Assembly: GCF_026151205.1 (NCBI RefSeq)
Contig: NC_087074.1
Location: 3,782,001 to 3,846,000 of the forward strand
Origin: Bolinopsis microptera
Lineage: Eukaryota; Ctenophora; Tentaculata; Lobata; Bolinopsidae
Length of the DNA: 64,000 nt
Reading direction: 5' to 3'
Shown: piece after piece, positions 1 to 64,000 of the stretch
Position numbering within the stretch: the first letter of the stretch is position 1
Layout of the letters: the number at the start of each line of letters is the position of its first letter
Notes under the pieces: model-generated
Databases searched by the model: none
Told to the model about the DNA's origin: nothing
Seen by the model: the letters and a program-made list of their open reading frames with translations, nothing else
Made by a program: the position numbers and the translations under genes

Positions 1-835
1 ACTTAACTGGTTCGTAACACGCACTAACTGGTCCACAACAAGTGCTAAACTTGTTCATCGCACGAACTAATTGGCTTCCAATACGGGGTGTGGGCAGATC
101 ATAACATCCACCAGTAACCCAGTTTTTAAACTGTCCACACTTTTACACACCTCCACCCAAAACAATCAGTGCTCTCAGTACTCTCAAAAAGCACCTACCT
201 TGGTTTCACGTCAACGTAAACTGTAAGTGTGGATTTAAAAAACTGAACAAATCATCAACTCTGGAGAGTAGCACCCTCTCAGCTCTGGAGACTGTTCAAA
301 CAAGGAAGAATACAAACTTAGCACGACAAACATCAAACTGCAAATATCAAGAACTTATATAATATAAGTCTTTAAGTCAGAAGTTGAGACCATTTTTTCT
401 GGTACACGCAGCCATTAAACCTCGCCCAGTAAAACACGCCAGCTGAGTTCAAGGTGATCGTAACTGACTTATATTATATAAGTTCTTGATATTTGCAGTT
501 TGATTTTTGTCGTGCTAAGTTTGTATTCATACCCTTGATTTAACAGTCTCCAGAGCTAGAGGGTGGCTACGCTCCAGAGATATGATTTTTCAGTTTTTTA
601 AATACACATACAGTACAGTGACGTGAAACCAAGGTAGTGCTTAGAGTCTGAGATCACTGAATTGTTTTGGCGTGGATGTGTGTAAAATGTGCGACAGTTA
701 AACTGGTTACTGTGGATGTTTGATCACCACACCCCGTTATGGAGCCAATTAGTTCGGATATGAACAGTTAGCCACTTGTTGTGGACCAGTTATTGCGTGT
801 ACGAAAGTTTAAGACGAATCGGTATAACGAACCAT
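1..835. mobile_element. Fold-back element with ~370-bp inverted arms
   Basis: Positions 1-372 read as the reverse complement of about 463-835, with small indels; about 90 bases lie between. Matching landmarks are ACACCCCGT near 85 and ACACCCCGTTAT near 731, ACGTGAAACCAAGGTAG (right) with its complement near 197-213, and CTTATATTATATAAG flanking the loop. No ORF of note lies inside. The outer arm ends (AACTGGT / ACCAGTTA) are the same motif as the tandem array that follows, so the element appears to end in repeats of its own terminus, as fold-back transposons do. The left end may continue before base 1. The inverted structure is seen directly; the mobile-element class is inferred. Confidence 0.75.
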
Positions 836-1460
836 TAGCACGGGCCATGAAGCGGTCTACTTGGTTTTGAACCAGTTAGCACGTGATACAAACCAGTTGA
901 GCACGTGGGAAATAAATCAGTTAGAACATGTCTATAAACCAGTTAGCACTTGTTATAAACCCAGTTTGCACTGTTTGTAAACCAGTTGCAAGTCATACAA
1001 ACCATTAGCACATGTTTAGATACACCAGTTTAGCACGTGATATAAACAGTTTGCACGTGTTTGAACCCAGTTATACGGGTTGTTAAAACCCATTAACACT
1101 CATACAAACCAGTTAGCATGTGTTGTAAACCAGTTTAGACTGTTAATAAACCAGTAGCACATGTTATAAACCAGTTAGCACATGTTTATAACCACCCATT
1201 AGCACCGTGATTATAAACCAGTTAGTACAGTTTGTAAACCAAAGGTTAACACTCATAAGAAACCATTAGCACGCTGTTGTAAAACCAGTTAGCACGTGTT
1301 TTAACCCAGTTAGCACGTGTATAACCATTAGCACAAGTTAAACCAGTTAGCACATGTTATACCCAGTTAGCACGTGATATAAACCATTGCACGTGTTTAA
1401 ACATTAAAAAGTGCTGTAAACTATTAGCACGTCATACAAACCATCGTGCTTTTATAATAA
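836..1460. repeat. Degenerate ~22-bp minisatellite (ACCAGTTAGCACGTG)
   Basis: About 28 imperfect copies of a unit with core ACCAGTTAGCACGTG and a TTATAA spacer, many with one- or two-base losses. The core matches the ends of the adjacent fold-back element. No coding potential. Confidence 0.8.
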
Positions 1461-2050
1461 ACTGCGAACCATTGACTCGCTCCAAATACGGACGGTCAGT
1501 CTGTGGATTGTACACGTGGTCAAATATTCATGGTATGCAGGATTTGTAACAAGCATTTACATCTAAATATTTCTTCTCTGTCGGTTTCAACGGACTATAG
1601 AGTCAACGTGGCGGCTCTAATCGATCCCCACTGCAGGTTACAAATTAATGGTATGAGCACCCTCACACGCATCTGAGCTGTATTATATTCGATTTTAAGA
1701 TTGTTTTTGTCGCTGTTTTCCCATCACTCCTGCTATCATGCCCCTGTAATGTAACAACTGATCCGTTAAACCGTATCAATTTTCATTCAGCTGGACCAAT
1801 TTAATATTTGTTAAAGTACCACTCCTTTGCTGGCTAATGATTTCATGTGAAATATAATTATAATATGCGTTTTGTGGCTGTTGCACCCGATTCAACTAGG
1901 ACACAAAAAGTTCCGGCATATCAGTATTCAGAATCAGTAATCAGTATTAATTAGTAAATTTCAATAATTTCAGTATTTAGAATCAAGTAATCAGGAACAT
2001 AATCAGCAATCAGTAATAGATTACCCGGAGTAAATAAGTAGCCTGCTAAT
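1461..2050. other. No gene recognised
   Basis: Mixed-composition DNA without a convincing ORF or splice-framed exon. Near 1920-2010 there are short irregular repeats of the motif AATCAGTA. Confidence 0.5.
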
Positions 2051-2255
2051 TAGAACCAGGCGCCCTTGGTAACTGTAACGTTATTAAACCAGGAGCCCTT
2101 GTGTAACTGTAACGTTATTAGAACCAGGACCCTTGGTAACGTAACGTTATTAGAACCAGGAGCCCTTGTGTAACTGTAACGTAATAGAAACCAGGAGCCC
2201 TTGGTAACTGTTACGTTATAGAACAGGAGCCCTTGTGAAACTGTAACGTTTATGT
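2051..2255. repeat. ~35-bp tandem repeat, about 6 units
   Basis: Units contain AACCAGGAGCCCTTG followed by TAACTGTAACGTTA. The 72-codon minus-strand ORF across it only reflects the period and is not called a gene. Confidence 0.8.
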
Positions 2256-2336
2256 ATGCGATCCTCAATAACGGCTTGAAAACGATTATCTGGTTGGAAA
2301 ATTTGAAATGATTGTTTCACCGAAATATAAGTATAA

Positions 2337-3269
2337 CCCCTCCGGGATAGAATAATATTCTGTAATCCCGGCTCCCGCTAAATAGGTATTCTGATAATCC
2401 CGGCTCCCGCTGTTAGTTTTTTCCCGCCTGAATAAATAACCCCGCACAGCTATTATAATCCCGCCCCGCTAATTTGGCTCAACAATATTTGTTTTGTTTT
2501 TGAACAGTCCATGAGAATTTCAACCCGCGTACTGTCACGTGTTTTGATACTGTATCACGCGACTAACTACTACGACGACTCTAATGGTAAAAAATGTCCC
2601 GTGACCTATGGCTACGTAAAACAATAAATACATTCGATCTACGTATCGTTCTAAATTGCAGGCGCTGGCAAAACTCCAGACACACTGCATACATTACTTA
2701 AACCTACATTAATTGGACCATTCCAAAGCCTGTCTCACGGTTACATTTGATTTTGTTCCGGTTCGGTATTTTTGTCGGTGTTTGATATAAGCCCATGTAA
2801 ATTATAGTCCGTCTACTTTGATAAATTCATGACACGATTATCATTATTAGCTTTTATCGCTTGCCAGGCTTAACTCGACGCCCCTTATCGATATTCATAT
2901 TCATTCAAACGTTCTGACTGAGGAAAAATGTTTAAGAATATAACGCAATTTCAAGTCATAGTACCTTAGTTTATAATTTTATTTGTTAGTCCCCCAAATC
3001 CATTTCATTTTCCATAATGATCTCATATAGCTATATTTAAGAGTAAAATGTCAAATTTGTTGTCCTAGCACTAACCCGGAGGGGTTTATAACAAATAACA
3101 CCTGCACGCTTAAGTTACTATTAAATAACCCCTCGTGGCTAAAGCCACGTCGGGGTTATTGTCATAATAATCCCTCGTGCTTCGCGCACTCGAAATTATT
3201 ATAAACTTTTCCCGCGCGTCGCGGGAAAAATTGAAATATAATCCCTGGCGCAATGCCGGGGTATGAGTG
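2337..3269 (+). mobile_element. Non-autonomous Crypton-like relic
   Basis: The left end (CCCCTCCGGGATAGAAT, then repeated AATCCCGGCTCCCGCT) and the right end (CCCGCGCGTCGCGGG hairpin, then AATCCCTGG..GCCGGGG) match the two ends of the full element at 37326-39712 in the same orientation. The bases just inside the left end also match the leader of the recombinase gene. The recombinase itself is absent: about 2720-3000 is unrelated or too decayed to recognise. Flanks are GTATAA (2331-2336) and TTATAA (3270-3275), like the TTATAA repeats flanking the full copies. At 933 bp it would depend on a recombinase supplied elsewhere. Confidence 0.75.
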
Positions 3270-3275
3270 TTATAA

Positions 3276-4919
3276 GTTTTCCGAGAAAGTTTCAGACTTT
3301 TCATAATATGGCCTCCTACTTCCTATCTGTAGCACTACAACTTTAAGACATGAGCCAGTGAGCCTACAGTAGTTTTGGTCGATGCGGTCATTACTGCAGA
3401 ACCTCTAGTGATTATACCTACAGTCCTCGTTTCATTAAGGTACTGATTTTCGTGATTTGCAATAGAACTCTTGTGTACTTTTAGAAGTATTCATACGGTC
3501 GAACTTTTTCTTCTGATTATATCGATTTATACGTTAAAAGTAGACTACCAAGTAATTTTGTTTTCTAAAACCCGTCAGATTTTCTCTGTTATGATACAAG
3601 ACCTATTCCGGGTGCCTGCAGAGAACAGCCACGCCCATTTTTGTCCCACTTATGCCAAATCTGAAACATCGCTAACATGCTCAAAACCCAGATTTTAGTT
3701 GCGTACTTGTTGCTGGTGGAGCGGGTGATCCCTCGAACTCATTAATGAATTTTCATTAAGAATTGGATCAAAAAATAACTGAGTTCTGAGCCTAAAACCA
3801 TATGCCCATTAAATTGCATACGCAAAAATCTGGGAATGAGCCCCCCCCCCCGGCCCCCCCTTAAGATTATTTGAAAAAATTGTTATAACCAGCCAATACA
3901 TGAGTTATGAAGCGTAAAAAGTGAGCCTGGTAACCACCCTGGAAAGTGGTTCCCAGGTACCACCCCTGTAACCACTGAAACTAATGATAACCAATTAGGA
4001 GTAGTGGACAACTTCCTTTCCTGTAAACTTCAGCCCAGAGTTAAAGAGTTGTCTGTATTTTGTAGATAGAGTTAAGTTTGGTTTGGTTTGTACTTGGTTT
4101 AAAGAATTAGCGGTGCAACTCTCGGTTGGTCAGTGTATCGTGTTTTCTATTATTGGATCCAATATAAGTATTTCGGATATGGGTAATTATATAATTAGTA
4201 TTGCTGTACAACTAACTACAGTAATAAGTATATTACGAGTCTGAAAATTGGAGAACCTTATTATTGACATTGAGACTATTATACATATTATGGACTTATT
4301 GTGTTCACTTTACTCTCACCCCGTATTTACACGAACCAAATACTTGCAGTCCACACACCACGGACCTGAATTCTTAAGGGGGGGGGGGGGGGGGGGGGGG
4401 GCCGGGGGGCCGGGGGGCAATTCCAAAATTTGCCGTAAAAATCAGAATTTTGGCCGCAAATTGTTTTTTGGGGCCTAAATTAATTTGGACAAAAACTAAT
4501 AGGTAGTACTAAGCAGTACAAGCAGTGTGACTAAGTTGATCAAGTTGTGAGTAAGTTTATCATAATCATGTAAATGTTATTAAAATCATGTCATTTTGTT
4601 CTTCATTAAATATATGTAAAATATGTAAATGCGACCAAGCATATTATATATTATATTTGCTCAACTCAATTCGTGATCATTCCTTTCTAGCCCCCACAGT
4701 CCTGGTTTACCAAGCCATACAAACCTCCCACGACACACACACACAATAACACACTACCTGGCAGCATGCGGTGGGTGAGTATATACTGTAACTATATAAT
4801 AGGTACACCTGTCATCATACTATACAAGTACGGTCCATTACTCTGTATCTCTAATTGTTGTATTATAATACATCTCATACCCCCTGCAGACTTACAACCA
4901 CCTTCATCTTTCTTAATTA
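3276..4919. other. Non-coding, with two solo G/C-tract transposon ends
   Basis: No gene recognised. A C-tract broken by GG and followed by TTAAG lies at 3841-3865, and CTTAAG followed by a run of about 24 G and GGCCGGGGGG at 4375-4420. Both resemble the ends of the TTAA-flanked element at 24302-24873 and may be solo termini. A possible exon with a good acceptor (cctttctag) and donor (GG|GTGAGTAT) lies at about 4691-4773. It is open in two frames, but neither product was recognised. Confidence 0.4.
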
Positions 4920-5030
4920 CTTGTCCTTTAAATTCACACTCGTTGTTGTAGATTACACTCGTTGTTGAAGATTACACTCCTTTGGTTGTAGATTACATTC
5001 CTTGTTGATAATACACCTACTTGTTTTGTG
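4920..5030. repeat. ~18-bp tandem repeat
   Basis: Four to five copies of a unit like TTGTTGTAGATTACACTC, diverging to the right. Confidence 0.7.
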
Positions 5031-5745
5031 CCCTAATCGCCCCTTTGTGCAGTGCTCCTATCCCTGCTTAGCAGCTGTATTCGACTTTCGCTATCTCGAG
5101 CAAATTTTCCGGGCATTGACCGTTTATTAGTTTATTGGGTGGCAGTTATCGTGTTCGTCGTATTGAAATACTGTTAGTTACAATTGCTGTGAAAGGACAA
5201 CATTTTTGCAGTTCCTAATTGCCGATACTAGTCGAGAATTGTAGCATACGTCCTAGAACGACTTTTTCGTGTCCTGATTCATTGGATTTTCTTAATTCCT
5301 TATTGAGCAAATATAGTCTTAATCTACAGAATAATTTGATTAGAACCGCTTACATTTCATAATGATCAGACTATGTTGAGAATATAAATTCAATTATTCA
5401 GAGCTGTGTAGATTATTCAGTAAGCTCGCAAAATCATGAAGCACCATTAATTAAATCCTCTTACCAAGTACATAACAGGTGTTCCGAAACCTCGGTACGT
5501 TTTTAAACATCAGTCCAATTATTATTTATAAAAGAACATCCAGCTACATTTTTAGTCCATTCACATTAAATGAATTAGAGCGCCGATTTGTTAACTTTAA
5601 CCTAATTTATCATGGAAACAAATAAACCAGAATGCTGAGAATACTAAAATATGGCGTAGAATCACGACCCAGATGACCATTGTCTGCTCCAGCGGGATAT
5701 TCATCTTCAAAATTGGGCTCATCATAATAGGATGGTGTTACACCC
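5031..5745. other. No gene recognised
   Basis: AT-rich sequence with stops in all frames. I see no repeat or splice-framed exon. Confidence 0.4.
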
Positions 5746-6520
5746 TTCAAAAAAAGTCACGTTCTTTTCTATTACCCGAGCATATTCACATGAATTCGTA
5801 GTGTTAATTTTGTGTACCAATGAATGAAAACGGCTAACGAATTCACAGACATTGAAAAAGATCTTGGAGTCATATCAATAGTAAGTTAGATTGGTCACAT
5901 CACTGTGATATGATATACTCAAGGCTATCAGAGGTTAGCTTCTAAAAAGAACATGATACTTTACCAAAACACTAAAAAACGTCGGGCTGTCTATCTATCT
6001 CAGTGTTAGAAGTCATTTCGAACACGCACAATTGTCTGGCGGCCTCATTCAGAAACCTCGGTGGAGAAACTTGAATCGATACAAAAAAGAGGTATCACGT
6101 GGATCCTTAATGATATTTACTTGAGCCCTAGGGACAAAAAAAAGGTATTTCATAGCGTGTAAGGAACAAATATCCCTTCCACTCTCGTAAGTTTGATTAC
6201 AAGGATAAATTACAATTTTCATAATAATTTTTTAAGACATGTCAGTTGGGACATTTCCACCATACTTTCCGACGTTTCATGGAAGTAGGTTAAGGCGATC
6301 ACATCCTAGACGATCTCGCGTATGATCAGTGGACATTTCTCCTCAAGTTCCACAAACCTTACCGTCAAGCCAGACCAGATGTTCAGGCATATCTAAGTCT
6401 TACTTTTACAGATCACACATACTTTGGAATAAACTCCCTTATTGAATTAAGGGAAAATCTCAAGACCATCCGTTTCTTAAAACCCATTTAATTAAGTACC
6501 CTGGACGTTCTACACGGACC
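5746..6520 (+). pseudogene. LINE reverse-transcriptase C-terminal relic
   Basis: Broken frames encode the C-terminal part of a Jockey/CR1-type LINE ORF2: a DLGVIS-like motif (about 5860), then RSHFEH (about 6010), then VEKLESIQKRGITWIL (about 6063-6112). The last matches FVAIQKRAIKWING of the intact LINE at 45757-48561, so the families are related. Several frameshifts and stops make it non-functional. Boundaries are approximate. Confidence 0.65.
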
Positions 6521-6932
6521 ATATAACATCTCTGACAGTTAAAAAATTTACCTAAAGACAATATTGTCTAAATTATAAATTGATAAAAAGTATAAGGTTT
6601 AAAATAAAATATGTTAAAAAGTGTGTTTTATAATTATGATTATGGTACATTGTTATTTAATTTGTACATTGTTATTTATTAGAATTTATATTTTAATGGG
6701 GCTGGTAACCTTATTAGTTCTAGGAATAAACCTAGCATGCCTTGGTTGCAGCATCGCTTCACTTATAGGTGCCATTTAGGGCCCGATGAATTGCTACTGA
6801 TCAGTTTACTGGTCAACTGGTTTTTTCGGTGTCCCTTATCTTGTTTACAACTCGGTCACTTGCAAGGCATGTAAAGGCATCGGCTGATATTTTCTTTGAA
6901 ATAAAATGATGTATATGTGAACAATTTGAAAG

Positions 6933-7131
6933 TTTATTGATAAAAAAAAATGTTTGTTCCAACAGTAGCAATGTCCCAGACAACAGACTCGATTAGTTTC
7001 TTGCTTCCAATTCTACGGCCAAACCTTTACTTTGCTTCCTTGACCCTTTTAGCATGAGCAATCTTTTGTTCGGGGAACCATGCAATAGCTGAATAAACAT
7101 TCTGTGGTCGTTGATGGAGTCCTTTATGTTT
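6933..7131 (-). CDS. Probable 3' terminal exon, unidentified gene
   Basis: On the minus strand an open frame runs from a possible acceptor (ACTATAAG, ending at 7132) through 34 codons to TAA at 7027-7029. The peptide is basic and ends in KIAHAKRVKEAK. Downstream in transcript direction an AATAAA signal lies at 6938-6933, giving a 3'UTR of about 90 bases. Basic tail, stop and poly(A) signal together look like the end of a real mRNA. I do not recognise the family and found no upstream exon, and the acceptor lacks a strong pyrimidine tract. It could also be a retrocopy or a chance ORF. Confidence 0.35.
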
Positions 7132-7139
7132 CTTATAGT

Positions 7140-8595
7140 ATTTGTTATAACTTAGTACTTTATTATTTTTCTTTTAATTCCTTTCATCTTACTGTCATGG
7201 TATGTTTATTAATTAACATAATGATGCTCGACAATTCAAAACGTAAATGAATATAGCGTGGTTGCCGTGACAAGTGGAAATGAGAATGATCAGAGCTAAA
7301 CTGCGCTGCATCGTCAAGAAATTAATTTTTTTTTTTTCAACGTCACTTCAATATTGTTTACTTGTTAGAACCGCTCAAGGTTAGGTTCGTGTTTTTGGTA
7401 TATTTCTGTACCTTAGAACCGCACAGAATTAATAAACGCTTTATCTAGTCTGTGTATTTTTCGATTATTCGAGAATTTTTTTATACTGCAGCGAGGCCAA
7501 AGGCCAACAGTTGTGAGTCAAATTCGAGGAGTATGACTGTGTGTGTAAATATAAACGAGTATCGTTTATTAGTTTTATGGGCACAGCAAAATTACAAACT
7601 CTGTAACTTATAAACGATCTCGTGTTTCGATTAGCACACAAACGACAAACATAATTTTCATAGGTAGTTTTCAGTTATGTTACAATAGAAACATTCTAGC
7701 TGGATAAGAGATAAATAAAGCGTCTCCTTTGAAAAAATGTTACATGGCAGAATCCTCCAAAAGGATTTGTCTGCGACAACTGCGTATTAACTTTGATAAA
7801 TGTAATATAGAAGTTACCCCCTTCAACATTCACGACGCGCACCATTATTTCTTATCGATTTTTAATCTTGGTTCCCTTTTTGTGTAGTAATATTGTATCT
7901 CACCGCCCGCTGCCAACAGCCTCTTTTTCCGTAATTTATCTTATCTTTGATAAACGCATGGTCGATTACTCTTAGGCGCGCTGGCCGCTGGGCGTTCTGC
8001 TTGTTATTTGAAACCTCTGATTAAAGTTATAATTAATGACACTATTTATCTCAGCTTTGGATCAAACGTTATGTGAGTATGAATCAAACTCATGATATCC
8101 GGGGTATGAAAGCAATATAACATGGAATAATCCCTCACAACTACCCACAATCTACCCATGCTCCATCCTCAAGTTGAGTACTCGTCCACTGCAAACACTC
8201 AAAGTCTCTAATACAACAACTCCCTGGCTGTGCACCCAAGCCGTTTTTTCAAGATGAACCGATCGCTCCTTGATTGTTTTTTCTACCAAGATTTTGATGC
8301 AGATTAATGCTGCTGTCCATGTTCTAGAATTGTGGTGATTTTATGCAAATGTCATATTTTAGAATCGCTCCCATCACTGTGAATAACAGATCACATCGCC
8401 TCCCAGGGTTACACCAAATCGTATACACTCTACAAGTACTGCAGTAGACCTCCGTCCTATCTATTAGCGACACTTATTTGTAATAAACATAATCGCAGTC
8501 TTGTTTACGACAACTTCACCGGAAATATGCTACCAGTCGTAAGAGCATTAAGGTGTTTGTCTTTGTGAAGTTATCCGTCAACCACTAGAAGTAAG
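7140..8595. other. No gene recognised
   Basis: AT-rich. A frame open for about 62 codons at 8383-8571 (plus) lacks an early ATG and a clear splice context. A T-run lies near 7327. Confidence 0.4.
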
Positions 8596-8760
8596 CAACT
8601 CGTAATACAATACAGTGTCTACAGTATACACAGTGTATACAATGTATAGCAATACAGTTTAATGTTTATACATAGTGTATACACAGTGTATACAATGTAT
8701 TGCAATACAGTATACACTGCACAGTGTATTGTATACACAGTATATACACAGTGGTATTAG
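8596..8760. repeat. Short palindromic GTATAC-rich repeat cluster
   Basis: Irregular copies of ACAGTGTATACAATGTAT and related motifs. It is self-complementary and probably a slippage-prone simple repeat. Confidence 0.7.
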
Positions 8761-8823
8761 ATTTAGAGACTGTATCCACATATAAACTGACTTGGTAACC
8801 GTCTACCAAGACAGAGACTAAAG

Positions 8824-8945
8824 TTTATTTCATTACTTCATTGCGCTTCCTTGCGTTTCATCTCGCGCAACCTGCTTCTCTTCGTCTTGTGGGAGAACTT
8901 CTGATACGCTGATTTGAATTCATTTTTAAGAAGATCAAAGCCACA
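8824..8945 (-). CDS. Probable 3' terminal exon, unidentified gene
   Basis: On the minus strand a good acceptor (cttctgctatctttag, ending at 8946) opens a 35-codon frame in phase 0 to TGA at 8838-8840. The peptide begins CGFDLLKNEF and ends in a very basic tail (KTKRSRLREMKRKEAQ). An AATAAA signal lies at 8829-8824, only about 9 bases past the stop. Acceptor, charged C-terminus and poly(A) signal support a genuine last exon. No family recognised; the upstream exon was not found. Confidence 0.45.
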
Positions 8946-9545
8946 CTAAAGATAGCAGAAGGATCTATACACAGCTGCGTTTGCACCTGTATAGTTATAC
9001 TATCTGATCTGTGGTGCTGTCCTCCTGCAAGAATCAGATTATCTCAGATAACAGAGCGCGTGTTAGCCGCTCAAATAATGGCATACGGGCGTACGTTTAA
9101 ACTTTAATATTGATTCACACCAACATTTGTCCTTGCACAATCAGCTGCATGATCTAGTTTTAAGCACGTTACCACCCATGTCAAATTTGCTCTATATTTT
9201 ATTGCATGGTTGGAACAATCAAACATAATTAACCGCTGTTAGACGCAATGAGACGCTGTAACCACCGGTGACAAGCACTTAATGAGCTGTAAATACCTAT
9301 TGAGCTTAATTTAATTAATTAAAAATAGTTAATTAGAGCTTTCAATCATGGTTCGTCAGTAGAGTTTAATTATTGCTCTTGGAAGTTAGCCATGAATATA
9401 CCTAGTTTTGTCTCCTCACATTTGGATTAGTGCTCAGTGACTCATCTAAAACAGTGGTGACCTTTTCTCACCCGACTAGTTAAGTTTTAGGTCACGTGTT
9501 TAAGTGTCTCGATACTCCTTAGTGCTCAATTTTGTGTTGGACAGT

Positions 9546-9645
9546 TTTGATAATGCTGTGGAAAAAATTTTTACATTGCAATGTAACCAATTTTTCCGAA
9601 AAATTTGGTTTAATTGCAATGTAACCAATTTTTCCACAGAGTCGC
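9546..9645. repeat. Compact ~95-bp imperfect palindrome
   Basis: Outer arms TGTGGAAAAA and TTTTTCCACA, each followed inward by ACATTGCAAT or its complement; the centre AATTTTTCCGAAAAATT is itself palindromic. It resembles a miniature TIR element, but no target duplication was identified. Confidence 0.65.
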
Positions 9646-9649
9646 CATA

Positions 9650-10035
9650 ATATGAAACCACCGACGCTTACCCACGCATTAGCCCCGACCCTTGATCACT
9701 CGACCATATGTTACCAGCAGAAGCTACCCCGAAACTGAGCAACTCGAGGTGGGGTTAACATATGTTAAACAGCCAAAGTAACCCAACGCATGTAGCCCCG
9801 ACCCTTGAGTAACTCGACTGGTAACATATGTTAACCATCCGAAGCTACCCAACGCATGTAGCCCCGACCTTGAGTAACTCGACTGATTAACATATGTTAA
9901 CCATCCCGGAAGCTACCAAGCATGTAACCCCGACCCTTGAACAACTCGACAGTTAACATATGTGTAACCACCGTAGCTACCCACGCATGTAGCCCCGACC
10001 CTTGGAGTAACTCGACTGGTTAACATATGTTTCAC
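9650..10035. repeat. ~63-bp tandem repeat, about 6 units
   Basis: Units contain GCATGTAGCCCCGACCCTTG and GTTAACATATGTTAACCA, the latter near-palindromic. Copies differ by small indels. Confidence 0.85.
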
Positions 10036-10530
10036 CAGCCTAAGCAAAGGAACAAATGTAATATAAGGAGTTTAACGACACATTATGAAAACATACAGAA
10101 CATCGTTTCTTCTACATTAAGTTGAGGTGTTATACTGTAAAATTAAAACCCTGTCTGCTGTAATAAAGTTATAAGTTCAATTATATACGTAGCTCGCTGT
10201 AAAGCCTCCCCATCATTAGCCAACTATATTACATAAGCGACTTTTAGTGTGATGGGGATCATGACTCTTTATTTACCGTTAATTATAGTGTTAATTATAG
10301 TTTTACCGTACTAAATACTACTTTTCAATGCTCACTAATGACCTAGTCTCTAAGATCACTGAAAATGACACGTTCTTTAAAATGTTAATTTATTACTCTT
10401 CTCCGGGGACAACTCAAAATAACATCATCTCCACATTCTGTTGTTTTGAAGTTTTAAGAATGTAGTAAAGTATGTATATTGTACGTACTTTTCCATTGTA
10501 AGTACGGCACTCATTAGTAAAGCTGAGTTA
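10036..10530. other. No gene recognised
   Basis: AT-rich spacer between two satellite arrays. I see no ORF or structured repeat. Confidence 0.4.
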
Positions 10531-11650
10531 CCTGATACTGTAATAAGTAGTGATATTTGTGGTATAAAGTAGAACACATAATATATTATAACTTATTACA
10601 TTACTTACTTATAATAAGTAGTGATATTAGTGGTATAAAGTAGAACGCATAATATATTATAACTTATTACATTACTTACTTATAATAAGTAGTGATATTA
10701 GTGGTATAAAGTAGAACGCATAATATCTTATAACTTATTACATTACTTACTTAATAGTAATTCTACATACAATAGTAGTGATATTAGTGGTACAGAGTAG
10801 AACACATAATATCTTATAACTTATTGCATTACTTAATAGTAATTCTACATACAATAGTAGTGATATTAGTGGTATAAAGTAGAACGCATAATATCTTATA
10901 ACTTATTACATTACTTACTTAATAGTAATTCTACATACAATAGTAGTGATATTAGTGGTACAGAGTAGAACGCATAATATCTTATAACTTATTACATTAA
11001 TACTTAATAGTAATTCTACATACAATAGTAGTGATATTAGTGGTACAAAGTAGAACGCATAATATATTATAACTTATTACATAACTTACTTATAATAAGT
11101 AGTGATATTAGTGGTATAAAGTAGAACGCATAATATCTTATAACTTATTACATTACTTACTTAATAGTAATTCTACATACAATAGTAGTGATATTAGTGG
11201 TATAAAGTAGAACGCATAATATCTTATAACTTATTACATTACTTACTTAATAGTAATTCTACATACAATAGTAGTGATATTAGTGGTATAAAGTAGAACG
11301 CATAATATCTTATAACTTATTACATTACTTACTTAATAGTAATTAGATACATTGTACAGTACTGTAATAAGTAGTGATATTAGTGGTACAAAGTAGAACG
11401 CATAATATCTTATAACTTATTGCATTACTTACTTAATAGTAATTAGATACATTGTACAGTACTGTAATAAGTAGTGATATTAGTGGTACAAAGTAGAACA
11501 CATAATATCTTATAACTTATTACATTACTTACTTAATAGTAATTAGATACATTGTACAGTACTGTAATAAGTAGTGATATTAGTGGTACAAAGTAGAACA
11601 CATAATATCTTATAACTTATTGCATTACTTAATAGTAATTCTACATTGTA
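10531..11650. repeat. Higher-order AT-rich satellite, 70-116-bp units
   Basis: About 12 units built on AGTAGTGATATTAGTGGTA, AAAGTAGAACGCATAATAT and TTATAACTTATTACATTAC. Short units alternate with units carrying an extra TAATAGTAATTCTACATACA or TAGATACATTGTACAGTACT segment. The array lies upstream of the first WASF exon found and is non-coding. Confidence 0.85.
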
Positions 11651-11859
11651 CAGTACTTAACAGTAATTATACATACATAATAAACTAACATACGTTATAA
11701 ACTAACTAAATATAACGCATAATATCTTACAATTTATTGTACTAAATTTTTACAGTAATTCTACATTATTTTACAGTAATTCTACATACTTAATAAACTA
11801 ACTTTAAGATGTTTGACCAGGCTGGTTTATTCCCTCTAACGACCCCACCTGGCTGAGCT

Positions 11860-11937
11860 CAGCAACAACAATATAACTAACTAGTAACTGTATCTCGTTT
11901 CAGCAACAACAATATAACCAACTGTATCTTGTTTCAG
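11860..11937 (+). promoter_or_regulatory. Tandemly duplicated 3' splice site before the first WASF exon found
   Basis: Two copies of a 34-41-base segment starting CAACAACAATATAAC and ending GTTTCAG lie in tandem, so two equivalent acceptors end at 11903 and 11937. A third AG (GAGCTCAG) precedes them. The downstream acceptor fits the WASF frame. Using the upstream one would add 34 bases and shift the frame. Confidence 0.65.
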
Positions 11938-14900
11938 GCAAGTAGAACTGCTATAAAAGCTCGCAATATGGAGAGGCGAGTACAGACTCTAGCAGATACA
12001 ATCTCCCAGAGACAACACTATGTCTATAAAACTGGTAAATTCTTCATAATATTCTCTCAATACTAACCGTATAAAACTGGTAAATTCTTCATAATATTCT
12101 CTCAATACTAACCGTATAAAACTGGTAAATTATTCATAATATTCTCTTAGTACTAACCGTATAAAACTGGTAAATTATTCATAATATTCTCTTAATACTA
12201 ACCGTATAAAACTGGTAAATTCTTCATAATATTCTCTCAATACTAACCGTATAAAACTGGTAAATTATTCATAATATTCTCTCAATACTAACTAAAAAAC
12301 TCACCTGTTTAAGAAAAGTTATGGCTTGAGCGATTAATTGACAATATAACTTTATGTTATTTGCTTAAACTGTTTAGGATGCAACCTAATGTCATGATCT
12401 TTTTGAACTTATTAGCAATTAGACTGTTAGCTCGCTTCATAAGCATGTCATCTTCGTTCCAAAACTTTTTATGTCCTATGCATACACTCCTGGATAGTTA
12501 TCTTGATCAAGTATCTTTGTTGTTTCACACAATAGAGCATAAGTTTTGTGGTTTATCCACTGGGCTTAGAGTTTGTGTTTAAGCTACCAAATTTTATTAT
12601 TATTATTATTATAAAACTGGTAAATAATTCATAATATTCTCTTAATACTAACTGTATAAAACTGGTAAATAATTCATAATATTCTCTCAATACTAACCGT
12701 ATTAAACTGGTAAATTATTCATAATATTCTCTCAATACTAACCGTATAAAACTGGTAAATTATTCATAATATTCTCTCAATTATACTAACTGTATAAAAC
12801 TGGTAAATTATTCATAAAATTCTCTCAATACTAACCGTATAAAACTGGTAAATTATTCATAATATTCTCTCAATACTAACCGTATTAAACTGGTAAATTA
12901 TTCATAAAATTCTCTCAATACTAACCGTATAAAACTGGTAAATTATTCATAATATTCTCTCAATTATACTAACTGTATAAAACTGGTAAATTATTCATAA
13001 AATTCTCTCAATACTAACCGTATAAAACTGGTAAATTATTCATAATATTCTCTCAATACTAACCGTATAAAACTGGTAAATTATTCATAATATTCTCCCA
13101 ATACTAACCGTATAAAACTGGTAAATTCTTCATAATATTCTCTCAATACTAACCGTATAAAACTGGTAAATTATTCATAATATTCTCTCAATACTAACCG
13201 TATAAAACAGGTAAATTATTCATAATATTCTCTCAATACTAACCGTATAAAACTGGTAAATTATTCATAATATTCTCCCAATACTAACCGTATAAAACTG
13301 GTAAATTATTCATAATATTCTCTTAATACTAACCGTATAAAACTGGTAAATTATTCATAATATTCTCTTAGTACTAACCGTATAAAACTGGTAAATTATT
13401 CATAATATTCTCTTAATACTAACCGTATAAAACTGGTAAATTCTTCATAATATTCTCTTAATACTAACTGTATAAAACTGGTAAATTATTCATAATATTC
13501 TCTCAATACTAACTGTATAAAACTGGTAAATTATTCATAATATTCTCTCAATACTAACTGTATAAAACTGGTAAATTATTCATAATATTCTCTCAATACT
13601 AACCGTATAAAACTGGTAAATTATTCATAATATTCTCTCAATACTAACTGTATAAAACTGGTAAATTATTCATAATATTCTCTCAATACTAACTGTATAA
13701 AACTGGTAAATTATTCATAATATTCTCTCGTTACTAACCGTATAAAACTGGTATATTATTCATAATATTCTCTCAATACTAACCGTATAAAACTGGTAAA
13801 TTATTCATAATATTCTCTCAATACTAACCGTATAAAACTGGTAAATTATTCATAATATTCTCTTAATACTAACCGTATAAAACTGGTAAATTATTCATAA
13901 TATTCTCTTAATACTAACCGTATAAAACTGGTAAATTATTCATAATATTCTCTTAATACTAACCGTATAAAACTCGTAATGACCATTAAATTTGTCAAAT
14001 ATTTCAAATTTTGTGTTTTATCCATTCAAGTTTAATGTGCCTAACCAAATTGAATTGTTTTACTTTTCTCCGTCTTAAATTAGATTTAATATTGATGGAA
14101 AATGTAAAATTGTGCGGTCTGCGTGTACTAAGCTTAGTAATTTTGAAATTATCCCCCAAGCTTTGAGATTTCTCAATATAATTATATTATATATATGTAC
14201 TGCGGACATGTATTTTTAGTGTAAATATTTCAACAGAGGCTTGGAATCTAATTTGTGGCACGAGCTTGGTTTGCTTGATATGTGAGAAAATATGCTTAGA
14301 TAAAATACATGGTATTAAGGTAAGCATCTAGCAGCTACCCTGTAGCCTCCTAGTAACCACCTAGTAACCACCTAGTAACCACCTAGTAACCACCTAGTAA
14401 CCACCTAGTAACCACCTAGTTACCACCTAGTAACCACCTAGTAACCACCTAGTAACCACCTAGTAACCTCCTAGTAACCACCTAGTAACCACCTAGTAAC
14501 CACCTAGTAACCAGGTCTAGTAACCACCTAGTAACCACCTTCTAACCACCTTGTAACCACCTAGTAACCACCTAGTAACCACCATACCTTGTAAAAGTAA
14601 ACATCGTATCATGACATTTGATACAGCTCGACAGTGTCTGTACACAATGTACAATGTACATTGTACAGTGTATATTTGTGTTAAATTATCTCCCCAGTAC
14701 AACTCTAGTTCCTATGACCTACATCATGTCGTTATCTTATAAATCAGGTAATGTGTAAGGCTTCACTGGCTCAACAAACACAGTGTCTTTAAACAAAGTG
14801 TGCTCCATTCTCTACTCTATTTACAAAGTAGTAGGATTGAATGTCCTGTATTTAGTAAATTTCTCGTGACAATGTTTGAAGCCGTGGGCTCATGAGGTAG

Positions 14901-17900
14901 CTTAAGTCATTTCAAGCTCTCAATCAAAACGTCTACATTGGACTCGTGTGTCACTGGAAGAAATTAAGAGTATAAGTTTTGTCTTATTCTGAGACGACAC
15001 TGTCAGCTATTCATACACTGGAAACTATCTATACTATATTATATATATATTCTGACAAGTTTTCAGGTTTCTATTTTTAGTTCGAAAACAGTAAACATTT
15101 TACGCCCAATCTGAGCGTTGTGACCCACTGAGGCAAGTGGTAAAGTTCAGAATTGTCAAGATTGGCAACTGTGGCTCCAACCAATAGAGCAATAACATAA
15201 CACGGTAGTAACCAGCTAGTAACCAGCTAGTAACCAACTAGGAACCACCTAGTAACCAGCTAGTAACCAACTAGGAACCACCCAGTAACCACCTAGTAAC
15301 CACCTAGTAACCACGTCGTGATCACCTAGTAATCGCCTAGTAACCTCCTAGTAACCTCCTAGTTACCACATCGTCATCACCTAGTAACCACCCAGTAACC
15401 ACCTAGTAACCACCTAGTAACCACCTAGTAACCACCTAGTAACCACCCAGTAACCACGTCGTAATCACCTAGTAACCACCCAGTAACCACCTAGTAACCA
15501 CCTAGTAACCACATCCTCGTTCAGACTTAAACAACCACAACATGGAGGTGGGCAAGTTCAGACCTAACACAGTAGTGGACCAGAATGTGGTGATAAAGGA
15601 CAACAGGACGCCCTGTGTAAAGGAGAGACACTCAGCTGCAGACCTCACTCCTGCTCTCATTGTAAGTTAATATACATTTACCAAACCCCCATTAACCAGG
15701 CTCCATTTACCAGGCCCCAATTTACCAGACCCCCATTTACCAGGCACCCATTTACCAGGCCCCCATTTACCAGGCCTCCATTTACCAGGCCACCATTTAC
15801 CAGGCCCCCATTCACCAGGCCTCCATTTACCAGACCCCCAATTACCAGACCCCCAATTACCAGGCCCCCATTTGTGTGTTACATTGAGACCCTGGTTTAA
15901 TGGAATTTCCTATCGAAACAATTTGGCAAAATCGTCTCCATGAAATTCCCGGTAAACCAGAGTTTTGCTGTAATGATAAGGGACTAATTATACTTCTTCC
16001 CGTCTGCAGTACCGTTGACCGAAAATATAATTTATTTCAATTTCAAAATTCCCTCATTTATGGAACTGTTTACGAGTGCTCGTAAATGTCATTCTGACAG
16101 GTTCAGTAATTACCGTTTTTGAATGTAAGGCTTGCTGTATGAGGTCACAATGTAACAGTAGTAGATACTAGTAGTAGATTTAGCGAGATGTTAACAGTAA
16201 ATGATGGTGATTTGCGCTGTAATTAGCAGTTTTACTAATTAATTAATAAACCGGGACGGTTAGCTTAGTGCTGGAGAGTGGAGCTGCATTTAAACTCACA
16301 TTATAATGCCCAGTTCTGCGAATCCTTTCAACTTTAATGGCCATTTTAGGGATAATTCGACTGTGCAATCTTGAATCTCATAAGTCAAAGTTAAATGCTC
16401 GATACCTATACTGGTAAACTGCTTGAAGTGTAGTCATTCTCTGAATCTCTGCAGCTCAAAACTGGAATTCATATGATTTTACCGATAAATATAATGTATG
16501 GGGGGTGCATCAACAAATTGACGTCATGATTCGAAACTCAATGTTCTACACTTTAATGCAGTTGTAGGTAGTCGCCTTTGCAATTGGCTTATATAATTGG
16601 CTTATATAATTGGCTTATAATCGATATTAAAGTATGATTCCACAGAACAGTTAATGCATTTAGATCGTTTAACCGTTTAACATATATAATTGTACATTTG
16701 CCTAAACTGACTAACATTTAAAAGGTCTTCAAGAATGTGAGGGAGGATGGGAAGGACTGCACGACCCTGTACACTGATCCCCACTACTTTGGTCGGGTTT
16801 GGTTCAACCAGATGCAGAAAGCGTTCGAGGCCAACAAAAGGGTGAGCTCAAAACATTCTTGTAGTGATTTAATTAAGTTTAATTCGTATCATAGTGCATT
16901 ATATAGCAGATTTTTATATCAAAAAGTAATTTTAAAGATTATTTCTGTTGTTTCAATCTTCTAAGTTTGCTTTGTAGGGGTGTAATAAGAAAAAGTAAAC
17001 AAGGGTGTTCATATATATGCGTGTGATGGTATTCATCACAAAATCCAAAATTCATTCTAAATCGAATACACGTTACCAATCATTATGATTAAATCATCTG
17101 CTTTGAGTTTTAAACTTTAACAAAATCCAGAAGAAAAATTTTAAAATCTTCTCCTACAGAAAAATATATAAAATTGACTGCCGGAAAAGATTTCATCGAG
17201 TTTTAAACAGATACTATTTAATATTTGAAAGCATAAACACCGTCCCACTGAGGATCGTATGGTTCCATCCAGAACTTTCTGAAGAGATGGACCAGCTCAT
17301 TTCGCTCCAGCTTTCCACTCTTGTCAGTATCAGCTTTCTCGAAGAAGGTGTATGCAGCCTCCTGGGGTACATCAAAGGCTTTCATCATGGTCTTCAGCTC
17401 ATCGACATCGACAGTACCATCACCATCATCATCCAGGACATCGTAGTAAGAGTTAGAGAGGAGGGCAATTAAGGAGGGTTCTCCACGTCGTCCCCTTTCT
17501 CTCTCCGCTTCAGCGAAGACTCTGTTAGCCTCAACCCAGTCATCTCGATGGAGACCGTGCTCTAGGTCTACTCCTTTATGCCAGAAGAAAGTCTTGCATG
17601 CATGCCTCATCTTCTCAACCTGCTCATCAGTAGCGTTGACCAGCTGTCTCATTCTGTCGGGCCAGTACAGGACTTCATCCATCTCCATCCTCTCGTCACT
17701 GTCCAGATCGAAAGTGTCAAACCTCTTGTAGAGTCGGGACAACATCTTGGGGTGAAGGTCCTCGACATTGTACTGCCAGGTGTTACCCACGCTTCTTAAG
17801 TACTTGTAGCTTTCGTTGTTGGTCTCGTCGAGTCCTGGCATCTTGTTGGCCTGGTCACTTTAGCTACATAACATTTGGTTGTTAATTTTGTCAAAATAAA

Positions 17901-20900
17901 TTGTAATTTTCAATAAAATTAACCGGGAAAGAGATTGTGAACTAATTTTACACAATTTTAATATCAGAATATGCGAGAAGGTTAAATGCTTGGGAGGGGG
18001 GGGGGGGGAGCCAATGCTTCTTAGTTGCGACTAATGTTAAAAGTGAAATGGAAGATTAAGCTTAATTTTCATAGTTGGTCCGTACTATAGGGTACGTAAA
18101 AACAGCAGGGTACTTGCGGTACGAAAAATTGAATTTAGGGTACGTTAAGCTTTAAAATTGTTGACAAGACAGAACACATAGACACTACTGCTGAAGACAG
18201 TGAATCTGATAATGAGATGTCCATTGATTCCGCTTAATATCTTTAACTTTATCTTGATGATAAATTAAACATTTTAAACTTTTTAAAAACTCGTTTAAAT
18301 CGCGTGAAAATAGTGGAAAAATTCACGTCAGAAGTTTCAAAAGTACTCTTGCATACGGACGGCGAAACTCGAGGGTACGAACCAACTATGTTAATTTTAT
18401 TTTATCTTTGACTTGCTTGGTCGATTAAGAGTGATAAGACAATCAAACAACGTATTTTTGTTTTCAATTCAAATGTAACATTTGAGATGATAGTAAAGTA
18501 TAAGTCTAACATTCATTATCATACCCAAGTTAAGTGATGATTATAATTAATTACAAAACATTTCAATACTAAAATACAAGGTAAGTTTGATGTGAGTTTA
18601 AACTTTAGAAAACAAAATATCGAAAACAAAAAAAGGAAAGTTCCAAGATCGTTTACAGATCACGAATTCAAGTCCATTCCAGGTAAGATATCATCAAGTT
18701 CCAAGTGAATACGATCTAGTATTTGTAAGCGTAGACACCATCCCACTGGGGATCGTATGGCTCCATCCAGAACTTTCTGAAGAGATGGACCAGTTCAGGT
18801 CGCTCCAGCTTTCCGGTCTTGTCAGTATCACCCTTCTCGAAGAAGGTGTAGGCAGCCTCCTGGGGTACATCAAAGGCTTTCATCATTGTTTTGAGCTCTT
18901 CGACATCGACAGTACCATCACCACTATCATCCAGGACATCGTAGTAAGAGTTGGAGAGGAGGGCAATCAAAGATCCTTCTCCACGTCGTTCCCTTTCTCT
19001 CTCGGCTTCAGCGAAGACTCTGTTAGCTTCAACCCAGTCCTCTCGTGCGAGACCGGTGTCTCGGTTTACTCCTTTGTGGAAGAAGAAGGTGTCGCAGGCA
19101 GCTCTCATCTTCTCAATCTGTTCGTCAGAAGCGTTGACCAGCTGTCTCATTCTGTCGGGCCAGTACATAATCTCGTCCATGCTCATCTTGCCGTCAGTGT
19201 CGAGATCGAAAGTGTCGAACCTCTTGTACAGACGTTCCAACATCTTGGGGTGAAGGTCCTCGACATTGTACTTCCAGGTGTTTCCGACACTTCTCAGGTA
19301 TCTGTAGCTTTCGTTGTTGGTCTCGTCGAGTCCTGGCATCTTTGATAACGTTTCCTTGAGCTAAACTGGAGAATATTATTTATCAGCAAAATTGTTATGA
19401 TACTTATCAGATATGACTGGTAACTGAATGACAAGTCAACAAGAGAAAGAAATCTTATAAAGTTTCAATAGTATGCCGAGGACTGCTAAAGTTTCCTTCC
19501 TTAAATGCAAAATTTCGAATGAAATATGGGACTTATGGGATTTATCAACATAGTTTGCAATAAAACTTAGTACAATTGTCACGTTAAGACCCGGAGGGCG
19601 AATAAGCCGTGGAGGAGAATCACCCTCGCATCAAATCCAAGTCATCATGATCAGCATGATCATGAAACTTCAACCTTGACTGAAGAAATGGACAGCAGCT
19701 CTGTTTATATACTGCAAAAAATTCATTATCGTAATTGGTCATTAATCGTATTAATTATTGATTAATTAAATTGGATACCTAAATTGAACTCTCAATTAAC
19801 ACTTCCGGAACTGATTTCTGGAGCTGATTATAGAATGAAGGGCTGGTGAACAGGCTTGGTAACTTTTTGGACAACTTTTATTCGATTAATTTAATCAGTT
19901 ATCATTAATTGGTTTCAATTAATACGATAAACTGAGATCGTCTAATTCTTAAAAATAATAGTATAGAAACCCAAGCAGAGCAGTATTTATAATTAGATTT
20001 TTATTAACATTACAGAAGAGTTATGATAAAGACTAATAATATAAGTATAATTCACAACGCTGGGTTATTCCACTAAATTAAATAAACCTGGAAGCGAACC
20101 TTCGTCTTTTACTATTCCATTCAAGAGGGCTGTAGCTTCACATTACCTCAAGGCTCACCTCAATAAAAAGTTCGATTCCAGTATGTTTGTCGTTTGATGG
20201 TGTTCAACAAAACCCCTTTCTCAAACACACCATAAATTGGGGTCAATATTATCCCAAAAGGCCGACCCAGAACATGAAAGACGAGACAATAATATCAGAA
20301 GCTGATAACAATTCTCTCAGGCTCGTACAAAAAAGAAGAATAAGAAACAAAACGTGAAGAAGGAACCGCGACCCGTCATTATAAAGGAGTACAAGGTTGA
20401 TGCTTTAGGTTCGTGTACATTTACAATTTACGTTCAAATTACAAAAGAAGTTTATTAGAATTGTTGCAGGAAAGACTTCCAAAGAGAACGGTACTTGTTT
20501 AAACACATCAAGCCATTATTTCAATTCTTTAAAATAATTAGTTTACAATTTATACGTCTATTTTACAGCTTTTCAGTTAATGAAGATTGTGTAATTCGTA
20601 TAATTCACCGAAATTATTGAACGGATTTTTCACTAGATCAGCTCACTTGGCAATATTTATTTACCCTAAATTTGACCTTCATAACTACTCTTTACATTTA
20701 CAAAAATTACCTACCATGTTAATTTCTCTCCTGACGGTGAGGCAGGGGGGGGGGGGCAATGGCATTTAAAAAAGTTCATTCATGCTACCCTGATCATTAT
20801 GAGCCGAAAATATTTTTCGGGACCTAGCCCTCGAGAATTTTTCCTGAAAATTAATGAAATTTCCGGCCAAGCACCTTCTTAACTACTTACTATAACCTGA

Positions 20901-22816
20901 TGGGTGTGCGACAATTGACCCCCGACAATTGACCCCCGACAATTGACCCCCTGTCCCCGACAATTGACCCCCGACAATTAACCCCCCGACAAATGACCCC
21001 CGACAATTGACTCCCCGACAATTGACCCCCCGACAATTGACCCCCCGACAATTGACCCCCCGACAATATAATTTAATACAATTTTAACCCTAACCCTAAC
21101 CCTAACCCTAACCCTAACCCTAACCCTAACCCTAACCCTAACCCTAACCCTAACCCTAACACTAACCCTAACCCTAACCCTAACCCTATCCCTAACCCTA
21201 ACCCTAACAATAACCCTAACCCTAACCCTAACCCTGACCCTGACCCTGACCCGGCCCTGACCCTGACCCTGACCCTGACCCTGACCCTGACCCTGACCCT
21301 GACCCTGACCCTGACCCTGATCCTGACCCTGACCCTGACCCTGACCCTGACCCTGACCCAGGACCCTGACCCAGGACCCTGACCCTGACCCTGACCCTGA
21401 CCCCTGACCCAGGACCCTGACCCTGACCCTGACCCAGAAATTGCTTTTTTTTAAAGAGCTCATTTAAACTTTAAAGGAAGACTTTACAAAATTTTAAAAA
21501 TAAAAAAAAAAACCCAAAAAAAAACCTCAAAACCCATTCCCAAAATTGAAATTTGAGGTAAAAATTGTTTTTTTGGGGTTAGACACCCCCTTTAGTACCA
21601 TGTACTAACTGTTTTTCTGGAAAATGGGCAGTAGACCCACCAGTTAGTACCATGTACTAACTGTATTTTTGGGAGAAAAAATGACCCACCCAATGAACGT
21701 CACGTCCAGTACTAACATGATCCCCCCGTGGTATGAGCTTTGAGTAGCCTGGTACTTACTTCGTTACTTCGTTGAGTTCATCCGTGGAGCCGGAAGGGTC
21801 ATCAGATATCTGACCACCTAGATGGCGAGTAGTCGACCAGTGAGTTTGACCAACTGCAGCTGTAGCCGGCGACCGGAGGGTTGTCCAGTATCAAAGCAAG
21901 AAAGTTCGACAAACTACACTTAAACATGTCAAAGGATGAATCAGCCTTTACTGTGTGAGGCACTTTGTTCCACAGCTTCGGTCCTTGAACTGCAAAAGAC
22001 CTGTCGTACAGTGACTGGTTGCGTAAGGAACTTGACTTTGACAATGAGGGTATGACAGCTACATCCCCGTGTCTTGGGGTCACCTTGAACTTGATATCAC
22101 AACAGTTTGGTACCACATTATGGAGAATCTTCCACATCATCAGGATGATATACCTCTCCCGTCTGCGCTGTAGAGACATCGATTTAAGCTATACGAGTCT
22201 TTCCCAATAGTTGAGATGTTGAAGACCGCCAATACGACTGGTGAAAGTTCTTTGCACCCCCTCTATCAGCTGAATTTCAGTCACCTTGGTAGGGCTCCAG
22301 AGTGGGCAGCAATACTCTAGTAAGCTTCTTACTAGTGACTTGTAGAGAGTAGTCATTACGGTCTTGTCGCGAGTTTTGAACACACTGAATACCCAAGATA
22401 GCGTGCTCCTTGCTTTGGGTACCATGTTGCCGATGTGTGTCGACCAGCTAAGATCACTTGAAACCATAACTCCAAGATCTCGGACGTTTTCGACAGGATA
22501 AAGTATGTCCTGACTGGATACTTTGTAACGCAGTGTTTCGGCAAAGAAGGGTAGCTCGGGGAATGAGCTCTTACTGTTATGAAGGTGATTTAACAGCTCG
22601 AACTTCTGCTCGTGAAGCTTCATGTTGTTGCTACGTGACCAGTCAAGAATCTTGTAACAACTGACAGTCTTCAAAACAGCCAATCTGTTTGGAGACTCTA
22701 GTATCATCGGCGAAAAAACTCACCCTAGATGATTCCACTACTTGTTCTAGATCATTGATGAACAAGATAAAGAGAAGCGGCCCCAAAACGCTTCCCTGGG
22801 GAAGCGTTGGCCTCCC

Positions 22817-22853
<37 letters not shown>

Positions 22854-25800
22854 TGAGGCATCACCATTCACCTCACCCTCAGCTTAACTTTCGCTTTATT
22901 TCTACCCCATCCATATTATGATCGTTTATCCGTGAGTGACTGAATAATTCTTAACAATTCCATCGAACCATTCAGAGCTTCTATAACTTATCTTAATTAA
23001 CTTTTAACGATTATGTCTTGATCGTTATATACCTAGGTTGTGGGGTTTATCATAGCGCCTAGATAACGATCAAGAAGAGATCTCGAAGAATCCTATTTCT
23101 CACTAATGCCTAATATTTGGCCGCCTGATATGTGCCAAGATTAGGAGTGAGGAGCATGAACTATTGTGACACATCCAGACAACTGTTTGTTACCATTGAA
23201 CTATTGTCCGTGTGTGCACTGTATGTGCTAACTAAGTTCAGCACGGTTTTTTGGCGATAGTCTAAACGCGATAGCTAGCCCTAGTGAACGCTTGCTATCG
23301 CAGACTATAGATTTGTGACAACTAGCGCTAGTTTGAGTAGCCTGCCATATTCGATAGCTATCGCGTTTAGACTATCGCAAAAGAGCAAAAAAACACAGCA
23401 TACTCTCTAATATAAACACTGCCTCCTCTCCATACTAATAAACACTGCCATGATAATCAGAATCATTTCAACTCAAGATCACTTTAACAGAAATACTGTA
23501 TACACATTGTACAGATCGTATCATTAGACTTTAGAAACTGTCACGAATTCTGCGTTTCTTGGTATTATCCTCGGTTGCTCAATTTACCACTTATTTTCGT
23601 GTCTAACTGAAGCGTGTTTTTATCTTAAAGTTTGGAGAACCTTCTTCTTCTGATAGGTCGGCGTCGACTGTAAGCCTTCCTTACGGTGGCTTTCACAACG
23701 CGTCCCCATTCCCCAACTCCTGCTATTGGAGAGAGAGACTCCCAAATTATACACCATAAATGGGCGATTTCACGTAAAGTAAATTAAACTTTGCACAAAA
23801 ATTTGGCCTTATTCTGACTCTCAAGCATTACACAAACATAACAGAATCATGATAAATTGCATGAAACATCTCCTATGTACTCCACACACAGCTATATTAA
23901 GATTTTTTCTCCAACTGCTATGGCTTTTGAGTGAGGCACGTTTGAAAATGTAAAGTAAATTACAGGGCACAAATTGACATTCCTGACCAACGTGTATTGA
24001 AATCTCATTTCGTGCCCAGGTGTGAGAGTAAACATTTAAATATTTTTCATGCACATTGGCAAATGTCTTGCCTGTACTGGAAAGGGTTTGTTTTGGTAAA
24101 TGGTTAATAGCTGTGTTCTGTAGAAGCCTTTGTTCCTTGTAAAGTAAGTTACTCTTTTGTGTCAAGTAGTTTACACTGTTACACAATCCTTTGATTTTAA
24201 CTGTTTAAAGCTGCCCCTTTGTCTTTAATTCGTTTGCTAAGTGTATGAACTATGTAATATATGATTAATAATGATATATCAGTTTATCATTAGCCAATTA
24301 AGGGGGCCGGGGGGGCCTTCATCAAAATTTTCTCGAAATTGACTTTATAGTTGTTTCTAATAGAGGGGAGTGATATTTATCAGATGCTTTTGGTCCCATG
24401 GAAAAATATTGTTCCTAGACGAAATTATTATCGGTCAAATGTCAGCGCTTATGTGTAATTGTATTGCGCGAGCGATTTTCAATTTTTGAAAATCTTGGAC
24501 CTCAAAAAATCGTCAAAAAACGAGGTCCAAGATTTTCAAAATCGAATAAAATATGTTTAAAGGCCTATCTCAAAATTCTGTCTGGCTCATCTCTTTTAAA
24601 TTATCTCTAGAACATATCCTGAAAGTTTCAGGGTGATTGCTAAAAACATGTAGGAGAAAATAGATTTTTAGACTCGATTTTCAGGACAGGGGTTGAAAAT
24701 CGCTCGCGCAATACGATTACACATATAAGTGCTGACCTTTGACCGACAATAATTTCGGCTAGGAATAATATTTTTCCATGGGACCAAAAGCATCTGATAG
24801 ATATCACTCCCTTCTATCAGAAACAACTAAAAAGTCAATTTCGAGGGAATTTTTATGAAGACCCCCGGCCCCCTTAATTGGTTGATTGATCCACTGATTG
24901 GGTCCACAGTTAGCCCAGTTATACAGAGTAGGTAGGTGGGCGTAAATGTACGAATGTTTCCCAGCTCAAAATTTGTGTTCAAGCAGGCCACTGGATTTTC
25001 TGTAAAGTAAAGTATTATTTTCGAAAAGTCAATTTTTAACCATTTTTAACCATTTTTATAGATTTCTTTAATGAAATTCCGACCAGAACCAATCTATTAT
25101 CACTTTTAAATAACTTTTATTCTGTTTGACAATCGTTACTTGTTGTGTTTTACTACTATTACTGAATAAAAAGCATATGTGTAAATTACTTGACACGTAA
25201 ATTACTTGACATGTAACTTACTTGACGCTGGTATTGACATGATCTGATATCTATGGATCTAAATAAACAAGTACATTATGTCTTGACATCAGAGTTAGCT
25301 TGTTTTAGCAAGATTTCAGCAAGAAATAACATGAAATGTGGCCAGCAGAAAACTTTTTTGTTATTTATGTATAGTAATTTACACTAAAAACAGGAGAAAG
25401 TAGAATAGCATTGCTCCGAATCTGCTTAAATTTTGAGTCCCAAATTTTGCATACAGCTTCAGTGAAGTGGTATGCACCTTTACAGATCAAGAATTAATGA
25501 ATATTACAACAATCTCTTTTTAGTAAACAGCTTTTATTATAGAGTAGTTTTAGCCTGTAAAACATGACAATTTATGGGTATTTTGAAAACGCGATAACAC
25601 AAAAACGAAGTGAGATATTTATAAGCGGTTTTTTGTGTCTAACAGTTTATAATCTTCTCTTTCAGACTCCAATCAAAGCTAGTACCATAACTGAAATTTA
25701 TTTTTTTCCCTCCTTGTTCATGTTTCATGAAATTGCCCAAATATATATTAAACATAGATATCGACAACAGACTCCGAGAGTCTTGAAGCTCTGTTACCAG

Positions 25801-28800
25801 CGCCCCTGGTGAACCTATTCGCTCTATGCTCCTGCACTGTAATTAGTGTCTAGTTCTTGCAGTTTCCTTCCTGTCAATAAATCGTTAATCTCAGTATTCT
25901 TTCCGCGATAAATTGGTCGGAGTGCTAACTCGGTAAATTCAATTTACCGCAGCCATCATCTATGAGCTGATTATAACAATTTTACTGTAAACTGTGGTCA
26001 TAAATTCTGCGTTCCTTGGCTTTATCCTCGACTGCTCTAATAGGATCGAATTCTGAAAAACCCGGATTTAAAAAAAATCGACCGCTTAATTTGTTGAGCC
26101 ATATATCAAAATTCCGATCACTCACATAAAGTCGTACTGCGATTCAGTAATTTTAAAAATTTCGTGCAAAACAATTAATCAGTAGTTGAGTTATATTCTT
26201 TTGAACGAAATTAGTTCCGCGAACTTAGAACCCACAAAATCCACACTTGAACATATTATATGGACACTTTCATTGAAGTTTGAGGATATTGGTAAATTTA
26301 AGAAAATAGCGTTTTCGACGATAGTGGCTTAATTTTAGCATCTATTAACTTAACATGTTCAGAAGTTCTGAACATTAGCCACGTGACCCATACTACATAC
26401 CATATTCACTATCTGAAGCCTAAATCAAAATTCTACGAATGCTATAATAGCTACAATTCCTTCTCTATAACGCTGCTAAAAATCGCGATTTTTCAACTCC
26501 ATTTGCGAGCTAAAATTGGTCCCATCGAAAGGTCAGTTTTTTTGCCGATTTCAGTGTTTTTATGACGATTCTGATCCCTTGTTGCCTGGGATATTTTGTA
26601 AAGTTCAAATTATAATATAGATATTGAGCTGTTAATTAATCACAGAGAATATTAAGATGGAGCCTTTCGTATAAAGTTTTTCTCGTCCAAAACTATTGAT
26701 CTATCAAAATTGATGCGTATGCGCATTGCACAAATAAAGCTTATAACTCGGCCAATTTTTGTCTAATTTGGATAAAACTTTTGATTATTCCAAAATAAAC
26801 GTGCTCTTTCGCAGGTAACAAGATCGTTACGGAGAATCAGATAAGAAAAGTTGATAACACTCTGCCATCTCAAAACCAGCAACCATATGGTAATCGTAAT
26901 GATTTTCAGAATACGTACTTCAAAATACGTTCTTCGTATACTTTACTTTCTCCACCACTTGTGGTTGTGAAATGTACGAACCCCACCTTTCATTTCCCAC
27001 AATGCGTTTACCAAGTTTACTTATTTTCTCCGTGTTTCAGATCCAGAGTTTTATCAGACAGAACAAGATGGCAACAACCCACCTCCTTTACAGGTTTGTC
27101 TCACAATATTTCTTGTGTACACTGCAGGTTAGACTATAAGATTGTTCTCAATTACCCACACCCCATTAACACGTATCCCTACCAATAACAGCAAGACAAG
27201 TTTATAAGAAGTTTGCAATGGTATATTTTTGGTTCGACACACGATATGTCCGATTACAACACCACTGCCGGAATGACCGGACTAATTTCCACATTTAGAG
27301 GATCTCTAATTCCTTTCTTTCAGCCATTGCACATTGAACAGGGGGATTCCATGCCACCTCCTCCAGACTTTGACTTCCCTGCTCCACTAGAATACGAGGA
27401 TACATACCCGTAAGTCATTGGCACAAGTTCCAGTTTTGCAGTTTCCCGTGCGTTGTAATTTTCAGCTCTCCTCTCTCTAATTGCAGCTCTCTCTATAATT
27501 AGAGAGAGAGCGCGACTTAGGGAGATTGATATTTTGGCTAGTTCAATAAAGTTATAGACCCCGTCCCCTATACCTTGGATGGAAACGATATACCAGCATG
27601 CAGCAAGCAGCACACTCAAGGCAGCTCAGCCCTACTTCAACTCCGATTATACCGACGCAACTTCGATTACACCAACGTAACGGAAACATCACGTTGTCAG
27701 ATCAGGGTTTGGCGTATCACTTCATTAATAAACCCATCTGCTATTCCTTTTGCGCTTAAGTTTTAATATGTCTTTACTTACGTAAGTTTTAATATGACTT
27801 TACTACTTACGTAACGATCTATTATGACTTTACTTACGTCTTCAACGTTCTTTTATTTGCAATCTTTCATCTTCAATAGCATTTCAACTAAAGCATTTTC
27901 TCTAAAGCTGGTAACCTGCCACTCTTTAACTAATTATTAACCATGATCCTCTTCTAAGTTTTTAGCTTTTACTTTATAAATTCATCTACTATTTCTCTGC
28001 GCTGACGTTTTATTATGACTTTACTCATGCCATCACCTTTCTTTTATCTGTCATCTAACATTTTCATCAGCACCCTTCTCATCAGCTGGTAACCTGCTAC
28101 TCCTTTAAGTTTTAACATATTATGGATATACTTCTAATTTAGAATCTGTTTTGGTCACTTATTTTACAACTTAAGTCGGCAGAGTCTTATTGCTCGCGCA
28201 TTTGCTTGCTTAAATTTTAGCCCTCTTTACTGTTTACTCTCGCTTGCGCTCCCCTTAGTGTCACAAACACTAGTGTAGGGCTCCTTTTCGACTGAGTCCT
28301 GTTTCCCTTGCTCATGCTCGCTAGTTAGTGCCGTATTTTTGTTCACACACTCCCGCGCACGTAGCATTTTTTTTACAGCTAGGCACTGGAAGAAGACCTC
28401 ATTTTGCACAGTGTAAACATTCAATCGAATAACAGCACAACTACGGTGCACATTAAAAACAATGTTAAATTAGGCCTTCTTTCGGACTTCTTCTCAGTGA
28501 TTAAAGTGCTGCTACCTAGCCCTGCCTACCATTGAACTGTAATTCAAAACGTTCTTTTGATGTTGCCGTACTGCACTGATCTCTCCTCGTTCACTTGCCT
28601 GGCCAAGTGCAGTGTGGCGGCTCCTTAACTACTATTGTAGGCTTTGTGTGTTTATTTTAGGCCAAACAAACTTGGCTGGACAGCTCTTGACCACCCATCA
28701 CAGCATGCACCTCAACCTCTCCCACGTAACCTCCTTGTGGACCACTCTCTAGTAAACTCTTTACCACTATAATTATCCCACTATTACTGTTTTCCCCAAT

Positions 28801-31275
28801 CTTCAATATATTCGGATCTCATATTGTGCACACTCTTTTAGTGATATGTTTCAATCTCCATTGCGACATGTTTCAAGTTAATATCTTCAGCCCACTTATT
28901 ATCTTTAGTAGTTTAATTCCCCCTTACTCTGTGCCTAGCACTTCACTCTCATTAGTCTGCATTTAGTGTTTAAGCCATTAGTAACCCTTCTCTCCTTGTT
29001 TTCACTGTCCGTTTACCCAGCATCGTGATAATTACCTGCACTACTTTATTTATTCTACCTCCTCCTACACGAGGAATTCTTAACACGTGGCTACATCACG
29101 AGTTACCCAGCATAGTGATATTTACCGGATACTAAAATTTTTCTCGACAATTTGTCCCTCTTTGTTGTGATATGTTTCATTCTCTATTGCGACAAGTTAA
29201 CCAGTTATTAGCTTCAGCCCACTTATTATCTTCTAGTAGTCTATATAGACCCTCTTTACTTTATAACCTCATGGTTGTGGCACTTAATTCTAGGGTGTTT
29301 TAGTCATTAACTGTTAATCTTCCGATTTTACGGTCTGTCATACGTTCACTCAGCACCTGTACTGATTACCTGTATTAATCACTAATCTCCATCTCTTTGT
29401 TTTTCCCAGCCGCTAATCTGTAGCTCACTTTTAATCGACCCAGTTTAGACCTCATGTCATTTAGATCTTCTATGTTGAGACAAGTTTTCAGATAATGGTT
29501 TTATAATTACGGTACTGAGCAGTACTATTTATCACAACTACCTATTTATATAAGTATATAGCACACTTCACAATCGACCCATCTCTAGACCCAATCATGC
29601 ATATGAGTTTATGTCACCATCACCTGCAACAAGAGTTTGTTACCAGCATCACGGACAAAGGATAGGACAAAGAAGACACTATCTGCCACACTTATAGAGC
29701 CTGGCAAACTCTAATCAAAGGTAAGTCTGGCAGTGGTTCACACTCTGTTGATATCTCTTTAATGAGACTTGATTGAGGCCTCTCAACTTCCCTAGTTGAG
29801 TGTGTCCCACAACCAAGCTCATTGCCTAGAAGTCCTGCATTATTATAATGAACCTGGACATACGTGGCAAGTATAAGCTCTTGAAACCAAACCAAACCAA
29901 ACCAAAGTCATTGGCACTAAACTTCTTACAGTAATCACTTGTCAGAACTTCCAGGGAGTTAATTACATAATTAACAAGGCTTTGTAAACATGTGCTAGGA
30001 AGAGATTTTCGTGTAAGATTTATGGAACGCGCGAAAATGCAGGGTTTTGTCGTTGACGCCTGTGCGCAAAACGCGCGGTTCGTGCGCGCGTGCCGCTCGC
30101 ACGCGTTAATTATATTAACAATTAATTTGTTGTTGTCCTAATTTTATGTGTGTAAAAAACTTCCGATTTGTGAAGATATTGTGTCGAAGATATTTGGGGT
30201 ACTAAGTGCTCCCAGACACATTCATCAACAATTGGTTTTTCATTGGATATCGGATGTAATTTTTACTACCGTTGATATGACATTCTCTACATTTATCTAA
30301 TTATAGCATTAATCTATTTAGTGAAACTAAATCTTGTAATGCACAACATGAGGGTGTTTGCAGTTGGTTAGCCCCACAAATCAGAGAATGCCCTTAGCAC
30401 ATACAAATTATGATTTAATAGTGCTAATATCGGTTAATTGTTGAACCTCTCAGGTCGTTGAACCCTCCAGTCAATGAATACGCTGGATCGCCTGCTCCCT
30501 TAACAGTACATCAACCATATGATGATGAGGTCGTCTATGATGAACCGGTTAGTGTTATAAATTCTTTCACTCGTCATGTCACATGGTTACTTTGTCATAG
30601 GGTTCATGGTTGACTGCTTTGGTAATAACACCTCAAGCTAGCTCGAATCTGTGTATTAGGTTTACAAGTGGTAAACAATCTCTTCTCTGTCAGGTTCGCA
30701 CGAATGTACCCAGAGCCCCAGCCGCTCCTCAAGCTCCAGCCGCTCCAAGAGCGCCTCCCGCTCCAGCCGCCCCGAGGGCACCACCTGCCCCAGCGGCCCC
30801 TAAAGCACCGCCAGTTCCCGTTGGAGGTGCTGTTCCAAGGGCGCCACAGCCACCAAATGCTGGTTTGCAGAGACCCAAACATGCTCCTGCTCCTCCCGCT
30901 GAAGAACCTCGCAATTTCCTTAATGACATTCAGCAGTATTCTATCAACACTCTGAAAAAGGTATAGTGTTCAAGTGTTTTTGTCTAAATTATCGTCCTAC
31001 TTCATTAGGCATGATAGAATTAAACATTGAGCTGAATTGTGATTTGCTTGCATTAACAAGCCTCACAATCACTTATGGTAGATTACATATTATACGTATC
31101 ACCATATAACACTCCGATATCCCTGCAGGCACCTAAACCGGAACCTAAACCAGAACACCACTACGCCTCCATGGATGTGATGTCCATTCTGAGTAGACGG
31201 CTAGTCATGCAGTCGAGTGACACTAGTGACTCTGGCAGTGACAGCTCGGATCAGGATTGGGATGGCGACGAGTAA
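11938..31275 (+). CDS. wasf: WAVE/SCAR (WASF-type) Arp2/3 activator, 5' exons missing
   Basis: Scaffold that activates Arp2/3 to nucleate branched actin downstream of Rac. Exons: 11938-12034, 15525-15661, 16725-16841, 20321-20408, 20470-20490, 26815-26889, 27041-27093, 27324-27409, 30454-30547, 30694-30960, 31129-31275. Phases agree at every junction, giving about 393 residues before TAA. Exons 1-3 match the second half of the WAVE homology domain (VREDGK, then LYTDPHYF; human WAVE has YRDDGKEGLKFYTNPSYF). A basic stretch follows, then a proline-rich region, a WH2-like segment (FLNDIQQYSINTLKK), a central DVMSILSRR motif and an acidic tail with one Trp (DQDWDGDE). The donor after 20408 (GTTCGT) is weak and was chosen because it fits the phase; an extra exon is possible. 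Roughly 60 N-terminal residues are absent, so the gene must start further upstream. Two photoprotein genes and several transposons lie in its introns. Confidence 0.85.
12025..12294 (+). repeat. 45-bp minisatellite containing the WASF 5' splice site, block 1
   Basis: Six exact-period units starting at 12025, 12070, 12115, 12160, 12205 and 12250. The first overlaps the WASF exon end: bases 12025-12034 are its last ten (TATAAAACTG) and 12035 starts the donor GTAAAT. Every later unit repeats TATAAAACTG|GTAAAT and ends in a TACTAAC branch-point consensus. No canonical unit contains AG, so no acceptor is repeated. Confidence 0.9.
12295..12609 (+). mobile_element. Probable retroelement 3' fragment inside the minisatellite
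   Basis: About 300 bases of unrelated sequence interrupt the 45-bp array and end in a TTATTATTATTATT tract. TAAAAAACT (left) and TATAAAACT (right) may be a short target duplication. A 3' trinucleotide tail is typical of some LINEs and SINEs. The 73-codon ORF at 12361-12582 was not recognised. Assignment is inference. Confidence 0.4.
12610..13980 (+). repeat. 45-bp minisatellite, block 2 (about 30 units)
   Basis: Continuation of the splice-donor array: about 30 units with the same TATAAAACTGGTAAAT start and, in most, TACTAAC near the end. Variants carry TTCTTC or TTATTC, CTCAAT or CTTAAT, and a 4-base insertion near 12781 and 12961. The last partial unit, at 13966, has lost the donor (CTCGTAAT). 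Confidence 0.9.
13981..14336. other. WASF intron spacer
   Basis: AT-rich sequence between two arrays. I see nothing coding or repeated. Confidence 0.4.
14337..14585. repeat. 11-bp minisatellite CTAGTAACCAC, block 1
   Basis: About 22 copies of CTAGTAACCAC with few substitutions, in the same WASF intron as the 45-bp array. The unit contains TAGTAAC, one mismatch from TACTAAC. Confidence 0.9.
15205..15512. repeat. 11-bp minisatellite CTAGTAACCAC, block 2, abutting a splice acceptor
   Basis: About 27 copies of the unit seen at 14337-14585, with variants CCAGTAACCAC and CGTCGTAATCAC. The array stops about 12 bases before the WASF acceptor (ATCCTCGTTCAG, ending at 15524), so the last copies occupy the usual branch-point position. 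Confidence 0.85.
15675..15875. repeat. ~15-bp minisatellite CATTTACCAGGCCCC
   Basis: About 13 copies beginning 13 bases after the donor GTAAGT of the WASF exon ending at 15661. Each copy contains ACCAGGC, an acceptor-like CAG without a pyrimidine tract. Confidence 0.85.
15876..16724. other. WASF intron, no internal gene
   Basis: Contains three tandem copies of ATAATTGGCTTAT near 16580-16620. CTGACTAACATTTAAAAG precedes the acceptor at 16724, and its CTAAC is a plausible branch point. The 61-codon ORF at 15900 was not recognised. Confidence 0.4.
17218..17841 (-). CDS. Ctenophore-type Ca2+-activated photoprotein, copy 1
   Basis: A 207-residue single-exon gene of the mnemiopsin/berovin family. 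These cytosolic EF-hand proteins hold pre-oxygenated coelenterazine and emit blue light on binding Ca2+ in photocytes. Loops: EF1 at residues 45-56 (D45, D47, D49, E56), degenerate EF2 around 91-102, EF3 at 137-148 (D137, D139, D141, G142, E148), EF4 at 171-182 (D171, D173, S175, G176, E182). The C-terminus is aromatic (GVYAFKY), as in ctenophore photoproteins; the hydromedusan ones end in proline. EF1 position 6, normally Gly, is Glu50 here, which may weaken Ca2+ binding at that site. Copy 2 upstream differs at about 28 residues with no gaps. Both genes lie antisense inside a WASF intron. ATG is the only sensible start; ATTAAA overlaps the TAA stop. Confidence 0.93.
   Translation of the reverse strand: MPGLDETNNESYKYLRSVGNTWQYNVEDLHPKMLSRLYKRFDTFDLDSDERMEMDEVLYWPDRMRQLVNATDEQVEKMRHACKTFFWHKGVDLEHGLHRDDWVEANRVFAEAERERGRRGEPSLIALLSNSYYDVLDDDGDGTVDVDELKTMMKAFDVPQEAAYTFFEKADTDKSGKLERNELVHLFRKFWMEPYDPQWDGVYAFKY
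17842..18715. other. Spacer between the photoprotein genes
   Basis: 874 bases presumably holding the copy 1 promoter and the copy 2 3'UTR. A G-run at about 17994-18008 followed by GAGCCAATGC resembles the G-tract ends at 20745 and 59883 and may be a solo transposon end. No clear TATA element was seen within 100 bases upstream of copy 1. An AATAAA on the minus strand lies near 18397. Confidence 0.45.
18716..19339 (-). CDS. Ctenophore-type Ca2+-activated photoprotein, copy 2
   Basis: A 207-residue intronless paralogue of the downstream photoprotein, about 86 percent identical by eye. All three binding loops are canonical: EF1 45-56 with D45, D47, D49, G50 and E56; EF3 137-148 with D137, S139, D141, G142 and E148; EF4 171-182 with D171, D173, T175, G176 and E182. 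Shared features are the MPGLDETNNESY start, the LYKRFDTFDLD helix-loop and the GVYAYKY terminus ending in Tyr. The tandem, same-strand arrangement indicates local duplication; photoprotein clusters are known in ctenophore genomes. The 186-codon ORF on the opposite strand is a shadow of this gene. Long flanking UTRs cannot be defined without transcripts. Confidence 0.95.
   Translation of the reverse strand: MPGLDETNNESYRYLRSVGNTWKYNVEDLHPKMLERLYKRFDTFDLDTDGKMSMDEIMYWPDRMRQLVNASDEQIEKMRAACDTFFFHKGVNRDTGLAREDWVEANRVFAEAERERERRGEGSLIALLSNSYYDVLDDSGDGTVDVEELKTMMKAFDVPQEAAYTFFEKGDTDKTGKLERPELVHLFRKFWMEPYDPQWDGVYAYKY
19453..19710 (-). promoter_or_regulatory. Candidate TATA elements for photoprotein copy 2
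   Basis: On the minus strand TTTATAAG lies at about 19460-19453 (about 115 bases before the ATG), and a stronger TATATAAACAGAGC near 19710-19697. The first would give a short leader; the second would imply a leader of about 340 bases or a 5'UTR intron. Motif evidence only. Confidence 0.35.
19711..20320. other. WASF intron segment
   Basis: AT-rich, with many TTAATTAAT-like stretches. Nothing recognised before the acceptor AATTCTCTCAG at 20310-20320. Confidence 0.4.
20926..21066. repeat. 15-bp tandem repeat GACAATTGACCCCC
   Basis: About ten copies with 4-6 C per unit, directly before the telomeric array. The array on this strand is C-rich. Confidence 0.9.
21086..21436. repeat. Interstitial telomeric array (CCCTAA)n then (CCCTGA)n
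   Basis: About 24 CCCTAA units (21086-21230, with single variants such as CCCTATC and AACAAT) pass into about 30 CCCTGA units with a few CCCAGGA interruptions. CCCTAA is the complement of the usual metazoan telomere repeat TTAGGG. The switch to CCCTGA is block-like, suggesting expansion of one mutated unit. ORFs across it are artefacts. Confidence 0.95.
21437..21801. other. Non-coding, short duplication
   Basis: Contains two copies of TTAGTACCATGTACTAACTG about 50 bases apart (21591 and 21643). No gene. Confidence 0.5.
21802..22817 (-). pseudogene. LINE reverse-transcriptase fragment (CR1/Jockey type)
   Basis: Minus-strand frames read in order PQGSVLGPLLFILFINDL, FADDT, then a thumb-like region (VRDLGVMVSSDLSW, LLEYCCPLWSP) and a C-terminal GPKLWNKVP motif. 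This is the second half of a non-LTR ORF2. At least two frameshifts (near 22700 and 22190) break it. The 5' part is missing: the first codons (PQGS) follow directly on the C-run end of the enclosing element. Confidence 0.85.
23018..23075. repeat. Short hairpin with 12-bp perfect arms
   Basis: CTTGATCGTTAT and ATAACGATCAAG flank about 34 bases that themselves start and end in CCTAGG / CCTAG. Role unknown. Confidence 0.55.
23250..23386. mobile_element. Miniature TIR element (~135 bp)
   Basis: Terminal inverted repeats of about 27 bases: CGATAGTCTAAACGCGATAG at the left and its complement near 23352-23380 at the right, each outside flanked by a T- or A-run. No coding sequence; the target duplication is unclear. 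Confidence 0.7.
23387..24297. other. WASF intron, no gene recognised
   Basis: Near 23535 a stretch AATTCTGCGTTTCTTGG is repeated in diverged form near 26005, suggesting an old dispersed repeat. The 121-codon minus ORF at 23821-24186 was not recognised and is AT-rich. Confidence 0.4.
24302..24873. mobile_element. 572-bp MITE with ~180-bp TIRs and TTAA flanks
   Basis: The ends GGGGGCCGGGGG.. and ..CCCCCGGCCCCC begin inverted repeats of about 180 bases with roughly 10 percent divergence (shared landmarks GGTCCCATGGAAAAATATT and GCGCGAGCGATTTTCAA). TTAA lies at both edges (24298-24301 and 24874-24877), the piggyBac-type target. The outermost CCAA/TTGG are also symmetric, so exact ends are uncertain. 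The centre holds a second hairpin (CTTGGACCTC / GAGGTCCAAG). Non-autonomous. Confidence 0.8.
24878..26814. other. WASF intron, no gene recognised
   Basis: Three copies of AATTACTTGACACGTA-like 17-mers lie at 25178-25227. The 82-codon ORF at 25564 was not recognised. The acceptor CTCTTTCGCAG ends at 26814. Confidence 0.4.
27425..29903 (+). mobile_element. ~2.5-kb retroelement-like insertion with 12-bp TSD
   Basis: AGTCATTGGCAC occurs at 27413-27424 and again directly after a tail of AAACC repeats at 29904-29915. A 12-bp target duplication plus a short simple 3' tail is the mark of target-primed retrotransposition on the plus strand. No ORF over 75 codons and no reverse-transcriptase motifs were seen, so this is a non-autonomous or decayed element. 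Inside are two diverged copies, about 315 bases apart, of a block containing GCCCACTTATTATCTT (28890 and 29218). The insertion lies inside the intron, starting after the GTAAGT donor of the exon ending at 27409. Confidence 0.65.
29916..30453. other. WASF intron with a short GC-rich patch
   Basis: CpG-rich sequence at 30025-30110 (several GCGCG motifs) contrasts with its AT-rich surroundings. No ORF. The acceptor CCTCTCAG ends at 30453. Confidence 0.4.
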
Positions 31276-31700
31276 CCACCGTAACCATAGTAACCACCTA
31301 TTGGCTATTTGTGGCAAACAAATGGAACGTAAAGAATGGCAGATTACCATGACAACCTCAAACCTGTATCATTAACTTGTCCGAGCTGCTGTGAGGCCAC
31401 ACACTTGAGAGCGGCAGTTTTCAGTTGTCTAGATTTTAGTCCAGCTCCCGCTGGATGATAAATTAAGGAATCAGTACATTAAGTTTAATGATTAGCTGTT
31501 TGATTTCCGAGCTAAACCGGAAAATATTCGAATTTACGTCGCTGCAAATAACTTGTTGATTAATGACTACCGATCGGCTATACACAGCAAGATGAACCAT
31601 TTATACTTTTTACTACTGATGACTCTGATCACAGAAACTGTCCAAGAATGATTTTATCCGATTAAATTGTTTTATTTTTGTATAAAATTTGTGGTTATTA
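31276..31700 (+). other. Probable WASF 3'UTR
   Basis: Follows the WASF stop. There is no AATAAA close by; the variant ATTAAA near 31663 is followed by GT/T-rich sequence, so cleavage near 31690 is plausible. Not proven. Confidence 0.45.
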
Positions 31701-32690
31701 CATGTTTTGTATTGTGATATTCATTGTTTCAACGGTTTTTATGTTTTTAGGTGTTAAAGAGGGTAAACATGTTTTTATGTCCCTACTACTACTAGCAATT
31801 ATTATTGTTCCATTCTGACTTAAGCTTTGCTAACACAGACGCACAAATTTGCTTCATTAAAACTTTTACATCATTTATTTTTATGTTATTATTATTACTT
31901 AAATGTAAACAACTCCTGCTAATCAAATTTGGAATTCATTTTCGGTTTGCATTTAATTGTTTGCTTATACGTATAATTAAATATATCTGGCTTGGAAAGT
32001 TGCAATATACAATACGACTGAACTTTCAGTCATACACATTATATAATATAATTGAACTATGAACTATCACATTTTGTTTCAGTGTTGATTTAAGGACTTT
32101 TAAATGTGAACAAAGTGTTTATTGAATTAAAATAACGTGCGGCCATAAGTTGTTTTGCCGTTATCATATGCTCCAGGTGATGGTAGCTTTCTGCAATCTG
32201 GAGTGATCACTGTATATTGTAAATATGATATCAATATGATTAGAGAATGAACAGGAGTATGAATATGATATTGGATATAGCTATTTTATGTCGAATCTAT
32301 AGCTTTAAATTTTAGTTTTATTTGGGAATTTCATGAAGATCTATCACCAGATCACCTGTAGTAATATCGCCAGCCGGTAAGGTCTGCTGGGTATCGGATA
32401 CTTTAACGGGTGATACTCGTATAAATATAATATCTGTTCCATATATTAGTTCCATATATCAGGACCGTCGACTGTTCCAACTCGGCGCGTGTCCTGGTAG
32501 GTTGTAAACCTATAACGGATACTGTTGGCGCTCCCACCTCCCATGCAGTTCTTGTACTCTTATTTAATCTAATCTGACAGTTATTCGAAAATGTACACGT
32601 ACGTGGGCATATTTGTTCCATTTTATATTTTGGCTATGAATTAAATGTCTAAATAATTGATATAATACTATGGAAGTTACAAACTGGATC
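31701..32690. other. No gene recognised
   Basis: AT-rich interval with ORFs of up to 85 codons that resemble nothing known to me. ATCTGTTCCATATATTAGTTCCATATAT near 32430-32458 is a short local duplication. Confidence 0.4.
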
Positions 32691-32905
32691 GGATGATGAT
32701 TAATCACTCTACACTCGACTGTCACGTGACTTTTTCAACCCGTTCTCTAGCTGGTCCTGAACGACTATTCGAAACCCTAGCTAACCCTCTAATTTGATCC
32801 TATAACCCTAACCCAATCCTTAACAAAGCATTTGCTGAAAACATAACCCTTCCTTATACATTATACGGTCATATCACGTGATCGGGACAGTTTTTCGCCA
32901 ATATC
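32690..32905 (+). repeat. Dispersed repeat with telomere-like core, copy 1
   Basis: Runs from GATGATTAATCACTCTACAC through CCCTAACCC-like motifs to CACGTGATCGGGACAG and CTCGTCAGGGGA. An inverted copy lies at 61695-61957. The CCCTAA motifs are internal, so the telomeric sequence travels with the element. Confidence 0.8.
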
Positions 32906-32952
32906 TCGTCAGGGGAGCATGTGTTGACCATTGTTAATTATATTTATATTTA

Positions 32953-33066
32953 TTAATGGTCTGGCCCGGCGCGCGCTACTTCGTAGCACTTGCTGCTTGC
33001 CGTCAAGAAAAAAGCGGCGCGCGCTACTTCGAAGAAATTTAGACGAGTAACATCCGTCAAGGCCAG
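32953..33066 (+). repeat. Dispersed GCGCGCGCTACTTCG repeat, copy 1
   Basis: Two copies of GGCGCGCGCTACTTCG about 48 bases apart, followed by AAATTTAGACGAGTAACATC. The same arrangement is inverted at 42962-43065 and forward, in one and a half copies, at 45427-45592. Its open frame (KKAARATSKKFRRVTSV) is repeated because the DNA is; I do not call a gene. Confidence 0.8.
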
Positions 33067-33465
33067 GGAGCATGTCATGGCGGTGATTCGGAAGCTCAGC
33101 GTCCGAAAAAAACATCGATTGAAGGGTCGGGGCGGGCGCGCCCTTTTAAAACAATCTCGAAGATTAACTGTTGTAGAAAAAGTGATTTAGCACGCTCGCG
33201 CTCTTTACAAACTATTAAAATACTAAACAACAAATTTAAGTTTTTGCACGACGCGACATTCGACAAAAACATTTTAAACATTTTTAAACAACTTTTGGTA
33301 CCGCATAATAACAACCTTATAAACTGCAAAACTAAAGCTACATATCATTTTGCAACATAGCATAGCAGTTCAGTTGATGCTTGGGTCCGTGACCCCCTCA
33401 AAATGTCTGTCACGGGTTTAGTTTGCTGGTCAACTATTTCGAAAACGAGTAGGGGGATCATGATT

Positions 33466-33545
33466 ACTGTGCCGCGCTCAGCCTGTCATTCCGCCAAATC
33501 TTTATTAATGAACATAATAGCCTGGGGTCCTCAGGTAAGGATCAT
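33466..33545 (+). repeat. Dispersed ~90-bp module (CCGCGCTCAGCCTGTCA), copy 1
   Basis: Contains CCGCGCTCAGCCTGTCATTC, GAACATAATAGCCTGGGGTC and ends CAG|GTAAGG. Related copies are at 41493-42575 (plus strand, split by an insertion) and 49020-49116 (minus strand). Confidence 0.75.
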
Positions 33546-34072
33546 GAGTGTTTTTGAATCTGAGAATTTGACCATTTTCGCCGGAAATAATCACGAGTAT
33601 CACTTGTGATACTCCCCCTCGAGTATCACAAAAAAATTAGGGTGAATCCTCTTAAACTGAATAAAATACATAACCATATGCGCAAAATCCATTGTTAATT
33701 GTAGAGTAAGTTTTTATTTTTAACATACGGTGCATGCAGCTGATACAAAATGTAAAAACATCCTATTATATCCTATATATGATATAACTTCCCTAGCGAT
33801 TTTAATTTTCGAGTTATTCAATTTATATTACCGATAAAGGTATACAATTTTAATGAATTCGACTAAGTTTAATTCTGTATGTCGCTTTGAAAGATTTTCG
33901 ATAAAAAAAAGTACGCATTCTAGCAACACACATTTAGTTAAATCCAATGTACGATGTACAATGTACATTGTACAATGATTACAAAGGGCCTGGGTTTCTA
34001 GATATAAATCTAGCAAATTCAACCTGGGTCACTGTTTAAATAAAGCGTTCCTAGTTAACCATACAATCACCC
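33546..34072. other. No gene recognised
   Basis: Region beyond the 3' end of the proline dehydrogenase gene. A minus-strand AATAAA near 33717-33712 could serve that gene. A palindrome AATGTACATTGT.. lies at about 33945-33977. Confidence 0.4.
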
Positions 34073-35888
34073 CTAATTAGCAGTACTGAACACACTCCAT
34101 CTCCTTCTCTTCAGCTCTCCTTTCAGCAGCTCAATTTCCTTCTGACTCCCCTTCAACATTCCCTTATTCTCGTACGCACGCCGGGACAGATACGGTAACA
34201 CAGCCTCAATGGGTCCGTACGGTACGTACTTATAGCTGCAGTACCCACCTGCTCCTAACAAGTACGTGACTTGATCACACATTCCAAGCAGCTGCCCGAA
34301 GAAGATACCTCCGTTTGCCGGACAAATGCCGGACTGTCTCATTCGCTCCACAGACCACAACGTACTGGATGGTGAATTCGTTGTGGGATGCTATTATCAC
34401 CTGACATTTCTGTCTTTCGATCTGCTTCAGGACGATTTCAACCATATTGTGGTAGCATGAGTTCGTGTGTGCTTTATCGGGGTATATAGGGTCCTCGTAG
34501 TTAAGGTCGAGCGCACGTTGGCGTTCTTGTTCCATGTACGCGCCACGGACAAGCTTTGCGCCGAGTTTGTAACCCAGCACGTTCGCTTTATCTGCATCAT
34601 AGATATGCTGGGACGGGGTGGACTTTAGATAACACTGATACGTGTTGAACACGTGAACGTTTTCCTTGTTATATCGGGACATCATCTTGTTCGCAAAGTA
34701 GCCTATCATAGGTTGGAAGTAGGTCTGTTCAGCGTCGATGAGTATCTTGGCATCCAACTCAACTGCGCGGTCGCACAGCACAATCAGTCTTTCTTCGACT
34801 CTATTAATAGCTTCTAAGTGATCGGCACTCATTTTAATTTTACCATCAGGAAGATTGAGATGTGTTAACACGGTGTAGAGTGGTTTCTCAGGTGGACCAG
34901 GCATGCAAAATTCACGGAATCTGTGGTATTTAATATGGCCCATTTCATCCGGAGACATTGAATTATACATATCTGTGATTTCACTTTCGTTTAAATCAGC
35001 GCCCAGACTGGTCAACATAGCTCGGAAATTATCGAGCGTCATTCTTAGTTCTGCAAGAAGTTCTTTGGGTCCTAGTACATCTTTAGGCAGGTACTTGGTG
35101 TTGATATAGGAGGGCAGCGTACCTTCAAATGTTTGGGAATGTTTGATATACAACTCCTGGATCCGATGCAAAAAATGAGAGCCTTCAAGCAGTGCGTTGG
35201 GTTTACCCAGACCTGTGACCTTGATGGCGGAGAATGCGTTTTTATCACCAACTTGGCTCGCTGTCTCCAAACATTCCAGGATCATTTTCAAGTTCTCCTC
35301 ACAAATGTCTTCTCCTTTGTAAGGATAAGCTCGAGCTACCGCTTGGTGGGTGTTACGTTTGGAGGAAATGGAATCCTGCTTAAACTGCACTTCTGTAACA
35401 GCAATCTCGGGAATCTCATCTGTTTCTTCCTCCTTCAGATCTGCTTCAACTGAGTAATCCAGGATGGGCTTCACCCCGTACTCCTGCATTTTTGAGAGTT
35501 TTGGTCGGAGATCATTCACATCAGCTCCACCGACAAACTGACCATAAAACGTCATCCTCATAACAGAATCAAACATCTTTTTCGGCAGCATTATTTTGGA
35601 GAACTTCAAGAGTTTCTCGTTGTTATTTACAATGGAATCAATACCACACAGACCCAGCACAATACGGGATCTAAACAGTTCAAACGTGTTTTTCGACTCA
35701 TACGCTGCTTTCGCATCCTGGAAGTTCAGGAGAACGGGCGGAACAACGTGACTGTCAGTTTGTGCGTCAGAGCGTTTGTGACGGGCTGGAGTGCTGTGCT
35801 GAAGTTGGGGTAGAGCTTGCAGACGTCCGTATCGGGGGAGAGCCCCCAAACTTGTTGATCTCAGTACATTGTTGACTCTTAGCATCAC
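34073..35888 (-). CDS. prodh: Proline dehydrogenase, mitochondrial (one frameshift)
   Basis: FAD-dependent inner-mitochondrial enzyme that oxidises proline to pyrroline-5-carboxylate and passes electrons to the quinone pool. Residues 1-40 form an Arg-rich, acid-poor mitochondrial presequence. Family landmarks follow in order: ILIDAEQTYFQPMI, NTYQCYLK, KLVRGAYMEQERQRAL, YEDPI, TNSCYHN, IIASHNE, then FFGQLLGMCDQ, YKYVPYGPIEAVLPYLSRRA and a short tail to TAG at 34073. An EF-hand-like stretch lies near residues 290-335. The frame breaks near 34355, between SHNEFTIQY and VERMRQSG. By comparison with the family about seven extra bases are present (GTTGTGG/TCTGTGG near-duplicate), so the part beyond reads in another frame. 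There are no introns over 1.8 kb, unlike vertebrate PRODH; a retrocopy or intron loss is possible. The break may be an assembly indel or a real mutation. Confidence 0.88.
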
Positions 35889-36451
35889 TGTAAAACTGAC
35901 ATTTCATACGAAATTTATTATAGGAAAATACAAGGAATATTATATCATAATACCAAGGCATCAAGCAAAGCTTTGAACTTTCTTGATATGATAAATAAAT
36001 GCATCAATGTAAAATCTTGTCGGTAAAAGGTTCCCGAGGAACATCAAAGAGGAACAGCAAGCCACTATCAGTATCACCAACGGTAAAGTTTCAAAATTAT
36101 TATAACCATGTATCTCATAATATACTATTGGCAGAGAAAGCTGCGTTATAATGCATACTGCATAGGTTATTGAATAATCGCAAGCAGACATACTAGGCTT
36201 TTAAAGTATAAGTATGCATGACAATTTGTGAAATTAAATCTTGGAAAATTCAGTTACATATTAATCACGAGACACGACTTAAATTATAAGTATAACTTTC
36301 AAAAGAATCTGCACGACTGCACCGAACAGGAAACTCTCCAAATGTGTCTACTGTTCATGATAAAATTAGAGATACTCCTTACAAACTCAAGCAATTATCA
36401 ATTAAGCACGGTGCTAAGTTAAAACTGACAGGATACAAGAACACGACCCAA
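35889..36451. other. 5' flank of proline dehydrogenase
   Basis: The presumed promoter region, ending at the left edge of the Crypton-like element. No clear TATA element or exon recognised. Confidence 0.35.
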
Positions 36452-37325
36452 ATATAACACACATAACCCCGGCATGCGCAGGGATTATATTTCAATTTTT
36501 CCCGCGACGCGCGGGAAAAATTGATAATAATTTCGAGTGCGAAGCACGAGGGATTATTATGAAAATAACCCCGAGGTGCTTTAGCACGAGGGGTTATTTT
36601 AATATAACTTAAGCTTGCCGGTGTTATGTGTTATAAACCCCTCCGGGTTAGTGCTAGGACCATTACATTTTATATTTTACTCTTAATTCTTGTTATTGGA
36701 GGTAATCATCATGATTATTCGAAATGGAATTGAAGAAGTAATAGCCGTATATTGAAATTCATTAGAATTAGTCAGATAGAAGTATATAAAATTAGATAAA
36801 TAGAATTTATAGAACCAATAAGGTAATCGATTTAATTCACAAAATCTGGATTCTGTAGTCTGAAAAAGGCTACTTTCATTAGCAAACAAGTTATCAGTAA
36901 AAGTCAAAATAAACAATTATTTGAATTTAGGATTGTCCAAGATCTCGGTTCATCGATATGTAGAATTAAAACCAACAAGGTAACAGATGTAATACATCAA
37001 ATCTGGAGTCTGTTATCAGAAAAAGGCTACTTTAAATAGCAAACAAGTAATTAGCAGGAGGAAACAAGTTTGCATGCTGGGTTTTGGAATATCTCGACGA
37101 TTGGGTAGTCGGAATTCAAACACCTTCAGTCTGCACGGTGGGGATGCGAGAATGGTTGAAATTTCTTCTGCTGATAGCTCTTGTTCGAATCTGGAATTTA
37201 AAAAAAATTAATTGAGCTCAATCATAGTATTAAGTTAAACTTAAGCATTGTAAATAATTGACATTTTAGGGTTGAAATTAACTAGCTGAAATTTCAAAAA
37301 CTTAGTTAAACTGGGTTAATTATAA

Positions 37326-39712
37326 ACCCCTCCGGGATAGAATAAGATTCTGATAATCCCGGCTCCCGCTAAATAGATTTTGATAATCCCGCCTCCCGCT
37401 GTTAGTTTTTTCCCGCTGAATGAATAACCCCGGCATAGTTTGTATAATCCCGTCCCGCTATTTGGTTCGACCCGGTTCAGTTATTTAACAGATATTAATT
37501 TGTCTCTCATGAATAAGGCTAGTTTTAATCTTCCCACGAGAATATCTGTTCGGCGCTTAATTAATGTCACGTGTCCTGATGACACGTATCACGTGACCTC
37601 CCACTACGACGCGCATTCGTCAAAAATAACACGTGACCTATAACCTAACGTAATAAATATAGATCTGCTTGGCACGTGCCAGGAGTTGGCAAAGTTCCAG
37701 CAAGCTCCTTGTTATTGAATATCTTGGACCAGTTCCAAAACCTGTTCATTAGTTTCGTTTGACCGTTATTGCGCATGGATCTTAGTTCAGCCTCAGAGGA
37801 GGATAACCCCTTATTTGATGTTAGAGTGGAGGAACTTCTCCAAAACCGTACACCAGCTTCAACCATCAAAGTGAACAATTGGGCAGAAAACAAATTTGAT
37901 ACCTGGCTGGAAACCACGAGCTTTCCCTATCTATCCTTTGAAGATGTTGACTACGACAGATTGAATTACATAATGGAGCGCTTTCTTTGCGACGTTGGGG
38001 AGAAATTGAAATACCGCTCAATGCATTCCGTTATAACTGCCTTGAATAGGAAGCTCAAGGAAAGGTCCGTCGACCAAGACCTTTTTGTGACCAAACGGTA
38101 CGAGCGGTTCAGGCGAGTGTATGATGGGTGGCTGAAAGAAAAACAGGCGTCTGATATCAGTTCTCCAACTAATAAGGCTGGTTACATCACAGAGGCTGAG
38201 GAAGAAAGATTGTGGGATAGTGGAGTATTCGGGATCAGCACACCTATTCAGCTGCTAACCACAGTAATATTTCTGTTGTGCAAAATATTCACGCTCCGTG
38301 GTGGAGATTAGTTGAAACAACTTAAATCCGGTGACATCACGATCACAAAGCTTAAAGACAGGTGTGAAGTTTGGTACAGAGAACGCAGGTCAAAGAATAA
38401 ACAACCGGGTTTGAAGAGCATTAACAAAGAACGGAAACAGGTGCAGCATTTTGATCCAATCAACGAGTCATACTCGAGATCGTTTTCCTTTGTTTACCAA
38501 GTGTTTCTGAGTAAATCTCACCCCAAAGTGTCCGATCCTGAGTCGAAACTGCAACTCCTTCAACATTGTTTAACTTTGAAAAAATGTAAGAACTTACAGG
38601 AAGCTAAAGTGTGGTTCTGTAACCGGAGAGTAGTAGGGAAGAATTACCCAAAAGAACTATTCGAAAAAGCGATGGAAGAAGCCAAAATAGATCACAAAGG
38701 AAGGAACCTCTCCCTGCGATCTATCAGACCCTCCTCAATACACAGGATGGCAAAGAATAACGTTCACCCCGAAAAGATGAGGAAAAGAACCGGTCACTCT
38801 TCCATCTCTGCCCTGAACCAGTACACACGGTAAAAATAAAAATATTATAATTAACCCAGTTTAACTAAGTTTTTGAAATTTCAGCTAGTTAATTTCAACC
38901 CTAAAATGTCAATTATTTACAATGCTTAAGTTTAACTTAATACTATGATTGAGCTCAATTAATTTTTTTTAAATTCCAGATTCGAACAAGAGCTATCAGC
39001 AGAAGAAATTTCAACCATTCTCGCATCCCCACCGTGCAGACTGAAGGTGTTTGAATTCCGACTACCCAATCGTCGAGATATTCCAAAACCCAGCATGCAA
39101 ACTTGTTTCCTCCTGCTAATTACTTGTTTGCTATTTAAAGTAGCCTTTTTCTGATAACAGACTCCAGATTTGATGTATTACATCTGTTACCTTGTTGGTT
39201 TTAATTCTACATATCGATGAACCGAGATCTTGGACAATCCTAAATTCAAATAATTGTTTATTTTGACTTTTACTGATAACTTGTTTGCTAATGAAAGTAG
39301 CCTTTTTCAGACTACAGAATCCAGATTTTGTGAATTAAATCGATTACCTTATTGGTTCTATAAATTCTATTTATCTAATTTTATATACTTCTATCTGACT
39401 AATTCTAATGAATTTCAATATACGGCTATTACTTCTTCAATTCCATTTCGAATAATCATGATGATTACCTCCAATAACAAGAATTAAGAGTAAAATATAA
39501 AATGTAATGGTCCTAGCACTAACCCGGAGGGGTTTATAACACATAACACCGGCAAGCTTAAGTTATATTAAAATAACCCCTCGTGCTAAAGCACCTCGGG
39601 GTTATTTTCATAATAATCCCTCGTGCTTCGCACTCGAAATTATTATCAATTTTTCCCGCGCGTCGCGGGAAAAATTGAAATATAATCCCTGCGCATGCCG
39701 GGGTTATGTGTG
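37326..39712 (+). mobile_element. Full-length Crypton-like tyrosine-recombinase element, inner copy
   Basis: 2,387 bp between TTATAA repeats. The left end carries three AATCCCG..CCCGCT repeats (37330-37470), then the recombinase frame (37775-38833), then a non-coding 3' part. The right end (39570-39712) is a row of hairpins: AATAACCCC/GGGGTTATT, a GTGC/GCAC stem, and the near-perfect CAATTTTTCCCGCG/CGCGGGAAAAATTG. It has no terminal inverted repeats in the DDE-transposon sense. Short identical flanks and a single tyrosine recombinase fit site-specific integration of a circle, as proposed for Cryptons. Confidence 0.75.
37775..38833 (+). pseudogene. Tyrosine recombinase, inner copy, in-frame TAG
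   Basis: About 351 codons interrupted by one TAG at 38309-38311. The C-terminal half matches the Crypton/DUF3504 recombinase fold: IFTLRGGD (catalytic Arg I), then SIRPSSIHRMAKNNV, RTGHSSISAL and the nucleophile Tyr in NQYTR. TAG falls directly after LRGGD, where relatives have a Glu-like residue before a leucine (LKQLKSGDI continues normally). The His of the usual HxxR box appears to be Arg (RSIR). The N-terminal half (about residues 1-150) would be the helical core-binding domain. The same TAG is in the outer copy, so it predates the nesting. Either a helper recombinase is used, the stop is read through, or the lineage is dead. Confidence 0.8.
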
Positions 39713-39729
39713 TTATAATATTTTTATTT

Positions 39730-40788
39730 TTACCGTGTGTACTGGTTCAGGGCAGAGATGGAAGAGTGACCGGTTCTTTTCCTCATCTTTTCGGGGTGAA
39801 CGTTATTCTTTGCCATCCTGTGTATTGAGGAGGGTCTGATAGATCGCAGGGAGAGGTTCCTTCCTTTGTGATCTATTTTGGCTTCTTCCATCGCTTTTTC
39901 GAATAGTTCTTTTGGGTAATTCTTCCCTACTACTCTCCGGTTACAGAACCACACTTTAGCTTCCTGTAAGTTCTTACATTTTTTCAAAGTTAAACAATGT
40001 TGAAGGAGTTGCAGTTTCGACTCAGGATCGGACACTTTGGGGTGAGATTTACTCAGAAACACTTGGTAAACAAAGGAAAACGATCTCGAGTATGACTCGT
40101 TGATTGGATCAAAATGCTGCACCTGTTTCCGTTCTTTGTTAATGCTCTTCAAACCCGGTTGTTTATTCTTTGACCTGCGTTCTCTGTACCAAACTTCACA
40201 CCTGTCTTTAAGCTTTGTGATCGTGATGTCACCGGATTTAAGTTGTTTCAACTAATCTCCACCACGGAGCGTGAATATTTTGCACAACAGAAATATTACT
40301 GTGGTTAGCAGCTGAATAGGTGTGCTGATCCCGAATACTCCACTATCCCACAATCTTTCTTCCTCAGCCTCTGTGATGTAACCAGCCTTATTAGTTGGAG
40401 AACTGATATCAGACGCCTGTTTTTCTTTCAGCCACCCATCATACACTCGCCTGAACCGCTCGTACCGTTTGGTCACAAAAAGGTCTTGGTCGACGGACCT
40501 TTCCTTGAGCTTCCTATTCAAGGCAGTTATAACGGAATGCATTGAGCGGTATTTCAATTTCTCCCCAACGTCGCAAAGAAAGCGCTCCATTATGTAATTC
40601 AATCTGTCGTAGTCAACATCTTCAAAGGATAGATAGGGAAAGCTCGTGGTTTCCAGCCAGGTATCAAATTTGTTTTCTGCCCAATTGTTCACTTTGATGG
40701 TTGAAGCTGGTGTACGGTTTTGGAGAAGTTCCTCCACTCTAACATCAAATAAGGGGTTATCCTCCTCTGAGGCTGAACTAAGATCCAT
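39730..40788 (-). pseudogene. Tyrosine recombinase, outer copy, same in-frame TAG
   Basis: Inverted near-identical copy of the recombinase at 37775-38833; the predicted protein is identical, including the TAG (40254-40252) after LRGGD and the substituted HxxR box. It belongs to the outer element, and its 3' end is cut off from its own hairpin end by the inner insertion at 39713. Confidence 0.8.
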
Positions 40789-41243
40789 GCGCAATAACGG
40801 TCAAACGAAACTAATGAACAGGTTTTGGAACTGGTCCAAGATATTCAATAACAAGGAGCTTGCTGGAACTTTGCCAACTCCTGGCACGTGCCAAGCAGAT
40901 CTATATTTCTTACGTTAGGTTATAGGTCACGTGTTATTTTTGACGAATGCGCGTCGTAGTGGGAGGTCACGTGATACGTGTCATCAGGACACGTGACATT
41001 AATTAAGCGCCGAACAGATATTCTCGTGGGAAGATTAAAACTAGCCTTATTCATGAGAGACAAATTAATATCTGTTAAATAACTGAACCGGGTCGAACCA
41101 AATAGCGGGACGGGATTATACAAACTATGCCGGGGTTATTCATTCAGCGGGAAAAAACTAACAGCGGGAGGCGGGATTATCAAAATCTATTTAGCGGGAG
41201 CCGGGATTATCATAATCTTATTCTATCCCGGAGGGGTTTATAA

Positions 41244-41492
41244 ATACAGCAGGGCCCTCGCCCTAGGCCATACCTAATACAACAACTATAGCAGCCTCTA
41301 AGATGAAAATTAAGACAACACGGGTCCTGGAATGGAATGCTGCTTCACATGTGAACAATATAAAAGTCAACAAAAGGACTTTATCACGGACTTATGATGA
41401 AAAGATAAATTTAGTTTTCTCTCAACCTTATTCTCGAATAGAATAAATATTGAACGATATAAACTAATAGGTAGTACTACTCTAGTACATTA
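41244..41492. other. Non-coding spacer
   Basis: Short AT-rich stretch between the Crypton-like nest and the dispersed module. Nothing recognised. Confidence 0.4.
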
Positions 41493-42575
41493 CTGGGCCG
41501 CGCTCAGCCTGTCATTACCCCTAAGTTCCATGCCCGAATTTTCACTCAAATTTTTCACCCAAATAAAATTTGCCCGAATTTTTAACCCACATTTTTCGCA
41601 TCGACTGAAATATTCGGGCTAAAAAAATTCGTGAACTTGCGCACGAATTTTTTAAATTTCACTCAAATAACATAGTCGCTGCGGTTGTAATCAATACTAT
41701 TATTACTATAATTGCATTTCGTTGTCCTAAATGTTTCTGGGATTACCTAACGCATATCATCATAACACTAATGATAACAACGCTATTACACTACACATCG
41801 ATTACACGATTAGCCATTTTATTGAGGAGCTGCAGTGAGTCATTTTCGGGTTCCCAAGAACCAATGTTTTATTATCTGATATTTAGGACGACTGAGGCAT
41901 GAAGAGAACCGAGGAGGATGACTGAGGAGGACTGAGGAAGAGGACGAGGAGGACTGAGAAGGAGGAGGAGGACTGAGGAGGACTGAGGAAGAGGAGGAGG
42001 AAGCATCTAAATGTTATTTCCACAACATTCTTGTTTGTTTTTGTTCCGTTCTTGTCCGCCCTACTTTTTGTCCGTTTTGAAAATATAGGGTACCGAACGG
42101 ACAAAAACGGACACAAAACATGATCCCTCCCCAGTCCTTATATCTTTATATTAATTTAAGTTGGTCAAACATGTTAATTGCGAAGGAATTATTCTTGACT
42201 ATGAAAGTTCAAACAACTTAATTTAGATATGTCAACCCTATTTTCTTAAATTTATAACACAAAAAAGTTTATAGAAAATATATGAAGGACACTAATTTGC
42301 TTCTGCACATTGGTTGTTACACTAGTTTACGTGATGTTTACGTAATTTTCATCCTAATTTAAACTTAGGTGGTCGCAGTCTCGATCTCACCCGACGCAAC
42401 CAATACGCGTATCGATTTCCGCACGCAAATTATTTGGGCATGGAACATGTCACCCGAATAAATTTATTTCACAAATAAAATTTGCCCGAATTATTTTACC
42501 GTATTATTTGGCCATGGAACTAAGGGGTAATCTCTATTCGGTGTTTATGAACATGATAGCCTGAGGTCCCCAGGT
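41493..42575 (+). repeat. Dispersed ~90-bp module, copy 2, split by a 1-kb insertion
   Basis: GGGCCGCGCTCAGCCTGTCA lies at 41497-41515 and the rest (AATCTCTATT, GAACATGATAGCCTGAGGTC, CAG|GTAAGT) at 42529-42577. The continuity of the other copies shows that the piece between is inserted. Confidence 0.75.
41518..42527. mobile_element. 1,010-bp non-autonomous TIR transposon
   Basis: Ends CCCCTAAGTTCCATGCCCGA and (complement) CCCCTTAGTTCCATGGCCAA form about 22-bp TIRs with four mismatches. TA lies at each edge (41516-41517 and 42528-42529), consistent with a Tc1/mariner-like TA duplication. Subterminal ATTTGCCCGAATTTTT repeats occur near both ends. An AG-rich stretch (GGACTGAGGAGG repeats) sits at 41885-42000. 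No transposase. Confidence 0.75.
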
Positions 42576-42577
42576 AA

Positions 42578-42961
42578 GTAGTACAACGCTGCAGCACAAA
42601 ACTAAAGCACACTGCTGACTGCACAGCGAAGGTACTGGACAAGAGACAAGAGTACAATTGTCAAAGCGTCATATCATCGCCCTGTAAGGTAGAACCAGAC
42701 GATTTTATGCAGCACAGTAAAATGTTTTGAGGACTATTAGAGCTATTATGTGGGCTGAGAGTGCGAAATTGCAACTACATTGATGGAAAATACCAACTCA
42801 TAAAATTATCCCCGTTGGAGAACTGAACCGCGTTGGAGAAGTTTGCTGAACGACAATTTGAACAGTAAAACTGACTTGGTGGCAAAGGTGGCATTAACAA
42901 TTGAATTTGTGACCTAAAATAAAAATATTTAACGATAAACACCCCGTTATCAAAGGTAAAT
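42578..42961. other. No gene recognised
   Basis: Spacer between dispersed repeats. No ORF or structure supported. Confidence 0.4.
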
Positions 42962-43290
42962 TTGACGGATGTTACTCGTCTAAATTTCTTCGAAGTAGCG
43001 CGCGCCGCTTTCTTCTCGAAATGGCAAGTGCTACGAAGTAGCGCGCACCGGGCCAGACCATTAACAATGGTCAAAGGTAAATTAATTAAAGCTATTTAAA
43101 ATTTCAACAACGGTGTCAGAAGAGTGCTACAAACGAATTTTCGTATAAAAACTGGTTATAAAGATCGAAATATGGAGAGGTTGATTCACGATGTCAATCC
43201 TTCGCAGCTCGGTGAGGCACAGTGGTGCATCTCGCCGATCTACCGAAGTGGTTGCGAGAAGCATTATTTGATGCGCGCGCGACCCAGTAG
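42962..43290 (-). repeat. Dispersed GCGCGC repeat, copy 2 (inverted), plus associated block
   Basis: 42962-43065 is the inverted GCGCGCGCTACTTCG block. 43175-43290 matches 45596-45695 inverted (GAATCAACC.., GATCGGCGAGATGC, GCACTACTGGG). The two sub-blocks are in a different order in the two places, so they are separate repeat modules. Confidence 0.7.
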
Positions 43291-45420
43291 TGCATCGCGC
43301 TACAAATGGAGAGGAAGATGAACGAACACTATCACGTACCTTACCTTTTATAACGTCATTGAAAATGAAAAACGGTTGCACAAAGCTACCCGCTAAAAAG
43401 CCCGAAATTGCAATACAATTACTCTAAAAGCCCAAAATATCATAATTTACTACCTCACGTCACGTCTTGTGGTACATTAGCGGATATAGTAACCACGAAT
43501 ACGAGTCACGTTTACAAAATAGGACGGATTTAATACCCGGCGATTAAATTATTGTAACCATAACAACCAACAACAACGTGACTATGTAAGATAAATATAT
43601 TAGATATTCTTAACAACGTACCTAGCTTTAGATACCTATCTGCACAAAACTCAACTACAAAGACATGAGAGAGGGCGCCATTCCCTCTGAGCTGCATGCA
43701 TGCGCGCACAAAATGAAGCAATATACATTTTACAATTGCAAACTAAACATGCTATAATTTGTTGTAGCGCGATGCATTGACCATTGTTAATGATCAGGTG
43801 TTATGTAGGCATGAGGTAGTATTGTTAGGGAGGCAGGTAGTATATATAATCTGTATGATAAGCCGTTTATTCGTTGCATAATACCAAATGTCTCGTGCAC
43901 AGAGTTTGATTATAGATAATATTTAAGATTCTTTTATCTAATTACTTAGTCGGAACCCCGCAGAAAAGGGGATTGTAATTTGTAGTAATGTTTACGGATG
44001 ATCCATATAAGAAATTAAACAGCGATTTGATGAGGAAAGTTAAATACAATTTGACGAGGTATTCAATTTACGCAAAGTTTAACCTGGACCGAATGGTGCC
44101 AGACGGCGATTCTGTTTGAAACAAGGGCCGCAGAACTGTATAGATTAATTTTGTGGTGCCCAAGGGGCTGAGGTTATACCGGTTGATTTACCGAACTATT
44201 CGAATTAATCACGATTAAACCCAAGTTGCGAGATAAGGAACGACTGAGTTTATTATAGTGTTGAGTTCAAAGGTCAGTCATGCGGCTAGCATGATTAAAG
44301 CGGTAATCATATGAGATTGAGTGCAAGATACGAAACGCTCACGACTACAAAAGACATGTGCACGAGTTTCTGATCGCCTTTTCTTCAGCCATCGCTCTTT
44401 CTTCAGTAACACGGCCCAGGGTGGTTTAGTGCGTTGAGCTCTCTCCCATGTCACTAGTTTCACAAATAGATTGTCCCACCGCTACCAGAACACTTCTTCC
44501 CGTCACTCCCAGCACTAGGCCATGGAGTTTTATTCCCGAGGTATTGTTTCTCATATTGATTAGATGTTGTTCAACTTCATGGCAATAGTATTTTCCAATT
44601 ATTGCTTATATCCCTTTCCAGGACAACCCCCTCCCGCGGATTCTGCCTCATTCCTAGCCGTCAGGAGGGAACGTAGCCTTAGGAGAGAACGATGCCAAAT
44701 CCCGGTCAGTCACTAGACTTATTATACTGTATACATTGTTTAGTTAATTGTTGTTTGTTATTATATGTATTATTTTATTATATGTTGATTTATCCGTCCT
44801 GACGTGTCATTAGATTCTTAATTAAGACCATCGTATAATATGTCCTCTTCAAGTTCTCATATAAATCTACTTCAGCAGTGATCCTAGTAGCTACACGTCC
44901 ATCATAAAGTCAACCTGAGAGAGAGTCAGCCAACCCCGTAACACACAGTCACACACAGTTCCAATTGATCATCGTCATCCAGCTGCCCGACGGATTTAGG
45001 GTAACGGACTTTGCCATTTGATTACTTGTTTTGATACCTTATTGATCTTATTAAATACATTACTTTACAATCTTAATTTACGTGTTTCAATTGGCTATCT
45101 TCCAGATATAAATTCACCTAAAAGTTCGAAGTCCATAATTGCAGTATAAATTCCTGTCCTAAAATTTACCCTTGTACACATGAGAGTTTGGGCTTGAACT
45201 GGTCCCTGAGTGAGTCTCAAGCCAGGAGGTATTCCATAATATCGGAACTTGAATTTCCATACTCTAGTTAAAAGGAGCCCATTATACGTAGTTAATTTAA
45301 TGCCATCCAAATTTAATGAAATATAGTAAATAAATAATCTCTAGAAGTTATGGAAATTTGGAGCAGTAAATAGGCCGTTAAGTAAAGTTGTCGTGCTGAA
45401 ATCCGAGCACGCCTCTTAAC
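43291..45420. other. Mostly unassigned, one possible exon
   Basis: At 44633-44709 (plus) the acceptor CCCTTTCCAG and a GC-rich open frame (QPPPADSASFLAVRRERSLR) end at CCG|GTCAGT. It looks exon-like in AT-rich surroundings, but neither the protein nor a neighbouring exon was recognised. The rest shows no coding pattern. Confidence 0.3.
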
Positions 45421-45426
45421 ATCAGG

Positions 45427-45696
45427 CCTGGCGCGCGCTACTTCGTAGCACTTGCCATCGGGAAGAAAGCGGCGCGCGCTACTTCGAAGAAATTTAGACG
45501 AGTAACATCCGTTAACATTAACATTAACATTTCGAGAAGAAAGCGGCGCGCGCTACTTCGAAAAAATTTAGACGAGTAACATCCGTCAACGCAATGCACT
45601 ACTGGGCCGCGCCGCCATCTTCTCGCAACCACAGAATCACATGCAAATATGCAGATCGGCGAGATGCGAAGGATTGACATCGTGAATCAATATAAT
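45427..45696 (+). repeat. Dispersed GCGCGC repeat, copy 3, plus associated block
   Basis: Two full and one partial GCGCGCGCTACTTCG units separated by TAACATTAACATTAACAT, then the block homologous to 43175-43290 (inverted). Homology stops at about 45695, close to where the LINE insertion appears to begin. Confidence 0.75.
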
Positions 45697-45699
45697 TTG

Positions 45700-48600
45700 T
45701 ATCACAAACACGTCGTGACCCCCATTGTCGTTACATGTACATAATAGTAAATAAGTATGAAAAATTCCATTCTCAGTAATGAGGTGCTCCCTGACAAATA
45801 CAAAGTATTTAGGCTTGACCGATCCTTAAGATCGCATCCAGTGGATGCATCCCAGCCCAAGAAATTCAGAAAAAACGGTGGTGGTGTTCTGATTGCCCAT
45901 AGAACAGACATTGATATCTCGAGTCTAAAGTTCTCTAAAGTTAGTGTTCAAGCTGAATTATTATCCATCATAATTAAGACTCAGTGTGGAAGAAACTTTT
46001 GTATATCAACATTTTATAGAGTAGGAACGCTTGGCTTAGATAATTTTGAATCTTTCAAGAAACATTTTGTTACTTTAGCATCTGCCAGAAAATTGCAAAG
46101 GCACATTCTGGTAGGTGACTTTAATTTGGCTTCGATTTCCTGGCCAGATGGTCAGTCATCTTGCCAGCTACATTCTAGTTTTGTAAATTTTCTCACTGAT
46201 GACCTTGGACATACACAACTTATTAGCTCCCCTACTCACAAGTCAGGCAACACCTTAGATCTTGTGTTCACTAACATTCAAAACCTTATTAAGAATGTTA
46301 AAGTTTTAGATCAAAACGAAATGTGTATGTCCGACCACTTTTGTATCACATTTGACATTGATATTAAGACCAAGTATATTAAGCAGCCTAAAAGAAAGAT
46401 ATTTAATTATAGTAAAGGTAATTTTAGGGGCCTGAATTCTGAGTTATTTAGCATCGATTGGGATAGTATATTTGAGTGTAATGATCCTTATCTTGCCTGG
46501 AGTCGATTCAGAGGAGTTCTCGGTGCAGCCTGTGACCGATGGATCCCTAAAAAGACCATTAAGTCTCAGTTCCAGCCCCCATGGTATGACTCCGAATGTG
46601 ATCGTCTCCTACGAAATAAGGAGAAATGGAGAATAAGGCATAAGGGGAGCAACTCTGAGTCTCATAAACAAAAGTTTCGTGCATTTCGCACAAAATTTAA
46701 AAATTTGATGGACGAAAGAATGAGACTCAGTGTTGAGGATGACTCCGATGATGCTCTTATCTCCAAGAAATTCTGGACCTACGTTAAATCTAAATCAAAG
46801 TCAACCAGGATCCCTGAAACTGTCAAATATCATAATCGCTTTCGAAACAATCCATCTGATCAAGCTGCCCTTTTTAACGAATATTTTTATGAGCAGTTTT
46901 CTCAAGAGAGCGATTATGGCATTGACATAGATTTTCGTGATGATTGTTTTTCAAGTCTTGTGTTTAGTAGAGAAGATGTTCTGTTGATTCTTAAAAAGTT
47001 AAATCCTAACAAGGCCCCTGGCCCTGATGGGATTCATGGGAGGGTCCTCAAAAACTGTGCCCAAAGCCTTGCATACCCACTTAGTGTTTTATTTAACCTG
47101 TCTTTCTCGAGCGGATGCATACCCCCTGATTGGAAGCTGGCACTTGTAGTACCAGTGCACAAAAAGGGCGATAAGTCTTCAGTTGAGAACTACAGGCCTA
47201 TCTCGTTAACATCTCTTGTAATGAAAGTCTTTGAAAGGTGCATAAAGACTGCATTATACGCTGCATGTTCTGATCTGTTGGATGACCGACAACACGGTTT
47301 TGTTAATGAACGTTCATGCACAACCCAAATGATACCTTTCACGGACAATCTTGCACTTGCATTGAATAACAGGTCCAGGACTGATATAATATATTTTGAT
47401 TTTGCGAAAGCTTTTGATAGCGTTTCGCATGACCTCATTTTAAGTAAATTAAAGAATATTTTTAATGTCGATGGACTAATGCTTAAATTTATTAAGTCCT
47501 ATCTTGAGGGGCGACAACAACAAGTAGTGATAGGAGGCCAAACGTCTTCTTCTCTACCAGTTCGGTCTGGTGTCCCTCAAGGTTCTATACTTGGCCCTTT
47601 ATTGTTTGTAATATTTATAAATGACATGTTCTCCTGTGTCTCTGAAGGCACCAATATCGCCCTTTATGCAGATGACACTAAAATTTGGAGGGAGATCCTT
47701 GGTTACCCTGACCATCACATAATCCAAAATGACATCAACAGATTATATGATTGGTCAGTGAGAAATCGAATGAAGTTCCACCCACAAAAGTGCAAAGCCC
47801 TCTCTGTGTCCCTGCAAAGAAACGTGCTGGATAACTTGCCATTCAATACCTTCTTTTATAAACTTTCTGGAAGTGATATTGACTTTGTGCCCTCTCAGTC
47901 AGATTTAGGAGTCGCAATAAACTCCAGGTTTAATTGGGGTGCACAATGTAAAGCGCTTGTTTCCAAAGCTACCTCTAGACTTGGACTACTTAAGAGAACA
48001 TGTCATTTCACTACTGATAAAAGGCAGAAAAGATCGTTCTATTTAGCGTTAATTAGGTCTATATTTGAACATTGTTCTGTCATATGGTCCCCTCAATCTG
48101 CAACTCATCTTCAACAGTTTGTTGCTATCCAAAAGAGGGCTATTAAATGGATCAATGGTGAACCTTACTCCAGTTATAATGACGATAAACTTGCTACAGA
48201 GCAAAAGAAACTAAATATTCTCCCTGTTAAACAGAAGTTTATTTATAACGATCTCATGACCTTCTATAAAATAGTGAATAGCATAATTCCAGTTTCGCTC
48301 CCTACATATATAGTCCTATGCCGTCCAGAGGGCACCCGATACACTAGGCACAATGCTCAAATAATTGATATGTCGGATACTTCAACTTACATGAGTACCA
48401 CTGTGCCCTGCTCGGATGCCTTCCGAAATAGCTTTTTTCATAGATCTATGCTGAAATGGAATAGTCTACCAGTATGTATACGGCAGTCAGAGCGGATTTC
48501 TACTTTTAAGGCCAAACTGATCAAGTACCTCTGGGCTGCCGATACAGTCTGGCCAGATTAGCTCATCAGTCTTATGAGTCTCAGAAATTTGTTTTTGTTG

Positions 48601-48985
48601 GTTACAATTCTGTCCGTCCAATTTCCTATCTGCTTGTCCTTTTCTTTTTCTTTATCAGTTGTGACGGAATTGTAATGAACAAAATCCTTATAATTATTTA
48701 TGATATGTTTGATTTCTTGTTAATGTTTGTCATTCAAATTTGGTAGACGGCCCCAACGTTAATGTGGCTCTTGCTATGTGTTGGTTCAGCCGAATTAATT
48801 ATTATATAATCAAGTTTATTTTTCTCGTTAGTTGTCATCCGGCCAAACATTAAGCAACTTATATTGCAGCACCATTTACCATTTAGTATATCAAAATATG
48901 TCATTGTAATTTTGCATGGCTGAAATGTAACGCTTGATTTATATATATAATGATTAATTAAATTTTCAAATAAAAAAAAAAAAAA
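45700..48985 (+). mobile_element. Recent 5'-truncated LINE insertion with poly(A) end
   Basis: ORF2, a 3'UTR of about 410 bases and AAATAAA running into about 14 A (48972-48985). The 5' boundary is near 45696, where homology to the dispersed block ends. No target duplication was found by eye. Confidence 0.75.
45757..48561 (+). CDS. LINE ORF2: AP endonuclease plus reverse transcriptase
   Basis: 934-residue open frame of a Jockey/CR1-type non-LTR retrotransposon; it nicks target DNA and copies the element RNA at the nick. Endonuclease (about 1-215): GDFN at residues 120-123 and SDHF at 192-195. The N-terminal end of this domain, with the first catalytic Asn/Glu, is missing, so the copy is 5'-truncated by some tens of residues. 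Reverse transcriptase (about 405-700): KAPGPDG, PVHKKGDKSSVENYRPISL, D548 in the FDFAKAFDS motif, SGVPQGSILGPLLF, and YADD at 637-640. A Cys-poor C-terminal region follows (LIRSIFEHCSVIW, KWNSLP). One open frame over 2.8 kb suggests recent insertion. Confidence 0.95.
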   Translation: MKNSILSNEVLPDKYKVFRLDRSLRSHPVDASQPKKFRKNGGGVLIAHRTDIDISSLKFSKVSVQAELLSIIIKTQCGRNFCISTFYRVGTLGLDNFESFKKHFVTLASARKLQRHILVGDFNLASISWPDGQSSCQLHSSFVNFLTDDLGHTQLISSPTHKSGNTLDLVFTNIQNLIKNVKVLDQNEMCMSDHFCITFDIDIKTKYIKQPKRKIFNYSKGNFRGLNSELFSIDWDSIFECNDPYLAWSRFRGVLGAACDRWIPKKTIKSQFQPPWYDSECDRLLRNKEKWRIRHKGSNSESHKQKFRAFRTKFKNLMDERMRLSVEDDSDDALISKKFWTYVKSKSKSTRIPETVKYHNRFRNNPSDQAALFNEYFYEQFSQESDYGIDIDFRDDCFSSLVFSREDVLLILKKLNPNKAPGPDGIHGRVLKNCAQSLAYPLSVLFNLSFSSGCIPPDWKLALVVPVHKKGDKSSVENYRPISLTSLVMKVFERCIKTALYAACSDLLDDRQHGFVNERSCTTQMIPFTDNLALALNNRSRTDIIYFDFAKAFDSVSHDLILSKLKNIFNVDGLMLKFIKSYLEGRQQQVVIGGQTSSSLPVRSGVPQGSILGPLLFVIFINDMFSCVSEGTNIALYADDTKIWREILGYPDHHIIQNDINRLYDWSVRNRMKFHPQKCKALSVSLQRNVLDNLPFNTFFYKLSGSDIDFVPSQSDLGVAINSRFNWGAQCKALVSKATSRLGLLKRTCHFTTDKRQKRSFYLALIRSIFEHCSVIWSPQSATHLQQFVAIQKRAIKWINGEPYSSYNDDKLATEQKKLNILPVKQKFIYNDLMTFYKIVNSIIPVSLPTYIVLCRPEGTRYTRHNAQIIDMSDTSTYMSTTVPCSDAFRNSFFHRSMLKWNSLPVCIRQSERISTFKAKLIKYLWAADTVWPD

Positions 48986-49019
48986 TAGTGGCGAAAGCCA
49001 CGAAACAACTACAGCCGCG

Positions 49020-49116
49020 CACACGTACACGCGACTTACGTACCTGGGGACCTCAGCTAGGCTATCATGTTCATAATAGAGATTAGGCGGAGTGACAGGC
49101 TGAGCGCGGCCCAGTA
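49020..49116 (-). repeat. Dispersed ~90-bp module, copy 3 (inverted)
   Basis: Complement of GGGCCGCGCTCAGCCTGTCA, then CTCTATTATGAACATGATAG and GGTCCCCAGGTACGTAAG. Intact across the point where copy 2 is split. Confidence 0.75.
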
Positions 49117-49175
49117 AATAATATGAAAATCATTTTTGGCGGGTTATGAAGAAATAACTATTTTTATTAGACGCG

Positions 49176-49445
49176 CGCCGTGACAGGCCACAGGAGGGGA
49201 TAAGTGCAAAGAAACTGCTGCTAACTGCTGCTCACTGCTACTAACTGCTGCTCACTGCTGCTCACTGCTGCTCACTGCTGCTCACTTGCACTGCTACTAA
49301 CTGCAAGACAGCAGCAGTGAGCAGCAGTTAGTAGCAGCATGATCAGCAGCAGTGATGAGTGAGCAGCAGTGAGCAGCAGTGCAAGTAGCAGTGAGCAGCA
49401 GTTAGCAGCAGTTTTTTGCACTTAGCCCCGCCTGTGAGGCGTGCT
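49176..49445. mobile_element. CTG/CAG-rich hairpin element
   Basis: The left arm (ACAGGAGGGGATAAGTGCAA, then CTGCTGCTAACTG/CACTGCTGCT repeats) pairs with the right arm (GCAGCAG repeats, then TTGCACTTAGCCCCGCCTGT), centre near 49312. A miniature fold-back made mostly of CTG-type triplets. A related half lies at 50094-50200 (GTTAGCAGCA repeats ending TTTCTTTGGACTTTAGTCTC). Confidence 0.75.
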
Positions 49446-49761
49446 TGTATGTCGTAAAACGGTATTTGCAATTTGAACTGTTCATGTTAATGCTTTAAGA
49501 TTCGAATTAGTTTTGATTTTGAAGGTAACCGTGAAGATAAAGATAATATAAAGATTAATATTTAGATTTGTTTATGTAAATTTTGATATTGATTGACGAT
49601 GTCAACCCATCGAGATCGTTGCTCTGTTTCGCAAAGTAAGGATCGACGATGCAAAGCAAGAATGATAGTTCGCGCGGCGCGTCGAAGCGGCGAAGTCTTC
49701 CAAATTTTGATATTTTACTGTAATATTTTATGTTGTACATAATTTTACGGACGAAATTATC

Positions 49762-49999
49762 CCAGGGGGGACTCCCAACCCACCGCTTCGGTGGGTAGTT
49801 GACGCACCTTTCACAAGCAAGAGCTCCTTTGGTCTACTTGTTGTGAGGTGTCTCAGCTACATGGGTTGGGGGTTGCTCTAACCAGAGCCCTCTCGCTCGC
49901 AGTAGCGCGCGACCGCCGAAGGCTTGTGAAACAAGCGCGTCACGCAGTACGTGTATACACATGGCTATGTGAAGGTTGGGGTCCCCCCTTTTTTTTTAA
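49762..49999 (+). repeat. SINE-like dispersed repeat, copy 1
   Basis: Shares AACCCACCGCTT, GGTCTACTT, GAGGTGTCTCAGC and a final GGGGTCC..CCC plus T-run with 56420-56575, in the same order and orientation. The T-run end could be a pol III stop. I cannot show convincing A and B boxes, so tRNA origin is only a suggestion. Confidence 0.5.
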
Positions 50000-50093
50000 A
50001 TATAAAGATTTGAAATACAAATTTGTGCACATTGACTTTAAATACTGACCATTCAAATCGAAATCAGCATTTACAAATGTACACAGAACGTTA

Positions 50094-50200
50094 GCAGCAG
50101 TTAGCAGCAGTTAGCAGCAGTTAGCAGCAGTTAGCAGCAGTTAGCAGCAGTCAGTAGCAGTCAGTAGCAGTTTCTTTGGACTTTAGTCTCCCTGTAATCT
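50094..50200. repeat. GTTAGCAGCA tandem repeat, half of a hairpin element
   Basis: About nine CAG-type 9-mers, ending in sequence like the right TIR complement of 49176-49445. The other arm is missing. Confidence 0.7.
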
Positions 50201-50249
50201 GCTTTAGTTCCTCGGGCACGATTATGTGTTTAGTAAAATTTTCGAAGTT

Positions 50250-50396
50250 GATGTTATATTTATTGATATATTTGATATTATATTCTGAATTGATTAATAT
50301 GTATATGGTTATTAGACATTGTTTACTAACTCATTCATATTCCTTTTATAGCCTTTCTATGGATTAAAACGAGTTGTTATTCTCTCCTACATTACC
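50250..50396 (+). repeat. Probable 5' LTR (partial)
   Basis: CTGAATTGATTAATAT, TTATTAGACATTGTTTACTA, ACTCATTCATATTCCTTTT and GAGTTGTTA.. recur in order at 55675-55797, with the decayed pol in between. Confidence 0.6.
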
Positions 50397-51502
50397 ACAA
50401 TGCGACGAGGACTTATAAAGACTTACAACTTCGAATGCAGACTCTCAAACGGTTCGTGATTCAGATACCATTTAATGGAGCAGGATATGACAATGCCAAC
50501 ATTCTCGAACCCAGACCACCAATCTGAGCAGAACAACTGCTACAGAGGCCATGAGAAAGAAGGTGGTGATACATCCATGAATTCGATAGATACGGAAATG
50601 TTCACGAGATTAAGATACTTTTAGCCCAAAAGAACTCATGGAGAAAGCCTAAAATCCAACGAGGATGTTCTCAACGCTACACATGCACCGAAACCTACGA
50701 TACTTTCTGAGCGCATATGTTTTAGCAGGTAATCTTGAAAGCAAAGAAGTGGAGAGGACACAACAGTTTTGTCACTAAACTGAGAGAGCAGCAATCCAAG
50801 TGTATTTTGAGCAGGGCCCAACTGAATGAGAGAATAAGGATCAGTTTGTGTGCGGTATCTCAAGCGTGGAAGCACGTGAAGCACTGCAAAGTGAGAAAAT
50901 AGACGAACCAACATTAAGTAAAACAAAATTTTAGTAAAACAAATTTTAAATTTTGTATTTTATTAATAACAATCAACATATCATATCATATAAATAACGC
51001 CGCGTGTTGGTTGACTGCTCAGTATGGTGAATAATTAAGCTTGACAAGGTTCCCTGCGCATTTACAGAACATTATGCGGCGATCACATGATCACGAGACC
51101 TTGGAGCGCCAAATTTTAATTAAACTTCTAAATCGTACATCACTACGAGTTACTTCGGCTTTTGAATTATAGGATGCGATTGGCAGGTATTTCAGTCATT
51201 CATACTTAATCGGTTAAAGCTGTATATTTTAGATCTCACTAGTTTGAACTATGAAAGCAGAACTAAATAATGGACAATATACCGACGACAATACCAAGGA
51301 ACCCGAGTGCCGCATGACTTTTCGGTCCGTTTTACCGAAGGTTATCAAGGCTTATAAGAACGACTTACGAGAAACAGTTGCAGTAGAGATCAAGAAGAGA
51401 GGCTCAAACCTTAGGAATCGAACGTTAATTCAGAGCATCAACGCTGTGCGCTACAGCAGTCGAACAATAATTCACAAGTAAGGACATTAACTGCGAAGAA
51501 AT

Positions 51503-51703
51503 GTGGAAGAGAGGACACAGAGTGATACGTGTAGAGTTCGGTGTTATAACTGTAACAAGTTTGGACACATGAAACCGAATTGCCCCGAGCCACGCAGATT
51601 CAATAAACCACGTCCCAAGCGGTCCTACAACAACAACAATGGTCACTACAGTCCGAAACACTACCAGTTCAAGAGGACATTAAATTCTGTATATTGGAGA
51701 TAA
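51503..51703 (+). pseudogene. gag zinc-knuckle fragment
   Basis: 67-codon frame with one CX2CX4HX4C knuckle in a basic, Asn-rich context, as in retroelement nucleocapsid. The preceding gag is in other frames. Confidence 0.75.
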
Positions 51704-54319
51704 GGATGGTGAGTTGTACAGCATGAAACATGATCAATTTGATATATAAACATTAATTTATAAAACTGGATTTTGACGCTAGTTTTGCTGATGTAAATGC
51801 CCCTTTCTAAATTCTCTGCTGATGTAACAAGATGTCTGGAAACCGTAATTAATATGAGTAATAATAAAATTGTAATGGAAAATAGACTGGTGCGAGCGGG
51901 TCAGTGTGTAGTATAGTTGCATTAGGAGCAAGCCGGATAGATTTACTGTGCGAACGTGTGGCCTAGATTAAATGTTGCTAAACGACAGAAGATAGATGGT
52001 TTAGGCAAGCATCTGGGAATGTAATCTAAGGGTGTTTAATAATCAGATTTAGAGTATAACATTGTAGATAGTGAATTTCCATCGTTTAGACGATCATGGA
52101 TAAGCGAATTCTTTGGAAATGACTGGATGGACAGGCCTTTTGTCCGGGTTAAACTGTAAACCAGTCGACTGTTAACTTCATTTCAGGATCTAGATAGTAG
52201 TTGTGAGAATTAGTGAAACTCAATGACTCGGGCGGGATATGCTCTGAATCTTTGAAGAACTGTGAAAAGTCCACTTAGAATACGGATTGGGACTTCTTAA
52301 GGGAGTCAAGATCCTATTACAGTTACGGGTGATGTACACCCATATCTGAAACCGACCCGCAGAGTTCCATCGCTGTTAATGACAACGGAAATAAATACAA
52401 GCGTTGACAGATCAGAGTGTTTGGTTGATGGAAATGACAGCCCCTGGGGAACCCCTGTGGTACAAGTTTCCTAAAGGAGACTCAGTTTAGAGAGGTGGGA
52501 TTAAACCCGAACCTAAAACAGCCAGATTTTAAACAGAATACCGCTTCCACATCGAAGAATGTTGCTCAAAAGTTTCTGGGACAAAAGTTTTTCCGAAAAT
52601 TATATCCCGGCAAGCTTTTAATAACTTAATGATTGCTAGGAGGACATAAGTTTTAACCCAAGTACCACTCACCTGGGACTAAAGCATGACCAGGATTCCT
52701 TACGATTGAACAACAGTGACCTCGTCCAGAAGCAAGATCATATACTTGTGGATATCCAGGTTTTCTGTAGTCCGACGATATACTATGACAGGAACAATGA
52801 TGACATCATTTTAGTTAACTTGAACAGTGTGTTTAGACGAATCGAGCTGCCACGGATTGAAAATCAGACCTGAGAAGACCCAAGCTAATGGTAGAGGAGG
52901 AATTTACGAACTCAAATTACCAAAGACGGAATGTCGCCATAGAAGCAAGGGAAGATTCATCAACACCCCGAAACCCAGCGATGTGAAAGAGCTTACTTTC
53001 TTTCCTAGAGCAGTTTCAATTATAGACGTTACTTTCCAGATTTAGCAACAATCTCAGCTCCGTTGATAGACCTACAAACCGCAGCAGTGAAGTGACGTGG
53101 AGATGGACGATGAAGAACAGTCTGCGTTGGTAAGTTAAAAGATTTATTTACATCGGATCATATAACTAGCATGCTACAACCCCATTGCCACCCACGTGCA
53201 CACCACCCCAACATCGGGGGCAACACCATCATCCAACTTCCACTTTAAATGGTAGTAGCCCCCAAGATAATTAAAAAAAAGAGATAATATTGAATACTTA
53301 ATAACCACACCCCTATTCTTAACGAAGAAAAAAAAAAAAACAAAAAATGGACATACACATACTATCAACTATCAATAAATTTTGCATAAATAATATATAA
53401 AGTTGTAATTGTTGGGATTTAAAAAAAAATTATAAGTCGCGGTTGTAGATACTAACACAGCTGCCTTTTAAGGAAAACGGATCGAGTAAATTGGGTTTGG
53501 GACAGTTTATTTCTCATGTAATGGCCAAATGGCTCCAAAAGCCAATTGAGTTTTGCTTCCCGAAAATATCAAAGAGTGAGTGAATACTCACAATGGATAA
53601 AGCTTAGCAATCGTATGGGCAGTTAGCGCTTCATTACTATTTTGTTATGGGCCGTGAATTTGAGTTAGTTACGACCATCTGCCTATAACACACATATTCA
53701 ACTCAAAATAAGGATATCAGAGATGAGTTCGAATAGATTAATCGTTATGCCTGAAATTAATGAAATTTACAATTATACGATACGGTATAGGAACACCAAA
53801 CTTCACGCTAATTGTGATATGTTATCTCGATTGCCCCGATCAGTTATTCGAGAAAAAGTCAGACGAGGAAGCCAAGGTATTTGCGATGATATGACGATTC
53901 GTTCATAGACGCACCTAATCGCTCGAGAGACCAAAAAAGATCCGATACTGAATAAGGTTCTCATGGGGTTCTAGATGTGGCCTACTATTAAACCCGAGAA
54001 TATGAACCCTAATTTCCCTTTATGGAAAGAAAAGAATATATTTTTTTTTTTTTTTTTATTTTGACACTTGAAGTAATTGTTTAACCTGGGTAACAGGGTT
54101 ATTATTCCGCTTTCATTCAGACTGCGGTACGTAAAGCTGAACATTCTATTTCGAGCCACATAGGCGGGCCAGGAATGAAGAATGTTGCTAGAAGCCTTTG
54201 TGTTCTGGCCTGGAATTGATCGGGATAATCGATCAAGTGGCCGAAAACCTGTGAAGCTTGCAACAAGTTTGAAGAAGTCTACCAAAGACTAAAGACACCG
54301 TGATTCGACCTACCCAACC

Positions 54320-54984
54320 TTGCAGAGGATCCATGTGGATTTTGCTCAATTTCAGGACAATCTTGTTGTTGTTGTTGACAGTTTTACCAAGTGCCCGAAA
54401 TCATCAAAAGGACCAACCAAATCAGCAGACACAATTCGTGTTTTGAGAGACATTTTCAGTTCGATTTGGTTCTACTCTTTCACTTTGGTAGTGACAACGG
54501 ACCACAGTATACAGTTTATGATTCAAACTTTGCGCTCAAAGTAACGGGATTAAACACATTTCTCACCAACATACACCCAAAATCACATGTTGTGTTTGAA
54601 CGATTAGTTGGTACCATGGGAAAAGTTCAATAGAAAAAGACATACGAGACCTGCAAAGACCTGGATTTTGAATACAACGCCAAGTTTCTTATCAATTATA
54701 GAAACACTCCTAATACTGTTACCGGATAGCACCAGCCGTGCGGTTATTCAACCAACACTACAGGTAGATTAACACCCACTGAACCGACTGACAGACAGAT
54801 TATGGAGGGTCTTCACACAGAACGCGAGAAAAGATCCTGGAAGGGAAGTCATCAGAGAAGAAAGTTTCGAAGAACTAGCCATATGGTTTCAATCAACGAC
54901 AAACAAAGTGTGTACCCCGCAACAATCTCTAAAGAATACCCGAATGCTCCATTGTATGATATATCGTACAAAAATCGGTCGTGA
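54320..54984 (+). pseudogene. Integrase remnant
   Basis: The first frame gives HVDF..LVVVVDSFTKCP; after a shift the DNGPQYT-like motif (DNGPQYTVYDSNF) appears near 54499, then a C-terminal segment. Catalytic spacing is recognisable, but the frame is broken at least twice. Confidence 0.7.
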
Positions 54985-55674
54985 AAAAAACACTCGATCA
55001 ATAAAGAAGAAATTGTTCCAGAATCACCTGGAAAAACAGCCTATAATGAACAAGAGAAAGATTCTTAGGGACAGAAATCGGATGTTGGAGAAAGAAAAAG
55101 AAACACGACAATTACATGCTAAGAAAAGGACTGGGAACCCCACAGAACTTCCCATGAATCCCCAACAGAACTGACAAAGGACAAACCTTTTTCACCAGAG
55201 AACATCGAGATCACTACTAATCCTGATAGCGTTTTCCAACCCGGGAATGTTCCGTTTGAGGCGATCGGAGAGAGTGAGGAACAGAGAGAGTACTTTTAAG
55301 AAATCTTAAATATTTTTGTAATTCACCCACAGTTTTTATACTCAGTTTTTATTCTTACAGTTAAATTCACAGTTAACAGTTAAATTTACATGTAGTTCAA
55401 ATTTAATGTTATAAGAATTTTATCACATGTTTTAATCGTTTTTTATGACAGTATAAATTCAAATTGAGAAAGAGTTAGTATGATCTATTTGTGAAGCGAT
55501 TTTCCTGCAGTAAAACTATTTGCAGTCTTTAACTGTGAACTCTGCCGCTTTAAAAAGGTCTACATCTTGTGCGCCAAGTATGGAAAGTAATTTTGCCAGC
55601 ACAGCAAGTATTTTTGCGCGCGCGTCAGGGAACGCGCAGCTCATGTTTCAGAAGGAATGTGGTTAGATTTATTG

Positions 55675-55797
55675 AATATTTGATATTTATGCTGAATTGA
55701 TTAATATTATATGTTTATTAGACATTGTTTACTAACTCATTCATATTCCTTTTTATACCTTTCTATGGAAAACGAGTTGTTACTTCTCCTCTACATA
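55675..55797 (+). repeat. Probable 3' LTR (partial)
   Basis: Direct repeat of 50250-50396 with about 85 percent identity by eye, ending CTACATAACA (CTACATTACCA in the left copy). Confidence 0.6.
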
Positions 55798-56073
55798 ACA
55801 GAGTTGGCAAGTTCGGTGTTGTGATTGTTCAAATATTTTTGACGGAGAGTAATATTCCTGATACTGCCATCCTAGTCCTTTGTGCAATAGCCGAGCGCAG
55901 TGTGAGCACACAGGACATGCACTGGTGTTTGATTTGTAAATAGTATGAAGGTGTTTGCTTAGACCACAGTGTCCCGTGATAAGGTGTACTGCAGTTCTGT
56001 ACTTTTGTTTTTTGTTATTGAATCTAGTGGTAAGGATTTGGATGATGGTGGCATGCTTGGTGCCCAGTGCCAT
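55798..56073 (-). pseudogene. LINE C-terminal (RNase H-side) fragment
   Basis: Minus-strand frame with LITGHCGLSKHLHTI then SACPVC, the motif found at the end of RNase H-bearing non-LTR elements (LLTGHxxLNxHL..CxxC). The frame is lost just after the first Cys pair. A different LINE family from 45757-48561. Confidence 0.6.
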
Positions 56074-56419
56074 TTTGGTGTATCTGGGACCATTTGTTAA
56101 CCAAAGATTTTGAACAGGTTAAATCCAGAAATCAATATCATTCTGTGCAGAAACCAGAATGGATCCAAACCAGGCAGGTCAACAGCCCAGCAGATATAGG
56201 TACTTAGGGGTCTCATAGAAGGTGTAAAGAGTCCCTAACTTCCAGCTGTTCTGACATTTATAGGCTTTAAGAAGGCTTTGAAGGGAATTAAATCAGAATT
56301 AAATTAATCACAGGAAGATCAATGGCCCAGCATCTTGAACTGAAAGACGTTTCCTTCAACCTCACCCCTCAGAAGATTAGCTTTGAGGTCCCCTAGCTTT
56401 GAGCTCGAACAAATGATAC

Positions 56420-56575
56420 CAAGGGGGACCCTTAACCCACCGCTTGGCTAGTTGGGAAAAAAAAAAAATGCAGACTAAAACTTAGTCTACTTCTGTTGAG
56501 GTGTCTCAGCGGCTAGGTGGCCTTTAGTGGTTAAGCATCCACCTTCTGCGCTGTAGGGGTCCTCCCTTCTTTTTT
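56420..56575 (+). repeat. SINE-like dispersed repeat, copy 2
   Basis: Partner of 49762-49999: AAGGGGGACCC, AACCCACCGCTT, GTCTACTT, GAGGTGTCTCAGC, GGGGTCCTCCC then T-rich. Contains TTTAGTGGTTAAGC, weakly like a tRNA A box. Confidence 0.5.
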
Positions 56576-56579
56576 CTTT

Positions 56580-56697
56580 CTTTAAAAAGGCTTTTGACAC
56601 GGCACACCGTGGGAAATTGTTCAAGATACTAGCAGCTTACGGCATCCCCATCAAGATCGTAGAGCTCCTACAGCTCATGTATGAGAAAAATACATGA
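56580..56697 (+). pseudogene. Reverse-transcriptase fragment
   Basis: FKKAFDTAHRGKLFKILAAY then GIPIKIVELLQLMYE, the motif A region of a non-LTR reverse transcriptase; ends in a stop at 56695. Isolated remnant. Confidence 0.7.
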
Positions 56698-56751
56698 TTT
56701 ATTTTGGATACTAGCAGCTGGTGTGCTACATGCTGATATCTTACATCTTAC

Positions 56752-57072
56752 CAGTGGCGTAACGTTATTTTGTGCCGCCCCCCGCTGATTGAAAGGGCGA
56801 CAAAATTTTTCCAACCGCTAAAAAATTTTCCGCCCCCCTAAAATTTTTGTGTCCCTTAAAAAATAAAAAATAAGGTCAGTACTTTTTTTGTCACCCCCCT
56901 ACACTTTTTGCCGCCCCCTGAAGCAAAATGTACCCCAAATATTTTGTTCGCGCGACCAACGCTAAATTCGTCAGGGCAGTACACCCAATAAGGCGCGTTT
57001 TCTTGAAATCAACCTACAATCCAGGAAAATGCCGCCCCCCATAAGGTCCCATCCCCCCCCCGGTCGCCACTG
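56752..57072. mobile_element. 321-bp hAT-type MITE
   Basis: TIR CAGTGGCG at both ends; exact 8-bp duplication CATCTTAC at 56744-56751 and 57073-57080. Internal G/C runs (CCGCCCCCC) but no ORF. Ends and duplication length are diagnostic of hAT. Confidence 0.9.
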
Positions 57073-57726
57073 CATCTTACATCTTTACAAAAATTATTAT
57101 AGACTACTGTATGATGCAAGCTACAGAAACCTAGACTCTAAGTAGAGGAAAAATGCAATTTAATTCTATTGAATACCTATTAACCTTTTAGTTTGTGCAA
57201 AACAATGATCTGAATGACATCTTGGGAGTTTTACCGTGGAAATTTTGTGTATGAGTAAGAGGACTCTAATTAAACACCTTTAAAGATTGTCACGTCATGT
57301 TTTTATATCACGATCATTTATTTTCAAAGGATAACGTCGAACTTTGTTCCTACCCTTGTACAGTATGGAGCTAGATGATAAGGAGAAATTAGAACATGAT
57401 TATAGATTTACTTGAATGCAGCTGTATTTAAATCGGTTTCTAGTTTTACATATAAGTACATAGAATGTAGATAAATAACTATACATACTCCCGAACCCTC
57501 TAACCCAAAGTGGTTTTCAAACTCAAAACTAAAAAATTATTACCTTATTTAATTCGAACGCGTTTTTTGACACCACTTGGGAGTCCAAATTTTGGGCACT
57601 ATAATATTCCTTGGTCAATTTTAAAGACCATTAAAGCATTCGACCCAGTCAAAAAGTTTCAGTTATATATCTTTTACAGTTTTTGCGGAAAGTCGCGTTA
57701 AAGTTGATGCCGTGGTGTCCCGTAAA

Positions 57727-59058
57727 ATGGCAACGGAGTCATCCATATATCCAATATATCGTCTCGCTTTATATAAAGTAAGAATAAGATGTATTAATTG
57801 GAATCATGTATCGAAGTACAGTTAACATTACAGAGAGTGTTGATTCTGGTGAGTACAACAGTTGACGGGCTATGTGCTTGGAAGATACTTCAATCCCTTT
57901 TGCACATTGACAATGTTCAATATACTCTCATACAGTAGATGGTAAAAGTCATCTTGAAAATGCGTTTCGGACACATTCAGACCAGGTGAGAATCTACAAA
58001 TTACTAGTTATATTATTATCTTATGATTTGCTGTGTGCAACAATTAGGATTTATTTTTTTACATTTGACTTACATTTTAACTTCCTGTTTCATTTGTCCT
58101 TGTCTCTTCCAACAGGATATTATCCAACTATCAGTATTTCAAACCTGATTATAGTGTATTTTATAGAATTTGCTATTAGAGACATGCCCCTTATTCAATT
58201 CCGGGCTTTCAATCAAAGAATGAATGTATTCTTTAATCTTTTGTATTTTATGAACATTTTCATCAGAATACAGTTATAGTGCTAATTGATTGCGGCGGTA
58301 ACATAAATGTGTCCGAAGAATTGGTACCTTTGCCAGACTCTCAAGTGTTTGTCATAGACAGTCACGCACCATATGACCTCGATAATATCTATGATGGAGA
58401 TGTTGTCAAAGTGGTGATACCTGAAAATTTCGATCTTGAGGTAAAGTCTAAATGCAATGACATTATTTATACCATAAAATATGAAAATTTTGGTTTTCAT
58501 TGTGTAGTGAGATTATAAGTTGATGCATCTTTCGAAGTGTTGTTTAATTTATCGTGAGATTATCGTACGATAATGTATCTCTGATCTCAAATTTGTTTGC
58601 AGTATGATGCATTTTTTATAAAAACATTTTCAGTTTCAGGATATTATTCCCAAGTTTTCGAATCATCGTGGCTTCTTTACAGGTTCCAAGGTATGAAGAT
58701 ATATATGAAGAAGACAGTGATGATGAAGATGGACCAAACAGGAAGAGACGAAGAGACGAAGAAGATGAGGAAGAAAACTCGCTTCTTCCTAAAAAGGAGA
58801 GGTGGAAGAGAAAGAGGGAAGAGCTGCTATTCACATACTATGAGTTATCAGGTGTTTAAATATAGAATATGGAAATAGCTTGTTCTTCCACCTTAGCCTA
58901 TTATCGATGTATCTATTCAACACTGACATGTTTAATGTGTATATTCAGCATAGAAATATTTATTTTATCCACACTGTGTTCCAGGCTACAACCTCTCAGT
59001 ATCTCTCATGATATTCGAGCTAGCGTGGAAGATGTCTAAAGATAACAGCCAGCTACCT
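57727..59058 (+). CDS. cdc45: CDC45, first five exons
   Basis: CDC45 joins MCM2-7 and GINS to form the CMG helicase that unwinds replication forks. Exons: 57727-57777, 57822-57985, 58267-58440, 58683-58851, 58985-59058. Peptide landmarks against human CDC45: QRVLILV, VDGLCAWKILQSLLHIDNVQ, YTLI, NAFRTHSDQ, IVLIDCGGN, VPRYEDIYEEDSDDE, then an acidic/basic linker and SLMIFELAWKMSKD. The family usually has about 560 residues; about 210 are here, so the rest should lie past base 64000 or be lost. The first intron would be only 44 bases and the N-terminus is the least certain part. One base is missing near 57933: the 164-base exon should be 165 for its phases, so the frame breaks. The last exon runs straight into a dispersed repeat without a normal donor. 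Confidence 0.85.
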
Positions 59059-59171
59059 GTTTTCTGACGCCAGAACAATATCATTGTAGTAATAAATTCT
59101 TGTATTTATTGATGTATTCGTTATCTTTCCATTCGTTCTTGATATTCAATAAATTCAAAACTCTTGGGTAC
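59059..59171. repeat. Dispersed repeat, copy 1 (TTTTCTGACGCCAG)
   Basis: Starts TTTTCTGACGCCAGAACAAT and runs through GTATTTATTGATGTATTCGT to GATATTCAATA. A second copy is at 63096-63191 in the same orientation. It abuts the last visible CDC45 exon. Confidence 0.75.
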
Positions 59172-59874
59172 GCTTTGTCAAAACAGCTTTCAAATTCAAT
59201 AATTTGTGCCATATTTGGCAATGTTCTATATTATAACAATGAAATTTTATAATGATGTTTATAACATGGCAACAAAATAGTCGAATACCGCCTGGATTAC
59301 AGCTTTGCATTCCTTTCTGCTCAACACCTACGTCCTACACTGTATTTTAACCTGGTTTAGCTCCAGTCCAAACCCTGACTGCATTACAATTATATGTTTT
59401 GTGTCATTTGTCAATGTCAATAATCATGTGGATTCTGGTAGGGAGCTGAGGCGTATTCTTTGACACGTGACAGCATGGCAATTAACCAGTCAATATACAC
59501 TGCCTGGAAAAATAGTAAAGGGGGTATAATAGTATAGTATATAGGAGGTATAAGGGCAACGGTCATGCTTGCCAGCACTGTGATCGAGCATTTACAATAC
59601 ACGGAATGCACCGATGAAACAGCAGTTTCCAACGCCAGTAATGTCATAGCTCTCCCAGATTTGTCCCTTGCAATGCAAATTCTCCACCTAAAAGACAAAT
59701 CATTAGCCATTACATAGATCGTTAGCAAAGGAAAGACATAATCTCGACTCGAATGAATCAAAATCTCATACGATCCAACACCATATTATATTTGTTAGTA
59801 GCACTGTGCAAACCTCAAGTTTGCCTCTGTTTGTTCCAAGTTAAGATAACAAGCAATAAACCAACCAAGAATCT
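59172..59874. other. No confident gene
   Basis: A minus-strand ORF of 114 codons (59761-59417) has a hydrophobic middle (ITVLASMTVALIPPIYY) and a TTTTTCCAG acceptor-like site before its last 28 codons. It may be a terminal exon of an unidentified membrane protein or chance. Confidence 0.3.
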
Positions 59875-59882
59875 CTACGAGT

Positions 59883-61479
59883 GGGGGGGGGGCCAATGGC
59901 ATAAATGGAGAAAATGGAGAATTACTCATAGGTTTTTCCATTTTCTCCATAGAAATAGTCTCCATTTTATGCCATTTTATGCCATTTTATGCCATTTTAT
60001 GCCATTGAAAACCTGAAAAATTTAGAATTTCGAGAAAAATTATTTTAAAAAAAGATATTTTCGGCCAATAATGAACAGAGTATCATGAAACATGTAATGG
60101 AGAAAAGTGGTTTTCAGAAAAACTTTGAAAAATGTTGACTTAGAAAATGTTCGGTCCGAGTCATTTACGATACGTACCTCTCGTATCGAGAGCTCCCGAT
60201 TCCGAGCTCGTGGTGCAAAGGGGAGGCCTGCCTTCCGAGATCGCATTACCTCGAGTCCAAAATTGTGTATCGAGGGGAAGGTGTGGACTTCGAAAAACCG
60301 AAAAAATATTTTCGGCAAATAATGAACAGGGTAGCATGAAACGTGGAGAAAAGCGGTTTTCAGAAAAAATTTTAAAAATGCTGACTTAGAAAATGTTCGG
60401 TCCGAGTCATTTTCGATACGTACCTCCCGTATCGAGAGCTCCCGATTCCGAGCTCGTGTTGCAAAGGGAGGCCTGCCTTCCGAGATCGCATTACTTCGAG
60501 TCCAAAATTGTGTATCGAGAAGAAGGTGTGGACTTCGAAAAACCGAATAAATATTTTCGGCAAATAATGAACAGAGTAGCATGAAACGTGGAGAAAAGCG
60601 GTTTTCAGAAAAAATTTGAAAAATTTTGACCGAAAAAAAATTTTCGGCTTATAGTTATAATAAACAAGGTAGCATGAAACGTGGAGAAAAGTGTTTTTCA
60701 GAAAAACTTTGAAAAATTTTGACTCAGAAAATTACCCCTCGGTACACAATTTTGGACTCGAGGCTTCCCCCTGGTAATGCAATCTCGGAAGGCAGGCCTC
60801 CCCTTTGCAACACGAGCTCGGAATCGGGAGCTCTTGATACGAGAGGTACGTGTCGAGAATGACTCGGGCCGAAAATTTTCTAAGTCAAAATTTTTCAAAG
60901 TTTTTCTAAAAACCACTTTTCTCCACGTTTCATGCTACCCTCTTCATTATAAGCCGAAAATATTTTTTTGGTTTTTCGGTTTATCGAAGTCTGCACCTAC
61001 CCCTCGATACACAAATTTGGACTCGAGGCTTCCCCCTGGTAATGCGATCTCGGAAGGCAGGCCTCCCCTTTGCAGTGCGAGCTTGTTTCGACTGTTATGT
61101 CGAGGATGTAGGTCTCACTTCTCAGTGCCTATTACTCTCCCCTATTACTCACTCCTGCTGTAGCCTGTAGAAATAACTTTACACTAGGCTTGAGTAATTA
61201 TGAGTTTGCCTGAAGTGTGCCTCTACTAACCTAGTATAAGCATCTAGAAGCCTACTATGAGCTTTCATAAGCTTGTTACGCCCCTAGTAAGCGTAAATAA
61301 ACATGTTAGGATGTCCAATTTAAGTGTTAAATGGTGTTAAAGATGAAATTTCGAAGACAAAATTCATGGCATAAAATGGAGAAAATGGAGAATTACTCAT
61401 GGGTTTTTCCATTTTCTCCATAGAAAAAGTCTCCATTTTATGCCATTTTATGCCATTTTATGCCATTGGCCCCCCCCCC
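59883..61479. mobile_element. 1.6-kb G-run/C-run element with 8-bp target duplication
   Basis: Left end 10 G then CCAATGGCATAAATGGAG; right end ATGCCATTGG then an 11-base C-run. CTACGAGT is repeated at 59875-59882 and 61480-61487. Subterminal inverted repeats of about 110 bases carry GGAGAAAATGGAGAATTACT and four ATTTTATGCC units. Inside are two direct ~245-bp repeats (about 60057-60305 and 60306-60554; CGTATCGAGAGCTCCCGATT), then inverted copies (60738-61085). ORFs here are shadows of the repeats. No transposase seen. Confidence 0.85.
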
Positions 61480-61694
61480 CTACGAGTCCTGGCTGGAATG
61501 ATATTTTTGTTGATCTCACTTCTATTCTCTGGAAGAGTATCTCTGATTGAAGGTAGGTTAGATTAATAAACGAGCGTGCTAAATCACTCTACAGCCGATC
61601 TTCGAAATTGTTCTGAAAGGGCCCCCGACAGTTCAAACCAACTTCTAACGGTGTATTTTCAGACGCTGATTCCGAATCACCCCCCATGACATAG
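61480..61694. other. No gene recognised
   Basis: Short spacer; nothing supported. Confidence 0.4.
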
Positions 61695-61957
61695 GGTTAA
61701 AATGATCCCCTGACGAGATATTGGCGAAAAACTGTCTCGATCACGTGATATGACCGTATAAGGAAGTTAGTCTAATTTCTCGTTAGGGTTAGGGTTTCAG
61801 CATATGAGCATATGCTTTTGTTAAGGATTGGGTTAGGGTTAGGGTTGGGATCAGATTAGAGGGTTAGGGTTTCAAATAGTCGTTCAGGACCAGCTAGAGA
61901 ACAGGTTGAAAAAGTCACGTGACAGTCGAGTGTAGAGTGATTAATCATCATCCATTA
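61695..61957 (-). repeat. Dispersed repeat with telomere-like core, copy 2 (inverted)
   Basis: Complement of 32690-32905: TCCCCTGACGAGATATTGGC, CTGTCTCGATCACGTGATA, several TTAGGGTTAGGG runs, CGTTCAGGACCAGCTAGAGA, GTCACGTGACAGTCGAGTGT. Confidence 0.8.
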
Positions 61958-63095
61958 ATAAACATACTGCATTGGTCATCACGGCGATCACACCAATGTC
62001 GTACCGGAGAACGCGTAAGTCTGTCTAGTGTCTGTCTGATCATCAACGGGACATTTTTTTAGAGCTCTAAAAGTGTTAGAACGTTAAATGAGCACATTAA
62101 GCAAGAAGTCGTATGTCATGTGACGACATAAGTGGTTAATGTCGCAATTTCGGTGTAAAGTGAATTTGGGATTTTCTCTCTGCAACCGCTATAATGGAAA
62201 ATCCAATCATGACACTCGTCTCATACTAAACATGTGTCATTTTGCGGGCGCGATCTGTGGAATTACCGTTGTTGGATTGAGCACTATCCGTAATTGTCAG
62301 TTTTATTACTATAGCTTGGCATTTTTCACTATCTCCCGAAATCAGAAATTTCTCAAATTATATGTTTGGCACGTCCCGATAGTTCGGAAATTATTCAGAT
62401 TTATAGCCCGATATCCGAATTAGCGAAACGGTCAACCAAATCTATTCGGTCGATTTGGTATTCGGTATTCAGTTTCCAAATACCGAATATTTGACGATTC
62501 GGTAATCCTAGTACATACTAAATACGTCCAGCAGCTATTTAATGCCAACTATGTCCGTATGCTGTAAAGATTCCAGACTTTTAACAGCTTCATTAACGAA
62601 TTTAAAAGCCACCATTTGGCCATTCCCACAACGTTTATGGGCGACCTTTTCCAAATTTAAAGTAATCCCACATCGTAGACGACTTTTACGACTATACTTT
62701 TAATTTTTGTAGCATGCCAATTTAAATTGTTTTTTAATAAGGTAACATGTGCAAGTATAATACTAGAAATCGAAAATTTCGTTTAATTTAAACGATTGTG
62801 GATTTTTTTAAAATCCCCGTTACCTGGTTCATAAGTTGTACTTGTAGAATGTCGCATATTTGTAAGTTTGTAGATAGTGAGTTTTGAATGGGCCGGTAAT
62901 TTGGAGGGTTTCAAGTGAAATAAAACAGCTAAAATAAGGAAGTTACGTTTATATTGTTATTTATTATTGATCAAATTACTTCTGCCTTTGCTAACTGAAG
63001 GGTTTAACGGGTGGCGACTTAGTAGGGTTAGTGACCTACAATATTATCAAATAGTCTTTTTTATTTTTATTAATATTTTGTAGTCGTTGCATCCT
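61958..63095. other. No gene recognised
   Basis: AT-rich. A 94-codon ORF at 62139 resembles nothing known to me. Near 62440-62510 ATTCGGT/ACCGAAT motifs form short hairpins. CDC45 exons were looked for here and not found. Confidence 0.4.
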
Positions 63096-64000
63096 TTTTT
63101 CTGACGCCAGAACAATATCATTATACTTGTAGTGATAAATTCTTGTATTTATTGATGTATTCGTTATCTTTCCATTCTTGATATTCAATACCTTAATTCC
63201 CAAAAATTTGGGCGACAAAAAATTTGAGCGGGCCTCTCGCCCAAATTTTTTGCAGACCAAATTAAATGCATAAATCTTTTCCGTCTGCTAAATTTTTTGC
63301 TAACCAAACTTTTGGCATTTGGCCTGTGGCCCTGAAATCTATAGAAAGATGTCTTTTTCTTCATATCCAAGTGAAATAATATTTGAAATTTTAGTTTTCT
63401 AATCTGTCATTCATGGCTTGACCAAGTAAAAAGGCTTATATTTTAAATGAATGTCTGGTTAATTAAAATTAGACTTGACCTTTGGTCCGGGTTTACAGTA
63501 GTTCGCTACACACAATTATGTACACCTTTGTTTCCCCCAAAGCTAAGCGTATGTGCCGCTTAGTTTGATAGATCATGATGTAAACCTTCTAATTTTCTTC
63601 CAAACCTTTCGACCATCTGGTGAGGCGTCATAATGATAATTGTATGTGAAAGGGGTATGATAAGATATGCTGAGTGTAAGTAGACTAAACTATCTGATTG
63701 AGAGACTAAATATCACTATTGTATGTATATCTATCATTTTGTACTGTGCCATCATCACTGTATTTTTTAGTAGTTACTGGGCAGATCGTAAATTTCATAA
63801 TGTGAAACAACTCAGACTACCACCTACATGCTTAAAATTTAAAGCAAAATGACTGGAATAGTAAGGAATAATAATGAACTAAGGCAAATATCTAACTGAA
63901 ATTTTAGTGTAAAATCGTTCATTTTTCGAAGAATTTGTGCCCAAATTTTCGGTCGCCCAAATGAGTTCAAATTTTCTGCCCAAATTTTTCGGGCTCAAAT
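63096..64000. repeat. Dispersed repeat copy 2 and a partial CCCAAATTTT-type element
   Basis: 63096-63191 matches 59059-59171. From about 63196 the sequence is rich in AAAAATTTGGGCGA and its complement TCGCCCAAATTTTTT, and the motif returns at 63938-64000. These may be two ends of one TIR element cut by the window edge. No gene between them. Confidence 0.5.

Follow-up and report, generated by a model that had tools for sequence, protein, structure and literature searches.

The window analysed here, 64,000 nucleotides of contig NC_087074.1 of Bolinopsis microptera, carries on its forward strand part of a gene for a WASF-like actin regulator in which a long minisatellite straddles an exon–intron junction. 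Three exons are supported by alignment to WASF1: 11938–12034 (97 bp, ending in phase 1 with ...TATAAAACTG), 15525–15661, and 16725–16841, which carries a YTDPHYF motif. They splice in phase (1, then 0) to give 116 residues, of which residues 6–112 match human WASF1 (3p8c_D, 65–170) over both junctions (E 1.9e-6), although a Pfam search with the same 116 amino acids returned no family. Because the spliced exons align to WASF1 through both junctions, the first unit of the minisatellite does contain a genuine WASF exon end and donor, as had been proposed in a sequence-only reading of this DNA, and this first donor (12034|12035) is presumably the one used in RNA. Upstream of the 97-bp exon the 3' splice-site region is duplicated (11860–11937), with two acceptors 34 nt apart, one whose AG ends at 11903 and another, the one in frame, whose AG ends at 11937. 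Proline-rich/WH2-like and acidic C-terminal coding stretches on the same strand at 30601–31260 probably belong to the same gene; the acidic tail is assigned by similarity to human WASF2. No 5' exons of the gene were found in the window among the matches listed. A second WASF-like gene lies about 634 kb away at C3:3159680; its matching exon ends in a candidate donor, GAGACTG|GTGAGT, also in phase 1, which hints at an ancient intron position, and the 45-bp array described below is absent from it within the 8 kb read.

The intron following the 97-bp exon (12035–15524) is 3490 bp long and holds three minisatellites, the largest of which had been described as a single run of about 36 copies at 12025–13980, each copy containing the exon end, the donor and TACTAAC. 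Tandem Repeats Finder and parsing into units confirm the copy number, the composition and the start at 12025, but the run is split within unit 6 by a dispersed-repeat segment at 12293–12609 and ends at 13979. The first block (12025–12292, units 1–6) has 6.0 copies of period 45 with 96% matches, and the second (12610–13979, units 7–36 and a partial 37th) has 30.3 copies with 95%. By parsing, the 36 complete units comprise 33 of exactly 45 bp, two of 48 bp and the interrupted one, with the 45-bp consensus TATAAAACTG-GTAAATTATTCATAATATTCTCTCAATACTAACCG. CTG|GTAAAT is present in 34 of the 36 units, the true donor counted, GTAAAT in 35 and TACTAAC in all 36, where CG or TG comes after it and closes the unit. 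Over the whole window, both strands counted, there are 58 copies of GGTAAAT where 14.0 are expected (some of them from another minisatellite, at 15676–15831) and 50 of TACTAAC where 11.4 are expected, with none of 100 shuffles as high in either case. The other two minisatellites of the intron have 11-bp units: CCTAGTAACCA at 14349–14583, which is common to the homologous intron described below, and TAGTAACCACC at 15206–15512, which stops 12 bp short of the acceptor at 15525 and whose consensus unit contains AG and TAAC.

Variation among the units is modest. The comparison covers the 33 units of exact length and so neither the interrupted unit nor the two of 48 bp. Among these, variable positions number 11 of 45, mean pairwise identity is 95.8%, and differences from unit 1 number 0–4 of 45 bases (unit 1 itself among those compared). 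Units 10–12 reappear as units 14–16, and such recurring groups mark ordinary minisatellite turnover. We also considered a satellite family present elsewhere in the genome. A two-unit query against 264.65 Mb in 232 contigs, a search whose match counts are lower bounds, gave at least 20 matches, 19 at the array locus and one at the homologous junction described below, and we rejected that possibility. The segment that interrupts unit 6 is a 317-bp forward-strand fragment of a dispersed family; a search in which 40 of 183 candidates were scored gave 41 matches, its own copy included, among the matches listed, and these lie on contigs C1 to C13 only. All 19 of the other copies printed run further 5' than the fragment, and a (TTA)n tail is common to the 8 copies printed on the same strand. 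It probably represents a LINE copy that lacks its 5' part and retains the 3' end with its (TTA)n tail, and the insertion would postdate the array.

Close to the left edge of the window lies the centre of a near-palindromic inverted duplication, about 22 kb in size, of which the window forms one arm. Pieces of 819–22084 are matched in inverted orientation upstream, at 83–85% identity in 819–9237 and at about 92–98% in the matched pieces from 10047; in 9238–10046 no inverted-arm match over 150 bp was found. All three WASF exons recur in the other arm, 26 kb away; between the arms they differ at 3 of 351 bases (none of the 97 in the first exon), all silently, and encode an identical protein. At the end of the 97-bp exon the other arm has unit 1, matching at 45 of 45 bases, then 14 bases of a second unit, and then the same unique intron; the dispersed insert is absent, the acceptor of the 97-bp exon is single rather than duplicated, and the intron measures 1860 bp against 3490 bp. 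The unit number therefore changed at a functional donor, and it differs between two copies of one junction, be the arms paralogues or misplaced alleles. That the array had grown from the splice site into the intron was also part of the sequence-only reading; the change in number at the junction (36 units against one and 14 bases) bears this out, but the direction is our inference: expansion presumably took place here, and the other arm may instead have contracted. In the 22.8 kb beyond the third exon of that arm, the 3' WASF stretches were not seen among the matches listed.

The consequences for donor choice differ from those first envisaged. It had been suggested that the array could shift the donor in 45-base steps, and 45 is indeed a multiple of 3, yet an in-frame TAA within unit 1 (12064–12066, forward strand) truncates the product of every downstream donor, so none of them can lengthen the protein; read-through translation of the other arm ends at the same codon. 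The energy of U1 pairing is -5.3 kcal/mol at the true donor and likewise at each of the 33 copies identical to it, compared with -14.0 kcal/mol for an ideal donor, and of the intron's 221 GT sites 7 surpass the true donor in pairing strength. Concealment of the copies by RNA structure was considered and rejected, since RNA of four array units shows less structure than 198 of 200 shuffled sequences, which implies that the donor copies are exposed. With equal pairing and little structure, the sequence close to the donor cannot mark the correct one; from what is generally understood of exon definition, the exon body upstream of position -10, together with the order of synthesis, is likely to discriminate between them.

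The 3' splicing signals of the units are less telling. The statement that the canonical unit lacks AG, so that acceptors are not multiplied, is largely right, but three of the 36 units do contain AG (at 12149, 13209 and 13370), which gives three acceptor-like places. In unit 20 the AG lies 10 nt after TACTAAC and abuts the GT, forming a variant resembling a recursive splice site (CAG|GTAAAT, 13208–13216, forward strand) with stronger U1 pairing (-8.3 kcal/mol); units 3 and 23 carry TTCTCTTAG 36 nt downstream of a TACTAAC. A branch-point function for TACTAAC, or a meaning for the scarcity of AG, was not supported: an invariant TACTAAC has p 0.12, and AG is missing from 20% of shuffled units. 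Nor was constraint seen on the donor columns (p 0.54 for at most one donor position varying), and the TACTAAC copies are probably incidental. The stronger U1-pairing alternatives, the exposed copies and the acceptor-like AGs nevertheless make it plausible that some splicing would proceed from downstream donors.

We consider it likely that the array is a neutral minisatellite of the kind termed a 'mirage' in lancelets. Such an array could have started from an imperfect 14-bp direct repeat (TAT[A/T]AAACTGGTAA), the copies 45 bp apart, that spans the WASF exon–intron junction. Slippage or unequal exchange would then have amplified the unit bounded by this repeat into the intron, and multi-unit duplications and one dispersed-repeat insertion would have followed. 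Since the most upstream unit keeps the exon end and donor in place, the gene would still splice from unit 1, and the remaining donors would be silent or nearly so for want of an exon body upstream of base -10 and because the array has few acceptors. Repeat expansion appears to be a local habit, as minisatellites with a period of at least 10 form 38 arrays covering 10.5% of the surrounding 104 kb, the 45-bp array included; this cover and the duplicated acceptor suggest a repeat-prone neighbourhood rather than a splicing device. The one-unit homologue, the confinement of the matches found to the locus and its homologue, the block duplication, the absence of column constraint and the lancelet precedent support the mirage interpretation, whereas the equal U1 pairing, the seven GT sites with stronger pairing, the unstructured array RNA, the acceptor-like AGs in three units and a possible contraction of the other arm count against it.

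An alternative is that the array is a rheostat of unproductive splicing, in which the donor copies compete, the products of the losers read the TAA of unit 1 and are degraded or truncated, and the length of the array tunes WASF output. One donor nonamer shared by 34 of 36 units with equal U1 pairing, lying in unstructured RNA, and a stop codon that makes each donor shift unproductive are all in keeping with such a device. However, the array columns show no sign of constraint, the protein is unchanged in the one-unit arm, and regular splicing is reported for the lancelet precedent (PMC3087553), and we regard the rheostat as unlikely. Its length-variable form, in which dozens of donors compete, the losers share one stop and the number of units sets WASF output between individuals, we rate slightly lower again. 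Telescripting is much harder to credit; it would have the array serve as a dock for U1, whose many sites along this lengthy and AT-rich intron (12001–14000 has a GC fraction of 0.252) suppress premature cleavage and polyadenylation. Donor-like sites are numerous enough, but they pair with U1 far more weakly than an ideal donor, the homologue manages without an array, and here too constraint was not seen. We find least reason to believe in an intermediate of recursive splicing or intron gain, which would use unit 20 (TACTAAC, 10 nt, AG|GTAAAT) as a ratchet or units 3 and 23 as acceptors. The abutting AG and GT with stronger U1 pairing in unit 20, and the placement of TTCTCTTAG in two units, are suggestive of it, but the ratchet exists in one unit of 36 and the other acceptor type in two, and no pyrimidine tract precedes the AG of unit 20.

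A different kind of explanation is that the unit number, or the entire inverted duplication, is partly an artefact of assembly, for example through inverted haplotypes, so that the arms are alleles. Haplotig purging can leave some haplotigs behind, and the near-identity of the three exons, with silent differences only, would fit alleles, as would the 3' WASF exons that went unseen among the matches listed beyond the third exon of the other arm. For Bolinopsis, the published assembly did undergo such purging, and Iso-Seq and RNA-seq served in its annotation (PMC10232365). Both outer flanks nevertheless join the same arm end, which simple misplacement of a haplotype does not predict, and the identity between the arms ranges from about 83% to 98%. 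We judge an artefact improbable, less so than telescripting but more so than either form of rheostat, and the contrast of one unit with 36 holds even if the arms are alleles.

Our preferred interpretation, a neutral mirage-type minisatellite, rests partly on precedent. Mirages are tandem repeats that span exon–intron boundaries and carry copied splice signals, known from lancelet Adh3, globins (BflGb6 and BflGb9) and troponin C (PMC3087553), where the term is credited to Canestro et al. 2002; repeats in lancelet PGBD5 have been likened to them (PMC3902484). They affect either exon end, are unstable in length and are homogenised inside a cluster (PMC3087553; PMC3902484). Two haplotypes of BflGb6 have 6 and 3 units, and RT-PCR suggested that regular splicing is undisturbed (PMC3087553). 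For Adh3 a somatically unstable minisatellite, varying in length inside one animal, is reported. The Bolinopsis units likewise span a real boundary and carry copied splice signals, their number differs between homologues (paralogues or alleles), and block duplications with high mean identity indicate concerted evolution; the array thus has four of the five mirage features considered (boundary, signals, number difference and concerted evolution), and the fifth, undisturbed splicing, is predicted. It differs from the lancelet cases in its ctenophore host, in having 36 units where BflGb6 has 6 and 3, in the 10 exonic bases per unit, in the interruption by a dispersed repeat, and in that its regular splicing is a prediction. 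AG|GT, which would define an array of recursive splice sites, occurs in only one of the 36 units. Variable internal tandem repeats at exon–intron boundaries are also described in human segmental-duplication genes (PMC2812944), and new introns or alternative transcripts have been associated with some of them. There too the number of units differs between recently duplicated copies at the boundary, but the average is four units of 30 bp rather than 36 of 45 bp. A Caenorhabditis elegans minisatellite has been tied to multiple splicing decisions, with no copied splice sites in the available part of the report (PMC4039745). Among the open-access papers listed by our searches, none described such a boundary repeat from a ctenophore. 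Our best reading is that the array is a large, new case, in another phylum, of a phenomenon known from lancelets, which suggests that mirages are a by-product of minisatellite-rich genomes and not a lancelet trait.

The array is a natural test of donor choice, with 34 identical donor nonamers, the true donor included, in a coding gene, and the one-unit homologue on the same chromosome provides a ready control. The usual system for studying 5' splice-site choice among equals is the built minigene. If only the first donor is used, the deciding information must lie outside -10 to +35, in the exon body or the order of transcription; if others are used, the length of the array is a natural dose series. 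Should the rheostat prove true, the dependence of donor choice on copy number could be read from a single locus.

Other features lie near the array. Just past the third WASF exon are two mnemiopsin-like photoprotein ORFs on the reverse strand (17218–17859 and 18716–19360). The second matches mnemiopsin 1 (E 1.4e-128) and berovin (E 5.7e-120), in agreement with a ctenophore origin, and is the only one of the two with a structure match. A genome search for photoproteins gave 59 matches at E <=1e-20, many of them in regular tandem arrays on C1, C3, C5 and C13 with a spacing near 0.94–1.03 kb. In the other arm a photoprotein gene at C3:3763767–3764401 is split into two matches, one with an internal stop. 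Further along the window, two ORF pairs at 37763–38833 and 39730–40800 share their translations and are inverted relative to each other; the first matches Pfam DUF3504 (E 2.5e-9), and the pairs resemble a mobile element present in inverted copies.
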